From Clostridia bacterium (lineage in GTDB: Bacteria; Bacillota; Clostridia; Oscillospirales; Acutalibacteraceae): 64,000 nucleotides of DNA. Shown one piece after another: positions 1 through 64,000 of this stretch. The DNA lies in the NCBI GenBank assembly GCA_017410325.1, contig JAFQRA010000020.1, forward strand, positions 62,001-126,000, written 5' to 3'. The position numbers were made by a program, and so were the translations under genes. Below the pieces are notes generated by a model. The model saw nothing but the letters and a program-made list of their open reading frames with translations. It searched no databases and was not told the DNA's origin. Numbering within the stretch: the stretch's first letter is position 1; every line of letters starts with the position of its first letter.

Positions 1-1
1 A

Positions 2-1054
2 GAAAACAGCGTTGACCTTATTCACACCTCTATCCCATTCTCAAACCACTATGAATACTCACCGAATTATAACGATTTCGGACACAACGAAAACACCGAG
101 CGGTTCTTTGAACAGATGGACTATCTGACACCGAACCTGCTGAAGGTGTTAAAGCCCGGCAGAGTATTCGCTTGCCACGTAAAGGATAGAGTGCTTTTCG
201 GCAACGCAACGGGAACGGGAATGCCGACGATAGAGCCCTTCCACGCTATATGCATTGACCACTATATGAAACACGGCTTTCAGTATTTCGGAATGATAAC
301 AGTTGTTACCGATGTTGTGCGTGAAAACAATCAGACCTACCGCCTCGGATGGAGCGAACAATGCAAAGACGGCTCAAAGATGGGCGTAGGTTGCCCGGAA
401 TACATACTGCTTTTTCGCAAGCTGCCTACAGACACCTCGACAGCCTACGCTGACGAGCCTGTAGTTAAAAGCAAAGAGGAATACACAAGAGCGCAATGGC
501 AGATAGATGCTCACGCACTCTGGCGCTCAAGCGGAAACAGACTTTTTAATAAAGACGAGCTAAAAAACATTCCCGTTGAAAACCTGCAAAAGGTTTACAG
601 AGATTTTTCACGCAACACGGTGTACAGCTATGAGGAACACGTACAGCTCGCAAAAAGCCTTGACGAAAACGGCAGACTCCCTGCGACATTTATGGTAGTT
701 GCCCCGGGCAGCTGGACAGATGAGGTGTGGGACGACATCAACCGTATGCGAACGCTAAACACATCACAAAGCAGAAAAAAGCAGCAGATGCACGTCTGCC
801 CGCTTCAGCTTGATATTGTCGAGCGTATTATAAACCGCTACAGCAACAAAGGTGATACTGTGTTTGACCCGTTCGCAGGTCTCTTCACCGTTCCGTATAT
901 GGCAATTAAGCTCGGCAGAAAAGGCTACGGCTGCGAGCTTAACCCGGATTACTTCCGTGACGGTCTTGGCTATCTGCAAGCAGCCGAAGATGAACAGCTT
1001 GCACCGACGCTTTTTGACATCGTGGACACAGAATTAGAAAACCGAGGAGCGTAA
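2..1054 (+). CDS. Phage DNA methyltransferase (N4/N6 type), 5' partial
   Basis: The reading frame is open from base 2, so the gene begins upstream of the window. It carries the catalytic loop of amino-methyltransferases near its visible start as T-S-I-P-F (codons 9-13), a variant of the usual (D/N/S)PP(Y/F). The SAM-binding motif D-P-F-A-G comes near the C-terminus (about codon 287). Motif IV before motif I is the beta-class order. It presumably methylates prophage DNA against host restriction. Nothing upstream is visible, so a fused N-terminal domain cannot be excluded. The Ile in place of the first Pro of the loop is unusual, but the loop is otherwise intact. Confidence 0.85.
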   Translation, partial: ENSVDLIHTSIPFSNHYEYSPNYNDFGHNENTERFFEQMDYLTPNLLKVLKPGRVFACHVKDRVLFGNATGTGMPTIEPFHAICIDHYMKHGFQYFGMITVVTDVVRENNQTYRLGWSEQCKDGSKMGVGCPEYILLFRKLPTDTSTAYADEPVVKSKEEYTRAQWQIDAHALWRSSGNRLFNKDELKNIPVENLQKVYRDFSRNTVYSYEEHVQLAKSLDENGRLPATFMVVAPGSWTDEVWDDINRMRTLNTSQSRKKQQMHVCPLQLDIVERIINRYSNKGDTVFDPFAGLFTVPYMAIKLGRKGYGCELNPDYFRDGLGYLQAAEDEQLAPTLFDIVDTELENRGA

Positions 1055-1056
1055 TT

Positions 1057-1248
1057 ATGAAGAGGATATTAGTTAAAACCACAGAAGAAATAACAGCTAA
1101 CCTTGAAGCTGACCGTATAGAATACAACGAAAATCTGGTTTTTGTTTATAACGGTTCGGAGCTTATAGGGATATTCGATATCGGTGTTGTGCAATTTATC
1201 TATTTAACTCAAAAGACGGTGAAGAAAAATGAAAGCGATAAATCATAA
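1057..1248 (+). CDS. Small phage protein, unknown function
   Basis: A 63-residue protein starting two bases after the methyltransferase stop, with GAGGAG in front of the ATG. It is acidic to neutral with a predicted beta-rich middle and no cysteine or membrane segment. Its end overlaps the next small gene by 20 bases. The tight packing argues that it is real and cotranscribed with the methyltransferase. I do not recognise the family. Confidence 0.55.
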   Translation: MKRILVKTTEEITANLEADRIEYNENLVFVYNGSELIGIFDIGVVQFIYLTQKTVKKNESDKS

Positions 1249-1375
1249 AAAACTGAAAAGCGCAAAGGCTCGGGCTCTCCGGGAAGCAAAGCGCCGTTGC
1301 AAGGGCAAGAGCGAGCGTGAGCGGCATCAGCTGTTTATTCAGCTCTGGCAGAGTAATCTTGCAGAGGTGGTCTGA
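1229..1375 (+). CDS. 48-residue basic phage protein
   Basis: A short ATG-initiated frame of 48 codons that starts inside the end of the preceding gene and ends in an ATGA overlap with the next one. The product is strongly basic (many Lys and Arg in the first 32 residues) and ends in a hydrophobic/aromatic helix-like segment. The stop-start overlap on its 3' side supports translational coupling. Basic mini-proteins of this kind in phage early regions often bind nucleic acid, but nothing specific shows that here. Confidence 0.5.
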   Translation: MKAINHKKLKSAKARALREAKRRCKGKSERERHQLFIQLWQSNLAEVV

Positions 1376-1620
1376 TGACAGAAAAGCCATACAAACCAAC
1401 AACTGATGACAAACAGGCAAAAAATACAATTTATACACCTATGCCGCACAGATACGGTTACCTCATCCGTGTAAATCATCCCGAAATACAACCGTATTAT
1501 GAGGCTTTTAAGGAGTCAATCGGAGAGCCCAAGCATTTTCCAATATCTCGTGACGAGCGGATTGCCTTCGAGTACCTTGTGCTGTGCGGACATTACCCAA
1601 TAAGACTGAAAAGAGCGTGA
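1375..1620 (+). CDS. Phage protein, unknown, 81 residues
   Basis: Starts in an ATGA overlap with the preceding 48-residue gene and ends four bases before the next ATG. The protein is soluble, with a Pro/Lys-rich N-terminus and a Tyr-rich centre, and has no motif I recognise. Its place in the early gene string beside the methyltransferase suggests a role in phage DNA metabolism or host takeover, but that is context only. Confidence 0.55.
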   Translation: MTEKPYKPTTDDKQAKNTIYTPMPHRYGYLIRVNHPEIQPYYEAFKESIGEPKHFPISRDERIAFEYLVLCGHYPIRLKRA

Positions 1621-1624
1621 AAAT

Positions 1625-2206
1625 ATGAAAACGAAAAAAGCTATTGACCTTTGCAAAAAGACGGGTGTGCTCAATATCTACTGCGACAAGGATGTGCAGT
1701 GGATAAGCAACGGGGCGGCAATATACTCGCTGTGGGGGCTGCCTGAGCTGGATGAAATATCCGTTTGCCTTGCGTATGACATCGACAGCAAAAAAGCAGA
1801 GAAAATGACTATAAAACGATATCCCGAATTGCCCGACACTATCAACCTTGAAGATAATACGCCGGATGAGGCGCAGCTTGAGGAATACACAAAGTTCGGT
1901 TTGCGCTATATGGGCAGGGACCTTCGGGCGCTGATAGAAAAAGGCACTGTAATCTTCATCGACAAAGCCTATCTCGCACCGTTGTCAGACATCCCGTATG
2001 AGGATTTGTTCTACTTTGCAAGAACCGACAAGAGCGGTCAAACCTACATAACAGTCAAACAGGGGCTTGAAATCGTAGCTGCCATTTATCCTGTAAGAGT
2101 AATCGAAGAGAGCTTCGTGGCAGAAATCAACACCTTTGCACAGCTCTGCGAAACAACCTTCGATATTCAAAGTTATAAAAAAGGTGGTGATGGCTTATGT
2201 GGGTGA
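1625..2206 (+). CDS. Phage protein, unknown, 193 residues
   Basis: A 193-residue soluble protein with an acidic middle (residues about 40-110) and a Gly/Lys C-terminal tail. The start follows the upstream stop by four bases. Its N-terminal segment contains two cysteines (C-K-K-T-G, then Y-C-D-K) but no complete metal site. Its 3' end overlaps the start of a tiny membrane protein by ten bases. I do not recognise the family. Confidence 0.6.
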   Translation: MKTKKAIDLCKKTGVLNIYCDKDVQWISNGAAIYSLWGLPELDEISVCLAYDIDSKKAEKMTIKRYPELPDTINLEDNTPDEAQLEEYTKFGLRYMGRDLRALIEKGTVIFIDKAYLAPLSDIPYEDLFYFARTDKSGQTYITVKQGLEIVAAIYPVRVIEESFVAEINTFAQLCETTFDIQSYKKGGDGLCG

Positions 2207-2331
2207 TATTCCTGCTGGGGGTACTGTCCTCAGCAATAATAACTCTTGCAATTATCTTTATTACACACAAAGTAATAATGAAAATCGAAAACGACAGAAA
2301 ATTCAGAAAAAGAAAGAGGAATAAAAAATGA
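2197..2331 (+). CDS. 44-residue single-pass membrane protein
   Basis: ATG at 2197 with AAGGTGGTG upstream. The translation is one hydrophobic helix of about 24 residues followed by a very basic cytoplasmic tail (Arg/Lys rich), ending in an ATGA overlap with the SPFH gene. A frame one base over is also open across here but gives a non-hydrophobic, compositionally odd product, so I prefer this frame. Coupling to the SPFH gene suggests both act at the membrane together; that is inference. Confidence 0.55.
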   Translation: MWVIFLLGVLSSAIITLAIIFITHKVIMKIENDRKFRKRKRNKK

Positions 2332-3197
2332 GCACAATATCCAAAGCAATAATCGCATTAATAATTGCAGTTTCACTTATCGGCGGCATTTTCTGTGTCG
2401 CCTCAATGGAGCGCATCGGCGCAGGTATGGTCGGCGTTGTTTATTCGATGAAAGACGGCGTACAGGACAAAGTTCTTCAGCAGGGCGTACACTTCATCAA
2501 TCCGTTTTTAAAAGTTGATGAATTTCCCATATCACAGCAGCAGCTCGTATTGAGTAATAACCCTGCCGATTATAACAAGAGCGAACACGATGACTGGCAC
2601 GTTGATGCTCCTGCAGATGGCGGTATGGTAAAGCTCAACCTTACAATAAACTACAATTTTATGCAGGATAAGGTAACAGGGCTGTATGACCGCTTCAGAG
2701 GTATGGACGGTGAAACACTCGTTGAAAATATGGTTCAGAACTCTATTATTGCTTACATAAAAGAAGTTACACCGCAGTTTACGGTTATGGAGATATACAG
2801 TACCAAGCGTGCAGAAGTAGGTACAGCTATAACAGAATATCTCAACACCAAGCTCAACGACGAATACGGTATTAATGTTTCAAGCGCTCTCATCATTGAT
2901 GTTCAGCTTGATGAAACCCTTATGCAGAAGATACAGGCTAAGGAGCAGGCAAAGCAGGATGCAGAAAAAGCTGAGCTTGATAAACAGACAGCTATTGCAC
3001 AGGCAGAAACCGACAAGGTCAAAGCGCAGGCGAAGGCTGATGTTGCAATTATTGCTGCCAAAGCAGAAGCTGAAGCCAATAAACTCAAAAGCGAAAGCAT
3101 CACAGATGAACTTATCAAAATGAAAGAAGCCGAAGCAAGACTTAAGCACGGTTGGGTCGAAGTAAAGGGCGCAGACAGCGTAGTTACAACCGAGTAA
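2328..3197 (+). CDS. SPFH/prohibitin-family membrane protein
   Basis: A 289-residue protein with an N-terminal membrane anchor (residues about 8-28), an SPFH (Band 7) domain starting right after it, and a long Ala/Glu/Lys/Gln coiled coil from about residue 200 to 275, the standard prohibitin/stomatin layout. Such proteins form oligomeric rings or cages on membranes and can gather or protect membrane proteins. It sits among early phage genes and is coupled to a one-helix membrane protein. A phage-borne copy could alter host membrane state or block superinfection; that is inference. It is far shorter than bacterial flotillins. Confidence 0.85.
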   Translation: MSTISKAIIALIIAVSLIGGIFCVASMERIGAGMVGVVYSMKDGVQDKVLQQGVHFINPFLKVDEFPISQQQLVLSNNPADYNKSEHDDWHVDAPADGGMVKLNLTINYNFMQDKVTGLYDRFRGMDGETLVENMVQNSIIAYIKEVTPQFTVMEIYSTKRAEVGTAITEYLNTKLNDEYGINVSSALIIDVQLDETLMQKIQAKEQAKQDAEKAELDKQTAIAQAETDKVKAQAKADVAIIAAKAEAEANKLKSESITDELIKMKEAEARLKHGWVEVKGADSVVTTE

Positions 3198-3198
3198 C

Positions 3199-3411
3199 AT
3201 GAAAATCACAGCACAAATTGAAATAGATGTTCCCAATGGATTCTTTTGTAAAAGATGCATACGCAAAACGCTGGATGCTTCAAAAAACTATTACTGTTCA
3301 CTTTTCAACAGATATGTTTTTGAGGTCAATGGCGAATATGTAAAATGTAAAGAATGCATCAACACAACATATAACGACCTATATCAAAAACATATAAAAA
3401 ATTTTAAGTAA
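3199..3411 (+). CDS. Cys-rich small phage protein (possible zinc finger)
   Basis: A 70-residue protein starting one base after the SPFH stop. It has C-x-x-C near residue 17 (C-K-R-C), another Cys at about residue 33, and C-x-x-C near residue 51 (C-K-E-C), a spacing that fits a small zinc ribbon. It contains no membrane segment. Function unknown; it may be a cofactor or regulator of the preceding membrane genes. Confidence 0.55.
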   Translation: MKITAQIEIDVPNGFFCKRCIRKTLDASKNYYCSLFNRYVFEVNGEYVKCKECINTTYNDLYQKHIKNFK

Positions 3412-3586
3412 TTTCCCCTCAAGCGCCTCTGCCGGACACGGCGGAGGCGTGAGGACTATAAAACACCTTATATATAAATACATTATATGCGCCCTTTTTC
3501 GGGGTGTTTTTCAAGGCGAGTGAGGCTCGCATATCGGCCTTGTATTGTATAGTATTTCATCGACGAAAAAAGAGAGGAAGAGAAAA
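3412..3586 (+). promoter_or_regulatory. Structured intergenic region with nested hairpins
   Basis: This gap holds three inverted repeats. A long GC-rich stem lies at 3417-3454 (CCTCA, bulge, CGCCTCTGCCG, loop GACA). A second pairing, AAAACACC with GGTGTTTT (about 3460-3511), ends in a T run and could terminate transcription. A third, GCGAG/CTCGC, lies near 3516-3530 inside AAGGC/GCCTT. It separates the SPFH cluster from the Rep cluster. A terminator plus 5' leader is the simplest reading. Confidence 0.45.
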
Positions 3587-3982
3587 ATGAATTTATTTTT
3601 GAATATGTGTGCGAATCCGTCAGTCCTTCCGTCACTTAGTGAAATTGCAGAAGCACTTGGAAATGAGTATGAAATTGAAAGTCTCGTTGGCGGAGCCGAA
3701 GCTCTTCCGATTTATCGTTCAATGTGCAAAATCATAGCAAGTATGTTAATAATGCCACCTCAGAAGCAATTAGCTAATGGATATCGTGTTATGGATTTTC
3801 GAGATGAATACAAAGAGCTTACCGGAGCTCATCTTGAGTTGGCATACGAAATTTATCAAGAGTGTTCAAAAAAGCAAAAAATAACCGACTACACCTCGTG
3901 GATGCAAGTTGTGTTATGCGACACGGTGCGCAAACTCGAGCCTTATTATGAAAATCAGGTCAATGTGGATTTCGGAGGGTAA
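3587..3982 (+). CDS. Phage protein, unknown, 131 residues
   Basis: I place the start at the ATG preceded by AGAGAGGAAG rather than 42 bases upstream, where there is no ribosome site. The product is mostly helical and begins with a hydrophobic stretch. It lies directly before the HUH Rep-like gene (2-base gap) and is presumably cotranscribed with it. I do not recognise the family. Confidence 0.6.
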   Translation: MNLFLNMCANPSVLPSLSEIAEALGNEYEIESLVGGAEALPIYRSMCKIIASMLIMPPQKQLANGYRVMDFRDEYKELTGAHLELAYEIYQECSKKQKITDYTSWMQVVLCDTVRKLEPYYENQVNVDFGG

Positions 3983-3984
3983 AA

Positions 3985-4911
3985 ATGCAAATCAGAAACA
4001 AAAAGACGATAAGCGGCCCGATGCTTGAGGTGGATTATTACCCCATTTTCAGTGATGGCCGACGCATACCGACGAGGGCACCGAAAACAAAGCCCTCAAC
4101 AGAAGCACAGGAAAGGTACAACCGTGCAAAAGCCAAGAAAAAAATAGTTCGCCTTGTAAATGCGAATTTTGATAATACAGACTTCTTCATTCACCCGACT
4201 TATGAGGACTGGCAAGCACCTCAGACAGAGGAAGAGGCACGCAGGGATATAGTCAACTACCTGCGCCGAATAAAATCCAAGCGCAAAACCGAGCTGAAGC
4301 GTGCATCCGCCGAGCTTGCCGAGCTCGAACAGTTCTATGCGGAGAAGCAAAGCAAATTTACCGCTGCCAGACTGGACAAGCTCCGCCACAAGGTCAAGAA
4401 GCTCTCCGAGCCGTTCAAATACCTGTACGTTATGGAGCGGCAGGAATACAAGAGTGGTCGGCGCAAAGGTCAACTTAACTGGCATTATCATCTTTTCGCT
4501 ACAGCAGGGCTTGACGCTGAAACAATGGAAGCACTCTGGCCGTACAGAATTAACTGCAACAGATATCAGCCCGAGAAGTTCGGCTTCGAGGCTGCTGCAA
4601 AATACATAGCAAAAGACCCGAGCGGAAACAAGAGCTTTGCTTATTCAAAGAACCTCACACAGCCTACAGTCAAAGAGCCTAAGGACGGCAGAGTAACAAA
4701 GAGATATGTTGAACGCATTGCCCGTGAGCGTGTAGATGACAGAGAGTTCTGGGAAAAGAAGTTCAAGGGCTATCGCTTTGTTAAGCTGATTAAGAAGTTC
4801 AACGAATTCAATCTCAACTGGTATGTGAGCGTAGTGATGATTAAAGCAGATACAGGAGAGCCGCTGACTAACCCGGATGCTTATGATGACTGGCTTGACG
4901 ATGTATGTTAA
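3985..4911 (+). CDS. HUH-endonuclease Rep-like replication protein
   Basis: A 308-residue basic protein. The core has an H-Y-H triad (about residues 167-169, in the context N-W-H-Y-H-L-F), followed by A-A-K-Y-I-A-K-D (about 203-210), whose Tyr-Lys matches the nicking-tyrosine motif of rolling-circle Rep proteins. A charged coiled coil of about 60 residues precedes the core. HUH proteins nick one DNA strand and stay covalently bound through Tyr. Here it sits just upstream of the late regulator in a tailed-phage gene order, so it may nick for replication or recombination. Family membership is by motif only. Confidence 0.7.
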   Translation: MQIRNKKTISGPMLEVDYYPIFSDGRRIPTRAPKTKPSTEAQERYNRAKAKKKIVRLVNANFDNTDFFIHPTYEDWQAPQTEEEARRDIVNYLRRIKSKRKTELKRASAELAELEQFYAEKQSKFTAARLDKLRHKVKKLSEPFKYLYVMERQEYKSGRRKGQLNWHYHLFATAGLDAETMEALWPYRINCNRYQPEKFGFEAAAKYIAKDPSGNKSFAYSKNLTQPTVKEPKDGRVTKRYVERIARERVDDREFWEKKFKGYRFVKLIKKFNEFNLNWYVSVVMIKADTGEPLTNPDAYDDWLDDVC

Positions 4912-4923
4912 GGAGGGAGCGCA

Positions 4924-5376
4924 ATGAAAGTAACGAAATATATGCTTGAAACCTTTCGGGCGACGCTGAACGAAATAAAGGTACTTGAGCAACAGCTTGA
5001 GCGGTTGATTAAGGACGAGCGAGAGTGGAAGCAGACCGACACGGTCAAGGGTAGCTCGCCTGAATATCCGTACCTGCCGACTGTGTTCAAAGTGAGCGGC
5101 TTTTCCTTTGAGGAAAGTGAAGCGGTTGAAGAAATCCGAAAGAAGCAGAAGCAGACGAAGAAAAGAATACTGGACAAGAAGCTGACACTTGAGCGGCAGA
5201 GAGCGGAAGTGGAGTGCTGGCTTGAAACGGTAAAAGACCCGAACATCCGCTGCATTATCCGGCTTTACTACATTGAGGGCTATTCATACGAAAGGATTTG
5301 CAAGTTCCTCGGCACAGAGGGTGACGGCTCGACACAGCGAAAACAAATCAATAAATTCTGGAAAGACAGAAAATAA
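4924..5376 (+). CDS. RinA/ArpU-like late-gene transcription regulator
   Basis: 150 residues: a charged coiled-coil N-terminus followed by a sigma-region-4-like helix-turn-helix at about residues 105-148 (I-R-L-Y-Y-I-E-G-Y-S-Y, then I-C-K-F-L-G-T-E-G, then K-Q-I-N-K-F-W-K). This form, placed just upstream of HNH and terminase, is the usual site of RinA/ArpU (DUF1492-type) activators that switch on packaging and morphogenesis genes. A repeat-containing promoter region follows immediately. The ATG is preceded by AAGGAGGG. Confidence 0.8.
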   Translation: MKVTKYMLETFRATLNEIKVLEQQLERLIKDEREWKQTDTVKGSSPEYPYLPTVFKVSGFSFEESEAVEEIRKKQKQTKKRILDKKLTLERQRAEVECWLETVKDPNIRCIIRLYYIEGYSYERICKFLGTEGDGSTQRKQINKFWKDRK

Positions 5377-5380
5377 AACT

Positions 5381-5418
5381 TTCCCGACATTCCCGATAAA
5401 TCTGTGATAGATTATAAA
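5381..5418 (+). promoter_or_regulatory. Candidate phage late promoter with two TTCCCGA repeats
   Basis: Directly after the RinA/ArpU-like gene there are two TTCCCGA copies at 5381-5387 and 5390-5396, nine bases apart. A TATAAA lies 16 bases beyond the second repeat (5413-5418) with no recognisable -35. This is the layout of an activator-dependent promoter whose activator sits in the -35 region. A GGAAGC/GCTTCC hairpin follows near 5425-5450. Confidence 0.5.
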
Positions 5419-5474
5419 CTGAGGGAAGCAGCAGAGAGCGGCTTCCTTTAGTATTTGCAAGCGAGGTGAGCGGA

Positions 5475-5660
5475 TTGTTCATTACACCGTTGCATATATC
5501 ACAGTTCTGCGAGCGGTGCATATACCGTGACCGCAACAACAGCACGCTGGTGTGCTCTCTGCCTCGCTGCAGACTTATCAAAGACAAAGAGAGCGGTCAA
5601 TGCTTCGACCGCTTAACCGGGCAGGAAGTGAAGCCTGCAAAAGGAGAAGGCAATGGCTAA
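5475..5660 (+). CDS. Small Cys-rich phage protein
   Basis: About 61 residues from TTG at 5475, which has GAGGTGA six bases upstream. A GTG at 5466 is an alternative but would overlap that ribosome site. It has C-x-x-C (C-E-R-C) and a second C-x5-C pair, a likely zinc-binding knuckle. It overlaps the HNH gene start by eight bases. Small cysteine proteins in this slot before HNH are common in phages of Clostridia; function unknown. Confidence 0.5.
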   Translation: MFITPLHISQFCERCIYRDRNNSTLVCSLPRCRLIKDKESGQCFDRLTGQEVKPAKGEGNG

Positions 5661-5979
5661 AGAGTGGGCAAAGCCGTTCTACAACAGCAAAGCGTGGCGT
5701 GCCTGCCGTGACAGCTACAGGGATGAACGCATAGGCATTGACGGTGGACTGTGTGAAGTGTGCCGAAGTGAAATCGGAAGCATAGTTCATCACATTGTTG
5801 AGCTTACGCCGGAAAACATAAACGACCCGCAGATAGCGTTATGCTTCGACAACCTGCGGCTTGATTGCAAGGACTGTCACGACTGGGAAGAGGGGCACTT
5901 TTATGATGCACACGGAGTAAAAAGAACGAGATGTGCGTTTGATGAGAGTGGTCAACCTGTAGAGAGACCCGCCCCATAA
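5653..5979 (+). CDS. HNH endonuclease of the packaging module
   Basis: A 108-residue protein with a treble-clef HNH fold: C-E-V-C (about residue 34), catalytic I-V-H-H-I, then L-T-P-E-N-I, a D-N-L motif and a terminal C-K-D-C-H. Tailed phages with cos-type ends often encode such an HNH nuclease immediately before the terminase genes, where it works with the terminase in genome end cutting. Position and motifs both fit. The ATG has AAAGGAGAAGG upstream. Confidence 0.9.
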   Translation: MAKEWAKPFYNSKAWRACRDSYRDERIGIDGGLCEVCRSEIGSIVHHIVELTPENINDPQIALCFDNLRLDCKDCHDWEEGHFYDAHGVKRTRCAFDESGQPVERPAP

Positions 5980-6071
5980 GTGAGCCAACTTTGAAACGGA
6001 AAAGACCGAACGCCAGACAACAATTTTAACGCACGAAGAAACGCTCACGAGGGGGTTTGCGATAGTTTACT

Positions 6072-6404
6072 ATGACAAAAAATAAGTTTCTCGCATTTTA
6101 CGCAACTTTGCCGGAGCAGCAATACGAGCTCGCAAAAAAGTGGGTTGAAGAGCTTTTCTTTATGGAAAAAACGCTGAAAAAATTGCAGAAAACAATTCGT
6201 GAAGAAGGAGCGATTATCAAAACCAGAAACGGTAACGGCTTTGAGGTTACAGTTGAAAACCCTGCCGTGAAATCCTACAACACGACGCTGAGGAATTACA
6301 ACGGTACACTTAAACACCTCGTTGACCTCTGCCCCGAAGGTAACGGCAAAGACGATGAGTTGCTTGCCTTTCTAAAAAGACAAAAAGCAGGTAAAATATC
6401 TTGA
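6072..6404 (+). CDS. terS: Terminase small subunit, P27-like
   Basis: 110 residues, mostly helical, with the E-N-P-A-V-K-S-Y-N-T-T motif near residue 62 that is typical of P27-family small terminases. It recognises phage DNA and recruits the large subunit for packaging. Its stop overlaps the large-subunit start by four bases, so the two are translationally coupled. The nearest purine-rich site (GAGGGGG) is about 15 bases from the ATG, rather far. Confidence 0.85.
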   Translation: MTKNKFLAFYATLPEQQYELAKKWVEELFFMEKTLKKLQKTIREEGAIIKTRNGNGFEVTVENPAVKSYNTTLRNYNGTLKHLVDLCPEGNGKDDELLAFLKRQKAGKIS

Positions 6405-8089
6405 CGGAATTTGAAAGTTATTTCACCCAATGCTATGACGGGCGCATCGTGGCTTGCGAAAAGATAAAAAGAGTAAGCGAAATGCTCCTTGAACAGTTCG
6501 CCAATCCCGGAGAATATCACTTTGATTACGATGAAGCCTGCAGACACATAGACTTTATCGAGACCTTCTGTAACCGCCCGAGCGGTAAGCTCGGTGTTCC
6601 TCTTAAACTGGAGCTTTTTCAAAAAGCAAGATATCAGGCAATATTCGGCTTTGTTGACGATAACGGCCTGCGGCAATACAACGAGGCTCTTATTATTGAA
6701 GGGCGAAAAAACGGCAAAACAACAGAGGGTGCCGCCGTCGAACTGGATATGCTTTGCAACGATGGCGAAGGCGCACCACAGATATACAACGTAGCAACAA
6801 AAAAAGACCAGGCACAGCTCGGCTTTAACGCCGCACATAAAATGGTGAAACAATCTCCGATGCTCTCTAAGCACATCAAAAAGAGGGCATCGGATTTGTA
6901 TTTCCCGTTGAACTTCGGCTTTATAAAAGCAATGGCATCCAACACCAATGGTCTTGACGGTCTCGACGTGCATTTCGCTTTGCTCGATGAGCTTGCTGCA
7001 ATGAAAAACAGAGACCTTTACGACCTTATCCGACAAGCCACGGGTGCCCGTGACAATTATCTGTTGCTTGCAATAACAACAAACGGCTTTATCCGTGGCG
7101 GAATCTACGATGCGCAATACAGATATGCCGAAAAGCTGCTCAACAACGAGCTAACGGAGCCGAACAAACGCTTTCTGCCGCTGATATATGAGCTCGACAA
7201 CAAAAATGAGTGGCGTGACGAAAGCTGCTGGATTAAAGCTAACCCCGGACTTGGCACCATTAAAAGCATAACCTATCTGCGTGAAATGGTACAGAAGGCT
7301 ATAGATGACCCCTCGTTCTTGCCAACGGTTATGGTTAAGGACTTTTGTGTTTCTGAAACCTCCGAAGCTGTATGGCTACGTTGGGAAGAGCTCAACAACA
7401 CTGAAATCAACAAGGTCAAATATGATTATTGTATCGGTGCATTCGACGCAGCTGACAGCGTTGACCTTAACGCTGCTGTCGCTGTTTGTCAGCGACCCGG
7501 CGATAACAAGATTTATATAAAATCAATGTTCTGGATACCTGAGCAGGTACTCAAAGAGGCTGAGCGGCTCGGCAACCGCCGTGAGCGTGACTCTGCACCG
7601 TACAGCTTGTGGGTTCAGCAGGGATATATGCGCACTTGTCCGGGCAGAAAATGTGATAAACGCATTTTTCTTGAGTGGTTTAAAGAACTCAGAGACACGG
7701 AGCAGCTTTATACCGTATTCATCTGTTACGACCCATGGCACATATCGGACGACCTGCTCCGCCAATTCAAAGCAGAGTTTGGCGAAAACAGTATGATACC
7801 CGTCAGACAGGGTGCAATAAGTCTCTCTCAGCCAATGAAGGACCTTAAAGCTGAATTTCAGGATCACAACATAGTTTACGACAACAATCCCGTTCTTAAA
7901 TGGAACTTGGGAAACCTTGTCGCAAAAAGCGATATCAACGGAAATATTCAACCCGTTAAAACGCAGGACAACCGCCGCAGAATTGACGGCGGCGTTGCTC
8001 TTATTATGGGCTACAAGGGTTTACAGGACAAAAAAGACCAATATATCAACCTGAACGAGGAGTGTGAGGAGACACTTGGCGATATTTAA
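6401..8089 (+). CDS. terL: Terminase large subunit
   Basis: 562 residues starting at a TTG inside the small-subunit stop. The N-terminal ATPase has a Walker-A-like E-G-R-K-N-G-K-T (about residues 100-107) and a Walker B with catalytic Glu in F-A-L-L-D-E-L (about 192-198). The C-terminal RNase-H-like nuclease has its first Asp in G-A-F-D-A-A-D (about 346-352). It pumps DNA into the prohead and cuts it. Length and order match HK97-like terminases. It overlaps the portal gene by 14 bases. Confidence 0.95.
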   Translation: MTEFESYFTQCYDGRIVACEKIKRVSEMLLEQFANPGEYHFDYDEACRHIDFIETFCNRPSGKLGVPLKLELFQKARYQAIFGFVDDNGLRQYNEALIIEGRKNGKTTEGAAVELDMLCNDGEGAPQIYNVATKKDQAQLGFNAAHKMVKQSPMLSKHIKKRASDLYFPLNFGFIKAMASNTNGLDGLDVHFALLDELAAMKNRDLYDLIRQATGARDNYLLLAITTNGFIRGGIYDAQYRYAEKLLNNELTEPNKRFLPLIYELDNKNEWRDESCWIKANPGLGTIKSITYLREMVQKAIDDPSFLPTVMVKDFCVSETSEAVWLRWEELNNTEINKVKYDYCIGAFDAADSVDLNAAVAVCQRPGDNKIYIKSMFWIPEQVLKEAERLGNRRERDSAPYSLWVQQGYMRTCPGRKCDKRIFLEWFKELRDTEQLYTVFICYDPWHISDDLLRQFKAEFGENSMIPVRQGAISLSQPMKDLKAEFQDHNIVYDNNPVLKWNLGNLVAKSDINGNIQPVKTQDNRRRIDGGVALIMGYKGLQDKKDQYINLNEECEETLGDI

Positions 8090-9311
8090 AACAAGAGAAA
8101 CCAAGAAAATAGAGCGAGCGGTCAACGATTATTTCGGAGTTTTGACAGCCTATCAGCCCCGATTTACTTCTTTTGAGGGCAGTGTTTACGAAATGGAGCT
8201 CACAAGAGCGGCAATTCACTCGTTTGCAAAGCATTGCTCAAAACTGAAAATCGAGCTTAAAGGCTCGGAACAACACAACAAAGCACTCGAAAGAGTATTA
8301 CAAACAAAGCCGAATCCACTTATGGATACAAAAAAGTATCTGTATAGGCTCGCTACAATTTACAAAGTGCAGAATAACGCTTATATAAGCCCGCTTATAG
8401 ACGAAACAACGGGACGTATAAACGGTGTATATCCCTTACACCCGAGTAAATGTCAGCTCGTAACCTATGACGGAAAACTCTTCCTGCGCTACAACTTCGG
8501 CAATAACGAATACGGTGCAATCGAATTTGAAAAAGTCGGGAGAATGTGCCAGTTCCAGAACAAAGATGAGCTCTTCGGCGACAACAACAATGCATTTCAT
8601 CCAACGCTTGAAATGCTGCACGCACAAAATCAGGCTATAACCGAAGGTGTTAAGAATTCAGCCGCATTGCGGTTTATAGCAATGCTCGGGCAGGTCATAA
8701 GCGAAAAGGATATTGAAAAAGAGCGAAAGAGCTTCAGAAGTTCAAACCTCGGTGCCGAAAACAACGGCGGCGTTCTTCTGCTCGACAGTAAATACAAAGA
8801 CGTTAAACAGATACAGTCAGCGCCGATGTACGTTGACGACAAGCAAATGAAGCTAATCCGTGAAAACGTCTTTTATTATTTCAGCACCAATGAAAAAATA
8901 CTCACAAACACCTTTAATTCGTCTGAATGGCAGGCGTATTACGAAGGCGAAGTTGAGCCATTTGCAATCGAGGGCAGTCTTGTGCACACCAATATGATTT
9001 ACACAGACAGGCAGATTGCCAACGGAAACAAGGTTGCATTCACAACAAATAATCTTCAGTACGCATCCACGGAAGAAAAGCTTAACGTAGTTACTCAGCT
9101 TTTTGACCGTGGTTATTTAACGCACAATCAAGGTCTCGAAATCTTCAATATGCCGACACTCGGTCCCGAGGGTGACAGACGCTTTGTGCGTAAGGAATAC
9201 GCATTACAAGAATATAAGGAGGGCGACAATGCCAATCAAACAGGAACGACAGTACAGGTCCATGAGCCCCTTGACGGTGCCGCTGGAACCGACCCATCAG
9301 AAGAGGTTTGA
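8076..9311 (+). CDS. Portal protein, HK97 family
   Basis: About 411 residues, beginning M-A-I-F-K-T-R-E if started at TTG 8076, which follows TGAGGAGA closely; a GTG at 8064 would add four residues. The P-N-P-L-M-D-T-K segment and the overall length match HK97-type portals, which form the dodecameric ring at the capsid vertex through which DNA passes. The C-terminal tail is low-complexity and acidic. The protease gene starts 82 bases before this gene ends. Confidence 0.9.
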   Translation: MAIFKTRETKKIERAVNDYFGVLTAYQPRFTSFEGSVYEMELTRAAIHSFAKHCSKLKIELKGSEQHNKALERVLQTKPNPLMDTKKYLYRLATIYKVQNNAYISPLIDETTGRINGVYPLHPSKCQLVTYDGKLFLRYNFGNNEYGAIEFEKVGRMCQFQNKDELFGDNNNAFHPTLEMLHAQNQAITEGVKNSAALRFIAMLGQVISEKDIEKERKSFRSSNLGAENNGGVLLLDSKYKDVKQIQSAPMYVDDKQMKLIRENVFYYFSTNEKILTNTFNSSEWQAYYEGEVEPFAIEGSLVHTNMIYTDRQIANGNKVAFTTNNLQYASTEEKLNVVTQLFDRGYLTHNQGLEIFNMPTLGPEGDRRFVRKEYALQEYKEGDNANQTGTTVQVHEPLDGAAGTDPSEEV

Positions 9312-9852
9312 AAGTGATTTCTACGTTGAGGGTTATGCCACAACCTTTGAGCCGTATGTGCTTTTTCACGATGAGAATGGCGACCCGATTTATGAACAAA
9401 TCTTGCCAACAGCCTTTGGCGATTGCGATATGACAGACGTTATATTCCAGTACGACCACGTAGGAAAGGTTTTTGCAAGGAACAGAAACAACACTCTGCT
9501 GCTTGAGGTTCATCCCGAAAGCGGCTTATTTATTGCCGGCGACCTTTCCAAAACAACATCCTCAAGGCTTATGTATGAGGATATCAACACAGGTCTTGTT
9601 GACCGAATGAGTTGGTGTTTCAGACCCGATTACAACACCCTCGAATACAACGAGGAAACCCGCACCATCATTCACCACAAAATTATTAAGATTTACGACG
9701 TATCAGCGGTGTCAATCCCTGCCAACGATGCGACGGAAATAAGTTCACGCTCCTTAGTAGACGGAGAGATTGAAAAGGTAAAGCAGGAGTTGCTTCGCCG
9801 TGAACACGAAAAGCAGAAACTTTTACTCAAATTAAAACTTGGAGGTATTTAA
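9229..9852 (+). CDS. Prohead maturation protease (HK97-type, S78)
   Basis: I take the start at ATG 9229, with AAGGAGGG at 9216-9223, rather than 57 bases earlier. The 207-residue product has the His of F-Q-Y-D-H-V-G-K and the Ser of D-R-M-S-W-C-F, the catalytic pair of U35/S78 prohead proteases, plus the late D-V-S-A-V-S-I-P-A segment of the family. It cleaves the scaffold part of the capsid protein during head maturation. It overlaps the portal gene by 83 bases. Confidence 0.9.
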   Translation: MPIKQERQYRSMSPLTVPLEPTHQKRFESDFYVEGYATTFEPYVLFHDENGDPIYEQILPTAFGDCDMTDVIFQYDHVGKVFARNRNNTLLLEVHPESGLFIAGDLSKTTSSRLMYEDINTGLVDRMSWCFRPDYNTLEYNEETRTIIHHKIIKIYDVSAVSIPANDATEISSRSLVDGEIEKVKQELLRREHEKQKLLLKLKLGGI

Positions 9853-9856
9853 CACA

Positions 9857-11068
9857 ATGAACAGACTTGAAGAAATTGCGGCACGTCTTGCCGCTATCGC
9901 AACAGAAGCAGAAGCACCCGGCGCAGACCTCGCCGCACTCAACGCAGAAACAACTGCGCTTCTTGAAGAAAGAAGGCAGCTGCTTGAACAGGCTCAGCAG
10001 CGCAATGCTCTGCTCGGCAGAATTGCAAACGGCGAGCTCGGCACAGTTGTTACCGGTGCGACCGGCACACAGCAGCCCGCAACAGAAACACGAACCCGTG
10101 AGGAAATCCTCGCATCTCCCGAATATCGTACAGCGTGGGCAAGGCGTATGATGCAGCACCCCGACAGCGCATTCACACAGGCAGAGCGCAGAGCTCTCGG
10201 TGCTGTCCTCACAACCACAGCAACAGAACCTGTAACGGCAACAGAAAGCGTGAACGGTGTCAACAACGGCGGCCTGCTTATTCCGACCTCTGTTATGGAC
10301 AGCTTCCTTCACGAGGTAGCTCTTCTTTCTCCTGTTTTCAACGACATCAACAGCGTCCACGTTTCCGGCTATATCTCTCTTCCTTACAAGAAGAAGGTCA
10401 GTGCCGCAAAGACTCGAAAAGAAGGTGTCGCAAACACAGATGCAGAGTTTGTATGGGCTGATGTAAAGATTACTCTTGCAGAGATTTCCGCAACCGTAAG
10501 GGTTACGTGGAGACTTGAGAGCATGAGCCCTGATTCTTTCATTACATATCTTGTCAACGAGCTTGTCTCCGACCACGGCGAACAGCTTATCGAGCAGTTC
10601 GTTTACGGAACAGGCGCAGACAACGATACAAAGGGTATCACAAAGCATGAGGTAATTGACGGCTCTTATGCTGCAGATGCAAACATCCTTGATGTTATCG
10701 AGGCGGGCCTCAAGAAGATGACTCCGAGAGCAAAGAGCGGTGCTAAGATTTATCTTTCCACAGACCTTGCAGAGTCCGTCACTTTTGCAAAGGACGGCAA
10801 CGGTGCCTATGTTCTCTCTCCCATTAACTCCACAGGTGTCAACTCTGTTGCACGCTATCCGGTTGAGGTTGACCCCTACCTTCACGAGGGCGATTTCATT
10901 ATCGGCGCACTCAAGAGAAACACCCTTGCACAGTTTGCTGAGGATATCAGCGTAACAAAGGATGTGAACGGTAAGGAGCGTATCAACGACTATACGTCCT
11001 ATTCTCTTGTCGGTATTGCCGTTAAGCCCGGCACAGTCCTTTACGGTAAGGTGAAGGCTTCCGCCTGA
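9857..11068 (+). CDS. Major capsid protein, HK97 fold
   Basis: ATG at 9857 follows GGAGG at 9841-9845. The first about 110 residues are an Ala/Glu/Leu-rich coiled coil, the scaffolding delta region that the upstream protease would remove. The rest has the family's G-G-L-L-I-P-T-S start of the mature shell and the Y-V-L-S-P segment near the end. 403 residues is normal for the family. A 352-codon open frame on the other strand is only a shadow of this GC-rich gene. Confidence 0.95.
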   Translation: MNRLEEIAARLAAIATEAEAPGADLAALNAETTALLEERRQLLEQAQQRNALLGRIANGELGTVVTGATGTQQPATETRTREEILASPEYRTAWARRMMQHPDSAFTQAERRALGAVLTTTATEPVTATESVNGVNNGGLLIPTSVMDSFLHEVALLSPVFNDINSVHVSGYISLPYKKKVSAAKTRKEGVANTDAEFVWADVKITLAEISATVRVTWRLESMSPDSFITYLVNELVSDHGEQLIEQFVYGTGADNDTKGITKHEVIDGSYAADANILDVIEAGLKKMTPRAKSGAKIYLSTDLAESVTFAKDGNGAYVLSPINSTGVNSVARYPVEVDPYLHEGDFIIGALKRNTLAQFAEDISVTKDVNGKERINDYTSYSLVGIAVKPGTVLYGKVKASA

Positions 11069-11089
11069 TAACAGAAAGGAGCGAGCGGT

Positions 11090-11386
11090 TTGCTGAATGA
11101 TATTTTACGGAGAATACAACGCTTCCGTGTGCCGGAGGATGAAATCCCAGACGACGACTCCTTCGAGCGTGTTATATACGATTACATCGAAGATGCCGTG
11201 TCGCTTCTTATTCAGGAGAATGTCGAGGCTGACAGTTCTTCAAACGACCCGCTGATTGTTTCTGCCGTTGAGTGCTATGTAAAAATGCAGATTAACTATG
11301 ACGGCAGAGCCGAATGGTATTCAAAGCAATGGGAAGACCGCAAGGTCCGACTGATGCTCGACGATGACTACGCTTCGGAGGGCTGA
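11090..11386 (+). CDS. Head-tail connector protein (gp6-like)
   Basis: 98 acidic residues from TTG 11090, with AAAGGAGCGAG upstream. Helical pattern and size match phage gp6-like adaptors that sit below the portal; the segment D-Y-I-E-D-A-V-S-L-L-I is typical. It is the first of four short connector genes between capsid and major tail protein, in the canonical siphovirus order. Confidence 0.75.
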   Translation: MLNDILRRIQRFRVPEDEIPDDDSFERVIYDYIEDAVSLLIQENVEADSSSNDPLIVSAVECYVKMQINYDGRAEWYSKQWEDRKVRLMLDDDYASEG

Positions 11387-11389
11387 CAA

Positions 11390-11686
11390 ATGCTTGATAA
11401 GAGAGTGAAATTTGTTACAGAATATGCCAACGGGCAAGATGAAAACTGTAACGCCGAAACCGAAACGAAAACGGTAGAAGCGTATGCGGAATTCAAAGCC
11501 CCTACACGCACAGAGTTTTATCAGGCAAATCAAGCAGGTTATAAAATAAGCGCCGTTTTAAGGGTCTACAAGGACACCTATAACGGCGCTCCTTTTGTTA
11601 TTTCGGACGGTAAAAAGTACCGAATAATACGGGCGTACCCGGTCAGCAGCGTGTTTACGGAGCTATCCGTTGAGGAGGTTATCTGA
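11390..11686 (+). CDS. Head-tail joining (stopper) protein
   Basis: 98 residues with a beta-rich pattern typical of phage head-closure/adaptor proteins of the SPP1 gp16 type: an early V-E-A-Y-A-E-F-K-A strand, and later G-K-K-Y-R-I-I-R-A-Y. It is expected to plug or join the head vertex to the tail. It overlaps the next gene in an ATGA. Confidence 0.75.
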   Translation: MLDKRVKFVTEYANGQDENCNAETETKTVEAYAEFKAPTRTEFYQANQAGYKISAVLRVYKDTYNGAPFVISDGKKYRIIRAYPVSSVFTELSVEEVI

Positions 11687-12087
11687 TGGCATTGCTTGAT
11701 TTTGAGGTCAGTGATACTTTTATACGCCGTTGGTCTGCTATACAGGATTTCCAAAGCTGGTACCTGCGTGTGCTTGAAATCGGTGCCGACATCTTTGCGG
11801 AAAACCTCCGGCGAGAATTGCGCAGCCATTATCAGCACGGTGACCTTGCCCGAGCCATTAAGGTACAAAAGCCAAAGCGAGGGAAGGACGGATATTACAG
11901 CATATCCGTCTATGACAAGAAGGCTCCGTCAACCAACGGTACACGAAACGCCTTGAAGCTCGCAGAGCTGGAATACGGCAACAGCAATCAGAAATCAACT
12001 CCCGTTGTCGCTCCCGCAAGGGATGCCTCAATGGGAGAATTTGAACAGAAGGCGATAGACTATCTGTCAGACTACTGGGGGAGTTAA
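11686..12087 (+). CDS. HK97 gp10-like tail completion protein
   Basis: 133 residues with N-terminal helices and a C-terminal A-P-A-R-D-A-S-M-G-E-F segment resembling the P-A-R-P-x-F motif of HK97 gp10-like minor proteins. It bridges connector and tail terminator. The start overlaps the previous stop and the next gene begins immediately after its TAA. Confidence 0.75.
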   Translation: MALLDFEVSDTFIRRWSAIQDFQSWYLRVLEIGADIFAENLRRELRSHYQHGDLARAIKVQKPKRGKDGYYSISVYDKKAPSTNGTRNALKLAELEYGNSNQKSTPVVAPARDASMGEFEQKAIDYLSDYWGS

Positions 12088-12465
12088 ATGGACGCAAACG
12101 CAACAGTTAAAAAAGCACTTGAGCGGTTTTTTCTGCCCGTTTTTCCCGATGAGTATGACAAAACCGTTAAATACGGCCCGAATTATCCTTTTATAGGCAA
12201 TATAAGCAGGGGCTATTTCGTTTTCAATTACATTTCCGAATCCGGTGTGCTTTATGGCGACAACAAAGAACTTGCAGACAGAACAAACCTGTATATTCAT
12301 TACTACACCAAGCAGAGTCTTGACGGCAAGGTTGCTCCGATAAAAAAGGCACTCGAAGAATACGGCTTTACAATCACCTTTGTACGGCGTGCAAAGGAAA
12401 ACGACACAGGATATAATCACTTAACGCTTGAGGTCTCAATCCTCAGCACAGATATGGAGGTATAA
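12088..12465 (+). CDS. Tail terminator-like protein
   Basis: 125 residues, starting on the base after the previous stop. Position (last gene before the major tail protein) and the alternating strand-helix pattern fit the tail terminator that caps the tail tube before head joining. No diagnostic motif is visible, so the call is mainly positional. Confidence 0.6.
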   Translation: MDANATVKKALERFFLPVFPDEYDKTVKYGPNYPFIGNISRGYFVFNYISESGVLYGDNKELADRTNLYIHYYTKQSLDGKVAPIKKALEEYGFTITFVRRAKENDTGYNHLTLEVSILSTDMEV

Positions 12466-12467
12466 AA

Positions 12468-13265
12468 ATGCAAACACAGGCTTGTTGTGCTGTATGGGCT
12501 CCTTTGCTCACCGAAGCCCCTGTCCCTGTTTACGGTCAGGGCATTATTCTCGGCGAGTTTATGAACCTTACACACAATTTTACATACGCAGAAGGCAGTC
12601 TGTACGGTGACAACCGTCAGACTGAATACGAAAAAGAAGTCACCGGTGGCGACATCACGCTCGGTGTAACGTGGCTTCCCTACAGAGCGGGCGAGATGAT
12701 GTTCGGTGAGGTGATTCTTTCCGCAAACGAGAAGTACACCACCTCGGATGCACCGACAAAGTACGGCGGCTTCGGTTATGTCAAGAAGATGAAACACGAC
12801 CAAAAGACGCAGTATGTAGTTGAATGGACATACAAGACAGCTTTTGCAAAGCCCAACGATACGGCGCAGACAAAGGCCGGCAATATCCAGTTCAACACAC
12901 CTTCTCTTTCCGGCAAATCTATGGTGCTGCCTAACGGCTGGCATACACATACATGGGAATTTGATACGCTTGCAGAGGCTATCAACAAAGTTAAGACGCT
13001 TGCAAATATTTCCGACGAGGCTTTTGTAGGTCAGCCTTATATCTTCCCGGATAACGGAGCAGCTATCACAAGCACAACTCCCATCACTATTGTATCGAAC
13101 ACTCCCGATGCTCAAATCCAATACACAATCGACGGCTCAGAGCCTACGGAAAGCTCGCCGAAATATGAAAATCCCATCACATTGAGCGAAACCGCAACAG
13201 TCAAGGCTATTGCAGTTCTTGACGGTGTCGTTTCAGCGGTCTCTCAGAAAGAATACAAAATATAA
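12468..13265 (+). CDS. Major tail (tube) protein with C-terminal Ig-like domain
   Basis: 265 residues. Residues about 1-190 form the tail-tube domain. The last about 75 residues (I-Q-Y-T-I-D-G-S-E-P-T followed by Y-x-N-P-I-T-L) form a chitobiase/FN3-like beta-sandwich, a decoration domain often found on siphovirus tube proteins. Such domains project from the tail surface and may touch host polysaccharide. Ribosome site GGAGGTATAAAA lies just upstream. A hairpin with a short T run follows the stop. Confidence 0.85.
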   Translation: MQTQACCAVWAPLLTEAPVPVYGQGIILGEFMNLTHNFTYAEGSLYGDNRQTEYEKEVTGGDITLGVTWLPYRAGEMMFGEVILSANEKYTTSDAPTKYGGFGYVKKMKHDQKTQYVVEWTYKTAFAKPNDTAQTKAGNIQFNTPSLSGKSMVLPNGWHTHTWEFDTLAEAINKVKTLANISDEAFVGQPYIFPDNGAAITSTTPITIVSNTPDAQIQYTIDGSEPTESSPKYENPITLSETATVKAIAVLDGVVSAVSQKEYKI

Positions 13266-13273
13266 AGGAGGAT

Positions 13274-13300
13274 AGCGGCAGGCGAAAGGCTTGCCGCTTT
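13274..13300 (+). terminator. Hairpin between major tail protein and tail chaperone
   Basis: GCGGCAGGC pairs with GCTTGCCGC (one mismatch) around a GAAAG loop and is followed by TTTT. It may be a weak terminator that lowers transcription after the abundant tube protein. It also stands between the only strong ribosome site (AAAGGAGG, 13264-13271) and the chaperone start. Confidence 0.5.
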
Positions 13301-13307
13301 TGTGATT

Positions 13308-13730
13308 ATGAAAGCAAGAGTTTGTTACACAGCCGAAGAGTTTGTAAGAGTTGACCTGAAGGGACAGTCTTACCCCATCAAGATGAATTTCAATGCCGCA
13401 CGCAAGATTCAGGACAGCTGCGGTTCACTTTCCGAAATATCGGCACTCCTCAAAGATGCAGAAAAGCGCCTGCTTATATTCAAAATCATTCTTGATGAAG
13501 CGGCAAAAATCGCAAAATATCTCGGCGAAGATGTGTGCGCACCAACTTTGGAAGAGCTTGACCTGTTCCTGACACCTGCCGAGCACGTTCTGCTGCAGAA
13601 CGCAGTTGTTAAAGCGGTAATCAAATCTGTTCCCGGGCTCAGTGCAGAAAAGCAGAGCGAATGGACAGACGAAGAGCGTCAGGCAATTACGGGCGCACCG
13701 CATCCGGATGAGGACGAAGAAAAAAACTGA
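13308..13730 (+). CDS. Tail assembly chaperone, short form (gpG-like)
   Basis: 140 residues from ATG 13308 (GTG 13302 is possible). Helical and acidic, it ends in a run of Asp/Glu just before the stop. It sits between tube protein and tape measure, where lambda-like phages keep the G/GT chaperone pair. The last codons are GAA AAA AAC TGA, creating a slippery heptamer right before the stop. It folds and coats the tape measure protein during tail assembly. Confidence 0.85.
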   Translation: MKARVCYTAEEFVRVDLKGQSYPIKMNFNAARKIQDSCGSLSEISALLKDAEKRLLIFKIILDEAAKIAKYLGEDVCAPTLEELDLFLTPAEHVLLQNAVVKAVIKSVPGLSAEKQSEWTDEERQAITGAPHPDEDEEKN

Positions 13731-13903
13731 TAGACCGGGCAGAGTGGGATTTTGATAAATCGTACTTTGAGTGCACCGTTCTGCTCGGTATGTCGGCTTT
13801 TGAATACTGGCATCTCACGGATTTTGCGAAATATCTGTGCCTGATGGAACAGTATTACAAACATATCGCCAAGTACAGAAAGGCGGGATTGATGATTGGG
13901 TAA
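13308..13903 (+). CDS. Tail assembly chaperone, frameshifted long form (gpGT-like)
   Basis: A -1 shift at A-AAA-AAC (13721-13727) lets ribosomes skip the TGA and read 58 more codons to TAA at 13901. The extension (starting L-I-D-R-A-E-W-D and containing an E-Y-W motif) has no good start of its own and is rich in Tyr, Trp and charged residues like other GT extensions. The long form links the tape measure to tube protein. The tape measure start lies inside its end. Confidence 0.85.
13721..13727 (+). promoter_or_regulatory. -1 ribosomal frameshift site A AAA AAC
   Basis: The heptamer is correctly phased (A AAA AAC with respect to the zero frame) and lies directly before the in-frame TGA. Both tRNAs can re-pair after slipping back one base. 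The stop codon immediately after the heptamer favours pausing. Position in a G/GT chaperone gene makes programmed frameshifting very likely. Confidence 0.85.
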
Positions 13904-15842
13904 CGGTTTTGGCCTCTATCCCGAGGTGAAGCTCGGCGGCGAGGCTGAATTTAAACAAGCATTAAGTTCAATAAATAAAGACCTCAACGTTCTTACTTCT
14001 GAGCTGAAGCTGTCGTCTGCCGAGTTTGGAAACAGCAACGACAGTATGACTGCTCTCACCTCAAAGGCTTCTATACTCAATGAGCGGCTGGAAAAGCAAG
14101 AGGAAAAGGTTGCAACAACCAGAGAAGCTCTTGAAAAAATGAAGGAAACCTACGGTGAAAACTCCGACAAAGTCAAAGACTGGCAGGTCAAACTCAACAA
14201 CGCTGAGGCACAGCTTGCAAAAACAAGAGATGAGATTGATAAGAACAATAAAGCAATCGAAGAGCTCGGCAAGCAAGAAAAAGCGATTGAAAAAATCAAA
14301 AACGGATTTAAAGAACTGAAGGAAAAGGCGGAAAAAGTTGAAAAAAAGCTCGAACCCGTCAATAAGGTGCTCAAAGGCATTGGTACTGTCGGCTCAACTG
14401 CAATGAAAGGTGTTACCGCAGGTGTCGCAGGTGCTACGGCAGCAGTTGTCGGACTCGAAGCTGCCGCACTCAAGACAGCACAAGCTGTGTTTTCACTCGC
14501 TCAGGAGAGTGCAAGTGCAGGCGACGAGATCGACGAAGCCTCACAGCGAATGAACTTGAGTTCAGATTCTTATCAAAAACTTGCATATGCTGCACAGATG
14601 AGCGGTGTGCAGGTTACGACACTCGAAACCGCCGCAAAGAAACTTGAAAGCAAAGGTTCAAATATGGATTTGTCCAAAGCTATCAAGCAGGTTGCATCTA
14701 TTAAAGACGAAAGCGAGCGGTCTGCAAAGGCAGTTGAGTTGTTCGGCTCAAAGGCAGCTTATGAAATGGGGCCGATGCTTGCGCAAGGTGTGAAGGATAT
14801 CAAAGCACTCGAAGATGCTGCGGTTGAGTACGGCCTTGTAATGGATAGCAAAGCCATAGCCGCTTCTGCCGCTTTCAATGATTCGCTTGATATTCTTACA
14901 GGCACGGCAACCACATTCAAAAACAACCTTGTAGCGGATATGCTCCCCGGCATAACTGATGTTATGGGCGGAATTACAAAGTTGATAACCGGAGAGGACG
15001 GCGCAACAGAGCAAATCGAAAAGGGTATAGAAGACATTATGACCCAGCTCGACACCATAATTCCTACCGTGCTTGAGAAGGTTGACGGAGCGGCTGAGCC
15101 TATCGGAAATGCTCTTGTTACTCTTGTCGGCTCTGCAGCCAATACCATACTGGATAATTCAGACGCTATTGTTGATACAGCTTCAAATCTCATCAGTATC
15201 GCAAGTGACACGCTTCTTAATGAGGAAAACCTTGAAAAAATTATTGATTCAGGCATTGACCTTGTTGTGGAGCTTGGCGGCGGTCTTTTGGACGCAACGC
15301 CAACGCTGATTGATGCAGGATTTCTGCTTGTAGAAAAGTTGCTTGAAGCTCTTTTGGATGAAGAAAATATGGACGATTTGACGGAAGCGGCAGTTGATAT
15401 CACTTTAAAACTGGGTGAAGGTCTTATCGGAGCGACACCAGAGCTTATAGAAGCCGCCTTCAAACTTGCCGGAAGCCTTGTTGAAGCTCTCCTCAATTAC
15501 GATTGGAGCGCACTCGGCTCACGCATCTGGGCAAAAATCAAAGATAGCATAACGGGTGACGCAGAAAAAACTGCCGCCGACGGCTCACACGCTATCGGTA
15601 TGCCGTATGTGCCTTATGATAATTACCTCGCCCAGCTTCACGAAGGTGAAAGAATCCTTACGGCAGCAGAAAACGAGGCATACACCTCAATCAAGGCAAT
15701 GTCAGCAAACAATCTCTCACGTGAAGACGTTGCTGCTTTAAGGTCAGATTTGCAAGCGATTGCGAATATCCTCAACGGTGGTATTCCTGTAGATGTCAAC
15801 AATCCAAGAGATATAGGAAGGGCGGTGAAGCAGAGTGCGTGA
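13896..15842 (+). CDS. Tape measure protein
   Basis: 648 residues from TTG 13896 with AAGGCGGG upstream, overlapping the chaperone stop. The N-terminal third is a long Lys/Glu/Ala coiled coil, followed by a Gly/Ala-rich hydrophobic region (about 165-205) and repeated helical segments. The C-terminus has the S-H-A-I-G-M-P-Y-V-P-Y-D motif common to tape measure proteins of Firmicutes phages. It fixes tail length and may enter the host membrane at infection. At about 0.15 nm per residue the tail would be near 100 nm, a family rule rather than a measurement. Confidence 0.95.
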   Translation: MGNGFGLYPEVKLGGEAEFKQALSSINKDLNVLTSELKLSSAEFGNSNDSMTALTSKASILNERLEKQEEKVATTREALEKMKETYGENSDKVKDWQVKLNNAEAQLAKTRDEIDKNNKAIEELGKQEKAIEKIKNGFKELKEKAEKVEKKLEPVNKVLKGIGTVGSTAMKGVTAGVAGATAAVVGLEAAALKTAQAVFSLAQESASAGDEIDEASQRMNLSSDSYQKLAYAAQMSGVQVTTLETAAKKLESKGSNMDLSKAIKQVASIKDESERSAKAVELFGSKAAYEMGPMLAQGVKDIKALEDAAVEYGLVMDSKAIAASAAFNDSLDILTGTATTFKNNLVADMLPGITDVMGGITKLITGEDGATEQIEKGIEDIMTQLDTIIPTVLEKVDGAAEPIGNALVTLVGSAANTILDNSDAIVDTASNLISIASDTLLNEENLEKIIDSGIDLVVELGGGLLDATPTLIDAGFLLVEKLLEALLDEENMDDLTEAAVDITLKLGEGLIGATPELIEAAFKLAGSLVEALLNYDWSALGSRIWAKIKDSITGDAEKTAADGSHAIGMPYVPYDNYLAQLHEGERILTAAENEAYTSIKAMSANNLSREDVAALRSDLQAIANILNGGIPVDVNNPRDIGRAVKQSA

Positions 15843-16680
15843 GAGTAAGTTTGCAAACCACGAAGGAAAATCAATAACCTTCAACGATGGCAGCGGCTAC
15901 AGCTTTAATCCTCTGCCCACTTACGCATACAGCGTCAATCCGAATGTTATAGGCTCAAAAATATCGGGCTTTACCAATGCTGACACCGTAACATATCCCG
16001 TCGAAATCGGCGTCAGAAGCCAAAGAGCAGAAGATGTCGGAAACAAACTCGACCAACTTCTTTCGCTGTTCAAAAGCGATATTTCCGCAAATTCTTACGG
16101 CAAGCTGACGGTCAACGGCTATTCACTTGACTGTTTTATTACAGCAATGACACCTACGCAAAACCTCAACCTGCTCAAATCAGCGACCTTTACCGTTTTT
16201 ACAGACCGCCCTGTGTGGTACAAAGACCTGCAGACTTATCAATTCACGCCCGACAGTTCAATTATTGTCAATTCTCCAACGGGCGAGACGCTTAAACCTG
16301 TAACATATCCGCACGGTTATCCTCACGGCTATCCTAACCCTTATTCAAAAAAGAGGGTTGTCAATCCCTTATATACACCTGCACATTTCAAAATTACGGT
16401 TTTCGGACCGTGTACGCCTTCAATAACAATCGGCGGTCACGTCTATGCGGTGAATGCGGAGATAGGTGTAGGAGAAATGCTGACAATAGACAGCCGAAGC
16501 AAAACCATAACCAAAAGGGCGGCAGATGGCACAATCAGCAACCTTTTTGACAAACGCAGCAGGGAAAGCAACGTTTTCGAGCCAATTCAACCGGGCGAAA
16601 ATCAGGTAGCGTGGCAAGGAATAAATAAATTCTTCCTGACTCTCGTGGATGAAAGGCTGGTGCCGCCGTGGAGCTTCTGA
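15835..16680 (+). CDS. Distal tail protein (Dit-like)
   Basis: 281 residues from GTG 15835, overlapping the tape measure end by eight bases. The N-terminal half, with F-N-P-L-P-T-Y-A-Y-S, R-S-Q-R-A-E-D-V-G-N-K and T-D-R-P-V-W-Y, matches siphovirus Dit/tail family proteins, which form the hub between tail tube and baseplate. A repetitive Y-P-H-G-Y-P-H-G-Y-P stretch near residue 158 joins it to a C-terminal beta domain. Confidence 0.85.
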   Translation: MRESKFANHEGKSITFNDGSGYSFNPLPTYAYSVNPNVIGSKISGFTNADTVTYPVEIGVRSQRAEDVGNKLDQLLSLFKSDISANSYGKLTVNGYSLDCFITAMTPTQNLNLLKSATFTVFTDRPVWYKDLQTYQFTPDSSIIVNSPTGETLKPVTYPHGYPHGYPNPYSKKRVVNPLYTPAHFKITVFGPCTPSITIGGHVYAVNAEIGVGEMLTIDSRSKTITKRAADGTISNLFDKRSRESNVFEPIQPGENQVAWQGINKFFLTLVDERLVPPWSF

Positions 16681-17615
16681 TATATACAGACCGGAGCGGT
16701 CTTGATGTAGGCTATCTTGACGGCTTCATCCTCGATCTTGAAAACGGACGGGATGACGACTTTGAGCTGAAAATATCGCTCATCCGTTTTGATACTCTTT
16801 CGGCAGGCTGTCTTATCTATTGCGAAAGCAAACCTCAGTTCGGCGGCAGAATAGAATCATTCCGCCCTAACACAGCAAGCAAAACGGTAACCTTTGAGGG
16901 CTCAACGTGGAGAGGTATCTTACGAAAGAAGATTCTGCAGAACAACGTTTCGGTTACTCCCGGAAGCACCTTGAGCCAAGTTGTTCAGAGTGTGATTGAA
17001 ATGGCGGAGCTTACAGAACTGTTCACTCCTGCTGATAATCTTTCAACAGTCGGCACAGTTCCGACAACGGGGCAATATATGACGCCTCTTGCGGCACTTG
17101 AGAGCATTCTCGGTGCCGTGGGCTGTCGCCCGTCGTTTTCTTTTGACCCGACAATCAAGCGCATCCGCATCGGCTCGGAGGCGGTCAAAGATTATTCCGG
17201 GCAGGAGTACGACAGCGGAAACATCAATATGGAGCTGTCCGTAAATAAAATGCCGGTCAATCATATTATTGCCGTATCAAAGAGCGGTACGGCACACCAC
17301 CTCTATCTGCAGCATGATGGCACCTATGCCGTCACGCAGGAAATCAAAGGCGTGGCCGAGATAACAAAGCTGATTAACGTCAGCTCCGACGATAGCGAAA
17401 AGATTATGCAGGAAATGATAAAGGCTATGGATGCAGAAAAGAAGGCATCCGCCACATCTGCGTTGTCAGTTTCCGAAATTGCCGCCGAAATCGGCGATAT
17501 AGTCGGCTCATACGAGCAACACAGCAAAACACTTGTTGCGGCAAAAGTCACCTCTAAGGTGCTTAAAATGACCGATAAAACATTCCAAATTAATTTTGAA
17601 ACGGGGGAAATATAA
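16668..17615 (+). CDS. Gp37-like tail protein (ReqiPepy6 type)
   Basis: 315 residues from GTG 16668, overlapping Dit by 13 bases. The opening Y-T-D-R-S-G-L-D-V-G-Y-L-D-G and the G-R-I-E-S-F-R-P segment are characteristic of the siphovirus ReqiPepy6 Gp37-like family, which occupies the tail-hub/Tal position. No peptidase motif is visible. It likely forms the central baseplate spike platform. Confidence 0.8.
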   Translation: MELLIYTDRSGLDVGYLDGFILDLENGRDDDFELKISLIRFDTLSAGCLIYCESKPQFGGRIESFRPNTASKTVTFEGSTWRGILRKKILQNNVSVTPGSTLSQVVQSVIEMAELTELFTPADNLSTVGTVPTTGQYMTPLAALESILGAVGCRPSFSFDPTIKRIRIGSEAVKDYSGQEYDSGNINMELSVNKMPVNHIIAVSKSGTAHHLYLQHDGTYAVTQEIKGVAEITKLINVSSDDSEKIMQEMIKAMDAEKKASATSALSVSEIAAEIGDIVGSYEQHSKTLVAAKVTSKVLKMTDKTFQINFETGEI

Positions 17616-18527
17616 TTGCCCATATTCGTAAACGAAAGATTTTCCAACACAAACCATATCACAGCCGCCAACCACGCTCTGACAAACTCGGGCATTATCG
17701 GCGGCAGTTTTGTTTTTACAAACGGCAGGCAGCTTGCCCTTACTGTATCACCTGTTACCGGAGAGGTTTCTGTTGCTGACGGTGCATTTGCTTTTAACGG
17801 ACATCTCGGCGGCGTAATTCTTTCCGAAAGCGCATCCTATACTCCGCCGCCTTCGGATACCTCATACACAAAAAACATTGTTGTAATTCGCTACAAGCGA
17901 GATACAAGCACAAATATTGAAACATACAGCCTCGCTGTTGTATCGTCTGAGCCGCAGGCAAGCGAAGCTGCAGCGGAAGCGGTCACAATCGCTCTGGCAG
18001 GCAATACAATTGAAGACGGTACTACAACAGCAGAATACCCCCTCTGGTCCTTCATTGCTACGGCATCCTCAAACACTCCGCCCGAGCAGCTCTTTACGCT
18101 CATTCCGTCAATGGTTGAGCTCAGAGATGCAATTGCGGGTAACGCTTACGGCTTGCAACAGGAAAAGGCCGCCCGTGAAGCTCTTGAAAACACCGTAAAC
18201 AAAATCCAAAAAGGCCTTGTTACTCTGTCAACTAACGTAAGCGGTGGTGTTTATGAAAACACGGGCTTAAAGTTATCAGACTTTCTGGCCTTCATTGTAG
18301 TGTTCAGCACAGGAGAGCCGATGATAATCCCTGCAGTAAAAGGCGGTAGCTACAACAAACGCTTTTATAAATTTGAAGGCGAAGGAACGCTGACCAATCC
18401 GACCAAAGTAACCGAGGGGTCAAGAACAATACAAGTCGCAAATTTTGACCACGTAAAAATAATGCACGGCTCTTCAACTAATTCAAGCATCTGCGGAAGT
18501 TTGCAAAAAATCTACGGCATCAGATAA
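17616..18527 (+). CDS. Baseplate/tail fibre protein
   Basis: 303 residues from TTG 17616, directly after the previous stop. The N-terminal about 190 residues (N-E-R-F-S-N-T-N-H-I-T-A onward) form a Gly/Ala/Thr-rich beta domain common in baseplate proteins next to BppU genes. A coiled stretch near residue 185-205 precedes a C-terminal beta domain with a G-S-Y-N-K-R-F-Y motif. A structural baseplate role is inferred from position and composition. Confidence 0.65.
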   Translation: MPIFVNERFSNTNHITAANHALTNSGIIGGSFVFTNGRQLALTVSPVTGEVSVADGAFAFNGHLGGVILSESASYTPPPSDTSYTKNIVVIRYKRDTSTNIETYSLAVVSSEPQASEAAAEAVTIALAGNTIEDGTTTAEYPLWSFIATASSNTPPEQLFTLIPSMVELRDAIAGNAYGLQQEKAAREALENTVNKIQKGLVTLSTNVSGGVYENTGLKLSDFLAFIVVFSTGEPMIIPAVKGGSYNKRFYKFEGEGTLTNPTKVTEGSRTIQVANFDHVKIMHGSSTNSSICGSLQKIYGIR

Positions 18528-18538
18528 GGAGGCTTGCA

Positions 18539-19948
18539 ATGAAAAGAGAAATTTTATTGTCGCCTGCGTGCCGTGCGCCTCAGCTGTGGGGCTATACCGG
18601 CGAAAAAGAGCACACACGCATTATCGTTGAGCTGCCCGAGGATATAACCGCCTGCAATTTCTACCGTGCGGAAATCACCATCAAAGGAAAACTGTTCCGT
18701 ACAGATTACCTTGAAATTCTTGACGGCAAGGTGTGTTTTGAGCTCACCTCTGCTATGGTTGAAACGAGCGGTATTATTACGGCGCAGATTATAGGCTATG
18801 TCGTTGACGAAAACGGCGATATTGAGGAAATCGGCAAAACCGAAATCTACAAAGGCAATATTAAAAAATCGTTGAGCGGTAAGCTGACCCCGGCAGACAG
18901 TGACCCCTCCTTGCTTGACCGCATTCTTGCAAAGGTGCACGTGCTGCTTGAGAAAATGCACTCCCACAACAACGCTGACACGCTCGACAAATTCGGCGAA
19001 AACGCAAGCGGCGGTTTGCTTTTCGGCGGCAAGGACATCGGCGGCATCAAATCCCTCACCGCCTTCCCCGAAACAGCCGCTGAGGGTGATGTCGTACTCC
19101 TTCACCGTTGCAATGAAATCACACCCGACGACAGCAACAGCGCAGTAATACTTGACACGGCGGCTATAGCTTCGCTTAAACTTCCCGAAGGTATAACACA
19201 CCGCAGGTGGGAGTTTGAAGCACCGAATCCGACCGGCAAGGGCTTCATACTTGTTCTTGAGCAGAATGTGATTGAAGAAGACGAGCCGTATGAGCTTACA
19301 GGCATTTTCCTTTTGAGCGAAAACTACGGCGGCAGGTGGTACTGGCGTGACGGCAAGCCTTATGACGGCATTTCAAACGTTTCACTTGACCCCATCCCTG
19401 CTCTTATCCCGCTCGGCAAAGTTTCGGGCTTCACGGTTACGAAAGACCTGATGTTTGGTTTGGAAATCTTTGATGTCGAGGACACGGACAATACAACGAT
19501 ATTCCGCACCGTGCCGAAAGCGTATATGTATTCGGGCGGCGAGTGGAAGCTGACCGAGCGTACCGATATTGCAGAAGGCAACCTTATCAGCGACTTCGGT
19601 GAGATTGAAAAGGACGGGCAGAAATTCTACCGCCTTAACCTTACGGACAGCCGCAGCTTAAAAAACAGGAACAAGAAAACTGTTGATATTCCGATTTCAG
19701 GTGTAAAGCAGTTTACTGAAACTATTGACGGTGTTAAGGTTAACGGCGATGAGCTTACATTTCCTGTTGGTACAGGCGGCACAGGCTTAACCGAAGAAGA
19801 AATCGCAACTGCTGTTGAAAATTACTTTGCTGAAAATCCGATATCGGGTGGTGGTTATTCAATGGCAGTCGAGGGCGAAACGCTTACTGTTACAGCAAAC
19901 GCAGGTGGTGCAGCCCCCACAGTTGAAAACGAAACGATTATATTTTGA
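18539..19948 (+). CDS. BppU-like upper baseplate / receptor-binding protein
   Basis: 469 residues. The first about 110 residues have the BppU N-terminal pattern (I-L-L-S-P-A-C..., Y-R-A-E-I-T-I-K-G, E-I-Y-K-G-N-I) that attaches to the tail hub. A helix with a His/Asn-rich turn follows, then beta-rich domains and a Gly-rich C-terminus. It probably carries part of the host-range determinant. AAGGAGG lies at the start. Confidence 0.75.
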   Translation: MKREILLSPACRAPQLWGYTGEKEHTRIIVELPEDITACNFYRAEITIKGKLFRTDYLEILDGKVCFELTSAMVETSGIITAQIIGYVVDENGDIEEIGKTEIYKGNIKKSLSGKLTPADSDPSLLDRILAKVHVLLEKMHSHNNADTLDKFGENASGGLLFGGKDIGGIKSLTAFPETAAEGDVVLLHRCNEITPDDSNSAVILDTAAIASLKLPEGITHRRWEFEAPNPTGKGFILVLEQNVIEEDEPYELTGIFLLSENYGGRWYWRDGKPYDGISNVSLDPIPALIPLGKVSGFTVTKDLMFGLEIFDVEDTDNTTIFRTVPKAYMYSGGEWKLTERTDIAEGNLISDFGEIEKDGQKFYRLNLTDSRSLKNRNKKTVDIPISGVKQFTETIDGVKVNGDELTFPVGTGGTGLTEEEIATAVENYFAENPISGGGYSMAVEGETLTVTANAGGAAPTVENETIIF

Positions 19949-19961
19949 GAGGTGAATAACA

Positions 19962-22058
19962 ATGGCTGATATATCAAAAATTAAAATCGGGGACGATGAA
20001 TATTCGATTAAAGACGAAAAAAGGCACGAACACGAAAACAAGGACATTCTTGACCTTATCGGTTTAGGCAAGCACGGCAATCTAACAGTTAAGACAGAAG
20101 CAGAAAGTGAGTCTATACTCTGGAATGTGCATAACGGTAGTGTTATTGAGGGCTATCAAATAGACGAAGAAACGGGCGACATAACGCTTTTTGTGCGACT
20201 TGTACCAAACCCAGCAATTCCTGCCGAAAAAATAAAAATCAAGCAGTCGTTTGATGTGCCCGAAAGCGGTAATGTTGATTTATCTGCAATTGCTGAAACA
20301 GTCACAGTAAATGAACGAGTTACATTGTTTGATAGTGACACAGACGATTTAATTGTTGGTCTTGTAACTGATACGGGATATAATTCAAATCACACAAATT
20401 ATATGACATTGGATTTTATTGATGTGAGCGGAATTAACACAGTAACATTTAAAGTCACTGCATACACTCCTGCTGATGCTTTAAACCCTGGTCGTGATTT
20501 CTACCAAGCGTTTTTAGATGCGGATTTAAAAACTATTGAAGGCACAAGAGAACCGTGCAAAATGTATGGTATTAAAAATAGTGAGGGAACAAATCTCACG
20601 GGGCATACTACTTCAGGACTTCATAATTTAAATATTGGTGATGTTAATTATGCATACGGTATGACAGCAACGCTTGATGTTCCCGAAGGTGCTAAATATC
20701 TTGCGCTAACCAATCTTAAAGCAGGTGACACGATTGATATTGAAGTATATACAGAGCATTCGGGCGAGGCTGTTCGTATCAAACAAAATGCAATGCCTGC
20801 TGAATTTAAGAAACTGCAAAAAGTGGCAGATGTAACCGCTAAACAGTGTGCACAGAACACAAGTGATATTGCAGAACTTAAAGCAAACACGGTAAAGGAA
20901 ATACCGCTTTCAGACTATGTACACGAACATATCAACACCGTTGCTCTTGCCGCAAAAGCACATATGAAAGCTGACTCGGCTTGCGTTGTTGTTTTTACTG
21001 ATACGCACTATATCAAAACAGATACTTGTTATCCGACAGAAATTGCCAGACAGCTTGCCGAATCGGTAAATGCAAGTGCAATTTTTCATCTTGGCGATTT
21101 GGCACATATGGCAACAGAGGGAAAAGATGTTGGTATTAAATTGTGGCATAAGCACAGCCGGATTTTACATAACACAAAAATTCCGTATTTTCAAGTTGTC
21201 GGCAATCACGATGACGGAAACATTTATCTGCATAGTGTAACAAACGATTATTCGGCAGAAAATTACTTGTCAGTTCCCGATTTGTATTTTGCCACAACAA
21301 AGCAATCTCGCAATCATATCACAGTGGGTAGTGTATCGGGTGGTTATTATTACTTTGATGATGAAGATAGTAAAATTCGCTTTATAGTCCTTAATACGCA
21401 CGAATATCCGTGGATAGTAGATGAAAGCGGTGTGCTGACTTATGACAGCAACAGAGCAGATTTTGAAGCAGAAAGTGCTGACCCCGACAACGCTACACTT
21501 CCACACGGAATAAGTGCGGTATATTCGGATAAACAGCTTCTTTGGCTTGCCAATACGGCTTTAAATTTCTCGGACAAAGAAGAAGAGAGCGAATGGAATG
21601 TTATAGTTTTCGGACACGGTGGAACAACGCAATGGGCGAATGTCAATGTATTGTTTCAAGATTTTAAGACGGGTACAAAATGCACACGCTTTGGCGGTTA
21701 TCCGTCACCCCAAAACATATACGATTATTCGCAATTACAGGCAAGCCTTACTAATGATTTCAGCACGGTAGGAGCAAGGAAAATAGCATATCTGCTCGGT
21801 GATGTTCATTGTGACAGTATTGATAGTACACAGGTGTATCCGATTATGTATTTCTTAAATGCTTCACCTGCACAGGACAGTCCGACACTTGCACCGCCTA
21901 AAACTAAAGGAACACCGACAGAAACAGCTATTTCAGTATTGGTTATCACGCCTTCCGAAAACAAAATTACAGAATTGCGTTTCGGTGCAGGTACAAACGA
22001 AGAAGGAACTTACGACCCTTTAACCGATTATGACAATTACAGAGTTGTTGAATATTAA
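19962..22058 (+). CDS. Tail protein with metallophosphoesterase domain
   Basis: 698 residues. About 1-330 is a beta-rich attachment region that starts like a tail fibre (D-I-S-K-I-K-I-G-D). Residues about 340-690 form a calcineurin-like phosphoesterase: D-T-H (about 347), G-D-L (377), G-N-H-D-D (414), G-H-G-G (551) and G-D-V-H (613), the complete two-metal set in correct order. It sits between BppU and the lysis genes, so it is probably a virion enzyme that cleaves phosphodiester polymers on the cell surface (teichoic-acid-like) during adsorption; the substrate is inference. Confidence 0.85.
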   Translation: MADISKIKIGDDEYSIKDEKRHEHENKDILDLIGLGKHGNLTVKTEAESESILWNVHNGSVIEGYQIDEETGDITLFVRLVPNPAIPAEKIKIKQSFDVPESGNVDLSAIAETVTVNERVTLFDSDTDDLIVGLVTDTGYNSNHTNYMTLDFIDVSGINTVTFKVTAYTPADALNPGRDFYQAFLDADLKTIEGTREPCKMYGIKNSEGTNLTGHTTSGLHNLNIGDVNYAYGMTATLDVPEGAKYLALTNLKAGDTIDIEVYTEHSGEAVRIKQNAMPAEFKKLQKVADVTAKQCAQNTSDIAELKANTVKEIPLSDYVHEHINTVALAAKAHMKADSACVVVFTDTHYIKTDTCYPTEIARQLAESVNASAIFHLGDLAHMATEGKDVGIKLWHKHSRILHNTKIPYFQVVGNHDDGNIYLHSVTNDYSAENYLSVPDLYFATTKQSRNHITVGSVSGGYYYFDDEDSKIRFIVLNTHEYPWIVDESGVLTYDSNRADFEAESADPDNATLPHGISAVYSDKQLLWLANTALNFSDKEEESEWNVIVFGHGGTTQWANVNVLFQDFKTGTKCTRFGGYPSPQNIYDYSQLQASLTNDFSTVGARKIAYLLGDVHCDSIDSTQVYPIMYFLNASPAQDSPTLAPPKTKGTPTETAISVLVITPSENKITELRFGAGTNEEGTYDPLTDYDNYRVVEY

Positions 22059-22072
22059 CAGGAGATAACAAT

Positions 22073-22171
22073 ATGATACATTACATTTTAACAGGATATT
22101 TTCTTAACTTCATCTTTGCAATCATTGACCCGATAGGCTTCCTTCAAACGCTGATTGAGGTGATTTTCTGA
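22073..22171 (+). CDS. 32-residue hydrophobic protein of the lysis cassette
   Basis: ATG 22073 with AACAGGAGATAAC upstream; TGA overlaps the endolysin ATG (ATGA). The product is almost entirely a hydrophobic/aromatic helix with two acidic residues. Similar XkdX-like or tiny membrane peptides occur just before the lysis genes of Firmicutes phages. A small holin accessory is possible, unproven. Confidence 0.55.
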   Translation: MIHYILTGYFLNFIFAIIDPIGFLQTLIEVIF

Positions 22172-22815
22172 TGATGTACCGTTCACCGTTTAAAGCAAAA
22201 AGCCGACAGACCACTGCTTTCAAAAAGGCAGGCAACTGGAAAAACGGCTATCACACGGGCATTGACCGTGTATGCGACACGGACAGGACGCTTGTTGCAA
22301 TAGCAGACGGCGTTGTTACACGCACCTCGGGCTGCGGTCAGAGCTACGGCAACCATATTGTTTACCGCACGGCTGACGGAAGAACCGTGCTCTACGCTCA
22401 CATGAAGGACAAGCCGTCCGTAAAGGTCGGGGCAAAAATAAAAGCCGGGCAGAAGCTCGGCACAATGGGCAACACGGGCAACAGCTACGGCGCACACCTG
22501 CACATTGAGATACAGTCCGGTGCAACGTGGGGCTACGGCAAAAACCTGCTTGACCCGAATAAGTATATCGACTGGGACAACTTCAACACACAGGAAGGTG
22601 ATTTTATGGCAAAGGCGTGGAAAAACGGCAAAACAGCCGAAAAGGTCTATCAGACCGTTGCCGACTGCAAGGCAAAGAAAAACAGCATCGGCAGTCTTTC
22701 CGCAAAGGAAGAAGCCGAATGCGTAGCTATCGTTGACGGCTGCTATCTGCTTACATATTCTGCAGGCGAAACAACAAAATGCGGATTTGTTGCATACCCG
22801 GGAGGTGTGAAGTGA
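22171..22815 (+). CDS. Endolysin, M23 peptidase with cell-wall-binding C-terminus
   Basis: 214 residues. The N-terminal domain is a LytM/M23 zinc peptidase with H-T-G-I-D (about residue 28) and H-L-H-I-E (about 109) supplying the metal ligands. The C-terminal about 65 residues (K-A-W-K-N-G-K-T-A-E-K-V-Y, then G-S-L-S-A-K-E-E-A) match a module found at the end of many clostridial phage lysins and probably bind the wall. There is no signal peptide, so release needs a holin from the genes just downstream. Confidence 0.9.
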   Translation: MMYRSPFKAKSRQTTAFKKAGNWKNGYHTGIDRVCDTDRTLVAIADGVVTRTSGCGQSYGNHIVYRTADGRTVLYAHMKDKPSVKVGAKIKAGQKLGTMGNTGNSYGAHLHIEIQSGATWGYGKNLLDPNKYIDWDNFNTQEGDFMAKAWKNGKTAEKVYQTVADCKAKKNSIGSLSAKEEAECVAIVDGCYLLTYSAGETTKCGFVAYPGGVK

Positions 22816-23114
22816 TGAGCGAAATCGAATTGGACATCCTTCGTGCGGCTGAAATTATCGGTGCAATAACGGTTATCATCGTTGCTATTCGCAAGATAAT
22901 TAAGCCACTCAAGGAACTTCTCAAGAAGATTGATACAATCGACCGACACCAGCGTGAGAACTATCTTATGACCCTACGCCTGACAATATGTAGCGAAGAA
23001 ATACCGCTTGAGGAACGCCTTGCCGCAGGCGACAAATACGTCAAGCTCGGCGGCAACGGTGCGGTCAAGCATAAATATGAGGAACTGCTTAAACAGCTTG
23101 ATGAGAAGGAGTAG
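22815..23114 (+). CDS. Holin-like membrane protein
   Basis: 99 residues from ATG 22815, overlapping the endolysin stop and preceded by GGAGGTGTGAAG. It has one hydrophobic segment (about 10-28) followed by a long charged helix. Such single-pass proteins with a cytoplasmic coiled tail are common holins or holin partners. An upstream in-frame ATG exists but lies inside the endolysin without a ribosome site. Confidence 0.6.
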   Translation: MSEIELDILRAAEIIGAITVIIVAIRKIIKPLKELLKKIDTIDRHQRENYLMTLRLTICSEEIPLEERLAAGDKYVKLGGNGAVKHKYEELLKQLDEKE

Positions 23115-23117
23115 CCG

Positions 23118-23336
23118 ATGAAATTCTCAAAAAAATGCGTAATCTGCATATTCGTGTTCGTGCTGCTGTTTGTGGCCGCAATGACGGTTACGTTCATAAT
23201 CACAGGCAGTGAGCCCGAAGTGCTTATTGCAGGTGTATTCGCCTTCGTCGGCTTTGAAGCTGGCGTACTCGGCAAAATCAAGGTTGTTGAATCCAAACCT
23301 AAAAAGAAAAAATCAAAGGAGACTGACACAAAATGA
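23118..23336 (+). CDS. Two-helix holin-like protein
   Basis: 72 residues with two membrane helices (about 7-28 and 35-53) and a Lys-rich tail of 14 residues, the class II holin/antiholin layout. It is packed between the two other membrane genes of the cassette; its stop overlaps the next start by four bases. Confidence 0.65.
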   Translation: MKFSKKCVICIFVFVLLFVAAMTVTFIITGSEPEVLIAGVFAFVGFEAGVLGKIKVVESKPKKKKSKETDTK

Positions 23337-24007
23337 AAGAATACATAATCACCCTTACGGCTCTTGCTGTAATATTCCTTGCAGCCGTGCTCGTTCTGGG
23401 CTACTTCAAACGCCGCTACGACAGCGACAATGCGAAGCTCGAAGCTGACCGGGCAAAGTACGAAGCAATCGCCAAAGCGAAAGAAATCTGCGAAAAACTG
23501 CTCGCCCAGGTCACTCTCGCACTCTTCACCGAAGCGGAACGCAAATTCGGCGACGGTACAGGAAAACTCAAAATGTCCTACGTCCTTGAACGCTTTCTTG
23601 CCCTGCTTCCCGACTGGGTCCAGGAGCTTATAGACCCCGTGTGGCTTGCTGATAAACTCGAAGCTCTGCTGCTTGAAGTGAAAGAGCTTTGGAAAGAGAA
23701 TGATAAGCTGTTGGGGACGGGCGAGAATATTCCTAAATTTTCTGTAGCTATGACTTTTGATGAGTTTGTTGAATACGGCAAGAATCACGGTGCACATATT
23801 GTTAACGGAGTCCCGTGGAGCTTTGAATATAAAGGCTGCGCTGTTACTCATTGCGAAGACGGAAGTTATCTGATAACCACGCCCGAAAACGGCGACTTCA
23901 CACTCACGCCTAATGATATGCTGATAACAAGCTCGGATGGGCTGATTTACCCCTGTGAAACCAACTTGTTTAAACAGCTTTTCAAAAATGTAGCTGTTGT
24001 AGCGTAA
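23333..24007 (+). CDS. LLH-type holin with extra C-terminal domain
   Basis: 224 residues: an N-terminal membrane helix (about 4-24), a charged coiled coil, and the G-D-G-T-G-K-L-K-M-S-Y-V motif characteristic of the LLH holin family. After about residue 125 there is an additional soluble domain not needed in the usual about 110-residue LLH holin, with paired Gly-Asp turns and two Cys. This could be a fusion of holin and a regulatory domain. It is the last gene before the prophage's terminator. Confidence 0.7.
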   Translation: MKEYIITLTALAVIFLAAVLVLGYFKRRYDSDNAKLEADRAKYEAIAKAKEICEKLLAQVTLALFTEAERKFGDGTGKLKMSYVLERFLALLPDWVQELIDPVWLADKLEALLLEVKELWKENDKLLGTGENIPKFSVAMTFDEFVEYGKNHGAHIVNGVPWSFEYKGCAVTHCEDGSYLITTPENGDFTLTPNDMLITSSDGLIYPCETNLFKQLFKNVAVVA

Positions 24008-24026
24008 TAACTGAATAATTAATGTC

Positions 24027-24065
24027 AAAGCCGCCTGCTCCTTTATCGGAACGGGCGGCTTTTTT
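24027..24065 (+). terminator. Terminator after the lysis cassette
   Basis: AAAGCCGCC pairs with GGGCGGCTTT around a short loop, ending in a T6 run. It closes the long late operon that starts near 5.4 kb. Confidence 0.85.
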
Positions 24066-24128
24066 CATATATTGCAATTTCTGATATTAGAGTATATAAT
24101 TGTCGATACGAAAGAGAGGTTATGTTTA

Positions 24129-24362
24129 ATGAACGATTTGAAAGCTGAGTATACTCAAATTTGGAAAGAAAACGCAATGTCAGTTAGAAAATGTTGTCTT
24201 GCTCAAATGCGAGAAGACAGTGAAGAAGCAGAAGACATAGTAACGGAAGTTTTCGCTTTGCTGTGGAAAAAGATGATAACCGATGGCGCTCCCACCGATG
24301 CTAAAGTGTGGCTTTACGCAACACTTAAAAGAGTTATGAAAGAACAGCACACCGCAAAATAA
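24129..24362 (+). CDS. Short sigma-70 region-2-like protein
   Basis: 77 residues from ATG 24129 (AGAGAGG upstream). It resembles region 2 of ECF-type sigma factors: an initial helix with Y-T-Q-I-W-K, then E-E-A-E-D-I-V-T-E-V-F-A-L-L-W, then a V-W-L-Y-A-T-L-K segment. Region 4 is absent, so it is either a truncated sigma factor or a phage-specific modulator. It is flanked by terminators on both sides and expressed on its own, like a lysogeny-expressed cargo gene at a prophage end. Confidence 0.65.
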   Translation: MNDLKAEYTQIWKENAMSVRKCCLAQMREDSEEAEDIVTEVFALLWKKMITDGAPTDAKVWLYATLKRVMKEQHTAK

Positions 24363-24364
24363 AG

Positions 24365-24400
24365 AAAAGCTGAGAGAGGTTAAGCCATTCTCAGCTTTTT
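24365..24400 (+). terminator. Terminator after the sigma-like gene
   Basis: AAAAGCTGAGA and TCTCAGCTTTTT form a perfect stem with a 13-base loop and a T5 tail. It is the last phage feature before the catalase-gene fragment. Confidence 0.85.
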
Positions 24401-24421
24401 GGCGGATATTTTAAATATCAC

Positions 24422-24877
24422 TTTTTACCGCTCGGCGGTCCCGACGGTGAACTCGGCGCATCAATGCGCTATCTCAACCAACGCTATGCAATGCCCTGGG
24501 GCGAACTCAAGGGCCTGCTTACGGATATCGGTACGGAAGAATTGAGCCATATCGAAATGGTGGGCACGCTGCTTTATCAGCTGACGAAAAACCTTACGGT
24601 TGACGAAATCAAGCGGCAGGGCTTTGACAAGTATTTTGTTGACCACACAACGGGTGTTTACCCCGTAGCCGCCAGCGGTATGCCCTGGACTGCGGCAACA
24701 ATCCAGTCAACGGGCGATACGCTCGCAGACCTTTACGAAAACCTTGCAGCAGAGCAGAAGGCGAGAAAAACCTATGATAATATCCTCCGCCTTTCCGACG
24801 ACCCCGATGTAAGCGACGTAATCAAATTCCTGCGCGCAAGAGAAGTCGTACACTTCCAAAGATTTGGTGAAGCGTTA
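24422..24877 (+). pseudogene. cotJC: Internal fragment of a CotJC-like manganese catalase gene
   Basis: About 152 codons in one frame match the manganese catalase/spore-coat CotJC family: G-G-P-D-G-E-L-G-A-S near the left end, T-E-E-L-S-H-I-E-M-V (di-manganese Glu/His ligands), and R-E-V-V-H-F-Q-R-F-G-E-A-L at the right end. Roughly the first 25-30 and the last 20-30 residues are missing and there is no start codon or ribosome site. The left break abuts the prophage end and the right break abuts the recombinase element, so this is host sequence trapped between two insertions. Confidence 0.8.
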
Positions 24878-24905
24878 CAATCAAAGTGTAACAGATTTTC
24901 GTGTA

Positions 24906-24948
24906 TAAAAAAGCGGATATTTTCAGGCGTTTCTCTAAAATATCCGCA
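24906..24948 (-). terminator. Terminator of the serine recombinase gene
   Basis: Read on the minus strand, GCGGATATTTT and AAAATATCCGC form a perfect 11-bp stem followed by T6. A second perfect dyad, GACTGGAGAA/TTCTCCAGTC (24951-24978), overlaps the recombinase stop codon. One of these dyads may also belong to the element's attachment site. Confidence 0.8.
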
Positions 24949-24963
24949 TAGACTGGAGAACGG

Positions 24964-26481
24964 TCAGATTCTCCAGTCAATGTTAATTTCGGTTTCGGTG
25001 GCTCTGATTTTTTTTATCAAAGCATCGCAGACGGTTCTCTTATCGTCCATAGTAAGTTCGTCCCATAGATCAAGATAATTGGTTATCTCTTTAAGGTTGT
25101 GTTCGTTGGCAGAGGTGTTCAGTTCATAGAGTTCTTTGTCGATTTCAGAAAGCTCGTCTTCAAGTTTAGCGATTCTTTCGTTAATCCTTTTGATAAGCTG
25201 GTCATTCGCTTTGGCTACCTGATTCATTAAGCCGTTAATCTCATCGTCAATCATAATCTGTCGTGCTGTAAGTTCGCTGACTCTCGGATTAACATAATCT
25301 TTTTCTCGTTTTGAAAGTGTTTCAAATTCAGATAGTTTCTTTTTCATTTCGTTAAATACGATATCTTCAATTTCTTCAACGTGCATCTGGTGAACACCGT
25401 CACAGTCTTTGGCGTGCATTGCGTGACTGCACAGAAAATATTTTGCATTTCTGTTTTTAGTTTTCTTGACAACAAGAGCATATCCGCACTTGCCGCATTT
25501 GAGCTTGCCGGAAAGCCAGGTGTTTTTTGCTTTTACAGGCTTGGCGACCTGCTGATTCTCAAGGCATTTTTTTCTGGCTCTGATCCAGGTGTCTGTCGAT
25601 ACCAATCCAGTATGAGGAGCCAGGACGATGTTGTGTCCTTCAAGGCAGAGTTGTTTGCGCTTTTTGTTTTTATCGGAAAAGAGGTAGCAGCCGTTTGTTC
25701 CGTCAAAGTCTTCGGGATTGTTATGGATTACGCAACCCTGGCTTTTGAAAAACATATAAGCATCCATATCTGCTTGTATGTAAATCGGGTTTTTAATCAT
25801 ATCCGCAATACGGCTACGGTCCCAGAATCCGCTTTCGTGGCGGCTGTTTTTATATCCGTTTTCTATCAGATAATTCACAACGTCCCCGAAAGAAGTCTGC
25901 GGCTGAGAATAAAGATTATATATAAGCTTGACTATTTCTGCTTCATCCGGATTCGGAACGTATTTTGATGTTTTAATACCGTCGATTGTGCATTTTTCGC
26001 GTGCATAGCCGTAGGGGACAGGTCCGCCCATATAGAAGCCTTTCCTGCTTCGGGATTCATAAGCATCCTTAACACGCATCTGTGTGGTCTCCCTTTCGAG
26101 CTGGGCGAAAATTATACAAATATTTAGCATGGCCCTTCCCATAGGTGTGCTGGTGTCGAACCTTTCGTTACAGGAATTAAACGTAACGTCATATTTTTCG
26201 AATTCTTCCATAAGGTTCGAGAAGTCGAGGATTGAGCGGCTGATTCTGTCCAGCTTATAACATATAACCTGTTTGACCTCGCCTCTGCGTATGGCTTCCA
26301 TAAGTTTCTGAAAAGCAGGGCGGTCAGTATTCTTTCCGCTGTAACCTTTGTCTGTAAAAACCTCAAAATGCTCGTCAAGTGTTTCGACTTTACAGCGTTC
26401 TATCTGACTTTCTATGGATATACTCTTATCCTTTTCGACTGACTGACGGGCATAAATTGCGTTGTATCTTTTTTTTATCAT
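24964..26481 (-). CDS. Large serine recombinase (site-specific integrase)
   Basis: 505 residues. The N-terminal resolvase domain has the nucleophile in Y-A-R-Q-S (Ser14) and the catalytic Arg in Y-K-L-D-R-I-S-R (about residues 75-82). The recombinase domain (about 150-330) contains G-G-P-V-P-Y-G-Y. A zinc ribbon (C-G-K-C near 330, second Cys pair near 350-360) is followed by a long coiled coil. All parts of a functional phage/ICE integrase are present. It points at the catalase fragment 90 bases away, so it is most likely the integrase of the element lying to the right, not of the prophage to the left. Confidence 0.9.
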   Translation of the reverse strand: MIKKRYNAIYARQSVEKDKSISIESQIERCKVETLDEHFEVFTDKGYSGKNTDRPAFQKLMEAIRRGEVKQVICYKLDRISRSILDFSNLMEEFEKYDVTFNSCNERFDTSTPMGRAMLNICIIFAQLERETTQMRVKDAYESRSRKGFYMGGPVPYGYAREKCTIDGIKTSKYVPNPDEAEIVKLIYNLYSQPQTSFGDVVNYLIENGYKNSRHESGFWDRSRIADMIKNPIYIQADMDAYMFFKSQGCVIHNNPEDFDGTNGCYLFSDKNKKRKQLCLEGHNIVLAPHTGLVSTDTWIRARKKCLENQQVAKPVKAKNTWLSGKLKCGKCGYALVVKKTKNRNAKYFLCSHAMHAKDCDGVHQMHVEEIEDIVFNEMKKKLSEFETLSKREKDYVNPRVSELTARQIMIDDEINGLMNQVAKANDQLIKRINERIAKLEDELSEIDKELYELNTSANEHNLKEITNYLDLWDELTMDDKRTVCDALIKKIRATETEINIDWRI

Positions 26482-26524
26482 GTTTCATAAATCCTTTCCT
26501 TTTAAAATAATATACATTTATACG

Positions 26525-26557
26525 ATTACTGCCGCCGTTGTTAACGACGGCAGTAAT
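26525..26557 (-). terminator. Intergenic hairpin upstream of the recombinase
   Basis: ATTACTGCCG-x-CGTT and its complement form a 14-bp stem with one mismatch and a 3-base loop, seven bases after the stop of the small minus-strand gene. No good T run follows, so it may be an RNA-stability element rather than a terminator. Confidence 0.45.
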
Positions 26558-26564
26558 TTATTAT

Positions 26565-26756
26565 TCAGTTCTTTATTGCGTACTTTGAAAATACAGAATA
26601 AAGAGTATCGGCAATAATCTCTTTTTCAGTAATTCGTTCACTTTCGCTGTAAGCAGGAACCTGGCATTTAACGTGCATTTCTTTTTCCTTTGCAGCACCG
26701 TAGCGGTAAACGTTACTGCTGTTTTCGTATGTAGTTGTAGCGTTAATAAAAATCAC
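26565..26756 (-). CDS. Small protein, unknown, before the recombinase
   Basis: About 60-63 residues; the start is uncertain because the GAGGTG ribosome-site-like sequence overlaps the GTG codon at 26756, so a slightly downstream start is possible. The sequence is polar, with a V-x-C-Q-V-P-A-Y-S-E-S-E-R core and a C-terminal helix. It could be a recombination directionality factor by position, but nothing in the sequence proves it. Confidence 0.45.
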   Translation of the reverse strand: MIFINATTTYENSSNVYRYGAAKEKEMHVKCQVPAYSESERITEKEIIADTLYSVFSKYAIKN

Positions 26757-26864
26757 CTCGTTTCTTTATAGTTAATTTTATGATTTATTTATGTGCATAT
26801 TCGGTATTTGATTACGAATTTTTCTATAGTATTTTTGCCGTTTAAATGTGATTACTGGTATGTT

Positions 26865-28049
26865 TTAATATTCCCAGATATCGCATCGGTCTCGGATATT
26901 TAAATCAGTGAGATCAATAAGGTTCTTTCCCTCAAGATCGTTTTTTATAGCCAGCTCTAAAGCGTGCAGACCTGTATCTATAACTTCACAAATGCAATTT
27001 TTAGAATTCTTTTTAAGATGTTTGTCAACTTCAATCAGACGTTTACGCGTTTCAAGCGTGTTTTCGGTCAGGTTGATTTTTAAACGAAAATGCAGGAAAC
27101 CTACATATTCTCTTTCGGAAAGCAAGCCTTTTGTCAACGCTGAGTGCGCATCGTCTGATTCTAAAATGGTAAGTATTTTTTTGTAATCATCGTCATTGAA
27201 TTTAGGTACTTCAAGTTCCTTGTCAAGAGCAAGATGTGTGAGCTCAATTGCTGTTTGTATATTTTTATGGCAAGTTTTAAGGGTACCGTAAAGGATTTTA
27301 TGAAATTCTTTGTCGGAAGCGATTTTTTTCATTTTTTCAACATCAATGTCGATAAAGTCAATATCCGGGTTTTCCAATTTGCGGATAATGTTCTGGAGAC
27401 TTTTATCTTCAGGAATGCACGTGGGATTTTCACTTGTGAAAGATGCTTCCAGTTCATTAAGCGTCGGCAGAAGTGTAAATATGCTGAGATGAAATTTCTT
27501 TTCACCGTTTTTGATTTGTTCTGCTGCTCGGCTTAGGTAATTAAACAGTTCTTCAAAAGTTTTTCTGAAAGTATTGCATATGATTTTTGAGTTTTCCTCT
27601 TCAAACACATACTTTGTGTAAAACTTGTCAAAATTCAAACAAGTTTCTTTGAACCATTTTATGAGGGAAAACAGGTATGCAGCTATTATTTCATCTGATG
27701 AAAGGGCTCCTGTTTTAAGAAGTTTTTGATATGAACGGTTGTTGAGGATGCTTTCGCATTTCAGCATATAATCCACATCTTCCGTCAATTCAATAATATG
27801 GCTGCTGTTTATGTTGTTGATAAGATCTATAAGTTCCGTTGCTTCACAAAATTTTATCGAAACAAAATTCGTCAATAAATTCATCTTGCCTGATTTGGAC
27901 GTATTGTTCGGAATCTTTTTTGTATTCAAAGAGGTAATATCCTGTGAGCGTATAGTATTTATAATATCGTCAGTAGCGGCATCGTTTTTTATGGGGAACT
28001 CGTGGATACCAGATTCGGGGTTAACGCAATTAATAATTCTAGCTTTCAT
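26865..28049 (-). CDS. Unknown 394-residue protein with MKARII N-terminus
   Basis: Start chosen at the ATG preceded by AAAAAGGAGAAC, 45 bases inside the longest frame. The protein is helical and charged throughout, with no catalytic motif I can see. Its first residues, M-K-A-R-I-I-x-x-x-N-P, are shared with the otherwise unrelated gene at 28233-28853. The long leader upstream (183 bases) has no obvious terminator, so it is probably cotranscribed with the two genes before it. Confidence 0.6.
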   Translation of the reverse strand: MKARIINCVNPESGIHEFPIKNDAATDDIINTIRSQDITSLNTKKIPNNTSKSGKMNLLTNFVSIKFCEATELIDLINNINSSHIIELTEDVDYMLKCESILNNRSYQKLLKTGALSSDEIIAAYLFSLIKWFKETCLNFDKFYTKYVFEEENSKIICNTFRKTFEELFNYLSRAAEQIKNGEKKFHLSIFTLLPTLNELEASFTSENPTCIPEDKSLQNIIRKLENPDIDFIDIDVEKMKKIASDKEFHKILYGTLKTCHKNIQTAIELTHLALDKELEVPKFNDDDYKKILTILESDDAHSALTKGLLSEREYVGFLHFRLKINLTENTLETRKRLIEVDKHLKKNSKNCICEVIDTGLHALELAIKNDLEGKNLIDLTDLNIRDRCDIWEY

Positions 28050-28232
28050 ATCAGTTGTTCTCCTTTTTGTTGTATTTTTTTTATATATTTTCACAGTAGG
28101 GCGGAGTCTTTATTCCGCCCTCTGTGTCGGATTATAATATGTGCTTTTTCATTTACTTCTTTGTTTTGATATATGCGGAATTTGTGTTTGCTCCGGGCGT
28201 GTTAATATGTGTTCTAATTAATTATGATTGTT

Positions 28233-28853
28233 TTAGTGTGTCTCTGAACAGAAATATGACAGCTGCTCTTCATACATATCGGTCAAATACTCTTCGATTT
28301 TGCACTCCTCTATAACCGAATCTATAAACCACTTTTCTGAAAAAGCAAGATCCGGATTGCCAAGTGCCATATAATCGGTTTCATAGTAAGTATCTATATC
28401 GTAAAGATACATCTGTATTTCTTTTATTACGCAGAATATCGTTTCTGCGTCTATATTTTCTGCATCATCACGGAAGAGAATTTCTTTCCTGCCTGATTTT
28501 TTGTATGTGAATTCAGCAGAATAAGACTCGGCGAAAACTGTATCTTCTATGATATAGTCCTCACGGTACTCAAGGTTAAGGTACGGAAGCCCTGCCTCGC
28601 AAAGCATAGTTCCCAATGCCTTATCTCTGATATATGACACGAATTCTCTATGATGGGGATTGCCGGTGTCAAAAAGTGCATAAGGGTTTTTAATCATCGT
28701 GTTTCGTATCTCGCAAAGTCTGACCAGTGCATTGTGTTCCTCTCGCGTGAGGTATAAGTAACAGCCTTCATTCTTCTTAAAGTGTGCATCTGCTGCGCGT
28801 CTGTCGTAATTGATGCTCATGGGATTTTTGTCTTTTATAATTCTTGCTTTCAT
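28233..28853 (-). CDS. Unknown protein, paralogue of the 28855-29436 product
   Basis: 206 residues from the ATG with AAAAGGAGACAA upstream, one base after the preceding gene's stop. It shares with its upstream neighbour a helical core (L-T-x-E-x-H-x-A-L, L-C-x-x-R-N, L-P-x-L-N-L, then E-I-Q-x-Y-L-Y-x-I-D and Y-M near residue 165). The N-terminus M-K-A-R-I-I is shared with the downstream 394-residue protein. No known domain. Confidence 0.6.
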   Translation of the reverse strand: MKARIIKDKNPMSINYDRRAADAHFKKNEGCYLYLTREEHNALVRLCEIRNTMIKNPYALFDTGNPHHREFVSYIRDKALGTMLCEAGLPYLNLEYREDYIIEDTVFAESYSAEFTYKKSGRKEILFRDDAENIDAETIFCVIKEIQMYLYDIDTYYETDYMALGNPDLAFSEKWFIDSVIEECKIEEYLTDMYEEQLSYFCSETH

Positions 28854-28854
28854 A

Positions 28855-29436
28855 TTATTTTGTCTCCTTTTCGTTATTAATGGAATGTCTTTCAATTATG
28901 TCATCGAGAAAAAGCATCTCTGCGGCAATGAGCTTGCTGATGTTGAACTGCATATACTCCGTTCCGTATTCTTCGTCTATATGGTAAAGGTATTCCTGAA
29001 TCAGGATAAGCATTTCGGCAGCATGGTTCATGGTATGAACAAATGCTTCATCAAACTCAATACTTGCTATCTCGTTGCAGCAAGTACAGAAATATTCAAA
29101 TGTATCGCCATCTTCAAAATCTCTGTCGGTAAAATATCTACCCTTAAATTCGTGCAGATTCAGTGAGGGGAGTCCGACTTCTTCCAAAAGATTTTCAATA
29201 AGATCATTCTGGATGCACACGTTGAGGAACGTATGGAAATTTGAGTTTTCGGTAAAAAGGTCTTCGGTACAAAGCATCAGAACGTTTCTGAAAGAGCAGA
29301 GTGTGATTAAAGCTTCGTGGGCTTCTGCGGTGAGTTCTGTGTTGCCGTTTGCGAAAATGTCATCGGCGATGGTTCTTGAGTAGAAACCGTCAAGGTTGTA
29401 TTTGGAAATGCTGTTGATATTATTGATATTTGACAT
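28855..29436 (-). CDS. Unknown protein, first gene of the minus-strand operon
   Basis: 193 residues from the ATG with GAAAGGATAATC upstream. It is paralogous to the next gene over most of its length: A-H-E-A-L-I-T-L-C-S-F-R-N, V-G-L-P-S-L-N-L-H, Y-L-Y-H-I-D-E-E-Y. It is acidic and helical with a C-x-x-C-C-N segment near residue 115. It begins about 170 bases after a terminator-like hairpin, so expression probably needs readthrough. Confidence 0.6.
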   Translation of the reverse strand: MSNINNINSISKYNLDGFYSRTIADDIFANGNTELTAEAHEALITLCSFRNVLMLCTEDLFTENSNFHTFLNVCIQNDLIENLLEEVGLPSLNLHEFKGRYFTDRDFEDGDTFEYFCTCCNEIASIEFDEAFVHTMNHAAEMLILIQEYLYHIDEEYGTEYMQFNISKLIAAEMLFLDDIIERHSINNEKETK

Positions 29437-29609
29437 GATATGATTATCCTTTCTTTTTTCTTTGTAGTTATGGTAATGTGCGTAATTATACATTATGGAT
29501 TCCTCCTGTTTTTTAAATTTTGCTGATTATTAATTTGAATCAGCCCTCCTTATTTCTGCATCAGTTATAAATTAAAGTTTTATGAGTTATATGAGTCTTT
29601 CTGTTTGGC

Positions 29610-29645
29610 GATAAAAAAACAGTCACATTGCTTGAATGCGACTGT
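29610..29645 (-). terminator. Terminator inside the operon leader (minus strand)
   Basis: On the minus strand, ACAGTCGCATT and AATGTGACTGT form an 11-bp stem (one mismatch) with loop CAAGC, followed by T7. It lies between two strong minus-strand promoters and the operon at 29436, with no gene upstream of it that it could be terminating. Confidence 0.75.
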
Positions 29646-29827
29646 TTAGGAAAAAACGAGTTGAGCCCCGGGTTTCATCTTTCGTTCTGTCAGTTATCAT
29701 CGCATTCGTTAAGTGTCATATATCTCGTAAAAGTATTAAGTTGTAAAAGCCACTACATGGTAATCAGTCAGAATTCATATAATGGATATGCTTATTCAGT
29801 CGAGAGACGTGTGTCGTATTTGACTGT
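29610..29827 (-). ncRNA. Candidate attenuated leader or small RNA
   Basis: Transcription from the promoter at 29834-29862 would give an about 215-nt RNA ending at the terminator at 29610. I see no ribosome site with a long frame in it on this strand. It could be a small RNA in its own right or an attenuator controlling the three-gene operon. I do not recognise it as a known riboswitch. Confidence 0.45.
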
Positions 29828-29833
29828 GGTTAC

Positions 29834-29862
29834 ATTATACAATAATTTGTAACGAATGTCAA
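29834..29862 (-). promoter_or_regulatory. Consensus sigma-A promoter P1 (minus strand)
   Basis: On the minus strand this reads TTGACA, 17 bases, TATAAT: a perfect consensus. The spacer contains CGTTACAAAT, echoed in the second promoter upstream, which suggests a shared operator between the boxes. Confidence 0.8.
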
Positions 29863-29935
29863 GGGTATTTCCAAAATATTTTTGGAATTCGCTACAAAAT
29901 CAGATTTTGCAGCCACTGCTCTCTCTGTGTTTTAT

Positions 29936-29964
29936 ATTATACAACATTCGTAACGCTTTTTCAA
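29936..29964 (-). promoter_or_regulatory. Near-consensus sigma-A promoter P2 (minus strand)
   Basis: On the minus strand: TTGAAA, 17 bases, TATAAT. Its spacer carries CGTTACGAAT, matching P1 at nine of ten positions. The two promoters are 102 bases apart and fire in the same direction. An inverted repeat around TTTCCAAAA/TTTTGGAA lies between them. Confidence 0.7.
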
Positions 29965-30027
29965 GGATATTTTCAAAATTTTCAAAAAATTTTTTCGGCC
30001 GGGCGGATAAGCTATATTTTTCAGTTG

Positions 30028-30057
30028 TTGACTTTATAAAAATAGCATTCTTATTAA
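30028..30057 (+). promoter_or_regulatory. Candidate promoter for 30165 gene
   Basis: TTGACT, 18 bases, TATTAA, pointing right; the -10 is only a partial match. It is followed by AAAGGAGAG and a nine-codon TTG-started mini-frame (30093-30119) before the real gene, possibly a leader peptide. Confidence 0.35.
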
Positions 30058-30070
30058 TAGAAACCGAATT

Positions 30071-30085
30071 AATCACGAAAGGAGA
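30071..30085 (+). repeat. 15-bp repeat with ribosome site, copy 1
   Basis: AATCACGAAAGGAGA occurs here and again at 30581-30595, each time 70-95 bases before one of the two short genes (30165 and 30661). Both lie in front of very short frames. It is likely a duplicated leader unit. Confidence 0.55.
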
Positions 30086-30164
30086 GACAACTTTGAAAAC
30101 CGACAGTATGAATAAGTAATAAGTATATTTGTTTTAAATAACTGATAAGAAAGGAATATTATAA

Positions 30165-30485
30165 ATGAGAGAAATAAGAATTAATTACATCAATATCACG
30201 GGAGAAGAGTTCAGAGACAAACTGCTGAAAAATTCGGACTATGGTAAATGCTTATGCTACTCTGCCGCTACGGAAAAGGATGCATTGCTACCGTTCCCTG
30301 AAGCAATTGAAAACATATCCAAGGAACCGTGTAGGACATATCTTGAGGTTAAGGTCTCATCTGAGACGCACGAGAGAATAAGAGAAATCACGAACTTTTT
30401 TATTCATTGCGTAGATGTACGCTGTTGCTTTGGCTGTGCGGAACTCGGACCAACGGAAGAAATCACGTTATATATCTGCTATTAG
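30165..30485 (+). CDS. Small unknown protein, 106 residues
   Basis: ATG with AAGAAAGGAATATT upstream. Alpha/beta pattern with two strand-like ends; the C-terminus E-I-T-L-Y-I-C-Y resembles E-L-T-V-Y-L-C-F of the 30661 gene, and both have a similar L-E-(V/L)-K-(V/I) strand in the middle. I take them as distant paralogues. The gene stands between its own leader and terminator. Function unknown. Confidence 0.6.
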   Translation: MREIRINYINITGEEFRDKLLKNSDYGKCLCYSAATEKDALLPFPEAIENISKEPCRTYLEVKVSSETHERIREITNFFIHCVDVRCCFGCAELGPTEEITLYICY

Positions 30486-30496
30486 TTTTCAAAGCT

Positions 30497-30525
30497 ACAG
30501 CCCCGGAATTATCCGGGGTTGTTTT
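30497..30525 (+). terminator. Terminator, repeat family copy 1
   Basis: ACAGCCCCGG, loop AATTAT, CCGGGGTTGT, then TTT. One of three nearly identical terminators (also at 30988 and 32576), each after a different gene. Confidence 0.85.
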
Positions 30526-30580
30526 CCTGTAATTTGCAGTTGTTATACCTTTAAAGCTTTCATACTGTTATCAAAGCATA

Positions 30581-30595
30581 AATCACGAAAGGAGA
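30581..30595 (+). repeat. 15-bp repeat with ribosome site, copy 2
   Basis: Identical to 30071-30085. It is preceded by the motif TCATACTGTTA (30560-30570) that recurs before the HTH gene and before the large RNA. Confidence 0.55.
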
Positions 30596-30660
30596 TCTGA
30601 AGACTCAAAAGCAAAAATTAAATTAAGTAAAACAATATAAAAAAGAAAGGACAAATAAAT

Positions 30661-30975
30661 ATGAAAAATATCAATAAGGAAAATATTCAGGTGTCATACA
30701 GAACCCTGAACAAAACCAGCTTCACTTATTCTGTAATGAAATCAGCAGAAGAAACACTCAAAGGACAGCCTCGTGAAGTTGAAGCGGAACTTGGCAAAGC
30801 ATTGGATACGCTTCTTGATGATAAGCTACGCTTTATTGAGCTTAAAATTAAAACTGAAAATACGGATACGTTAGATATTGTTGATGAATTCTTTTTAAAG
30901 AACACGGAAACAGTCTTTAAATTCGGCGCCTATAATGGAGATGATAACGAACTGACAGTTTATCTTTGCTTCTGA
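30661..30975 (+). CDS. Small unknown protein, 104 residues
   Basis: ATG with AAAGAAAGGACAAA upstream. Mixed alpha/beta, charged, with the shared strand pattern (F-I-E-L-K-I-K-T-E) and C-terminal E-L-T-V-Y-L-C-F seen in the 30165 product. It has its own leader and terminator of the same repeated kinds, so the pair looks like a duplicated gene-plus-control unit. Function unknown. Confidence 0.6.
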   Translation: MKNINKENIQVSYRTLNKTSFTYSVMKSAEETLKGQPREVEAELGKALDTLLDDKLRFIELKIKTENTDTLDIVDEFFLKNTETVFKFGAYNGDDNELTVYLCF

Positions 30976-30987
30976 GTCTCACAAAAA

Positions 30988-31017
30988 ACAGCCCCGGTTT
31001 TATTTCCGGGGTTGTTT
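30988..31017 (+). terminator. Terminator, repeat family copy 2
   Basis: ACAGCCCCGG, 8-base loop, CCGGGGTTGT, TTT. Stem arms are identical to copy 1 while the loop differs. Confidence 0.85.
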
Positions 31018-31166
31018 GCTTGTGGTACAAAGCCGCATAATAAAAAGCGTTTTCTGTTTCGTGCTCTATTTAGATCGATTCGCTCATTTTTTGCAATGTA
31101 ATTGCGGTTATTCGCTGTAATTTCGTGAATTCAAAGAGTTTATTCGCTCGTTTTTTGCAGCGAGGC

Positions 31167-31196
31167 TTGACTTTTTCAAAAATAAGTGCATATAAT
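31167..31196 (+). promoter_or_regulatory. Promoter of the DUF4143 ATPase gene
   Basis: TTGACT, 18 bases, TATAAT, 33 bases before the ATPase start. Upstream there is a tandem repeat, TTCGCTC(A/G)TTTTTTGCA (about 31079-31096 and 31143-31159), a possible operator. Confidence 0.7.
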
Positions 31197-31229
31197 ATTA
31201 TTGTAATTTGCTTGAGCAAGGAGATTATT

Positions 31230-32558
31230 ATGGCTTATTTGAAACGCAAAGTCGATACTTTTTTATCGGAATGGAAAAGTAATCCTGACAAAAAGCCTTT
31301 AATTATAAAGGGGCCTCGTCAGGTTGGTAAAACCGAGTCGATCAAAAAATTTGCAGAATTAAATTATAAAAACTTTATTGAAATAAATTTTGTTGAAGAA
31401 CCCAAGTACAAGATGATTATTTCAGATGGTTATCGTGCAGAAGATATTATCAGAAACATCTCACTGCTTGACCCTTCAAAAAGATTCATAGCGGGTGAAA
31501 CTTTAATTTTTTTTGATGAACTTCAGGAGTTTCCCGAAATAGCAACTGCGTTGAAGTTCTTCAAGACTGATGGCAGATTTGATGTAATATGCAGCGGTTC
31601 TATGCTTGGAATAAACTATCAAAGAATCGAAAGCAACAGCGTTGGATATAAGACGGATTACGAAATGTACTCTTTTGATTTTGAAGAGTTTTTATGGGCA
31701 AAGGGCTATGGAGATAGTCATACAGAAAATCTTCTTAATCATATGAAAACTTTGACTCCTTTCAGCGAACTCGAATTAAAGGTTTATAACTCTCTTTTCC
31801 TTGATTTCTGTATTCTTGGCGGTATGCCGGCTGTTGTTAAAGAATATATTGAAAAAGGAACCTTTGAGGGTTCTCTTGAGGTTCAACGACAACTCGTAGC
31901 AGATTACAAAGAAGATATAAGAAAGTATGCTGAAGGGATGGATCAGACAAGAATTCTGAATGTTTTTAATCAGATTCCACCTCAGCTTGCAAAAGATAAC
32001 AAAAAATTCCAAATATCCAAAGTAGCATCCGGCGCACGCTTCAAGGATTACAGAGGGTGTATAGAATGGCTTGGCGATGCCGGAATAATCAATATCTGTT
32101 ATTGCCTTAATTTTCCGGAACTTCCGCTTATGGGTAATTATGATGAAACAAAATACAAGTTATATTTCGGCGACACCGGTTTGCTTGTAGCGATGCTCGA
32201 TGAAGAGGCACAAGAGGATTTGCGAGCCAATAAAAACCTGGGCGTATATAAAGGTGCCTTATATGAAAATATCGTAGCCGAAGCCTTCAAGAAAAGCGGA
32301 TTAAAACTCTTTTACTATAAGCGCGAAGATTCAACACTTGAAGAGGATTTCTTTGTAAGAACGGCAGACGAACTTATTCCGGTTGAAGTCAAAGCTACAA
32401 ACGGTAAGGCCAAATCTCTGCGTACGCTTATTGAGAGCGAAAAATATAATGACATAAAAAAAGGCATTAAACTGACTGGTGGGAATATAGGTGAAACAAA
32501 TAATATTCTGACGTTTCCTTATTTCTGTGCTTTTTTGATAAAACAGTATCTGAAATAA
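31230..32558 (+). CDS. AAA-family ATPase with DUF4143 domain
   Basis: 442 residues from the ATG with CAAGGAGATTATT upstream, 105 bases inside the longest frame. The AAA domain has Walker A G-P-R-Q-V-G-K-T (about residues 27-34) and Walker B F-F-D-E-L-Q (about 93-98). The C-terminal half is the DUF4143 region, ending in a P-V-E-V-K-A segment typical of restriction-endonuclease-like folds. Such orphan ATPases are abundant in gut Clostridia and Bacteroidetes, usually single genes in variable DNA. Their role is unclear; toxin- or defence-like behaviour has been proposed. Confidence 0.9.
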   Translation: MAYLKRKVDTFLSEWKSNPDKKPLIIKGPRQVGKTESIKKFAELNYKNFIEINFVEEPKYKMIISDGYRAEDIIRNISLLDPSKRFIAGETLIFFDELQEFPEIATALKFFKTDGRFDVICSGSMLGINYQRIESNSVGYKTDYEMYSFDFEEFLWAKGYGDSHTENLLNHMKTLTPFSELELKVYNSLFLDFCILGGMPAVVKEYIEKGTFEGSLEVQRQLVADYKEDIRKYAEGMDQTRILNVFNQIPPQLAKDNKKFQISKVASGARFKDYRGCIEWLGDAGIINICYCLNFPELPLMGNYDETKYKLYFGDTGLLVAMLDEEAQEDLRANKNLGVYKGALYENIVAEAFKKSGLKLFYYKREDSTLEEDFFVRTADELIPVEVKATNGKAKSLRTLIESEKYNDIKKGIKLTGGNIGETNNILTFPYFCAFLIKQYLK

Positions 32559-32575
32559 ATATTTTCTTAAGTATT

Positions 32576-32607
32576 ACAGCCACGGATTAATTTCCGGGGT
32601 TGTTTTT
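32576..32607 (+). terminator. Terminator, repeat family copy 3
   Basis: ACAGCCACGG, loop ATTAATTT, CCGGGGTTGT, T4. One mismatch relative to the other two copies. Confidence 0.8.
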
Positions 32608-32619
32608 CATTTGTAATAG

Positions 32620-32667
32620 CCTCCTGTCAGTCATACTTAAGTTAAAGACTGATTCAGGAGGTTTTTT
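32620..32667 (+). promoter_or_regulatory. Terminator-shaped hairpin that contains the ribosome site
   Basis: CCTCCTGTCAGTC (32620-32632) pairs with GACTGATTCAGGAGG (32647-32661) and is followed by T6, then two bases, then the ATG of the next gene. The stem is a textbook intrinsic terminator, yet its 3' arm is also the ideally spaced Shine-Dalgarno sequence GGAGG. Both transcription and translation of the small gene should be shut when the stem forms. Confidence 0.7.
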
Positions 32668-32668
32668 A

Positions 32669-32920
32669 ATGATTAGAATTTCATTGTTTGAAACTGCGGA
32701 AGAGTTTTATCACAAGCTTGATGAACTGGATTATGAAACATCATATTCAGTTGTTGAGCGGATGGAAACTCAAGCGCAAACAAAGACGGTTTATACAATG
32801 GTCGAAAATCTTGATTTCGATGGACTGTGTAAGTACATAGAAACCCGAATGGAGTTCTATAGGTTCTCAGCTTATAAAGTTGATGAGCATACCGTCTTTG
32901 TTGAAATTGAAATCGCCTGA
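32669..32920 (+). CDS. Small unknown protein under hairpin control
   Basis: 83 residues from ATG 32669, the only start with a ribosome site (GGAGG, 32657-32661); the longer frame starts inside the hairpin. The protein is acidic alpha/beta with a V-F-V-E-I-E-I-A end, loosely like the 30165 and 30661 products. Function unknown. Confidence 0.6.
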   Translation: MIRISLFETAEEFYHKLDELDYETSYSVVERMETQAQTKTVYTMVENLDFDGLCKYIETRMEFYRFSAYKVDEHTVFVEIEIA

Positions 32921-32934
32921 AATTAAGCCAATCT

Positions 32935-33180
32935 CCCACGCTCTGGAGTGGCGGAATGCACAGGCGGAACCCGTGTGCCATCAGGCACAGGATAGCGGTT
33001 ATATTGCAGAATTTATGAGTTGTTAAAAGAATAAATTCAAAATATAACCGACTATCCCGGTTTGTAGGTGTGCATTTATTGGTCCAAACCGGTGTTACCG
33101 AATCTTGTCAATTCGGCATGCCCCTGGCTCGGTTGATGCTTGTCATCAAGGGAAGTAGAGCCTGACTGTTTAGCGTTAAT
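32935..33180 (+). ncRNA. Structured non-coding leader upstream of the tyrosine recombinase
   Basis: About 250 bases without a gene but with many stems: CCAC/GTGG (32937-32950); TGTGCC/GGCACA (about 32974-32989); a very long hairpin GGATAG-x-GGTTATATT ... GAATTTAT with its complement (32990-33057); CGGTTTG/CAAACCG (33059-33091); CCGAAT/ATTCGG (33108-33116 region); GATG/CATC. Pairing covers most of the interval. It could be the 5' leader of the recombinase mRNA or a separate RNA. Confidence 0.5.
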
Positions 33181-33204
33181 TATTCCCAAAGGAGGGATTC
33201 ATAT

Positions 33205-34170
33205 ATGGCTAAAAGAAGAAACAGAAAGCCAACTATAACTCAGCAGATTATGAACGTATGTATGGAAAGAATTAATACAAAAGAACATAATCTCACCCGA
33301 CAGAATTATCAGCGTACCTGTTATAACTTTGTGCGCTGGTGCAGAGAAAATCACGACGTTAAAACTTACGATGAAGCGAAAGAATTACTGCAAAAATATG
33401 CCGATGATTTACAGCAAAAAGGGTATTCGCCAAGCACGATTCATTCGTATCTGGCAGGACCTTGCTGTGGATTCAATGTAAAAATGGATGCGATTGAGAA
33501 ACCGCGTAGGATAGCGGCCGATTACACCAGAAGCAGATTTGAACCTTCGTGCCCATCGCCGAGCAGAGATCCGTACACTGAAAAAGTTCGTCGTATTACG
33601 GAGCTTCAGATTCGTACCGGCATCAGAAAATCAGAACTGTATTACTTGAGAAATAAAAATTTCAAGCAGGACGAAAGCGGATATTGGTGTGTTGAAGTCG
33701 AAAACGGCAAGGGCGGAAAATACCAACTCAACAGATTGCTTGAATGCGATGTTGAATTCATACGAGGATACTTTGATCCAAGCAAGCCGGATGAGTATAT
33801 ATTTACACAGGAAGAGATACAAGCTTCAGCCGCAGTTGATTTACACAGATTGCGAGCCCAGTGCGCGAAAAACTACTATTATCACCTGTTAGCCAGAATT
33901 AAGGCAGATCCGTCTTATGCCGAGCAGTTGGAAGCAGAAATTCGCAAGAGATGGAACTTATATAATATTGATAAAAAGACAGGAAAGCCGAAACATTTGA
34001 AAAAATCGTTGATTCAAGGCGATTACGTGCTGAGAGGTGAGTTGAGAAAAAAGGCTATACGAGAAGGTAAGGATTACAGATTCAGCAAAATATGCCTCCT
34101 TGCAACTTCGATGTTCAAATTGAGCCATTATCGCAACAATATTGTTGTTGCTTCATACCTCTACACTTAA
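33205..34170 (+). CDS. Tyrosine recombinase/integrase family protein
   Basis: 321 residues, ATG with CCAAAGGAGGGATT upstream. An N-terminal SAM-like DNA-binding domain (about 10-95) is followed by a catalytic domain: Arg in T-G-I-R-K-S-E-L (about 140), Lys in G-K-G-G-K, H-R-L-R (about 214), S-H-Y-R-N (about 307) and the nucleophile Tyr in A-S-Y-L-Y at the extreme C-terminus. An insertion of about 60 Lys-rich residues separates the H-x-x-R and final boxes, longer than usual. It may move a smaller unit nested here or act in phase switching. Confidence 0.85.
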   Translation: MAKRRNRKPTITQQIMNVCMERINTKEHNLTRQNYQRTCYNFVRWCRENHDVKTYDEAKELLQKYADDLQQKGYSPSTIHSYLAGPCCGFNVKMDAIEKPRRIAADYTRSRFEPSCPSPSRDPYTEKVRRITELQIRTGIRKSELYYLRNKNFKQDESGYWCVEVENGKGGKYQLNRLLECDVEFIRGYFDPSKPDEYIFTQEEIQASAAVDLHRLRAQCAKNYYYHLLARIKADPSYAEQLEAEIRKRWNLYNIDKKTGKPKHLKKSLIQGDYVLRGELRKKAIREGKDYRFSKICLLATSMFKLSHYRNNIVVASYLYT

Positions 34171-34277
34171 AATAAGCAAAAAAAGTTATGCAGGAGAAAA
34201 TTTTGCATTTCAAATCTTTCATACTGTTATTAAGCAAATTTTACTGCTGAATAATATACGAAGGAGTTTAATGCAAT

Positions 34278-34742
34278 ATGGTTAAATCAATAGCTGAAAT
34301 CAAGAAAGAAAATAAAGGTTTGTACGACAAAATGAGGGTCTTTATGTGTCGGGAGCAAAAATATGCGGGTAAAAAAGGTCAGTTGAAAGAGCTTTCGCCT
34401 GAAGATTACTGCCTTAAAACGCCATACCGAATTTACTTTGTTGAAATAATGGACTGCTACAGATTCAACGGCAGAATTGCCAACAGCGGGGTCAGAAAAG
34501 CATCTGTACGAACCAAAACCTTGGTTATAGTTCTGTGTCCCCAGGTTATAAAATCCAGATTCTGCGACGCTTTGGCAGATATTATGGAAGAAAAAGGTCT
34601 GAGTGTTAAAGAGTTGGCGCATCTGAGCGGATATAGCCTGAATAAGATGTGCGATATTGTATCCGGAAGAGTTGAGCCTGATGAAATAACAAAGAAAAGG
34701 CTTATTGAATGTTGCTCAAGACAGCAAAATAAATTCAGTTGA
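34278..34742 (+). CDS. HTH (XRE-like) protein, 154 residues
   Basis: ATG after ACGAAGGAGTTTAATGCAAT. The N-terminal about 90 residues are of unknown type and basic. The C-terminal about 60 form a helix-turn-helix (L-S-V-K-E-L-A-H-L-S-G-Y-S-L-N-K-M). It follows the tyrosine recombinase by about 100 bases. The motif CAAATCTxTCATACTGT precedes it, and a near copy precedes the large RNA downstream, so it may regulate itself and that RNA; this is inference. Confidence 0.7.
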   Translation: MVKSIAEIKKENKGLYDKMRVFMCREQKYAGKKGQLKELSPEDYCLKTPYRIYFVEIMDCYRFNGRIANSGVRKASVRTKTLVIVLCPQVIKSRFCDALADIMEEKGLSVKELAHLSGYSLNKMCDIVSGRVEPDEITKKRLIECCSRQQNKFS

Positions 34743-34796
34743 ATTTTTTCATTTTTTTAAATCAAATCTGTCATACTGTAAGTAAGATAAACATTA

Positions 34797-35474
34797 ACAA
34801 CCGCCTCATTCAGCGGGATATAAGTGGAACTGATTTCTACATAAGCAAATGTCCATTCCGTGAAAGAATGTAATATCAAAATTAAATATTGCAAACTCTA
34901 GAGCATGAGTATAAACTGCAGGTGCGCACAGCCGATTCAATAAGTGTGCGGGGCGGAAAAACGGTCTCATTCTCACCGTTTCTGCCTGGAGCAGTGAAGT
35001 TATACCGCACTGTTGCCTGACCCTATCGATGATAATCGATAGGTATGGTTAAGAGGTATAGGAGGAAAAGTTCCGGATTAATCCGGAATGTACCCGTCTG
35101 GCCTACGGGCTGGGGATTCACGCGAAATATCCTGAAAAGGATTGCCGTCAGGGGCGGGAGACGACGGCTTTATATGCGTGCCGACGAAAGTCGGAGGTGA
35201 GAATGGCATACTGTATACCGGAGACTTCGTTTCGATGGAAACAGCTATGGTGGGGCCTGGATTTTCGTAATCCAGGCCCCGGTCTGCCCAATTCCCGAGT
35301 TTGCTTGAATCTCCGGACACGGTTTGGCACGCTGTAACGTTTGCTGGCTGTATATAAATCGCTTTGTATTTGTAAGCTTGATATATTTTGAATTTCTTTT
35401 TGAAGCTACATAACATAAAAACACAGACCCTCTATTAACAGATTTTGCTTCTGTTGGCAGAGGGTCTGTTTTGG
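34797..35474 (+). ncRNA. Candidate large structured non-coding RNA
   Basis: About 680 bases with no credible gene and at least ten stems: CCGC/GCGG (34801-34816); GCGCAC/GTGTGC (34923-34949); GGC-GGA-AAAACGGT with its partner (34952-34986); CAGTG/CACTG (34992-35011); CCTATCGAT/ATCGATAGG (35021-35043); TTCCGGA/TCCGGAA (35071-35088); CCCGT/ACGGG (35093-35109); GCCGTC/GACGGC (35144-35168); CCGAC-GAAA-GTCGG; a 12-bp GGGGCCTGGATT/AATCCAGGCCCC (35253-35281). It ends in a strong terminator. Size and density resemble ornate large RNAs such as GOLLD and ROOL; I cannot assign it. Confidence 0.55.
35423..35474 (+). terminator. Terminator ending the structured RNA region
   Basis: ACAGACCCTCT pairs with AGAGGGTCTGT (perfect 11 bp), with an inner AACAG/CTGTT stem and a TTTT tail. 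It separates the RNA from the defence island. Confidence 0.85.
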
Positions 35475-35520
35475 TTAGTTTGTTTAAATAATACTTTGAA
35501 AATCTATAACTATTTCATTA

Positions 35521-35549
35521 TTGAAAATAAGTTTATAAAAGACTATACT
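35521..35549 (+). promoter_or_regulatory. Promoter of the first defence module
   Basis: TTGAAA, 17 bases, TATACT, 70 bases before the PLD-helicase start. The gap also contains a small CTCAA/TTGAG inverted repeat at about 35571-35587. Confidence 0.65.
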
Positions 35550-35619
35550 TATTTATATAGATTATATAAACTCAAGTCGAATTGAGTGAAATTGTAACTT
35601 TCTTTAATAGGAGGATACT

Positions 35620-38600
35620 ATGCTTCACCACGGTCTTTATGAACAAGTAATCAATAATCAGCTGAGTAGCGAACTTTCGGAGATTCCGGAAGCCCGCAAG
35701 GCTGTTGCGCCTATTGACAAAGCAGAAGCCTCCAAAGTACTATCACAGTATCTGGCTGATGTGGTTCGGAAGGGCCTGGATAATGTGGTTGACAATGGTG
35801 GGGATATCTCTGCCCAGATCGCGTTGACCAATCGGATTGTCGATCTTATTCAAAATACAACCAGAGAAGCTGACTTTGCTGCACTGGGTGTTGATCAGTG
35901 TGCAGAACAGCTTCTTGCTATTTTGAGAGAGGCGGATCCCAGATTTGCGGTAGGCAAAACGGCGGCAGACTTGAGCCGCCCCGAAACCTCGATTGCACAG
36001 AGCTCTCTTTTCACGGGTGCAATCCACGAGCCTCAGATGTATACCGAGCTGAAGAAAGAAATTGTTTCTGCGGATCGCATTGATATGCTGGTTTCCTTTA
36101 TCAAGTGGAGCGGTTTACGACTTCTGATGGATGAGCTGTGCGAATTTACTATGAACGGCGGCGAACTTCGTATTATTACCACCTCGTATATGGGTGCAAC
36201 AGACGTAAAGGCAATCGAAGAACTGCGTAAGCTTCCTAATACCAAAATCAAAGTCAGCTACGATACCAAACGCACTCGTCTTCACGCAAAAACCTACGTG
36301 TTCTATCGCGATACAGGATTTACGACAGCCTATGTTGGTTCGTCGAATCTATCCAATGCCGCTATTTCCAGTGGCCTGGAATGGAACGTTAAGGTGACTA
36401 AAAAGGATCTCCCGGAAACCATTGATAAGATTGCTGCGACATTCGAGAGCTATTGGAATTCCAATGAATTTGAATACTACAACGAAGAGCAGAAGGAACG
36501 CCTTACTCGTGCCTTGAAGGCAGAAAAGTATGTAGATGGAAACAATCCTGAAGTTTATACAATGGATATAATGCCGTACTCTTATCAGCAGGAAATTCTG
36601 GATAAGTTGGAGGCAGAACGCAAGGTGCGCGGATATAATCGTAACCTTGTTGTTGCCGCTACGGGTACGGGAAAAACCGTTATTTCTGCACTTGATTATA
36701 AGCGGTTCCGCAAGCAGAATCCCGGTAAGCCCTGTCGTTTGCTGTTTGTGGCGCATCGTGAAGAAATTCTGAAGCAGAGTTTGTATACCTTCCGTGCAGT
36801 GTTGAAGGACGCTAACTTTGGCGAGATGTTTGTTGGCAACTATAAGCCTGACAGCATTGAAAACCTGTTCATATCTATTCAGACATTTAACTCGCAGGAT
36901 TTTACCGCAAAGACTGCGCCTGATTTTTATGATTATATCATCGTAGATGAATTTCATCATGCTGCAGCACCTACGTATCAGAAGCTCTTGGCGTATTATC
37001 AGCCGCAGATTTTGTTGGGTTTGACTGCTACGCCGGAACGTATGGACGGCAAGAGCATTCTGCCGTACTTCAACAATCGTATTGCAGCTGAAATTCGTCT
37101 CCCTGAAGCAATTGACCGTAAGTTGCTTTGCCCGTTCCAGTATTTCGGTGTTACCGATACTGTTGATTTGGATACACTCAAATGGAGTGCCGGTGGTTAC
37201 GACAAAGGCGAGCTGACTAAGATTTACACACTAAGTGGCGCTATGGCCAACCGTCGTGCTGACCTTGTTGTGGGCTCCTTGCTGAAGTACGTGACCGACA
37301 TCAATGACGTTAAGGGTCTCGGCTTCTGCGTTTCCATTGAGCATGCAGAATTCATGTGTCGCTATTTCAATGAACACAATATACCATCTATGTTCCTGAC
37401 AGGACATTCTCCTGACGAGGAAAGAAAAAATGCCAAGCAGCGCCTGGTTGCGGGAGAAGTGCGTTTTATATTTGTTGTGGATATATATAACGAGGGTGTT
37501 GATATCCCTGAAGTCAATACCGTTCTTTTTCTGCGTCCTACTGAGTCTCTGACTGTGTTCTTGCAGCAGTTGGGACGTGGTCTGCGCTTGGCCGAAGATA
37601 AAGAATGCCTAACCGTATTGGATTTTATCGGTCAGGCAAACAAGAAATATAACTTTGAAGATAAGTTTGCGGCGCTGTTGAGCAATACTACTCGCAGTGT
37701 GACTCGCGAAATTAAGGATGGCTTCATTTCTGTACCGAAGGGTTGCTATATTCAGTTGGAAAAGAAAGCTGCCAAATATATTTTGGATAATATCCGAGCT
37801 TCCTATGGTAATACAGCAGGCTTGGTATCTCGTGTTGCCACTTTTGAAGAAGACAGCGGTTTGGAGCTGGCTCTGAAGAATTTCTTGGATTATTATCATT
37901 TGGATCCGAGGGCGATTTATAAGTTCACATCTTTCTCTCGTCTCTGTGCCAGGGCAGATGCTATTGAGGAGTTTGAGGAGCCACTGGAAGATATAATTAC
38001 TAAGGCGTTTGCTCGTCTTGCTGTCATTGATTCCAGACGCTGGATATCTTTCTTGCTGGATATTCTTCCTCGCTTGGACAATGTGGATTTTGCCGCTTTG
38101 AGCGATGTAGAGAAGCGAATGCTTCAGATGTTCTACATTACTGTTTGGGGTAAGAGTGCAGACTCTTGGGATGATGAGGACGTGTTGGACAACCTTTACA
38201 CGTTGTCCGATAGCACAACGCTGATAGGCGAACTAATAAGTTTGTTTCAATATCGCTATGAACAGATTGACTTTATCGACGAGCCCGTTGATTTAGGCTT
38301 TAACTGTCCATTGGATTTGCATTGTACTTATACGCGCGATCAGTTGTTGGTAGCGATGGATTTCATGAAACCGTCTACTGTCCGCGAGGGTGTTAAGTGG
38401 TTGCCCGAAAAGCAACTGGATGTATTTTTCGTGACGCTGAATAAATCCGATAAGGATTATTCTCCAACGACTATGTACAATGATTATTCTATAAACGAGA
38501 GCCTTTTCCATTGGCAGAGTCAGAGCACCACTGCGGCTGATTCTCCCACGGGTCAGCGTTATATTCATCACAGGGATAAGGGCACCAAGGTCCTGCTGTT

Positions 38601-38775
38601 TGTTCGTGAGTTTAAGTCGGATCGCATCACGAACGGTGCGGAGGCCTATACATATCTTGGCACAGCCAACTATGTGACACACACCGGCTCTAAGCCGATG
38701 AATATTACTTGGAGTTTGGATCGCCCGATACCGGCAAAGTTCCTGAAGAAAACAAATAAATTGGTGGTGGGATAA
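35620..38775 (+). CDS. PLD nuclease - DEAD/DEAH helicase - DUF3427 fusion
   Basis: 1051 residues, ATG with AATAGGAGGATACT upstream. Order: N-terminal helical part; phospholipase-D nuclease with L-H-A-K-T-Y (His222, Lys224) and G-S-S-N (about 242); SF2 helicase with T-G-T-G-K-T (about 350), D-E-F-H-H (about 444), L-T-A-T-P and Q-L-G-R-G-L-R; then a DUF3427-type C-terminus of about 350 residues. It likely translocates on DNA and cuts it. The Nudix gene starts in its stop codon, a pairing typical of defence loci. Its codon use is richer in GC than the genes that follow, suggesting separate acquisition. Confidence 0.9.
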   Translation: MLHHGLYEQVINNQLSSELSEIPEARKAVAPIDKAEASKVLSQYLADVVRKGLDNVVDNGGDISAQIALTNRIVDLIQNTTREADFAALGVDQCAEQLLAILREADPRFAVGKTAADLSRPETSIAQSSLFTGAIHEPQMYTELKKEIVSADRIDMLVSFIKWSGLRLLMDELCEFTMNGGELRIITTSYMGATDVKAIEELRKLPNTKIKVSYDTKRTRLHAKTYVFYRDTGFTTAYVGSSNLSNAAISSGLEWNVKVTKKDLPETIDKIAATFESYWNSNEFEYYNEEQKERLTRALKAEKYVDGNNPEVYTMDIMPYSYQQEILDKLEAERKVRGYNRNLVVAATGTGKTVISALDYKRFRKQNPGKPCRLLFVAHREEILKQSLYTFRAVLKDANFGEMFVGNYKPDSIENLFISIQTFNSQDFTAKTAPDFYDYIIVDEFHHAAAPTYQKLLAYYQPQILLGLTATPERMDGKSILPYFNNRIAAEIRLPEAIDRKLLCPFQYFGVTDTVDLDTLKWSAGGYDKGELTKIYTLSGAMANRRADLVVGSLLKYVTDINDVKGLGFCVSIEHAEFMCRYFNEHNIPSMFLTGHSPDEERKNAKQRLVAGEVRFIFVVDIYNEGVDIPEVNTVLFLRPTESLTVFLQQLGRGLRLAEDKECLTVLDFIGQANKKYNFEDKFAALLSNTTRSVTREIKDGFISVPKGCYIQLEKKAAKYILDNIRASYGNTAGLVSRVATFEEDSGLELALKNFLDYYHLDPRAIYKFTSFSRLCARADAIEEFEEPLEDIITKAFARLAVIDSRRWISFLLDILPRLDNVDFAALSDVEKRMLQMFYITVWGKSADSWDDEDVLDNLYTLSDSTTLIGELISLFQYRYEQIDFIDEPVDLGFNCPLDLHCTYTRDQLLVAMDFMKPSTVREGVKWLPEKQLDVFFVTLNKSDKDYSPTTMYNDYSINESLFHWQSQSTTAADSPTGQRYIHHRDKGTKVLLFVREFKSDRITNGAEAYTYLGTANYVTHTGSKPMNITWSLDRPIPAKFLKKTNKLVVG

Positions 38776-39164
38776 TGGTAGAAGTTGTAGCTGCCCTGAT
38801 ATGGGACAAAGATAAGTTTATGATTTGTCAGCGACCTGCGCACAAATCCTGTGCTTTGCTGTGGGAGTTTGTCGGCGGTAAGGTTGAGCTGGGCGAAACC
38901 AAAGCGCAGGCGCTTATACGCGAATGTCAAGAAGAGCTTGACGTTACCTTGTCTGTTGGCGATGAATTTATTGACGTTGTTCATCAGTACCCGGATATAA
39001 AAGTTCATTTAACTCTTTTTAACGCAACCATTGCTGAAGGCGTGCCGCAGAAATTGGAACACAATGATATAAAGTGGATTGCACCGTCAGAAATACCAAA
39101 CTATGATTTCTGCCCGGCAGATACGGAGATATTGAAAAAGATAATTAGTTTTTATAGTAAATAA
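38775..39164 (+). CDS. Nudix hydrolase (MutT-like)
   Basis: 129 residues; the ATG shares its A with the helicase stop (TAATG), so translation is coupled. The complete Nudix box is visible: G-G-K-V-E-L-G-E, then R-E-C-Q-E-E-L-D-V (about residues 34-56). It looks like an oxidised-nucleotide or dNTP pyrophosphohydrolase. As partner of the PLD-helicase it might remove modified or phage nucleotides, or act as regulator; substrate unknown. Confidence 0.9.
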   Translation: MVEVVAALIWDKDKFMICQRPAHKSCALLWEFVGGKVELGETKAQALIRECQEELDVTLSVGDEFIDVVHQYPDIKVHLTLFNATIAEGVPQKLEHNDIKWIAPSEIPNYDFCPADTEILKKIISFYSK

Positions 39165-39180
39165 TTGCGGTTGGATCAAT

Positions 39181-39543
39181 ATGCCTACAATTAACGAAAC
39201 TTTATTAAAATTAAAAGAATCAAAATTCAGGGCAGGCTTTCACTTGTATGAAAAAGAGAGGGCATACGTTGCCGATAAGGGTATGAATGTTGTACGAGCG
39301 CACGCGCAGGATTTCATCCGCACACGACTTGCCCCTGCATATCCGCCCAACGACGGCAAGCAGACCCCGATGCGTGGACACCCTGTGTTCGTCGCGCAGC
39401 ATGCCTGCGCCTGTTGCTGCAGAGGCTGCCTTGAAAAATGGTATAAAGTCCCTCAGGTCAGAGCCTTGTCCGACGTTCAGCAAGAAAAAATCATGAATCT
39501 TCTTATGGCGTGGATAGCCGAAGAAACAAGAAACGAGGATTAA
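39181..39543 (+). CDS. DUF4186 protein
   Basis: 120 residues. The pattern M-R-G-H-P-V-F-V-A-Q-H followed by C-C-C-R-G-C-L-E-K-W is the signature of DUF4186, a small Cys/His protein that probably binds metal. Function unknown in general. It lies 16 bases after the Nudix gene and one base before the deformylase-like gene, so the four may form one transcript. Confidence 0.8.
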   Translation: MPTINETLLKLKESKFRAGFHLYEKERAYVADKGMNVVRAHAQDFIRTRLAPAYPPNDGKQTPMRGHPVFVAQHACACCCRGCLEKWYKVPQVRALSDVQQEKIMNLLMAWIAEETRNED

Positions 39544-39544
39544 T

Positions 39545-39958
39545 ATGATAAAAGAACTTATTCACGACCCGATTTTGCTCAGCATTAAATCGGAGGTTGC
39601 GACAAAAGAAGATTTGCAGGTTGCAGAGGATTTGCTCGATACTTTAACCGCCCATAAAGACGGCTGTGTAGGTATGGCGGCGAATATGATTGGTGTGCAT
39701 AAGCGTATTATAGCTTTTGATAACGACGGCACGTATATGGTTATGTTCAACCCCGAGATAATAAAAAAATCGGAGCCGTACGATACAGAAGAAGGTTGCC
39801 TTTCTCTGCTCGGTGTTCCCCGAAAGTGTAAGCGTTATAAAACTATAAAAGTACAGTGGCAGACAGCTGAATTCCAGACCCATATAAAAACCTTCACAGA
39901 CTTTCCTGCACAGATAATTCAGCACGAAGTTGATCATTGTGAAGGAATATTAATATAA
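39545..39958 (+). CDS. def: Peptide deformylase-like protein, copy 1
   Basis: 137 residues. Motif 2 (E-E-G-C-L-S) and motif 3 (Q-H-E-V-D-H) give the Cys and two His metal ligands plus the catalytic Glu. Motif 1 is G-C-V-G-M-A-A-N-M-I-G, lacking the usual Gln that stabilises the oxyanion, so activity may be altered. It is shorter than housekeeping deformylases (about 150-190). A second copy, about 93% identical in protein, is at 62816-63229. Confidence 0.8.
   Translation: MIKELIHDPILLSIKSEVATKEDLQVAEDLLDTLTAHKDGCVGMAANMIGVHKRIIAFDNDGTYMVMFNPEIIKKSEPYDTEEGCLSLLGVPRKCKRYKTIKVQWQTAEFQTHIKTFTDFPAQIIQHEVDHCEGILI
39545..39958 (+). repeat. Direct repeat (deformylase gene), left copy
   Basis: The 414-bp gene is repeated in the same orientation at 62816-63229 with about nine in ten bases identical. 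Sequences immediately outside the coding frame are not alike. The pair brackets modules 2 and 3. Confidence 0.9.
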
Positions 39959-39985
39959 CAAACGTATAAAAGCGTGGAGAATTTT

Positions 39986-42900
39986 ATGAATACAGTAGAT
40001 ATTGTCGCTAAGTTTAATGGTTTCCTTCAAATCTGCACGGAATATCTTAAAGATTGGCTAAATGAAATGCTGCCAAAAGTATCTGAAAATTGGTGGCAAG
40101 AATGTGTTTTGTCAAATTTAAGTTATAATCAACGTAATTTTGCTAAAGAAAATAACTATAATAATCTTTCGGGTTTTGATTTAGCTGCACTTCTTAAAAT
40201 AGCAGATAAGTCTTGGTATGATATGAGAAACTTTGCATATCTTCCAACAAAAGACAGAGAAATTATAAGAGAAATGCAAAAAATCAGAAACAGATGGGCG
40301 CATTACAGTTGCTCAATATTAGACAAAGACAGTATAGTTTTTGATATTGATATAACGCTCAAGTTTCTCTTATGGCTTGATGTTCCTTCCGCAATTATTA
40401 ATGACGTTGATAGGTTTATGCAGGATGTTCAAAATACTGTAATAACTGTTGCGGCAACAAATTCAATTGCAAATAATAAAATGGAATTACAAGCAAAAAC
40501 GACATCAGATGAGATTGCTGAAAAAAGTCAGGTCTATTTGGTGGGTAATCCGGAGATAAAAGGGTTAGTATTTTCTGTTTCAAGTCTTGGCGAGATAAAA
40601 AAATACGAGGTTTTTATAAATGGAGAAATCAAGACGTTTTATTCCGGGCAAATTGCATTAGTTGATGAAAGTTCTGATTATAATTGGATTGACATAGCTG
40701 CGTTGCAAAGTTATTTGACTGCATATCAAATTAATAATCCTTCTGCAGGGAACTTATATTCTTTAAATGCAGCTCGAATTGATTTTGTACCGTATCAGTT
40801 TAGGCCGGCATTAAAACTTATAAAAGCTGATGAACCTAGAATCTTAATTGCCGATAGTGTTGGCGTTGGAAAAACAATAGAAGCGGGTTTGATTATTAAA
40901 GAATTAGATGCTCGCAACGAACTTGAGAACGTTTTAATTATTTGTCCTAAACCGTTAGTTACTGAGCGGAAATGGGAATCTGAAATGAAACGTTTTGACG
41001 AAGAGTTCGTTCCTCTTACAGGGCAGGAACTAAGACAGATCATTTCCGATACGGACAGAGATGGTGAATGGCCTTCAAGATACAATAAGGTGATTATACC
41101 ATATTCCATTTTGGATAGCAGAGTATATCAGGGTGAAGAGGGCAAAAAAGGGAAATCTTATTCTCTAAAAGATTTGGATCCTGCCCCACACTTCGATTTG
41201 GTGATTATTGATGAAGCCCATCATATCAGAAATGGTAGCGACAAAAGTTTAAAAGCTTTTGCTTATAAAAGTGTAAAATATTTTTGCGAGCATGCAGATG
41301 CGGTTGTTATGTTAACGGCAACTCCTTTACAGACGGGAGACGATGATCTTTTTACGCTTTTAAACGTACTTAGACCGGATTTTGTAATTGACAAAGAAAC
41401 TTTTTTAAATATGTCAAAGCCGAATGAGTATATTTCTCGTTGCTCACATATTATTAGAGTTGCTTCAGATGGGTGGCAAAATTCAGCAATAAAAGAACTC
41501 CAAGGTGTATTGAATACACAGTGGGGTAGAAATGTTATTGCCAAAAATCCAATATATTCAGAAGTGCTTAGTAAATTACAGAGCACTGATATTTCTCGTG
41601 AAGATAGAGTGAAACTTATATCTGACGTAGAGTCTTTGCATACTTTAGGCACAATGATTAATCGCACAAGAAGACGAGATATTCAAGATTTTTGTGTAAG
41701 ACGAACTCATACAATTGCAAGTGATTTTACAGCTGAGCAAAAGATTCTTCACGACGAGTTATTGGCTTTTGAGTTCGCTGCTCTTTCTACACTTCATAAC
41801 AGCTCTTCTGTTCCGTTTATGATGAGCACAATTCGCAGACAAGCCGCTAGTTGTATATTTGGTTTAGCTCCATATATTCGTGAGATTCTTGATAGACGGT
41901 TGAATCAGGTAGAAGTTGAAACCGAATATGAAACCGATGAATTAAGACTAAGCGACATTGACATAGCATCTTTATCGAATATGGCGAATCGTATTTTAGA
42001 ACTTGCCGATATATTACCTAAAGCGGATCCTAAATTTGATAGCGTTCTGAAGGTAATAAAGGAAAAACAGAAAGCAGAAAACAATAAAATTATTCTGTTT
42101 AGTACATTTCGCCATACGCTTGCGTACTTGAAGAATAAACTGCGATATGAAGGACTGCGCGTTGAACAAATCGATGGCAGTATTAAAGATGAAGTTCGAT
42201 ACGACCTTCGCAAACAGTTTGAATTACCCAAAGAAGATGATAATGCAATAGATATACTTCTATTTACTGAAGTTGGGTCAGAAGGTTTGGATTATCAGTT
42301 TTGTGATATGATGATTAATTACGATCTCCCTTGGAATCCAATGAGAATTGAACAGAGAATTGGACGAATTGACCGACGCGGACAGAGAAGCGAAGTTGTA
42401 AATATCTATAACGTAATTACTAACAATACGGTAGATGCTGATATTTATGAGCGATGTTTGCTACGCATAGGTGTGTTCGAGAGAAGCATAGGTGAGTGCG
42501 AGGAAATACTTAGCGATATTGGAGCACAGGTTGAGAAAATTGCTGTTAATGCTACTCTTACAGACGAAGAACGCCGACTCAAACTTGAACAAATGGCTGA
42601 TAACGAAGTTCGCCGCGTTCAAGAACTTAATAAACTTGAGGATGAAGAAAAAGAACTGTTTGGATTTGATTTATCAGAATTCCATACTTCTCAAGAAATA
42701 AGAGAGGCTGAAAGTCCGTGGCTTAATCCTAATGGTTTGCAATATTTAGTTACAAGATATTTGAACGATCGCGTTGGAACGGGTAATTATATTTTAGGCG
42801 AATCAGAAGTTAAGACATTGCGTCTTAACAGATTGGCCCGAGAATTACTAAGAGAAGATCTTAAAAAGCTTTCATCTGTACGATCTTCTACTAAAAGAGA

Positions 42901-43561
42901 TTGGGATAATTATCTTAAAAGTAAAAGCCCGAATCTTTCTATAACTTTCGATTCGGAAGCCGCTAAAGAAGACAGAAAAGCTTTTTTTATCACACCTGTA
43001 CACCCACTTGTAAGGCAGGCTGCACAGTTTTATGCAACTAATAAGACAGCGTATATTAATCTGCGTTATTGTTCCGATACTTTGCCTGTTGGTACATATC
43101 ATTTTTCAGTATATGCTTGGAACTATATTGGAATAAACCCAAACTTTAAAATTGTACCGTTGTGTGAAAATGAAGAAGTTGCTGTTGAGATGACGGATAT
43201 ATTGCAGCTTGCGCAAGAAAATCGTCAGTTACCAAAATTTTCATCGAATTCATGGGCAAAGCTTGAAGAAAAACAGATGATAGCTTTGTTTAATGAGCGA
43301 AAAAAACATCAAGATTCTGTTCAATCTATGGCTAACTTCAAAATAGAGAGCATATACAATAATTATATTAACAGAAAGCTTAGCCTTGAGACACAGATTG
43401 ATAATGCGGTTGATATAAATTTAGTTAGAATGTATCAATCTATGCTTGATAGTGCCCGAGAAACATATGAGGCAAAAGTTCAAGCTATTCGAAAAAAATG
43501 CGGACAAGCCGATATTCATACATCGTTAATTGTTAATGGTATTGTTACAATTGAAAGGTGA
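39986..43561 (+). CDS. SNF2-family helicase with N-terminal HEPN/Swt1-like region
   Basis: 1191 residues from ATG 39986 with GTGGAGA upstream. Residues about 1-135 resemble Swt1-type HEPN domains: W-W-Q-E-C-V-L-x-x-L-S-Y-N-Q, D-L-A-A-L-L-K-I, and the R-N-R-W-A-H motif that matches the R-x4-6-H core. The helicase has V-G-V-G-K-T-I-E-A-G (about 290), D-E-A-H-H (about 409), S-E-G-L-D-Y-Q-F and Q-R-I-G-R-I-D-R-R-G-Q (about 790), so it is RapA/DrmD-like. It is coupled to a twin-ATPase gene that starts five bases after its stop. HEPN plus SNF2 suggests nucleic-acid sensing linked to RNA cleavage (inference). Confidence 0.85.
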   Translation: MNTVDIVAKFNGFLQICTEYLKDWLNEMLPKVSENWWQECVLSNLSYNQRNFAKENNYNNLSGFDLAALLKIADKSWYDMRNFAYLPTKDREIIREMQKIRNRWAHYSCSILDKDSIVFDIDITLKFLLWLDVPSAIINDVDRFMQDVQNTVITVAATNSIANNKMELQAKTTSDEIAEKSQVYLVGNPEIKGLVFSVSSLGEIKKYEVFINGEIKTFYSGQIALVDESSDYNWIDIAALQSYLTAYQINNPSAGNLYSLNAARIDFVPYQFRPALKLIKADEPRILIADSVGVGKTIEAGLIIKELDARNELENVLIICPKPLVTERKWESEMKRFDEEFVPLTGQELRQIISDTDRDGEWPSRYNKVIIPYSILDSRVYQGEEGKKGKSYSLKDLDPAPHFDLVIIDEAHHIRNGSDKSLKAFAYKSVKYFCEHADAVVMLTATPLQTGDDDLFTLLNVLRPDFVIDKETFLNMSKPNEYISRCSHIIRVASDGWQNSAIKELQGVLNTQWGRNVIAKNPIYSEVLSKLQSTDISREDRVKLISDVESLHTLGTMINRTRRRDIQDFCVRRTHTIASDFTAEQKILHDELLAFEFAALSTLHNSSSVPFMMSTIRRQAASCIFGLAPYIREILDRRLNQVEVETEYETDELRLSDIDIASLSNMANRILELADILPKADPKFDSVLKVIKEKQKAENNKIILFSTFRHTLAYLKNKLRYEGLRVEQIDGSIKDEVRYDLRKQFELPKEDDNAIDILLFTEVGSEGLDYQFCDMMINYDLPWNPMRIEQRIGRIDRRGQRSEVVNIYNVITNNTVDADIYERCLLRIGVFERSIGECEEILSDIGAQVEKIAVNATLTDEERRLKLEQMADNEVRRVQELNKLEDEEKELFGFDLSEFHTSQEIREAESPWLNPNGLQYLVTRYLNDRVGTGNYILGESEVKTLRLNRLARELLREDLKKLSSVRSSTKRDWDNYLKSKSPNLSITFDSEAAKEDRKAFFITPVHPLVRQAAQFYATNKTAYINLRYCSDTLPVGTYHFSVYAWNYIGINPNFKIVPLCENEEVAVEMTDILQLAQENRQLPKFSSNSWAKLEEKQMIALFNERKKHQDSVQSMANFKIESIYNNYINRKLSLETQIDNAVDINLVRMYQSMLDSARETYEAKVQAIRKKCGQADIHTSLIVNGIVTIER

Positions 43562-43566
43562 ATGTC

Positions 43567-46500
43567 ATGAGTAAGATTTATGATCTTAAAACTAAATATA
43601 AAAACTTTGATGCCAAGCAAATGGATAACGTTGCCAAAAGTGAATTGAGGAAGGATTTGCTTTCTTTCAAAACGGAGAAATTAGTGGGCGTTGACGAACA
43701 CTTAATTTTCATTGAACTTCTTAATCTTTTAAGAACTTCACTTATGGTAGATAATGAATTAATAGGAGATAATTATCCGAAGTTGTTAGAGTCGCTTCTT
43801 TCTGTTGGTGAAGATGGCGTCTATTCCACTCCATTACGTTTTTTGTTTGAATTAATTCAGAATGTTGATGATTGCGATTATACGGACCGTAGTTGTGTGG
43901 AATTGGATATACAAACAGATTATGATGCGGGCAAAATCATACTCACGTATAACGAAGTCGGTTTTACACCGTATAATGTGTTTGCTATTACCGGTATTGC
44001 TGAAGCAGCTAAGAATATTTCTTCTGATAAAGTAGAGATTGGTGAAAAAGGTATCGGATTTAAATCGGTCTTTGGCGTGGCGGATAAAGTTTTGATTCAA
44101 AGTGGAAAGTTTTCATTTGAATTACATAAAAATAATTTCACAGTTCCTATACCGGTATATGATTCTTTTGAAGAGGTACAGGGCACGAGATTAACTCTTT
44201 TTGCCGATCCTCAAAAGGTTAAAAGCATTTACGATGAATTTGCAAAAAAATATCACAACAAAGAATCACTTTTCAATCAAAATCCGTTACTTTTTTTAAA
44301 TAAATTGACAAAGCTTCATTTGTATTATGATTCTTTCAGAAGTTTAACTTTTAATGTGTCAAGAGCACCTCTTGCGGATGTTGAGGACCTTCAAATAGAA
44401 ACGGATGTTCATATTTCGGTTGATTTGCAAGATAATAACAGTAAGCACGATGATCATATCGTTCAAGAAATTTTATGTACGAGATATACGAAATCTATTA
44501 CATACGATCGCGAGACATGTATTTCACGTTATGGAGTTGAAACAGCATTTGAGGAAAAGAAAATGTTGATGCAAATAGTATTTCCTGCTGTTGATTATTT
44601 GTTTGGTGATGATTCTATAAAAAACGGCACACTGTATTCTTTTTTACCAACACAGATAAAGATACCGTTTCCGATGGCTTGCCATGTTCCGTTTAAACTT
44701 GGTGGTTCAAGAGAATATGTAGATCCCGAGGATCATAATGCATGGTTTAAGCATAGTTGCACATCATTTTATACCATGTTGCGAGAAGTATATATTGATT
44801 TTTCCCGAAGAGTTAAAGAAGACATAATTAATTATTTGCCAAACAGAAACAAGTATTTATTTGAAGCAGATTCAGATAATGCTAGTTGCTTACAAAAAAG
44901 AGAATTTAAGGGAGAGTCTTTTCTTGAATTCCCAATTTTTTACACGGCAGATAAACATTTCTTATCTGCGGAAAAAGTGTTTATGTTCCATGTCGCTGAA
45001 GATATTCCTGAACCTCAAAAAACATATTCATTACTTGGTGAGAAACGGGAGCTATTTGTGCCTAAAACATACTCAAGGGGTAAAAATCCGGGATTAGGTA
45101 CTGTTTCTAAAGTTAATGAAACATTGTTTTATAAGGCAATTAATGATTCTCAACATACTGATAGTATTTTTGATGTTTTGTCGAAAGTAGAATCTTTTTC
45201 ATTTGAAAAAATGATAGGCAATTTAGAAAAGAAAATATTTGACGTTGAGCAGATAAAAGTTTTTGCTAATCATGTTGCTTGTTGCTCTGCTTTTCAAAAA
45301 CAATTTGTAGAGCAAATTAAAAAGTCCCAGGAGCCAAGACATCACGCAAATATAAAATCTATAATTGTCGAAGATATTAGGTTTGTTGAAAGTAAAGAAT
45401 TGTGTCTTGATGATTCCGATTTCAATAAAAATGCAGCTTTATATTTCAAGAGGATAGGCTATAAGTGTTGCTATTTATCAGATGTTCCGGAACAATTTTA
45501 TTTTGCTTGTGATAACATACTGTTTTTGAGCAATAAATGTAGAATTACTGCACTGTCTGATTTCTGTGAACAAATAGATAAAAATTGTACGCTTTCGATG
45601 AATTTGCGGTTTAAAAATGCATCTAATCAATTGAATGAAGCTAGTGAAGAGCTGGATCCAACGGAATATATGAAGTTACTTCGAGCTACAAGAAAGACAA
45701 TTCAGAGTGCACTCGGTCAGGAAGCTTACAGACGATATATAAATCTTATCAATGATTCCGGAATGGATTCCGAAAGATACATTAATGAGATTTTGCAGAA
45801 TGCAGATGATTGTTTTTATGAAAAAGGGGTGAATCCCAACTTTAAATTAGTGATTTCAGATGATCGTACAAAAATTTTTACACAATACAATGAAGTAGGT
45901 TTTACAAAATCTAACGTAAGAGCAATAACGTCTATTGGTGAATCAACCAAAAAACAGATTATCGATTCTGATGGTAGAAGACCTGAAATAGGCGAAAAAG
46001 GAGTTGGCTTTAAATCAGTATTTGCGGTGTCAAATAATGTTTTTATTCATAGTGGGCCATTTCGTTTTAAGCTTACCGATAAAGCACCAACTATACCGGC
46101 TTTACCACCAGATGAAAAAGAGCCTTTCAAAGGAACTAAAATGATATTTGAACTAAAGCAACCCATTAAAAAAGATTTTTTCACGTTTGAAAAAGTTTTG
46201 AGGTTGTGCTTATGCTTAAGAAAACTAAGACGTTTAAAACTAGATGGTTTTGATATTCGGATAACGGATGACGGCGGAACTCGTCGAATTAAAGTTAATG
46301 ATAAGGTGTATGAATATCGGATAGTAACACACGAATTTGAAATTACCGATAATGATATAATCTCTGAACGGGAAAATCAGCAACGCAAAATCGATAAAAA
46401 GCAAAAGATTGTTTGCTATATTCCTAAAGTTAAGGATACGAATAATTGTTTTTTGTATTCAGGATTGCCGACGCAAGTGAAACTTAAAGTACCGTTAATA

Positions 46501-48279
46501 ATTGATGCCCCATTTGAACTTACTACTTCAAGAGATCATTTGATAAGCAACAGATGGAATGATTATATTAAAAAAGAGACTTATACTGCGATACAAAAGG
46601 TAATTGAATTCGCATCAAGAACTGATGGCATAGATGCTCTCCGCTTTCTGCATATTAAATATGAGGGTAATACGTATTCTGTTGATATTTTTTCTGAAGA
46701 AAGCTTGAATAGAATAGATTTGCTTTCTAAATTGAGAAATATGAATATTTTGCCAACTTATAGTACAGATTGCTTTGTTAAACCTTCGGATGCGAAAGTA
46801 GTTAGGGTACCTGATGTGTTAATCTATTGTTTAGATAAAAACCAAGACATTGGCAGATCTTTATCTGTTATTGTAAAAGCAAAAGAAGATGAATATACTC
46901 CGGCGTTAAATGCGTTGGGCGTAAAAGTATTGGATGCTCATAATACGATTTGCTGCTTGAATAACGTGTATGAATTTAATATGCTCGATCCGAATTTTAG
47001 AAATCTTTTGTATGACTATCTTTATATCTGTGCCGAAAAAGATGAGCTGGAAGATGAATATGATCTTTTGGAAGATTTAGAAATTATTCCTGTTTATGGA
47101 GACGAGCGAGGAACCATTCAATATCTTAGTTGGTATGAATGTGGCGACAATTTATACATAAAACCAAACTGTACGATTTCATCGCATAATTGCTACATAT
47201 TGGCAGTTGATTTATTAAGCAAAAGTAAGTGTGAAAGAATATACAGCGAAGACATTAATGAGTTAACGGTACAATTAGAATTATCCAATTATCAAGCGAT
47301 GTTGGTTGAGCGTATCAATACGATGGATTGTGATTTGCTTTATGATTATTTAATGAATGAGTTCAACAACAATAAGCAGCTCTTGATAAAATGTAAAGAT
47401 ACTCTCATTGCAAATAGAGAAACGATTCCGTTGAAAAACGAATTAGGTATTATGAAACGCGGTAAAGTGTATGTTTCAAATGAGCCGGAAGGCTATTTCT
47501 TTGGTTTTGTTTTGCCCAGTCATATTGCTAGTAGAGAATGTTTGGATTTTGCAAGGTTCATTGGCTGTAAAAACATTACTCATGTCTATTTTGATGATTT
47601 AGATATTGAATGGCCTTTGAACGAAGAAGACATTGAATCGTTGCAAGACACATGCATGGAAAATAGTTTTGAAATTCTTGAAAAATGCAAACGTCTTGGC
47701 TTTATTGATGCAAAATTGATATCAGAATACAGTTTGGGAGGATTGAATTCTACAACGATAAGCTATGATGAAGATGTTCTGAATCAACCTATACTTAATG
47801 CCAGTAAATTTAGGCAACATATGCAGAATGTTTTGAGGAATCGTATTAGAATTGAAAAGCGTATTGTCGAAAGGCAGATACCTTATGGTGTGCCTGAAAA
47901 TGGCGATAAAGAATTCTTAATTAATAATCAAGATGTTCGCGCTATTGCTCTTAATAGGTACAAACCAGCTCCTGGTTACAGTGTTTGTCAAATGTGTAGA
48001 GAGGCAAAAGATGTTAAATATATGGAGGTAAACAATATCCAAGTCGAACCTGAATATTATTGGGAAGAGTGTGGTGTTTCTTTGTGCTTGATTTGCAGCA
48101 AGCATTTTGAGGAATTGCGCAGAAACAACGCTATCCGAGAGCATTTTTACAGAGAGATTATGGACGCTGATTGTTCTTCGGCAACACCAATAGAAGTTCA
48201 CATCGGAAACGACACTCTTATTTTTGGGCAAACGCATATTGGCGAAATACAAGAAATACTGAAAGAAACTAAAGAATAA
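43567..48279 (+). CDS. Giant protein with two sacsin-type HATPase domains
   Basis: 1570 residues from ATG 43567 (AAAGGTG at 43554-43560; GTG 43558 is alternative). Two GHKL/sacsin ATPase cores are visible: L-I-Q-N-V-D-D-C (about 97) with G-E-K-G-I-G-F-K-S-V-F (about 160), and L-Q-N-A-D-D-C (about 742) with G-E-K-G-V-G-F-K-S-V-F (about 810). They share N-E-V-G-F-T and arose by internal duplication. Near the C-terminus (about 1473-1515) C-Q-M-C and C-L-I-C-S-K-H form a treble-clef-like site, possibly a degenerate HNH. Sacsin-like proteins are chaperone ATPases; in bacteria they often occur in defence loci. Confidence 0.85.
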   Translation: MSKIYDLKTKYKNFDAKQMDNVAKSELRKDLLSFKTEKLVGVDEHLIFIELLNLLRTSLMVDNELIGDNYPKLLESLLSVGEDGVYSTPLRFLFELIQNVDDCDYTDRSCVELDIQTDYDAGKIILTYNEVGFTPYNVFAITGIAEAAKNISSDKVEIGEKGIGFKSVFGVADKVLIQSGKFSFELHKNNFTVPIPVYDSFEEVQGTRLTLFADPQKVKSIYDEFAKKYHNKESLFNQNPLLFLNKLTKLHLYYDSFRSLTFNVSRAPLADVEDLQIETDVHISVDLQDNNSKHDDHIVQEILCTRYTKSITYDRETCISRYGVETAFEEKKMLMQIVFPAVDYLFGDDSIKNGTLYSFLPTQIKIPFPMACHVPFKLGGSREYVDPEDHNAWFKHSCTSFYTMLREVYIDFSRRVKEDIINYLPNRNKYLFEADSDNASCLQKREFKGESFLEFPIFYTADKHFLSAEKVFMFHVAEDIPEPQKTYSLLGEKRELFVPKTYSRGKNPGLGTVSKVNETLFYKAINDSQHTDSIFDVLSKVESFSFEKMIGNLEKKIFDVEQIKVFANHVACCSAFQKQFVEQIKKSQEPRHHANIKSIIVEDIRFVESKELCLDDSDFNKNAALYFKRIGYKCCYLSDVPEQFYFACDNILFLSNKCRITALSDFCEQIDKNCTLSMNLRFKNASNQLNEASEELDPTEYMKLLRATRKTIQSALGQEAYRRYINLINDSGMDSERYINEILQNADDCFYEKGVNPNFKLVISDDRTKIFTQYNEVGFTKSNVRAITSIGESTKKQIIDSDGRRPEIGEKGVGFKSVFAVSNNVFIHSGPFRFKLTDKAPTIPALPPDEKEPFKGTKMIFELKQPIKKDFFTFEKVLRLCLCLRKLRRLKLDGFDIRITDDGGTRRIKVNDKVYEYRIVTHEFEITDNDIISERENQQRKIDKKQKIVCYIPKVKDTNNCFLYSGLPTQVKLKVPLIIDAPFELTTSRDHLISNRWNDYIKKETYTAIQKVIEFASRTDGIDALRFLHIKYEGNTYSVDIFSEESLNRIDLLSKLRNMNILPTYSTDCFVKPSDAKVVRVPDVLIYCLDKNQDIGRSLSVIVKAKEDEYTPALNALGVKVLDAHNTICCLNNVYEFNMLDPNFRNLLYDYLYICAEKDELEDEYDLLEDLEIIPVYGDERGTIQYLSWYECGDNLYIKPNCTISSHNCYILAVDLLSKSKCERIYSEDINELTVQLELSNYQAMLVERINTMDCDLLYDYLMNEFNNNKQLLIKCKDTLIANRETIPLKNELGIMKRGKVYVSNEPEGYFFGFVLPSHIASRECLDFARFIGCKNITHVYFDDLDIEWPLNEEDIESLQDTCMENSFEILEKCKRLGFIDAKLISEYSLGGLNSTTISYDEDVLNQPILNASKFRQHMQNVLRNRIRIEKRIVERQIPYGVPENGDKEFLINNQDVRAIALNRYKPAPGYSVCQMCREAKDVKYMEVNNIQVEPEYYWEECGVSLCLICSKHFEELRRNNAIREHFYREIMDADCSSATPIEVHIGNDTLIFGQTHIGEIQEILKETKE

Positions 48280-48321
48280 ATATTATTTAATCAAAGCAAA
48301 ACAAGGGCAGACTATAAGTCT

Positions 48322-48359
48322 GAGGGACCAAATTTTTATACAGTTTGGCCCCTCTTTTT
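48322..48359 (+). terminator. Terminator after module 2
   Basis: GAGGG-x-CCAAA pairs with TTTGG-x-CCCTC, followed by T5. It cleanly separates the SNF2/sacsin pair from the next module. Confidence 0.85.
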
Positions 48360-48362
48360 ATG

Positions 48363-48588
48363 TTACTATGAACTTTTGCTTCAGCTTGGCAAGCCTTCCG
48401 CCGACTGCACCGTGAGTTTTGAAAACCATCTTCTCCGCTATTTTGGATTGTGTCATATTGTTCATCGAATACATCAGAATTGTTTCAAGTTCCTTGTTAA
48501 GTCTTCTCTGGAAATTTGAAAACCTTTCGTTGTCAAAACTATTGTGATCACATTTTTGTATATTTGGTGTATTTTGTTGATTGCTCTT
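48363..48588 (-). pseudogene. C-terminal remnant of an unknown minus-strand gene
   Basis: A minus-strand frame is open for about 75 codons to TAA at 48363-48365 but has no start codon and no ribosome site at its 5' end. The translation is helical and basic (N-F-Q-R-R-L-N-K-E-L-E-T-I-L, later K-T-H-G-A-V-G-G-R-L-A-K-L-K), resembling a DNA-binding C-terminus. It is probably debris from an earlier insertion. Confidence 0.4.
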
Positions 48589-48824
48589 TTAGTGATTTTA
48601 TTTGTGCAAAAGATAAGATAGAAGTTTGTAATTTTCGAAAATTTTAGCGTAATATTTCGAGATTTTCGTTATGTATATTTAAATGCTTTTTTTTAATGCG
48701 AAAACTTGTCGTTCAATAAAAATCATAATTTTTCCGCATAAATCGGCAAAAAACATTGATAACTCCTCGCCGATATGTTATATTTGTTTTGTATTTATAT
48801 GCCTTATGAAAGCGAGGAAACAAA
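48589..48824 (+). promoter_or_regulatory. AT-rich leader with promoter for the HTH gene
   Basis: TTGATA (48756-48761), 17 bases, TATATT (48779-48784) forms a good promoter 41 bases before the HTH start. The stretch from 48589 to 48755 is very AT-rich with short TTTTCGAAAA-like palindromes, but nothing else I can name. Confidence 0.6.
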
Positions 48825-49013
48825 ATGGATTCTACTGTTGAACGTTGGTATTCAATGAAAGAAATTTGTAAACATCTCGGTGTAAGCCGTGACACTGTTC
48901 TTATCTGGATTGAAAAACGCAATATGCCCGCCGTCAAGATGGGCCGCCTTTGGAAGTTCAAAGTCAGCGAAGTCGATGAGTGGACAAAATCAGGAAAGGC
49001 TGCAGAAAAATGA
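48825..49013 (+). CDS. Excisionase-type helix-turn-helix protein
   Basis: 62 residues with a winged-HTH of the excisionase/MerR kind: W-Y-S-M-K-E-I-C-K-H-L-G-V-S-R-D-T-V, then I-E-K-R-N-M-P-A-V-K-M-G-R-L-W-K-F. It opens the Ssp operon region, 54 bases ahead of the sulfur-transfer gene, so it may regulate that operon; an excisionase role in element mobility is the alternative. The start has GCGAGGAAACAAA upstream. Confidence 0.85.
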   Translation: MDSTVERWYSMKEICKHLGVSRDTVLIWIEKRNMPAVKMGRLWKFKVSEVDEWTKSGKAAEK

Positions 49014-49067
49014 GACCGTTTTAACGGACTTAAGATGCGATATATTTAAATATAAGGAGGTATAATT

Positions 49068-50783
49068 ATGTGGTGCAAAAAATGCGAAAAAGAAACACCC
49101 GATAAAAAGTGCAATGAATGCGGCAGCTCCACATTAACAGAAGCTCCAATTGAAGTGTACTGGTGTAATAATTGTAACACACCAATCATAAAAAGAGCAT
49201 CCGATATTGGTAAAAATACATGTACTTTATGCGGTAACGCTACCCAATATATGTGCTCTGATTTGAGACCTGTATTTCCAGAAGAACGATTACTTATAGA
49301 ATTACTGCTCGACTGTCCTTTAGAGCACACTCAAAAATCTGTATGGGCATCAAACAATAAATACTATTTTGATGGCAAGGTAAAAAGCATCCCAACCAGT
49401 ATGTTTGCCTCTGCAGATGTTGAAAATCTTATTACAGGATTAAATGAGTTTAAATCGAACAATTCATACGAGTGGTTCGATAAACATATAGCTACATTTA
49501 TTTCTGCAAATAGAGATAGATTAGACTCAATAAAAAATGAGGCATACGATTTTATAAAAGATACTGCAAAGGACTACCCTGCAAACAATACTGTGATTTC
49601 CTTTTCTGGAGGTAAAGACTCCACTGTAGTAGCCGATTTAGTAGTAAGAGCGTTAGGTAACCCCAGCTTGGTTCATATTTTCGGTAACACAACCTTAGAG
49701 TTTCCGTTAACAATAGAGTATGCTCAACGCTTTAGAAAAAACAATCCGAAAGCAATTTTGAAAATTGCCAAAAATAAAGAACAGGATTTTTACAGCGTTT
49801 GTGAAGATATTGGCCCCCCTGCTCGAATGATGCGTTGGTGTTGTTCAATGTTTAAAACTGGACCGATAACAAGAACGATCAACAATCTTTATAAGGATAA
49901 ACAAATTCTTACATTTTATGGCATACGCAAATACGAATCGGCAAGCAGAAGCAAATACGATAGAGTTTCTTCAAATAACGAATCCGTTAAAATACAAAAA
50001 CAAACGGTAGCTGCTCCTATATTTGATTGGAAAGACATCGATGTTTGGCTTTATATATTAGCTGAAAATGTAGATTTTAACGTTGCATATCGACTTGGCT
50101 ATGACCGCGTTGGATGCTGGTGTTGTCCTAACAATAACGAAAGAGCACAATTTTTAGCCAAAATTTATATGCCTGATGAATATAAAAAATGGCATGACTT
50201 TTTAATTAGCTTTGCCAAAAAAATAGGAAAACCTGACCCTGAAGTTTATGTCGATACAGGAAAATGGAAAGCTCGTCAGGGTGGAAATGGCGTTGCTGCA
50301 GCTAATGATATAAAAATCAAGTTTACTAATTGTACAGTTGAAGATAACGCAAAAATATATCAGCTAAACAAACCAATTACTGATAGTTTTTATTCACTAT
50401 TTAATCCATTTGGCGTTGTGTCAAAAGAACTTGGCAGGAAATTGATCGGAGAGGTAATTATACTTGACCCTAAGCATAATGTACCTATCATCTCATTACA
50501 ACCATTTAAACAAGCAGATTATGAATACGCAATAAAAGTAAAAACTATGAATGTTGCAAATCATGAAGATTTGCAACGAATGGCTGGATATCAAATCAGA
50601 AAATATAACGCTTGTCGCAAGTGCTTAAAATGTGAATCTTTATGTCGTTCAGGTGCCATTATGATTTACGGTGATACATATCGCATTGATAGCGATAAGT
50701 GCACACGCTGTAAAAAGTGTGTAACGGCTAAATATCTTGATGGTGGATGTAAAATGGCTAGTTATCTTGCTACTAAAGAATAG
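49068..50783 (+). CDS. sspD: PAPS-reductase-like sulfurtransferase, SspD-like, with Fe-S domain
   Basis: 571 residues, ATG with ATAAGGAGGTATAATT upstream. The N-terminal about 65 residues hold four C-x-x-C pairs (zinc ribbons). The PP-loop ATP pyrophosphatase core has S-F-S-G-G-K-D-S-T (about 178-186), M-R-W-C-C-S and V-G-C-W-C-C-P. The C-terminal ferredoxin-like segment (about 515-560) has two clusters of C-x-x-C-x-x-x-C type. This is the DndC/SspD class that activates DNA phosphate and inserts sulfur. Next to DUF4007, an ATPase and a cysteine desulfurase it is best read as SspD. Confidence 0.85.
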   Translation: MWCKKCEKETPDKKCNECGSSTLTEAPIEVYWCNNCNTPIIKRASDIGKNTCTLCGNATQYMCSDLRPVFPEERLLIELLLDCPLEHTQKSVWASNNKYYFDGKVKSIPTSMFASADVENLITGLNEFKSNNSYEWFDKHIATFISANRDRLDSIKNEAYDFIKDTAKDYPANNTVISFSGGKDSTVVADLVVRALGNPSLVHIFGNTTLEFPLTIEYAQRFRKNNPKAILKIAKNKEQDFYSVCEDIGPPARMMRWCCSMFKTGPITRTINNLYKDKQILTFYGIRKYESASRSKYDRVSSNNESVKIQKQTVAAPIFDWKDIDVWLYILAENVDFNVAYRLGYDRVGCWCCPNNNERAQFLAKIYMPDEYKKWHDFLISFAKKIGKPDPEVYVDTGKWKARQGGNGVAAANDIKIKFTNCTVEDNAKIYQLNKPITDSFYSLFNPFGVVSKELGRKLIGEVIILDPKHNVPIISLQPFKQADYEYAIKVKTMNVANHEDLQRMAGYQIRKYNACRKCLKCESLCRSGAIMIYGDTYRIDSDKCTRCKKCVTAKYLDGGCKMASYLATKE

Positions 50784-50792
50784 GAGTAAAAT

Positions 50793-51674
50793 ATGAAGTT
50801 TAGAGCTCATGATACATTTTCAATACGTAAAGGTTGGTTGCACAAAGGAATGCGCCACATTATTAATAACTCTAGAGTGTTTGTTGATAAAAACGTTAAT
50901 TCTATGGACGAATTCGGACTTGGTGCTAATATGGTAAAAGCATTAAGGTATTGGCTTCAAGCAACAGGCCTTACTATTGAAGCAACAAATAATAACAATC
51001 GTAGTCAACAGCTTTCCCCGTTTGGTAGAATAGTATGGGAGAATGATAGTTATCTTGAAGAAGATGGTACCCTTTTCCTTATTCATTACTTTTTGTCAAC
51101 AAATAAGGATTTAGCTACAGCGTGGTATTATTTCTTCAACGAATACAATATGATTGAAATATCTCCTGAAAGTTTTATTAACGGCATTCGGACTTTTCTT
51201 TTAAAAAACAATGATTTTCATGTTTCTGAAAGAGCATTAAAAGATGATTTCGATTGTATTATAAAAACTTATTTAGACACAGAAAAGAATAATACGCCTG
51301 AAAACAATATGAGCTGTCCGTTATCAGAGTTAGGATTAATATCTTCGTCTGATATAAAAAATAAGATATATGCAAAAACTACTCCTAATTTATCATCAAT
51401 TAATCCATTAATAATCTTAGCAATAATAATTAATGAAAATGCGAAATCTAATGGAACCAATGAAATTAAAATTTCAAAGCTTGAATCAGACCCCTGCAAT
51501 ATAGGAAAAGTATTTAATCTTGATACTTTTGCAGTCGCATCATATTTGGATAAGTTGCAAAACTTTGGATATATAAAAATTAATCGAACTGCCGGTCTTG
51601 ATTTGATTTATAAAAATACACAATGGTCTTTCTTAGAATGTATTGAAGAATACTATAGAAGTATTAATGACTAA
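50793..51674 (+). CDS. sspB: DUF4007 protein, SspB-like
   Basis: 293 residues. The opening F-R-A-H-D-T-F-S-I-R-K-G-W-L-x-K-G, then L-G-A-N-M-V-K-A-L-R-Y-W and H-Y-F-L-S-T-N-K-D-L-A-T-A-W-Y-Y-F-F-N, is the DUF4007 signature. DUF4007 proteins travel with DndC/SspD-type enzymes; SspB has been reported as the nickase for single-strand phosphorothioation. The gap to SspD is nine bases; the end overlaps possible upstream starts of SspC. Confidence 0.85.
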   Translation: MKFRAHDTFSIRKGWLHKGMRHIINNSRVFVDKNVNSMDEFGLGANMVKALRYWLQATGLTIEATNNNNRSQQLSPFGRIVWENDSYLEEDGTLFLIHYFLSTNKDLATAWYYFFNEYNMIEISPESFINGIRTFLLKNNDFHVSERALKDDFDCIIKTYLDTEKNNTPENNMSCPLSELGLISSSDIKNKIYAKTTPNLSSINPLIILAIIINENAKSNGTNEIKISKLESDPCNIGKVFNLDTFAVASYLDKLQNFGYIKINRTAGLDLIYKNTQWSFLECIEEYYRSIND

Positions 51675-51696
51675 ACGAAAGGATGTCCTTAACACT

Positions 51697-54600
51697 ATGT
51701 CAAATAAAGCTGATAAGCTAAATAATTATATTAAAGTCCTTTCGGATTTTCAGTATTCGATTAATATTGAGTACGATATACACAGTGACACTAAAATCAA
51801 AAATTATATTCCTACTTCAAGTGCGATAGATATAATTGAAGAGGTTATGCTTAGCACTTCTCCTAAATCAAAGGAGAGATCACGAATTTTTGTTGGTGCA
51901 TACGGTAAAGGTAAATCACATCTTGCTTTAATGCTAATTGCATTACTTTGCAGGAAAGAAAAAGAGTTATACAATACTCTTTTAACTATGATTTGTGAAA
52001 CAAAACCTGAATTGTGTAAATTTATAATTGACTATCAAGAAAGTGACCAGAAATTATTACCTGTTGTAATCCAAGGAAGCAGCACAGGTATTCGACAGTC
52101 TTTTCTTTTGGCACTAAAAAAGTCATTGGAAGAAAATGGTTTGGATGCAATTATGCCAAACACATATTTTACTGCTGCAATATCCACAATAAACAATTGG
52201 AAGAACAACTATAAAGAAACATATTCTGCCTTTAAAAAAGCGATACATTGCTCTACGTCTGAGTTCATTTCCGAACTCGGTCAGTTTAATAATGTCTTTT
52301 ACGAGAAATTCGTAGAAATATATCCATCACTTACTTCGGGTAGCGAATTTAATCCTGTTAATGGTATGGACATAATTGAGTTATATAACGATGTAAACGA
52401 AAAAATAAGAGATTATGGTTTCTCGGGTATTTTTGTTGTTTATGATGAGTTCAGTAAATTTTTATCTGGAAATCTTAAAAAAACCTCTTCAGATGAAATA
52501 GAAGTACTACAATATTTTGCCGAGAACTGTAACCGTAGCGCAAACAAACAGATGCATATTATGCTTATTTCCCATCAGAGCATCTTAAATTATGTAGATA
52601 AACTTCCTAAGTCTAAGGTTGATTCTTGGAAAGCGGTTTCAAATCGATACAAAACCATTGAGCTCAATACATCTGCGTCACAAACTTATGAAATCATAGG
52701 ACGAGTTATTAAAAAGAATGAAAATGATGTTGATAATTGGTTTGAATTATACACAGAAACTTATAAAGAGAATTTTTCAGATTTATATAACAAATGGTGT
52801 GACAAAAGGATATTCAGTGAATTAACTGTTGATGAATTTAAAAATCTGATTTTTAATTGCTATCCTCTTGATCCTGTTTCTTCTTTTATACTGCCAAAAA
52901 TATCAGAAAAAATAGCTCAAAACGAACGAACAATTTTCACTTTTTTATCTTCTGAAGGGCAAAAACACACCTTATCTGAATTTTTAAAGAATTCAAGTGC
53001 AGAAGGATTCGCTTTGCTAACTCCCGATGTCATTTTTGATTATTTTGAACCTCTTTTCAAAGCTGAGTCGTACGATAGACCTATACACAAAGTTTGGAAA
53101 ACAACTTCAGTTGCACTAAACAAGTTAAGCAAAAAGAAGAGTCTTGAAGCCAAAATAATAAAATCAATAGCTTTAATAAATATCTTAGATAGAGCTGACA
53201 TTATTGCACCAGATATTGATACTATTATTTCAATATACAGTTCAGTTTATGATGTGCAAACAATAATACCTGCTCTTACGGATTTAACGAACAAGGGCAT
53301 TTTGAGAAAACTCGAAAATAAGAACCATCTCAGAATCTGCGAGCACACAGAACAAAATGTTGATGCATTAATTAATGATGAAATAGAAACCCAAAAACTT
53401 TCTACTAATGTTCAAACTATTTTAAATCAGTTCGTCGGAAGTAAAGTTTTATATCCTAACTCATACAACGATGATAATGAAATCGTAAGATATTTTAACT
53501 TCAAATTTATTACATCTGCAGAGTTGTTAGAAAACACCGAATGTGTAAATAAAATAGAGTATGGAACAGCCGGGGTTGTGTATGCAGTTATTTGTGACCC
53601 TGAACAATATGATGAAACAATAAAGCAGCTGAAGTTAATAAAAAACAACAGAATAGTTTTCATTGTGCTTAAAGAAAATGAAGACATTTCTCAACATGCC
53701 TATAAATTCGACGCTATATCAAGTTTAATATCTAAAGCTGATGATGAGGTTTTCGTTGAAGAATTATTATATTCTTTATCAGATACCGAAGCAACTTTAC
53801 AGAAATATATGGATTCTTTCTTATGTCCGGAATTAGGAGAATGCATGTACTATTGGGTTGGTGAACTTGTTACTATTCATAGAAAGTCATCATTATCTAA
53901 ACTGCTATCAAATATCTGTGAAGAGGTTTTCTACAATTCACCGATAATAAACAATGAGGTTATTAACAAGGATGTTATAACCGGACAAGCAACCAATAGC
54001 CGTGCAAGACTTGTAGATGGTATCCTTGCAAATGAACTTAAACCTAATTTAGGCCTTGTTGGTAGCGGACAAGATGTAAGTTTTATGAGAAGCACATTAA
54101 AAGTTACAGGCATATATGTAGAAGATGAGAACGGTGTTTCTTTTTCAACAACTCCTAATGATGAAAATCTTGAGAATGTTTTGAGGATAATTAAAGAATT
54201 CATCATTGATAGTTCTATAAATGGCAAACGTTGTTTCTGCGACCTATATGATGAGTTAACAAACCCAGATAATCATATAGGCATGAAAAAAGGCGTAATT
54301 CCTATTTATATCGCAGTGGTTTTACATTTTTATAAAAAATATGTTGTTATAACCAGAAGCAATCGTGAAATGGAGATTAATGCACGACTGCTTGAAGCCA
54401 TCAATAATGCTCCATCTGAATATGATCTGTATTTAGAAAAATGGAATCCAGATAAGGAACAGTATATACAAGCACTTGAAGAAACCTTTAGTAGTTTTAT
54501 TCGAGCAACAGAGAAAGAATATAACAACTTTGAATATATAGTACATGCTATTCAAAGATGGTATCTTCAGTTGCCTAAAATGGTAAAAGAATCACAGCGA

Positions 54601-55347
54601 ATTTATTTAGGAAATGGAAACACTGAGAGAATTGACGGTACCATTACTAAGTTTTTAAACTCACTGAGAAATCCGGAAATTAATGCTCGAGAATATTTGT
54701 TTAATAAAATTTTGTGGATTGTTGATGTTGAATACTTCAGTGCAGATGTTGCTTCAAGGATTCTTGAAATGAAAAATTACATTGATAGAATTAAGCATAA
54801 TCTCATACAAGTATTATCCGTAGAGCTTAAGGACCTTTTCTCTAAAGGGAAATCACACGAGCAAGCAACCCTTTCTTCTGTTGTTGTTGATTGGGTTTCA
54901 TCTTTAGATGAAAATGTTTTCTCTCATATGTTCAACAACAGCGATAATGCGATATTACAAATCTGTGCAGATGTTACCCCAGATTCCGAAAAGTTTGTTG
55001 AGGATTTAGCTCGTCCTGCAACAGGTCTTAGAATAGACGACTGGGGTGAAATATCTATTGATGGATTTATTCATTCAGTGTCAGAGTTTGTAACTACAGT
55101 TGAAAACTATAATCAACAAGTAAAACAAGCTGAGAGTCCAAATCTTGGCGGAAGTTATAAACTTTCATTCATCGACGATACTGGTGTTGAAACATTCAAA
55201 ACTTTTGATAAAACCAATTTACCGGATAATGCCCAACTTCTTTACAACGATTTAGAAGCTATGCTTACCGAAGAATATGGAGCAGCTTTAAGCGATAACG
55301 AAAAAAGACAAGTGCTTATCGATATTATTAGTAAGTTGCTCAGTTAG
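51697..55347 (+). CDS. sspC: Large P-loop ATPase, SspC-like
   Basis: 1216 residues from ATG 51697, the start with the best ribosome site (GAAAGGATG); ATG 51667 or TTG 51643 would extend it into the DUF4007 gene. Walker A is G-A-Y-G-K-G-K-S (about 67-74) and Walker B with Glu is F-V-V-Y-D-E-F-S-K-F (about 245-254). The remainder is long, helical and without nuclease motifs. A big ATPase between DUF4007 and cysteine desulfurase fits SspC, the ATPase of the modification complex. The C-terminal half resembles BREX/DUF499-type ATPases only in general design. Confidence 0.8.
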   Translation: MSNKADKLNNYIKVLSDFQYSINIEYDIHSDTKIKNYIPTSSAIDIIEEVMLSTSPKSKERSRIFVGAYGKGKSHLALMLIALLCRKEKELYNTLLTMICETKPELCKFIIDYQESDQKLLPVVIQGSSTGIRQSFLLALKKSLEENGLDAIMPNTYFTAAISTINNWKNNYKETYSAFKKAIHCSTSEFISELGQFNNVFYEKFVEIYPSLTSGSEFNPVNGMDIIELYNDVNEKIRDYGFSGIFVVYDEFSKFLSGNLKKTSSDEIEVLQYFAENCNRSANKQMHIMLISHQSILNYVDKLPKSKVDSWKAVSNRYKTIELNTSASQTYEIIGRVIKKNENDVDNWFELYTETYKENFSDLYNKWCDKRIFSELTVDEFKNLIFNCYPLDPVSSFILPKISEKIAQNERTIFTFLSSEGQKHTLSEFLKNSSAEGFALLTPDVIFDYFEPLFKAESYDRPIHKVWKTTSVALNKLSKKKSLEAKIIKSIALINILDRADIIAPDIDTIISIYSSVYDVQTIIPALTDLTNKGILRKLENKNHLRICEHTEQNVDALINDEIETQKLSTNVQTILNQFVGSKVLYPNSYNDDNEIVRYFNFKFITSAELLENTECVNKIEYGTAGVVYAVICDPEQYDETIKQLKLIKNNRIVFIVLKENEDISQHAYKFDAISSLISKADDEVFVEELLYSLSDTEATLQKYMDSFLCPELGECMYYWVGELVTIHRKSSLSKLLSNICEEVFYNSPIINNEVINKDVITGQATNSRARLVDGILANELKPNLGLVGSGQDVSFMRSTLKVTGIYVEDENGVSFSTTPNDENLENVLRIIKEFIIDSSINGKRCFCDLYDELTNPDNHIGMKKGVIPIYIAVVLHFYKKYVVITRSNREMEINARLLEAINNAPSEYDLYLEKWNPDKEQYIQALEETFSSFIRATEKEYNNFEYIVHAIQRWYLQLPKMVKESQRIYLGNGNTERIDGTITKFLNSLRNPEINAREYLFNKILWIVDVEYFSADVASRILEMKNYIDRIKHNLIQVLSVELKDLFSKGKSHEQATLSSVVVDWVSSLDENVFSHMFNNSDNAILQICADVTPDSEKFVEDLARPATGLRIDDWGEISIDGFIHSVSEFVTTVENYNQQVKQAESPNLGGSYKLSFIDDTGVETFKTFDKTNLPDNAQLLYNDLEAMLTEEYGAALSDNEKRQVLIDIISKLLS

Positions 55348-55355
55348 GAGTTTTT

Positions 55356-56501
55356 ATGCATTATTTTGATAACGCAGCCACAACTTTTCCGAAGCCGGAA
55401 ATTGTATATGAAACAATGGATAAGTTTTACAGGACATATGGCGTCAATGCTGGACGCGGTATGTTCCGTGAGGCTTCTATTGCCAACAATTTAATATCTG
55501 AAACAAGGCAATTAATGTTAGAGTTATTGCACGCCACTTCAGATTATGATTGTATTTTTACATCTTCTGCAACAGAAGCATTAAATGTAATCTTGCAAGG
55601 TATGTCATGGTCTGAAGGTATGGTTGTATACATCACGCCGTTTGAACATAATGCAATATTACGCACATTAAAGTATTTGGAAAATGAATACGGAATCGTT
55701 ATCAAAGAGCTAATGCCTAAAGACTTCATTTATGATATAAGTGAAATAAAACAATCCTTTTTACAATACGTTCCTAATGTTGTCGTAATGTCACATGCAT
55801 CAAACGCTTTTGGTTTTATCAATCCGATAAAAGATATTTTTAGCCTTGCTAAAGAGTTTGGGGCAATTACAGTATGTGATATGGCTCAAACGGCTGGTCT
55901 TATTGATACAAACATTGTCGAAAACAAAATAGATTATGCTGTTTTTGCCGGACATAAAACACTTTATGGTCCATTCGGCATTGCTGGCTTTGTCACAAAC
56001 AATAAGTGCAAGTTGAAACCTCTTATATACGGTGGAACCGGAGTGGATTCCAAAAATCTGTATATGCCTGAAGAAATGCCGACAAAATATGAGGCTGGTA
56101 GCCATAATATTTGTGCTATAGCTGGACTGAACGCTGCATTGAAATGGATAAACGAAACGGGAATAAACAATATTTTTGACAAAGAAAAAGTTAATACATT
56201 TCGATTGCTGAAAATTATTGAAAAACATAAAAATATTTCTGTTGTACGATGTGCGGATGAAAGTAAAAATATTGGTGTAGTTTCCTGTGTCTTTGAAGGC
56301 TATAGTAGTGATAATATTGGACAAGTTCTGTCTGAACAGAATATTGCTACACGAACTGGTTTGCATTGTTCACCAAGATCTCATACCTTTATGAACACTG
56401 CCCCAAACGGAACCGTCAGGTTTGCAATATCATATTTCACAAGCAACGAGGATTTTGCAGCATTAGAACAATCTCTTGATTATATTGAAATGGAGGGGTA
56501 A
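55356..56501 (+). CDS. sspA: Cysteine desulfurase, SspA/DndA-like
   Basis: 381 residues, class V aminotransferase fold. H-A-S-N-A-F-G and C-D-M-A-Q-T-A-G bind PLP; the Schiff-base Lys is in A-G-H-K-T (Lys201); the persulfide Cys is in G-L-H-C-S-P (Cys338). It takes sulfur from cysteine and passes it to the SspD-like enzyme. Here it lies third from the end of the modification set, eight bases after SspC, instead of at the front. It is a dedicated copy, not likely housekeeping NifS/IscS. Confidence 0.9.
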   Translation: MHYFDNAATTFPKPEIVYETMDKFYRTYGVNAGRGMFREASIANNLISETRQLMLELLHATSDYDCIFTSSATEALNVILQGMSWSEGMVVYITPFEHNAILRTLKYLENEYGIVIKELMPKDFIYDISEIKQSFLQYVPNVVVMSHASNAFGFINPIKDIFSLAKEFGAITVCDMAQTAGLIDTNIVENKIDYAVFAGHKTLYGPFGIAGFVTNNKCKLKPLIYGGTGVDSKNLYMPEEMPTKYEAGSHNICAIAGLNAALKWINETGINNIFDKEKVNTFRLLKIIEKHKNISVVRCADESKNIGVVSCVFEGYSSDNIGQVLSEQNIATRTGLHCSPRSHTFMNTAPNGTVRFAISYFTSNEDFAALEQSLDYIEMEG

Positions 56502-56503
56502 AA

Positions 56504-58183
56504 GTGAACTATTCTAAATTTAAGGAAATACTAAACAAATTCTCTAAAAAAGAAATATCAGATTATCTTGGTGATAAAATATACGATGCTATTATTGAGT
56601 GGTCCGATTCTGAAGATGCTTACACCAAAAGTTCTTTGATTGATTTATTGGTCAACATTAATGGATATGGATTATTCCGAGATAAGTCGTTCAGGATGCG
56701 CTTTTTTAAATCCGTCCCAATAGACTTTTTGAAAAAAGCGTTAAATTCGAACCTTGACAACCACGAAAAACTTGCATCAAAAGCATCAAAAATCAGTTTT
56801 GAAGATAATCAGTTTTATAGGTTAATGTTTAGCGAGTTCTTTAAATGCCCCGAATATACCTTTACAGACTATATTCAAGAAAATATGTTAGAAGAAATAA
56901 CTCATTCTCCAACTAAGTTTTACGAGTTGTTGGATTATCAATATTTAATTAAACAACAAGCAATATATGAATTGACAAAGGAAACACCTTTAGGTCGAAA
57001 AATTTTAATTCATATGCCTACTGGAACAGGTAAAACCAAAACCGCTATGCATATATTGACACATTATTTTAATTTTGTCGATGAGAAAGCTTTTGTTGTT
57101 TGGGTAGCGCACACAAAAGAGTTGCTTGGACAAGCTTTTGAAACTTTTTCTAGTGTTTGGTCTCATTTGGGCTTGCGCAATATTTCTGTAGAAAAAAGTT
57201 GGGGGCAAGGGGAGCACTCAATTGATTCCGGTATGATTTTCACTACCATCCAATCATTGCAAACAATGAAAAAGAGTAATCCTGAATTATATAAAACTTT
57301 GTCACAAAAAATTACTCTTATGGTTTATGATGAATGTCATAAAATCGGAGCTAAAGAAACAAGTAAAGTTGTTGCTGATTTTTCAAAAACAACTAATGAT
57401 TCAAAAAAACATTTTATAGGTTTAACTGCCACTCCAGGCAGAACAACTGTAGATTCACTTGAAAATAGGATTTTCAACGAATTTTTTGATCGAAAAATTG
57501 AAATTGATATACATTTAGTTGATAGAATTAGCATGGGCAAAAATCAAGCAATAAATAATAAACAACTTTTAGATATTATCCCATATTTTCAATCACGAAA
57601 AATCCTATCAAAATTAATAAAAGAAGAGTTAAAATATGAAGTGCCTGATGATTTAATCGAAGAAATACGAAAAGAAGCTCGCAACAAAAATGAAATGTTT
57701 TCTGACTCTTTGATTGAAAAAATAGCTAGAAACAAAGCCAGAAACACAGTAATTCTTGAAAAGTTGAAACAGCTTAATGCAGAAAACAAACCAACCATTG
57801 TATTCGCTTGTTCGGTTGACCATGCTAAAATGCTTTCCGCTTTTTTGAATATTGAAAATATCTCAAACTCGCTAGTTTATGGCGATATGTTGCCGTCAAT
57901 CAGAGAAAAGGCTATTTCAGATTTTAAGGATAAGAAAAATAATGTAAATATCATAATCAACTACGATATTTTAACTACAGGATTTGATTCGACAAATATA
58001 GAGTGTGTTTTTATTACTCGTCCAACAAAATCCGTTATCTTATATAGTCAAATGATCGGACGTGGCCTGCGCGGTCCACAAATGGGTGGCGGCGAATCGT
58101 GTTTGTTGATTGATGTTATTGATAATTTAGTAGCTTTTGATGAAAATGAGGCGTTTATTCATTTTGATAGTTATTGGAGGTAA
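56504..58183 (+). CDS. DEAD/DEAH-box helicase of the Ssp operon
   Basis: 559 residues from GTG 56504, five bases after GGAGGGG. SF2 motifs: T-G-T-G-K-T-K-T (about 173-180), V-Y-D-E-C-H-K (about 274-280), L-T-A-T-P-G, and Q-M-I-G-R-G-L-R-G. About 140 helical residues precede the helicase. Position just after the four modification genes suggests the motor of the restriction arm, possibly the counterpart of one SspFGH component; which letter it corresponds to I cannot tell from sequence alone. Confidence 0.85.
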   Translation: MNYSKFKEILNKFSKKEISDYLGDKIYDAIIEWSDSEDAYTKSSLIDLLVNINGYGLFRDKSFRMRFFKSVPIDFLKKALNSNLDNHEKLASKASKISFEDNQFYRLMFSEFFKCPEYTFTDYIQENMLEEITHSPTKFYELLDYQYLIKQQAIYELTKETPLGRKILIHMPTGTGKTKTAMHILTHYFNFVDEKAFVVWVAHTKELLGQAFETFSSVWSHLGLRNISVEKSWGQGEHSIDSGMIFTTIQSLQTMKKSNPELYKTLSQKITLMVYDECHKIGAKETSKVVADFSKTTNDSKKHFIGLTATPGRTTVDSLENRIFNEFFDRKIEIDIHLVDRISMGKNQAINNKQLLDIIPYFQSRKILSKLIKEELKYEVPDDLIEEIRKEARNKNEMFSDSLIEKIARNKARNTVILEKLKQLNAENKPTIVFACSVDHAKMLSAFLNIENISNSLVYGDMLPSIREKAISDFKDKKNNVNIIINYDILTTGFDSTNIECVFITRPTKSVILYSQMIGRGLRGPQMGGGESCLLIDVIDNLVAFDENEAFIHFDSYWR

Positions 58184-58187
58184 AAAA

Positions 58188-59993
58188 ATGGCTATTAAGG
58201 AAAAGGAAATTATGAATTCTGGTGAAGAACTGTATCAAATTGAAACTATGGCAGATGGTGCAAGAAATACCGGCTACAAATCAACCTATAATGCTATAGC
58301 CGAAATTGTTGATAATAGCATTGAGTCAAATGCAAAAAATGTTTTTATCATCGGTAAGCAGGATCTTGTTTTGAACCAACAATGCATAAGAGAATTTGCA
58401 TTTCTTGATGACGGAAATGGTATGTCAGAAGACATAATATCAAAATGTTTAAAATTAGGATACTCTACTCGCAGAGAGCGAAAGGGAATGGGTAGATTTG
58501 GTGTTGGTTTGCCTCAAGCTTCATACAGTGTTTCTCCAAGAGTTGAAGTTTATTCGTGGATAAACGGAATTGAAAATTGTAATTGTGTTTTTGTCGATTG
58601 GGACTTAGTTTCAAGTGGTAATCAAACGAGAATTGAAGGTCCTTTTAAAACTAATATTCCAGATGAATACAAAAAGTTTATTAAATTTCAGACTGTAGAA
58701 AAGCAATATGATTTCAGTAAACATGGCACTCTTGTGCTTTGGCCTAAATGTGATAGAGTTGACCATAAAAGATGGAATACTTGCAAACGAAATATCGCTG
58801 AGGATTTAGGAAGAAAGTATCGCTGGATGCTTAACGAAGGCACAGTGAACATTAGCACCGTTGAAATAAACGATTTAGAAACATTTGAAACAATTCTTCC
58901 TAATGATCCTTTGTTTCTCATGCAAAAAAGTCAATTTTGTGTAAGAGAAAACTGTTCAGAAACAGATTCTTCTTGTCAAAAATATGACGAGGCACGCGGA
59001 TATGTTGAAGCTTTATTTGAACCATATGTAACGGAGGATAATACAACAGGTATAATCGAGCCAGAAGTGTATTATTATGATAAAAACGGTAATAAATGCT
59101 GGTCAAAAGTTACGATTCGTTTTTCAATTGTAAAAGATCGTTTTTACGATAAAGCATACATAGCTAAAGATCCCGGAACTTTAGCATACGGAAAATGTGC
59201 AAAACGAAATATGGGCATATCTATAGTGAGACAAGGTCGAGAGATTGATTTTGGAGACTTTGGTTATTATGATGATGCTGTTAAACCTAATCATAGATGG
59301 TGGGGTTGTGAAATTTCTTTTTCATCAGAATTGGATGAAGCTTTTGGTATTTCGAATAACAAACAGCAAGTCACCTTAAAACGGATAGATGAAGATGATC
59401 TGGCAGATTTTGATGGAAATGAACCGATGTGGATTCAATTAAGACCTTATGTTGAAACAGCCATCAGGGATATGTATAAAATCAACAGCGATAGACGAAG
59501 TGGCACTAGAAAAAATTCAAATGGAGTCACAGCAACAACAGCAACTTCCGAAACAGTAAAAACTGCAGAAAAAGAAAATCCTGATATTTCGGTGCCTAAT
59601 AAAACTATCAGCGATGTAACTGAAGAAGTTAAAGAAAAGGTAGAACAGGAGTTGCGTGAAGAAGGATTTGAAGATGTAACAGAGGAGCAGATTCTTCAAT
59701 ATCTTGATTCTAATACTCGTGTTAAATATGTTAACTATGGCTCTCGCAATGCTTTTTTAGATTTTAAAGATGAACTTGGTATATTAAAAATTATAGTAAA
59801 TAAAGATCATCAGTTTTATTTGGATTTTGTTCAAGAATCCTATCAAGACGAAAATATGCAGGTTACTTTTGAATTGTTTTTAGTATCATTAATAAAAACA
59901 GTGTACAAGCTACAAAACATTTACCCTACAGCTATGGATAGATTAGTGGATGAAATTAACGACAGATTAAAAGTATTTTTAAAAGCAAAATAA
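58188..59993 (+). CDS. GHKL (HSP90/MutL-like) ATPase of the Ssp operon
   Basis: 601 residues from ATG 58188 (GGAGG just before it; an earlier in-frame ATG lies inside the helicase gene). The Bergerat ATP fold shows A-E-I-V-D-N-S-I-E-S (about 36-46), D-D-G-N-G-M-S (about 74-80) and G-M-G-R-F-G-V-G-L-P-Q (about 99-109), the MORC/MutL/sacsin arrangement. The C-terminal third is acidic with a Thr/Ser-rich linker at about 440-470. It could act as an ATP-gated clamp in the restriction step. Confidence 0.85.
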   Translation: MAIKEKEIMNSGEELYQIETMADGARNTGYKSTYNAIAEIVDNSIESNAKNVFIIGKQDLVLNQQCIREFAFLDDGNGMSEDIISKCLKLGYSTRRERKGMGRFGVGLPQASYSVSPRVEVYSWINGIENCNCVFVDWDLVSSGNQTRIEGPFKTNIPDEYKKFIKFQTVEKQYDFSKHGTLVLWPKCDRVDHKRWNTCKRNIAEDLGRKYRWMLNEGTVNISTVEINDLETFETILPNDPLFLMQKSQFCVRENCSETDSSCQKYDEARGYVEALFEPYVTEDNTTGIIEPEVYYYDKNGNKCWSKVTIRFSIVKDRFYDKAYIAKDPGTLAYGKCAKRNMGISIVRQGREIDFGDFGYYDDAVKPNHRWWGCEISFSSELDEAFGISNNKQQVTLKRIDEDDLADFDGNEPMWIQLRPYVETAIRDMYKINSDRRSGTRKNSNGVTATTATSETVKTAEKENPDISVPNKTISDVTEEVKEKVEQELREEGFEDVTEEQILQYLDSNTRVKYVNYGSRNAFLDFKDELGILKIIVNKDHQFYLDFVQESYQDENMQVTFELFLVSLIKTVYKLQNIYPTAMDRLVDEINDRLKVFLKAK

Positions 59994-60017
59994 TATATTA
60001 CAGAAAGGTATAATCCT

Positions 60018-60929
60018 ATGAGTCTGTTAACAACATCTGAAGCAAAAAATAAAATAGCAGAACAAGTAAGATTGGCTACAGAACAACTTCATATAATTTC
60101 AGCATTTTGCAAAAAATCAGCATTAGAATTCATTGAAAGTAATATTCAAAACAATCTCAGTGAAAAAAAGATTCTCGTAAGATTCCTTCTCTCAGATATT
60201 GTTAACGGTGTTACAGATTTTGAGTTATATGAATACTGTAAAGCAAATGGCTGGAAACTGTATATAAGGTTTGACCTGCATGCAAAAACATATGTATTCG
60301 ATAGAAAAAGGCTTGTACTCGGTAGTGCAAATTTAACAAACAATGGACTTGGTCTCAATTATGGAGGCAATTATGAACTTTCATATTTTGCCGATATTGA
60401 ATCAGGCGATTTAAAAAAGATTGATTCTCTTTTTGATAATGCTGTTTTGATGACTGACGAGCTTTATGAAAATATGAAGCTGGATTATCAATCCTTCAAA
60501 GACTATAGAAGCAACTCTAAACCCATGAAATGGAATCTTTCTATAGAGAAACAATTCAATCCGGTTATTGACGCGTTGTTTACATATGATTTTCCAAGTA
60601 TCTCTGAGCCGAATTTTGACGATGTTTCATGCTTTGAATTTTTGGAATTGAACCGTATTCCAACAAAAGATGAACTTAAAGAGGCTTTTCGATGGAGCAA
60701 GGTTTTTCTTTGGCTTTATAATTATGTTAGTAACGCCTCTGATAAAACGCGCTATTTTGGTGCTATAACAGCAGAATTGCATAATACATTAATAAATGAT
60801 CCCAGACCCTATCGAAAAGAAGTTAAAGACCTCTTAGCAAATTTATTAAAATGGATACAAATTTTAGATATGAAAGAGATATGTATTGATACGCCTAATC
60901 ATTCTCAACGTATTTCTATAAATATTTAA
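60018..60929 (+). CDS. PLD-family nuclease of the Ssp operon
   Basis: 303 residues, ATG after CAGAAAGGTATAATCCT. One HKD-type half-site is clear: L-H-A-K-T-Y-V-F-D (His88, Lys90) followed by L-G-S-A-N-L-T (about 101-107). A single site means it must dimerise to form a full active centre. About 160 further helical residues follow. It is the most obvious DNA-cleaving candidate for the operon. Confidence 0.85.
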   Translation: MSLLTTSEAKNKIAEQVRLATEQLHIISAFCKKSALEFIESNIQNNLSEKKILVRFLLSDIVNGVTDFELYEYCKANGWKLYIRFDLHAKTYVFDRKRLVLGSANLTNNGLGLNYGGNYELSYFADIESGDLKKIDSLFDNAVLMTDELYENMKLDYQSFKDYRSNSKPMKWNLSIEKQFNPVIDALFTYDFPSISEPNFDDVSCFEFLELNRIPTKDELKEAFRWSKVFLWLYNYVSNASDKTRYFGAITAELHNTLINDPRPYRKEVKDLLANLLKWIQILDMKEICIDTPNHSQRISINI

Positions 60930-60945
60930 GATTCGGTGATATGTG

Positions 60946-61455
60946 ATGCTTCAAGAAGTAGATATTTTTGAAAGGCCTTTACTATTTAAATTAAATTTCG
61001 AGTTAGATATTGAAAAGTGGGCTAGTATAGACGATGAAATAAGAACACTTGTCTCATCAGGTTGGAATAGCATAAAATATTTAAACGACGATGGTACGGC
61101 AATAAATGATGAGATCCGTAGTGTTCCTGATGATTGCGGCGGTATTTACTTGTTTCTATTAAAACCTGACAAAATCCCGCAAATGCACAGGTATATTATG
61201 TATATTGGTCGAGCACATAGAGCAACTAACTTTAGCCTCCGAAAAAGATGCGTTAAATATATTTCTGATACTCGTCCAAAAGTCGCTCGCATGATACATC
61301 GTTGGGGAAAAGAATTATATTTATTTTACTTGCCAATCAATGACACTGACGATTATATTGATAAAGTAGAGAGTGAATTGCTTCGAGTTATAATTCCACC
61401 ATGCAATACACGGATCCCTGATTACTATGTTATGCCCGATGAAGATATGTTTTAA
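60946..61455 (+). CDS. GIY-YIG nuclease-like protein
   Basis: 169 residues from ATG 60946 (one codon after GTG 60943; weak GGTGAT site). The domain shows G-G-I-Y-L-F (about 64-69), Y-I-M-Y-I-G-R-A-H-R (about 81-90), a conserved R-K-R-C, V-E-S-E-L-L-R with the metal-binding Glu, and a closing P-P-C-N-T-R Asn. All hallmark residues of GIY-YIG nucleases are present. It is a second potential nuclease beside the PLD protein. Confidence 0.75.
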   Translation: MLQEVDIFERPLLFKLNFELDIEKWASIDDEIRTLVSSGWNSIKYLNDDGTAINDEIRSVPDDCGGIYLFLLKPDKIPQMHRYIMYIGRAHRATNFSLRKRCVKYISDTRPKVARMIHRWGKELYLFYLPINDTDDYIDKVESELLRVIIPPCNTRIPDYYVMPDEDMF

Positions 61456-61466
61456 GGAGAATTATT

Positions 61467-62738
61467 ATGGCTATAAAAATACCTGCTATCCGTTCAAAAA
61501 TAGGAATATGGTATTACTATGTTAGTTCACTAAGCTTTGAACAAGTAAACAAATATGTACGTCCAATTGACGATGAACTTCATCATTCAGATTTGTTAAG
61601 TGGGATGATTCAACGTAGCATCACATCTAATTATAAAAGCATTGCTAATTATATTGAAACTCAGGAGGAAAGGTTTTTTAATTCACTAATTCTTGCTGTG
61701 TATGATGGACAACCAAAATGGAATGAAATCAGAACACAAGATGAAACCGGCGAAGATAATTACAATTTGGGAATAATTACTCTAACCGATGATGTAAAGA
61801 TCTTTCCAGTAGATGGACAGCATCGTGTCGCAGGAATTAAGAAAGCAATTAAAGATAATCCCGATATGAAGTTAGAACGAGTTCCGGTAATTTTCATTGG
61901 TCATTCTACCGATGAGATTGGAATGCAACGCACTAGAAGAATGTTTAGTACGCTGAATAGGTATGCTAAACCTGTTTCTTTGAGAGATATCATTGCACTC
62001 GATGAGGACGATGTGGTTGCTATTGCATCCAGAAACTTAATAGATAACACAAATATATTTGTTACAGACAGAATTTTAGATTCAAAAAACAAATCAATCC
62101 CAGATTCAAATAATATGGCTTTGACCTCAATTATAACATACTATGAATGTAATAAAGAGTTGCTTTGGTTACACATAAAAGATACTGAAGTTGTTGGACT
62201 TGAAGAAAAGCCGATTAGAGGCAGAGCCAAAATTAAAGAGTATATCAGACACCGCCCAAAGGATGAAATTATTTCTATTTTCACACAAGAATGCAAAGAG
62301 TTTTGGGATGCAATAGTAAACAAATGTCCTGAAGTTAGAGAACCCAATATTACAGTTGGTGCATATAGAGACAATAATGGCGGTCATCTTTTCTTTAGGC
62401 CTATTGCGCTTTACCCATTTACCAAAGCATCCGTAAGAATAAAAGAGCACTACAATAAATCTTATACTCAAATAATTGAATCAATTCCACCGGAATTGCT
62501 CTGGATACAAAACCGGCTGTGGCGAAAAATAATATGGGATGATGTTGCAAAAAAAATGGTTATGGGCAATGCTACTCAAATTGAACTCATGTTACTTTAT
62601 ATAATGGCACCGGAACTTTTAAATTTTAAAGAGAAGAAAAAAATGATCGATAACTTAAAAAGTATATGGGATGAAACTGATGAGAACATCATAATAGACC
62701 GACTGGATTCTATCATACGTGGAGACGAATTCGTTTAA
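61467..62738 (+). CDS. DGQHR-domain protein, DndB-like
   Basis: 423 residues, ATG with TTTTAAGGAGAATT upstream. The signature D-G-Q-H-R lies at about residues 116-120 (F-P-V-D-G-Q-H-R-V-A-G), with R-R-M-F-S-T-L-N-R-Y-A-K-P downstream, as in DndB and other DGQHR proteins. DndB controls transcription of the dnd genes and modification level. A DndB-like protein closing an Ssp operon is unusual and could play the same regulatory part. Confidence 0.9.
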   Translation: MAIKIPAIRSKIGIWYYYVSSLSFEQVNKYVRPIDDELHHSDLLSGMIQRSITSNYKSIANYIETQEERFFNSLILAVYDGQPKWNEIRTQDETGEDNYNLGIITLTDDVKIFPVDGQHRVAGIKKAIKDNPDMKLERVPVIFIGHSTDEIGMQRTRRMFSTLNRYAKPVSLRDIIALDEDDVVAIASRNLIDNTNIFVTDRILDSKNKSIPDSNNMALTSIITYYECNKELLWLHIKDTEVVGLEEKPIRGRAKIKEYIRHRPKDEIISIFTQECKEFWDAIVNKCPEVREPNITVGAYRDNNGGHLFFRPIALYPFTKASVRIKEHYNKSYTQIIESIPPELLWIQNRLWRKIIWDDVAKKMVMGNATQIELMLLYIMAPELLNFKEKKKMIDNLKSIWDETDENIIIDRLDSIIRGDEFV

Positions 62739-62815
62739 TACATTATTTTAAGCAAAGCTACCCTTAATGGTGCCTTTACTTGTGTATACATAAGGTCTTA
62801 AAGAGAAAGAACAAT

Positions 62816-63229
62816 ATGATTAAAGAACTTATGCACGACCCGATTTTGCTCAGCATTAAATCGGAGGTTGCGCCAAAAGAAGATTTGCAGGTTGCAGAGG
62901 ATTTGCTCGACACTCTCACCGCCCATAAAGACGGCTGTGTAGGTATGGCGGCGAATATGATTGGTGTGCATAAACGCATCATCGCTTTTGATAATGACGG
63001 CACGTATATGGTTATGTTCAACCCCGAGATAATAAAAAAATCGGGACCTTATGATGCAGAAGAAGGTTGTCTTTCTCTGCTCGGCGGTCCCCGAAAGTGT
63101 AAGCGTTATAAAACCATAAAAGTGAAGTGGCAAACGGCTGAATTCCAGACCCGTATCAAAACTTTCACAGGTTTCCCTGCACAGATAATCCAGCATGAAG
63201 TAGATCATTGCGACGGAGCGTTAATATGA
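62816..63229 (+). CDS. def: Peptide deformylase-like protein, copy 2
   Basis: 137 residues from ATG 62816, chosen by alignment with copy 1; the frame is open 36 bases further upstream. The Cys and His metal ligands (E-E-G-C-L-S and Q-H-E-V-D-H) are kept, and motif 1 again lacks Gln. Ten residues differ from copy 1, among them Val to Gly after the L-L-G turn. The stop overlaps the next gene in ATGA, unlike copy 1. Confidence 0.8.
   Translation: MIKELMHDPILLSIKSEVAPKEDLQVAEDLLDTLTAHKDGCVGMAANMIGVHKRIIAFDNDGTYMVMFNPEIIKKSGPYDAEEGCLSLLGGPRKCKRYKTIKVKWQTAEFQTRIKTFTGFPAQIIQHEVDHCDGALI
62816..63229 (+). repeat. Direct repeat (deformylase gene), right copy
   Basis: Same orientation as 39545-39958. 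Most differences are scattered and silent, so the copies diverged some time ago or were acquired separately. Recombination between them would delete or amplify modules 2 and 3 as a unit of about 23 kb. Confidence 0.9.
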
Positions 63230-64000
63230 GTATCGTTAAATTAAAATATGAATTATTATTAAGTGGTATTTATCCTTTTGAAGGTGAATATGAAAACGCC
63301 GGATTTAAAATAGTGAAAAAACAGATCACAGAAGAAACACTCAACCATTTGAGTAAAGCGAGTGCAATATACTTTAGCCCGTATATCTTGGTCTGTAGCT
63401 ATCCAGATGTTAATAATAATCTTGTATATTTAGCTTTTGAGAAGGAAGAAACGTTTGACATAGATTACACAAATGCGAGTGAATACGATGTAAAAACTAC
63501 GAATGAGTTTATTGAAATGAAATGGCAGGAAGATAATGTTGAAAGTTTAGAACAAATCTTGACACTAACTATCAACAACGATATTAAGCTTCCTGTTAAA
63601 ATAGTAACTGCATATAAAGATGACGGTACATTCTTGACTATAAAAGCAGATTTTATAAAAACAAATGCAGCGTCGTTATTGGGTAACGATCGAAATGTTA
63701 CGCTTGAAAGAATAAAAAGGCAAAATAATAGACTTTCTTCCGATTTTGATTATGGAAAAATAATTGAATTGCGTCATAACAATCCATATTATGATAATGC
63801 ATTTTCATTGTTTTATTCATCATATTCGGTTAACGAAGAAACGATTGGGTTTACACTGCTCATTTCCGCATTGGAAGCAATTTTTAGTAAATCCACGTAT
63901 GATAAAGTTGATGTTTGTTCGGAATGTAGCCAAAAAATGTATAAAATCAGGCAGTCCGTATCTCAAAATGTTAGTAAAATATTATTGGATGAAGACAACA
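63226..64000 (+). CDS. Unknown, possibly HEPN-domain protein, 3' partial
   Basis: Open from ATG 63226 (overlapping the deformylase stop) to the window end, 258 codons so far. The first 170 residues are beta-rich. From about residue 210 the pattern F-T-L-L-I-S-A-L-E-A-I-F, then C-S-E-C, then a polar helix with Y-K-I-R-Q-S-V-S, resembles the HEPN-like C-terminal domain of ApeA-type abortive-infection proteins. The catalytic R-x4-6-H would lie beyond the window, so the call is tentative. Confidence 0.5.
   Translation, partial: MSIVKLKYELLLSGIYPFEGEYENAGFKIVKKQITEETLNHLSKASAIYFSPYILVCSYPDVNNNLVYLAFEKEETFDIDYTNASEYDVKTTNEFIEMKWQEDNVESLEQILTLTINNDIKLPVKIVTAYKDDGTFLTIKADFIKTNAASLLGNDRNVTLERIKRQNNRLSSDFDYGKIIELRHNNPYYDNAFSLFYSSYSVNEETIGFTLLISALEAIFSKSTYDKVDVCSECSQKMYKIRQSVSQNVSKILLDEDN

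Follow-up and report, generated by a model that had tools for sequence, protein, structure and literature searches.

What restricts DNA beside Ssp-type phosphorothioation (PT) genes when neither SspE nor SspFGH accompanies them? In the relevant part of one survey, 2,211 of 2,678 sspBCD sets were without SspFGH or SspE, and further restriction partners were named as one possible reason (PMC8092258). The question is raised again by an operon on contig JAFQRA010000020.1 of a Clostridia bacterium (assembly GCA_017410325.1), analyzed here within a 64,000-nucleotide stretch referred to as the window. With this nine-gene operon, the bacterium probably labels its own DNA with sulfur and attacks unlabeled DNA by means of three proteins: helicase, MORC-type ATPase, and nuclease. 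We read it as an Ssp system with a restriction module unlike the three branches listed by a 2025 review, and the helicase-MORC-type ATPase-nuclease combination appears to be an undescribed partner of sulfur DNA marking. We found no combination of SspABCD with a GHKL protein in the open PMC literature, which covers no preprints and few subscription papers.

Operon organization

The operon consists of nine co-directional open reading frames on the + strand (49068-62738) separated by 2 to 24 bases, in agreement with a preliminary description of this DNA. In gene order, the eight gaps are 9, 22, 8, 2, 4, 24, 13, and 11 bases. These were calculated with the likelier starts as read from the sequence, namely, ATG 51697 over TTG 51643 for the SspC-like gene and ATG 58188, which follows an AGG-like ribosome site, over TTG 58137 for the GHKL gene. 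The genes are as follows, with the gene preceding them listed first.

48825..49013, + strand: HTH_17/excisionase-like gene, 62 aa (PF12728, 1.1e-12), probably outside the system
49068..50783, + strand: sspD-like, BrxP type, 571 aa
50793..51674, + strand: sspB-like, DUF4007, 293 aa
51697..55347, + strand: sspC-like ATPase, about 1216 aa from ATG 51697 (frame opens at TTG 51643)
55356..56501, + strand: sspA-like cysteine desulfurase, 381 aa
56504..58183, + strand: SF2 helicase, 559 aa, GTG start
58188..59993, + strand: MORC-like GHKL ATPase, about 601 aa from ATG 58188 (frame opens at TTG 58137)
60018..60929, + strand: HKD/PLD-fold nuclease, 303 aa
60943..61455, + strand: GIY-YIG-like nuclease, accessory, 170 aa, GTG start
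61467..62738, + strand: DGQHR/DndB-like protein, accessory, 423 aa

The preliminary description counted the nine genes correctly, but its span began at 48825 and took in the HTH gene. Among 24 loci compared, at least two of which (such as L014 and L026) include no upstream DNA in the stretch compared, a relative of this gene was seen upstream of sspD in the window only, and its membership in the system is not supported. Counts from a promoter and terminator scan were the same as in shuffled sequences. More than chance lies behind the operon's gene order, which is seen again across many species. All motifs sought were seen in the operon proteins, one Walker B pattern excepted.

The modification genes

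Judged by homology, genes 1 to 4 are an Ssp-type phosphorothioation set, as first proposed; Pfam, PADLOC, and NCBIfam profiles and the SspB structure match agree. The profile search that had been suggested as a check assigned the first product to PF01507 (PAPS reductase, 1.1e-32) and, in PADLOC, to BrxP (1.3e-82), SspD (2e-14), and DndC (3.3e-13). It carries the PP-loop SGGKDS and a Cys-rich N-terminus, and its C-terminus is Cys-rich and ferredoxin-like, with Fer4 matches under the cut-off. The preliminary description had not remarked on the long BrxP type or this C-terminus. The SspB-like protein matches PF13182 (DUF4007, 1.5e-80), PADLOC SspB (4e-59), and the solved SspB structure 6juf (2.4e-21). 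In PADLOC, the large ATPase matches SspC at 7.4e-120 versus 7.9e-40 for BrxC; its Walker A motif (GAYGKGKS) is present, and Walker B was not matched by the single pattern tried. The desulfurase matches PF00266 (3.9e-75), TIGR01977 over its cut-off, and PADLOC SspA (1.6e-41), and it contains GHKT and TGLHCSP motifs. The operon holds the genes by which an Ssp set is recognized: SspB with DUF4007, SspC, and SspD, together with SspA, in whose place a host desulfurase would also suffice. The internal position of the desulfurase had seemed unusual; however, these loci usually run D-B-C-A, which places the desulfurase fourth.

A conserved helicase-GHKL-PLD block

Genes 5 to 7 form a conserved block. 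Our scan of genome contigs, several of them short stretches, yielded 44 GHKL loci, and this survey of gene order, also suggested earlier, recovered the seven-gene order D-B-C-A-helicase-GHKL-PLD in 26 of them (4 with one gene in pieces). One further locus, L016, has the same order but is broken. Gaps within the seven-gene loci are mostly under 100 bases. SspB and SspC lie near the GHKL gene in 31 of the 44 loci, 4 of these in other layouts. Strains in the scan include Schaedlerella arabinosiphila, Treponema saccharophilum, and Lachnospira multipara, and the block occurs beside Ssp genes in Bacillota, Spirochaetota, Alphaproteobacteria, Cyanobacteriota, and Bacteroidota, including on plasmids of alphaproteobacteria, cyanobacteria, a spirochaete, and a member of the Bacteroidota. 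It stays intact where the modification genes are convergent (Roseobacter and Mesorhizobium), follow a B-C-D order (Pannonibacter, Pleomorphomonas, and Hymenobacter), or are rearranged (cyanobacterial plasmids). Among 398 genomes sampled from the phylum, 31 carry DUF4007 and 3 have strong GHKL matches (E <= 3.1e-94); all 3, the genome under study included, are DUF4007 genomes, and the arm is found in only 3 of those 31.

The names given earlier to genes 5 to 9 held up through profile matches for the helicase, GHKL, PLD, and DGQHR proteins, whereas that of the GIY-YIG-like protein relies on relatives and conserved residues. The helicase has ResIII and Helicase_C domains in Pfam and the motifs PTGTGKT, DECH, TATP, and QMIGRGLR; its nearest models are PbeA in PADLOC and RadD (127 bits against a cut-off of 720). 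The GHKL protein matches HATPase_c_3 (4.9e-19), its motif residues are conserved across 20 sequences, a profile search matches MORC2/3/4 structures (to 7.2e-08), and its predicted model (pLDDT 80) has fold matches to GyrB, MORC, Hsp90, and MutL. GHKL motifs together with a predicted MORC-like fold, which is shared with GyrB, Hsp90, and MutL, point to a MORC/paraMORC-type ATPase. The third protein matches PLDc_2 (3.3e-08), is DrmC-like in PADLOC, and contains HAKTYVFD and GSAN. A putative alternative nuclease may take its place beside the helicase and MORC-like ATPase, namely, a 359-aa protein that in Aminobacter resembles the PADLOC "Effector endonuclease."

Recombination between the two units

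The modification genes and the helicase-GHKL pair appear from sequence comparison to be units that recombine. Over 24 loci (276 non-independent pairs, hence correlations given without a P value), pairwise identities correlate at 0.82 to 0.84 within D/B/C/A and at 0.89 between helicase and GHKL, versus 0.08 to 0.21 between the two units; PLD correlates at 0.31 to 0.44. For example, D, B, C, and A of L005 and L006 are 92 to 98% alike, whereas the helicases are 44% and the GHKL proteins 42% alike, the break in the DNA falling near where A ends. We consider it likely that the locus is an Ssp-type PT restriction-modification system composed of two evolutionary units, one for modification and one, helicase-GHKL-PLD, for restriction.

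Free exchange, however, is also expected of two separate defense systems sharing a site, and the independent divergence of the units would suit a self-contained helicase-GHKL-PLD system (DISARM-, MZA-, or MORC-type) that shares its locus with an orphan Ssp set. Neighborhoods of paraMORC with SF2 helicase and methylases or restriction nucleases have been known since 2008, according to the relevant part of PMC2292703. As in the operon, a GHKL-S5 ATPase there adjoins an SF2 helicase and a nuclease, but these neighborhoods come with methylases and restriction nucleases, and a term search of the paper's text, figures aside, found no PAPS, phosphoadenos-, or phosphorothio-. No SspB was seen in 13 of our 44 GHKL loci within the stretch examined, several stretches being short. 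Three plasmid loci (L131, L132, and L134) carry GHKL relatives without Ssp genes in the stretch read, L134 together with helicase and PLD, so the GHKL family is not bound to Ssp alone. Against a self-contained arm stand the single, closely spaced seven-gene order in 26 of the 44 loci, the recurrence of the association across distant phyla and in other layouts, and the confinement of all three strong GHKL matches of the phylum sample to DUF4007 genomes, and we regard this explanation as unlikely.

The GIY-YIG and DGQHR pair

The last two genes had been grouped with the block as one five-gene arm, a grouping that breaks down: the GIY-DGQHR pair is optional and not part of the helicase-GHKL-PLD arm, because it is found among modification genes or beside SspFGH. 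In L099 it separates SspC from SspA, on a Roseobacter plasmid it follows SspD, and on a Rhizobium plasmid it adjoins SspFGH; in the scan, it occurs in 2 of 27 core loci, a few of whose stretches end soon after PLD. The suggestion of a distinct subtype survives as to arrangement; what defines it is helicase-GHKL-PLD rather than GIY-YIG and DGQHR.

The GIY-YIG-like protein itself matches no family profile. It contains GIY (67-69), YIG (87-89), R102, and E143, and G67, Y69, Y87, G89, R102, and E143 are invariant in six homologues. Three of the five homologues scanned reach PF20815 (2.4e-4, 0.01, and 0.049), and one of these also matches the UvrC N-terminus (0.0019), all below cut-off. The predicted model, from a three-sequence alignment, has a pLDDT of 38.5 and gave no fold match at E <= 0.001. 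The DGQHR protein matches PF14072 (DndB; 91.3 bits, cut-off 29.1) and TIGR03187 (DGQHR domain; 102 bits, cut-off 58.85), but reaches only 76 bits against the DndB equivalog TIGR03233 (cut-off 328). A search of solved structures gave no match for either the GIY profile or the DGQHR protein, viral contigs searched with the GHKL and GIY proteins gave no relative, and a phage search returned two records with short matches.

The pair could regulate marking while bringing a nuclease of its own, or it could be the two-gene equivalent of SspE, with a DGQxR protein adjoining a nuclease. Taken further, it would be the main restriction effector, a split SspE, with helicase-GHKL-PLD secondary. SspE joins a DGQQR GTPase with a nickase (PMC9646914, in part), a 2024 study treats sspE as a DndB equivalent in the relevant passage (PMC10853773), and GmrSD_N (DGQQR) genes adjoin six further core loci and no GIY-DGQHR locus among those read. 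However, five loci (the window, L005, L017, L099, and L051) against six are too few for this exclusion to mean much, and the pair occurs in few core loci and also together with SspFGH. When the profiles of DGQHR and GmrSD_N were compared, the result was negative (probability 3%, with E 0.015, across the DGQxR motif). The three GmrSD_N proteins scanned in PADLOC (L013, L026, and L035) gave no SspE match. A split SspE as the main effector is decidedly improbable, a minor rival only.

Comparison with known systems

The operon shares SspA, B, C, and D and a DGQxR protein with SspABCD-SspE but differs in the absence of SspE, in its helicase-GHKL-PLD restriction block, and in its long BrxP-type SspD; its own genome (96% complete) has no GmrSD_N match. 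With SspBCD-SspFGH, it shares SspB, C, and D and a three-gene restriction block. In the latter, SspF carries a Walker A motif and SspH is FtsK-like, as described in part of PMC8092258. None of SspE, F, G, or H is among the PADLOC matches listed for ten proteins (for the helicase, the best 25 of 29), consistent with the earlier failure to equate genes 5 to 9 with SspF, G, and H. DndCDEA-PbeABCD (CxC-ABC) systems likewise have an SF2 helicase and an HKD nuclease alongside PT modification, but PbeA fuses PLD and helicase and PbeC is similar to SMC proteins (PMC6459918, in part), whereas the operon has separate helicase and PLD genes and a GHKL ATPase; its proteins have no match to DndD or a CxC ABC ATPase or to DndE in Pfam, PADLOC, or NCBIfam.

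A decayed or variant type-4 BREX would account for the BrxP-like PAPS reductase, DUF4007, BrxC-like large ATPase, and cysteine desulfurase (the last in 56% of type-4 BREX taxa), but it is very improbable given that PglZ and BrxL, present in all and 96% of those taxa (PMC12839542, in part), are both missing from the operon proteins in PADLOC, that the genome's single PglZ match is borderline (24.9 bits, or 26 with in-frame neighbors; cut-off 25) and on another contig, and that the ATPase scores far higher as SspC than as BrxC. A further difference from type-4 BREX is that the operon encodes the BrxP-like protein and DUF4007 separately.

Proposed mechanism and implications

Genomics supports the co-occurrence of the two units, and the roles of helicase, GHKL, and PLD are those we infer. 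In the two-unit restriction-modification system that we favor, SspA would draw sulfur from cysteine, the BrxP-type SspD would receive and activate it, and SspB with the SspC ATPase would locate the site, sulfur entering one DNA strand. The MORC-like ATPase may then clamp DNA while the SF2 helicase travels along it or opens it; cutting by the HKD nuclease would follow unless the complex meets a PT mark or Ssp proteins. Similar helicase-GHKL pairs accompany very different SspB proteins, so what the pair reads is more likely a shared feature (PT as such or the SspC state) than a target sequence. A more far-reaching proposal is possible but rather doubtful: the helicase, the MORC-like ATPase, and an exchangeable nuclease (HKD or the 359-aa protein) would be a further multi-phylum class of PT-gated restriction that reads PT independently of target sequence and hence can be swapped between modification units, with GIY-YIG and DGQHR as a two-gene SspE counterpart.

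Helicase-GHKL-PLD beside Ssp genes is a candidate for part of the gap left by sspBCD sets without SspFGH or SspE. If true, gating of a MORC-type ATPase by a backbone mark would connect bacterial PT systems with the eukaryotic chromatin MORC family.

Organization of the operon

Nine consecutive ORFs lie downstream of other defense genes in an AT-rich region (GC 0.32 to 0.35). The preliminary description of nine adjoining genes separated by 2 to 24 bases is borne out: with the likelier starts for sspC (51697) and the GHKL gene (58188), the gaps measure 9, 22, 8, 2, 4, 24, 13, and 11 bases. Its coordinates hold for the nine plus-strand ORFs, but the start at 48825 also takes in an excisionase-like gene, a relative of which was found 5' of sspD in the window only among 24 loci compared, at least two of which (L014 and L026) have no upstream DNA. 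The operon carries the single DUF4007 gene of its genome.

31125-32558: AAA_14-DUF4143 protein matching PADLOC candidate PDC-S01 (9.2e-156)
35620-48279: island just 5' of the operon, with a PLD-helicase-DUF3427 type IV restriction-like protein, a Swt1-HEPN + SNF2 helicase (DrmD-like), and a sacsin/HATPase protein of 1573 aa (PADLOC TmtA)
39545-39958: peptide deformylase gene within that island
48825-49013: HTH_17/excisionase-like gene, 62 aa, 5' of sspD
49068-62738, plus strand: nine ORFs, sspD-sspB-sspC-sspA-helicase-GHKL-PLD-GIY-DGQHR
62780-63229: second peptide deformylase gene, immediately 3' of the operon

Profile searches agree with the identities first proposed for genes 1 to 4 (PAPS-reductase-like, DUF4007, large ATPase, and cysteine desulfurase). 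The 571-aa gene 1 product is a PP-loop PAPS-reductase-like protein that carries SGGKDS and ranks BrxP (1.3e-82) above SspD (2e-14) and DndC (3.3e-13) in PADLOC. Its C terminus is Cys-rich (CRKCLKCESLC), with Fer4 matches under the cutoff; a 2026 BREX survey (PMC12839542) describes a similar extra ferredoxin-like region in type 4 BREX and a subset of SspD. By its profile matches, gene 2 is certainly DUF4007/SspB (DUF4007, 1.5e-80; solved SspB structure 6juf, 2.4e-21), gene 3 matches SspC (PADLOC, 7.4e-120), and gene 4 encodes a cysteine desulfurase.

Genes 5 to 7 form the helicase-GHKL-PLD arm. The SF2 helicase has all four motifs sought, and its closest models are PbeA and RadD, the latter scoring far under its cutoff. 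For the GHKL ATPase, a profile of 20 sequences matches MORC2, MORC3, and MORC4 structures (down to 7.2e-08), and an AlphaFold2 model (mean pLDDT, 80.2; pTM, 0.66) resembles GyrB, MORC2-4, Hsp90, and MutL at E values of ~1e-10, with TM-scores of just 0.27 to 0.57 over partial lengths. The PLD protein has a single HKD. Across the PADLOC and NCBIfam libraries, the arm proteins are matched by distant models only. The paraMORC families named in a 2008 study (PMC2292703) adjoin SF2 helicases and nucleases in restriction-modification neighborhoods.

Distribution of the arm and Ssp genes

A scan of genome contigs, queried with two aligned GHKL proteins, yielded 44 loci (L006 to L049), of which 31 contain SspB and SspC in the stretches examined. 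SspB was not found in the other 13 (L036, L037, and L039 to L049), several of which are short stretches; among them, L043 and L045 have SspC- and desulfurase-like matches and L036 has pieces of SspD and SspA. The core order D-B-C-A-helicase-GHKL-PLD occurs in 26 of the 44 loci: 21 of the 43 mapped (L014 and L026 with one additional ORF inside), L018, which by length and position is the contig of L005 and takes its order from it, and four with one gene fragmented (L021, L022, L030, and L031, with an additional ORF in L022). A 27th core locus, L016 (3644-9974), is interrupted, with short pieces of SspC and the helicase and no detectable desulfurase, and is apparently inactive; a 506-aa ORF separates its two SspD pieces. 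Other layouts are B-C-short D-PLD-helicase-GHKL in L033 (Pelagibacter), helicase-GHKL-GmrSD_N-B-C-short D without PLD in L032 and L035, and, in L038 (Sutterella), SspC, SspB, and PLD on the opposite strand with SspD adjoining them. Among the taxa in the record titles are Clostridia, Treponema, Coriobacteriaceae, Paludibacteraceae, and Anaeroplasmataceae.

GHKL was also matched in 42 of 72,556 plasmid records, 15 of which, mostly top ranked, were mapped with profiles. Helicase, GHKL, and PLD follow in that order on 10 of the 15, with one gene between GHKL and PLD in Planktothrix and a toxin-antitoxin pair there in Cyanobacterium HL-69. Two (Aminobacter and Agrobacterium) have a 359-aa protein after helicase-GHKL; the Aminobacter protein matches the PADLOC "Effector endonuclease" model (7.3e-10), and the Agrobacterium one was scanned with Pfam only. 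The remaining three (L131, L132, and L134) have neither layout, L134 having the arm genes reordered. SspC and/or SspD lie in the stretch on 10 of the 15 plasmids; of Ssp genes, Cyanobacterium HL-69 has the desulfurase only, and Agrobacterium has SspF, SspG, and a gene annotated FtsK/SpoIIIE. Roseobacter litoralis pROLI83 has all nine families in convergent operons, A-B-C-D-GIY-DGQHR and helicase-GHKL-PLD. On a Planktothrix plasmid (L128), an ORC-CDC6-like ATPase (5719-7332) lies between SspD and the helicase.

A less biased sample came from searching for DUF4007 in 398 genomes sampled within the phylum. DUF4007 occurs in 31, and the arm in three of these (the window, L099, and L101), as judged from 30 regions mapped besides the window, some ending at contig ends. 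L099 has all nine families, ordered D-B-C-GIY-DGQHR-A-helicase-GHKL-PLD. In 398 genomes drawn likewise, in agreement with the first draw among the members listed, the GHKL profile matched at E <= 1e-20 in five, three strongly (our own genome, G868, and G756) and two weakly (G840 and G762). All three strong genomes have DUF4007, or two of two leaving out our own genome, which was not drawn blind; of the weak ones, G840 has it and G762 is outside the DUF4007 set. These small numbers are suggestive of co-occurrence of GHKL with DUF4007. PglZ lies near DUF4007 in 1 of the 30 genomes (G705) and GmrSD_N proteins lie inside several of the 30 regions, so the partners of BrxP-type Ssp sets vary in kind.

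A second recurrent neighbor of BrxP-type D-B-C(-A) is a ~720-aa protein that in L097 (11690-13858) is a helicase with a PLD-like match under the cutoff (Pfam; L097 alone scanned); helicase matches of similar score occur in L093, L096, L098, L102, L106, and L111. Further along, a GmrSD_N (DGQQR) protein is encoded in both L097 and L106.

Two separately diverging units

Pairwise identities were correlated across 24 loci (the window, L005, the 21 mapped core loci, and L099; 276 non-independent pairs; L026 SspD truncated by the locus edge). Spearman coefficients are 0.82 to 0.84 among D, B, C, and A and 0.89 for helicase-GHKL, compared with 0.08 to 0.21 between these groups; PLD gives 0.31 to 0.44 with either. 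L005 and L006 are 98, 92, 97, and 92% identical in D, B, C, and A, and 44, 42, and 71% in helicase, GHKL, and PLD, with DNA identity (300-base windows) falling from 84 to 97% in D-B-C-A to 41 to 53% just beyond the end of A. The window resembles L006 in helicase (69%) and GHKL (76%) more than L005 (45 and 40%), and is 90 and 89% identical to L005 in GIY and DGQHR. An assembly join at a single locus has some residual likelihood in metagenome contigs, but the 24-locus correlation does not depend on it.

By homology, SspD-B-C-A would mark DNA, and the GHKL protein may act as a DNA clamp, the helicase as a translocase, and the HKD protein as a nuclease, gated by the mark. Helicase-GHKL pairs averaging 63 to 65% alike accompany SspB proteins just 32 to 36% identical (L005 versus L009 to L013, L017, and L025), suggesting that the pair more likely reads phosphorothioate (PT) or Ssp proteins than target sequence. 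Against this reading, GHKL relatives exist without Ssp and just 3 of the 31 DUF4007 genomes have the arm; free exchange between units would also be expected of two independent neighbors.

An optional GIY-YIG/DGQHR pair

The 170-aa gene 8 protein is probably a GIY-YIG nuclease. The window protein has no family match even at an E value of 10, and six homologues share G67, Y69, Y87, G89, R102, and E143, which we take to be positions characteristic of these nucleases. Three of five family proteins scanned match GIY_YIG_2 (2.4e-4, 0.01, and 0.049; all under the cutoff), one of them also the UvrC N terminus (0.0019, under the cutoff); in that scan there was no match for the window protein or the Roseobacter protein, and the structure model is poor (pLDDT, 38.5). 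The DGQHR protein scores over the cutoffs of Pfam DndB and of the DGQHR domain model but under that of the DndB equivalog.

The preliminary description placed both in a single five-gene arm, a grouping that does not stand: the pair is optional, present in 2 of 27 core loci (L017 and L018) and adjoining SspF-G-H in Rhizobium pTiK1_93, with SspD and part of SspC, where the arm is absent from the stretch examined. GIY searched alone in 391 genomes of the class was found in our own genome only. In Hymenobacter (E = 0.029) and Trichormus (E = 0.12), GIY-like proteins of a different sequence type lie 5' of the arm, each identified by a weak match.

Cyanobacterial DndB-like proteins of ~770 aa, whose long C-terminal half has no family match over the cutoff, lie ahead of helicase-GHKL-PLD (L129, 4815-7121; L053, 6034-8370). 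GmrSD_N (DGQQR) genes directly adjoin the core in L006, L010, L012, L013, L026, and L027, 3' of PLD except in L026 (between A and the helicase), and are absent from the GIY-DGQHR-carrying loci examined.

Comparison with known PT systems

A 2025 review (PMC12707154) counts three PT restriction branches: dndFGH with sspFGH, sspE, and pbeABCD. SspF carries a Walker A motif, and SspH is FtsK-like (PMC8092258); PbeA fuses PLD to a helicase, and PbeC is SMC-like (PMC6459918); SspE joins a DGQQR GTPase to an HNH nickase (PMC9646914). Set against these descriptions, the operon matches none of the branches, in keeping with the earlier remark that genes 5 to 9 cannot be assigned to SspF, SspG, and SspH. 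The sections consulted of another study (PMC10853773) record GIY-YIG-type nucleases near Dnd ABC-ATPase cores and mention none with Ssp. We conclude from sequence comparison that the operon is a real, conserved Ssp system with a putative helicase-MORC-PLD restriction block and an optional GIY-YIG/DGQHR pair. Relative to the mostly open-access literature searched, the helicase-MORC-PLD block appears to be new as a partner of Ssp genes.
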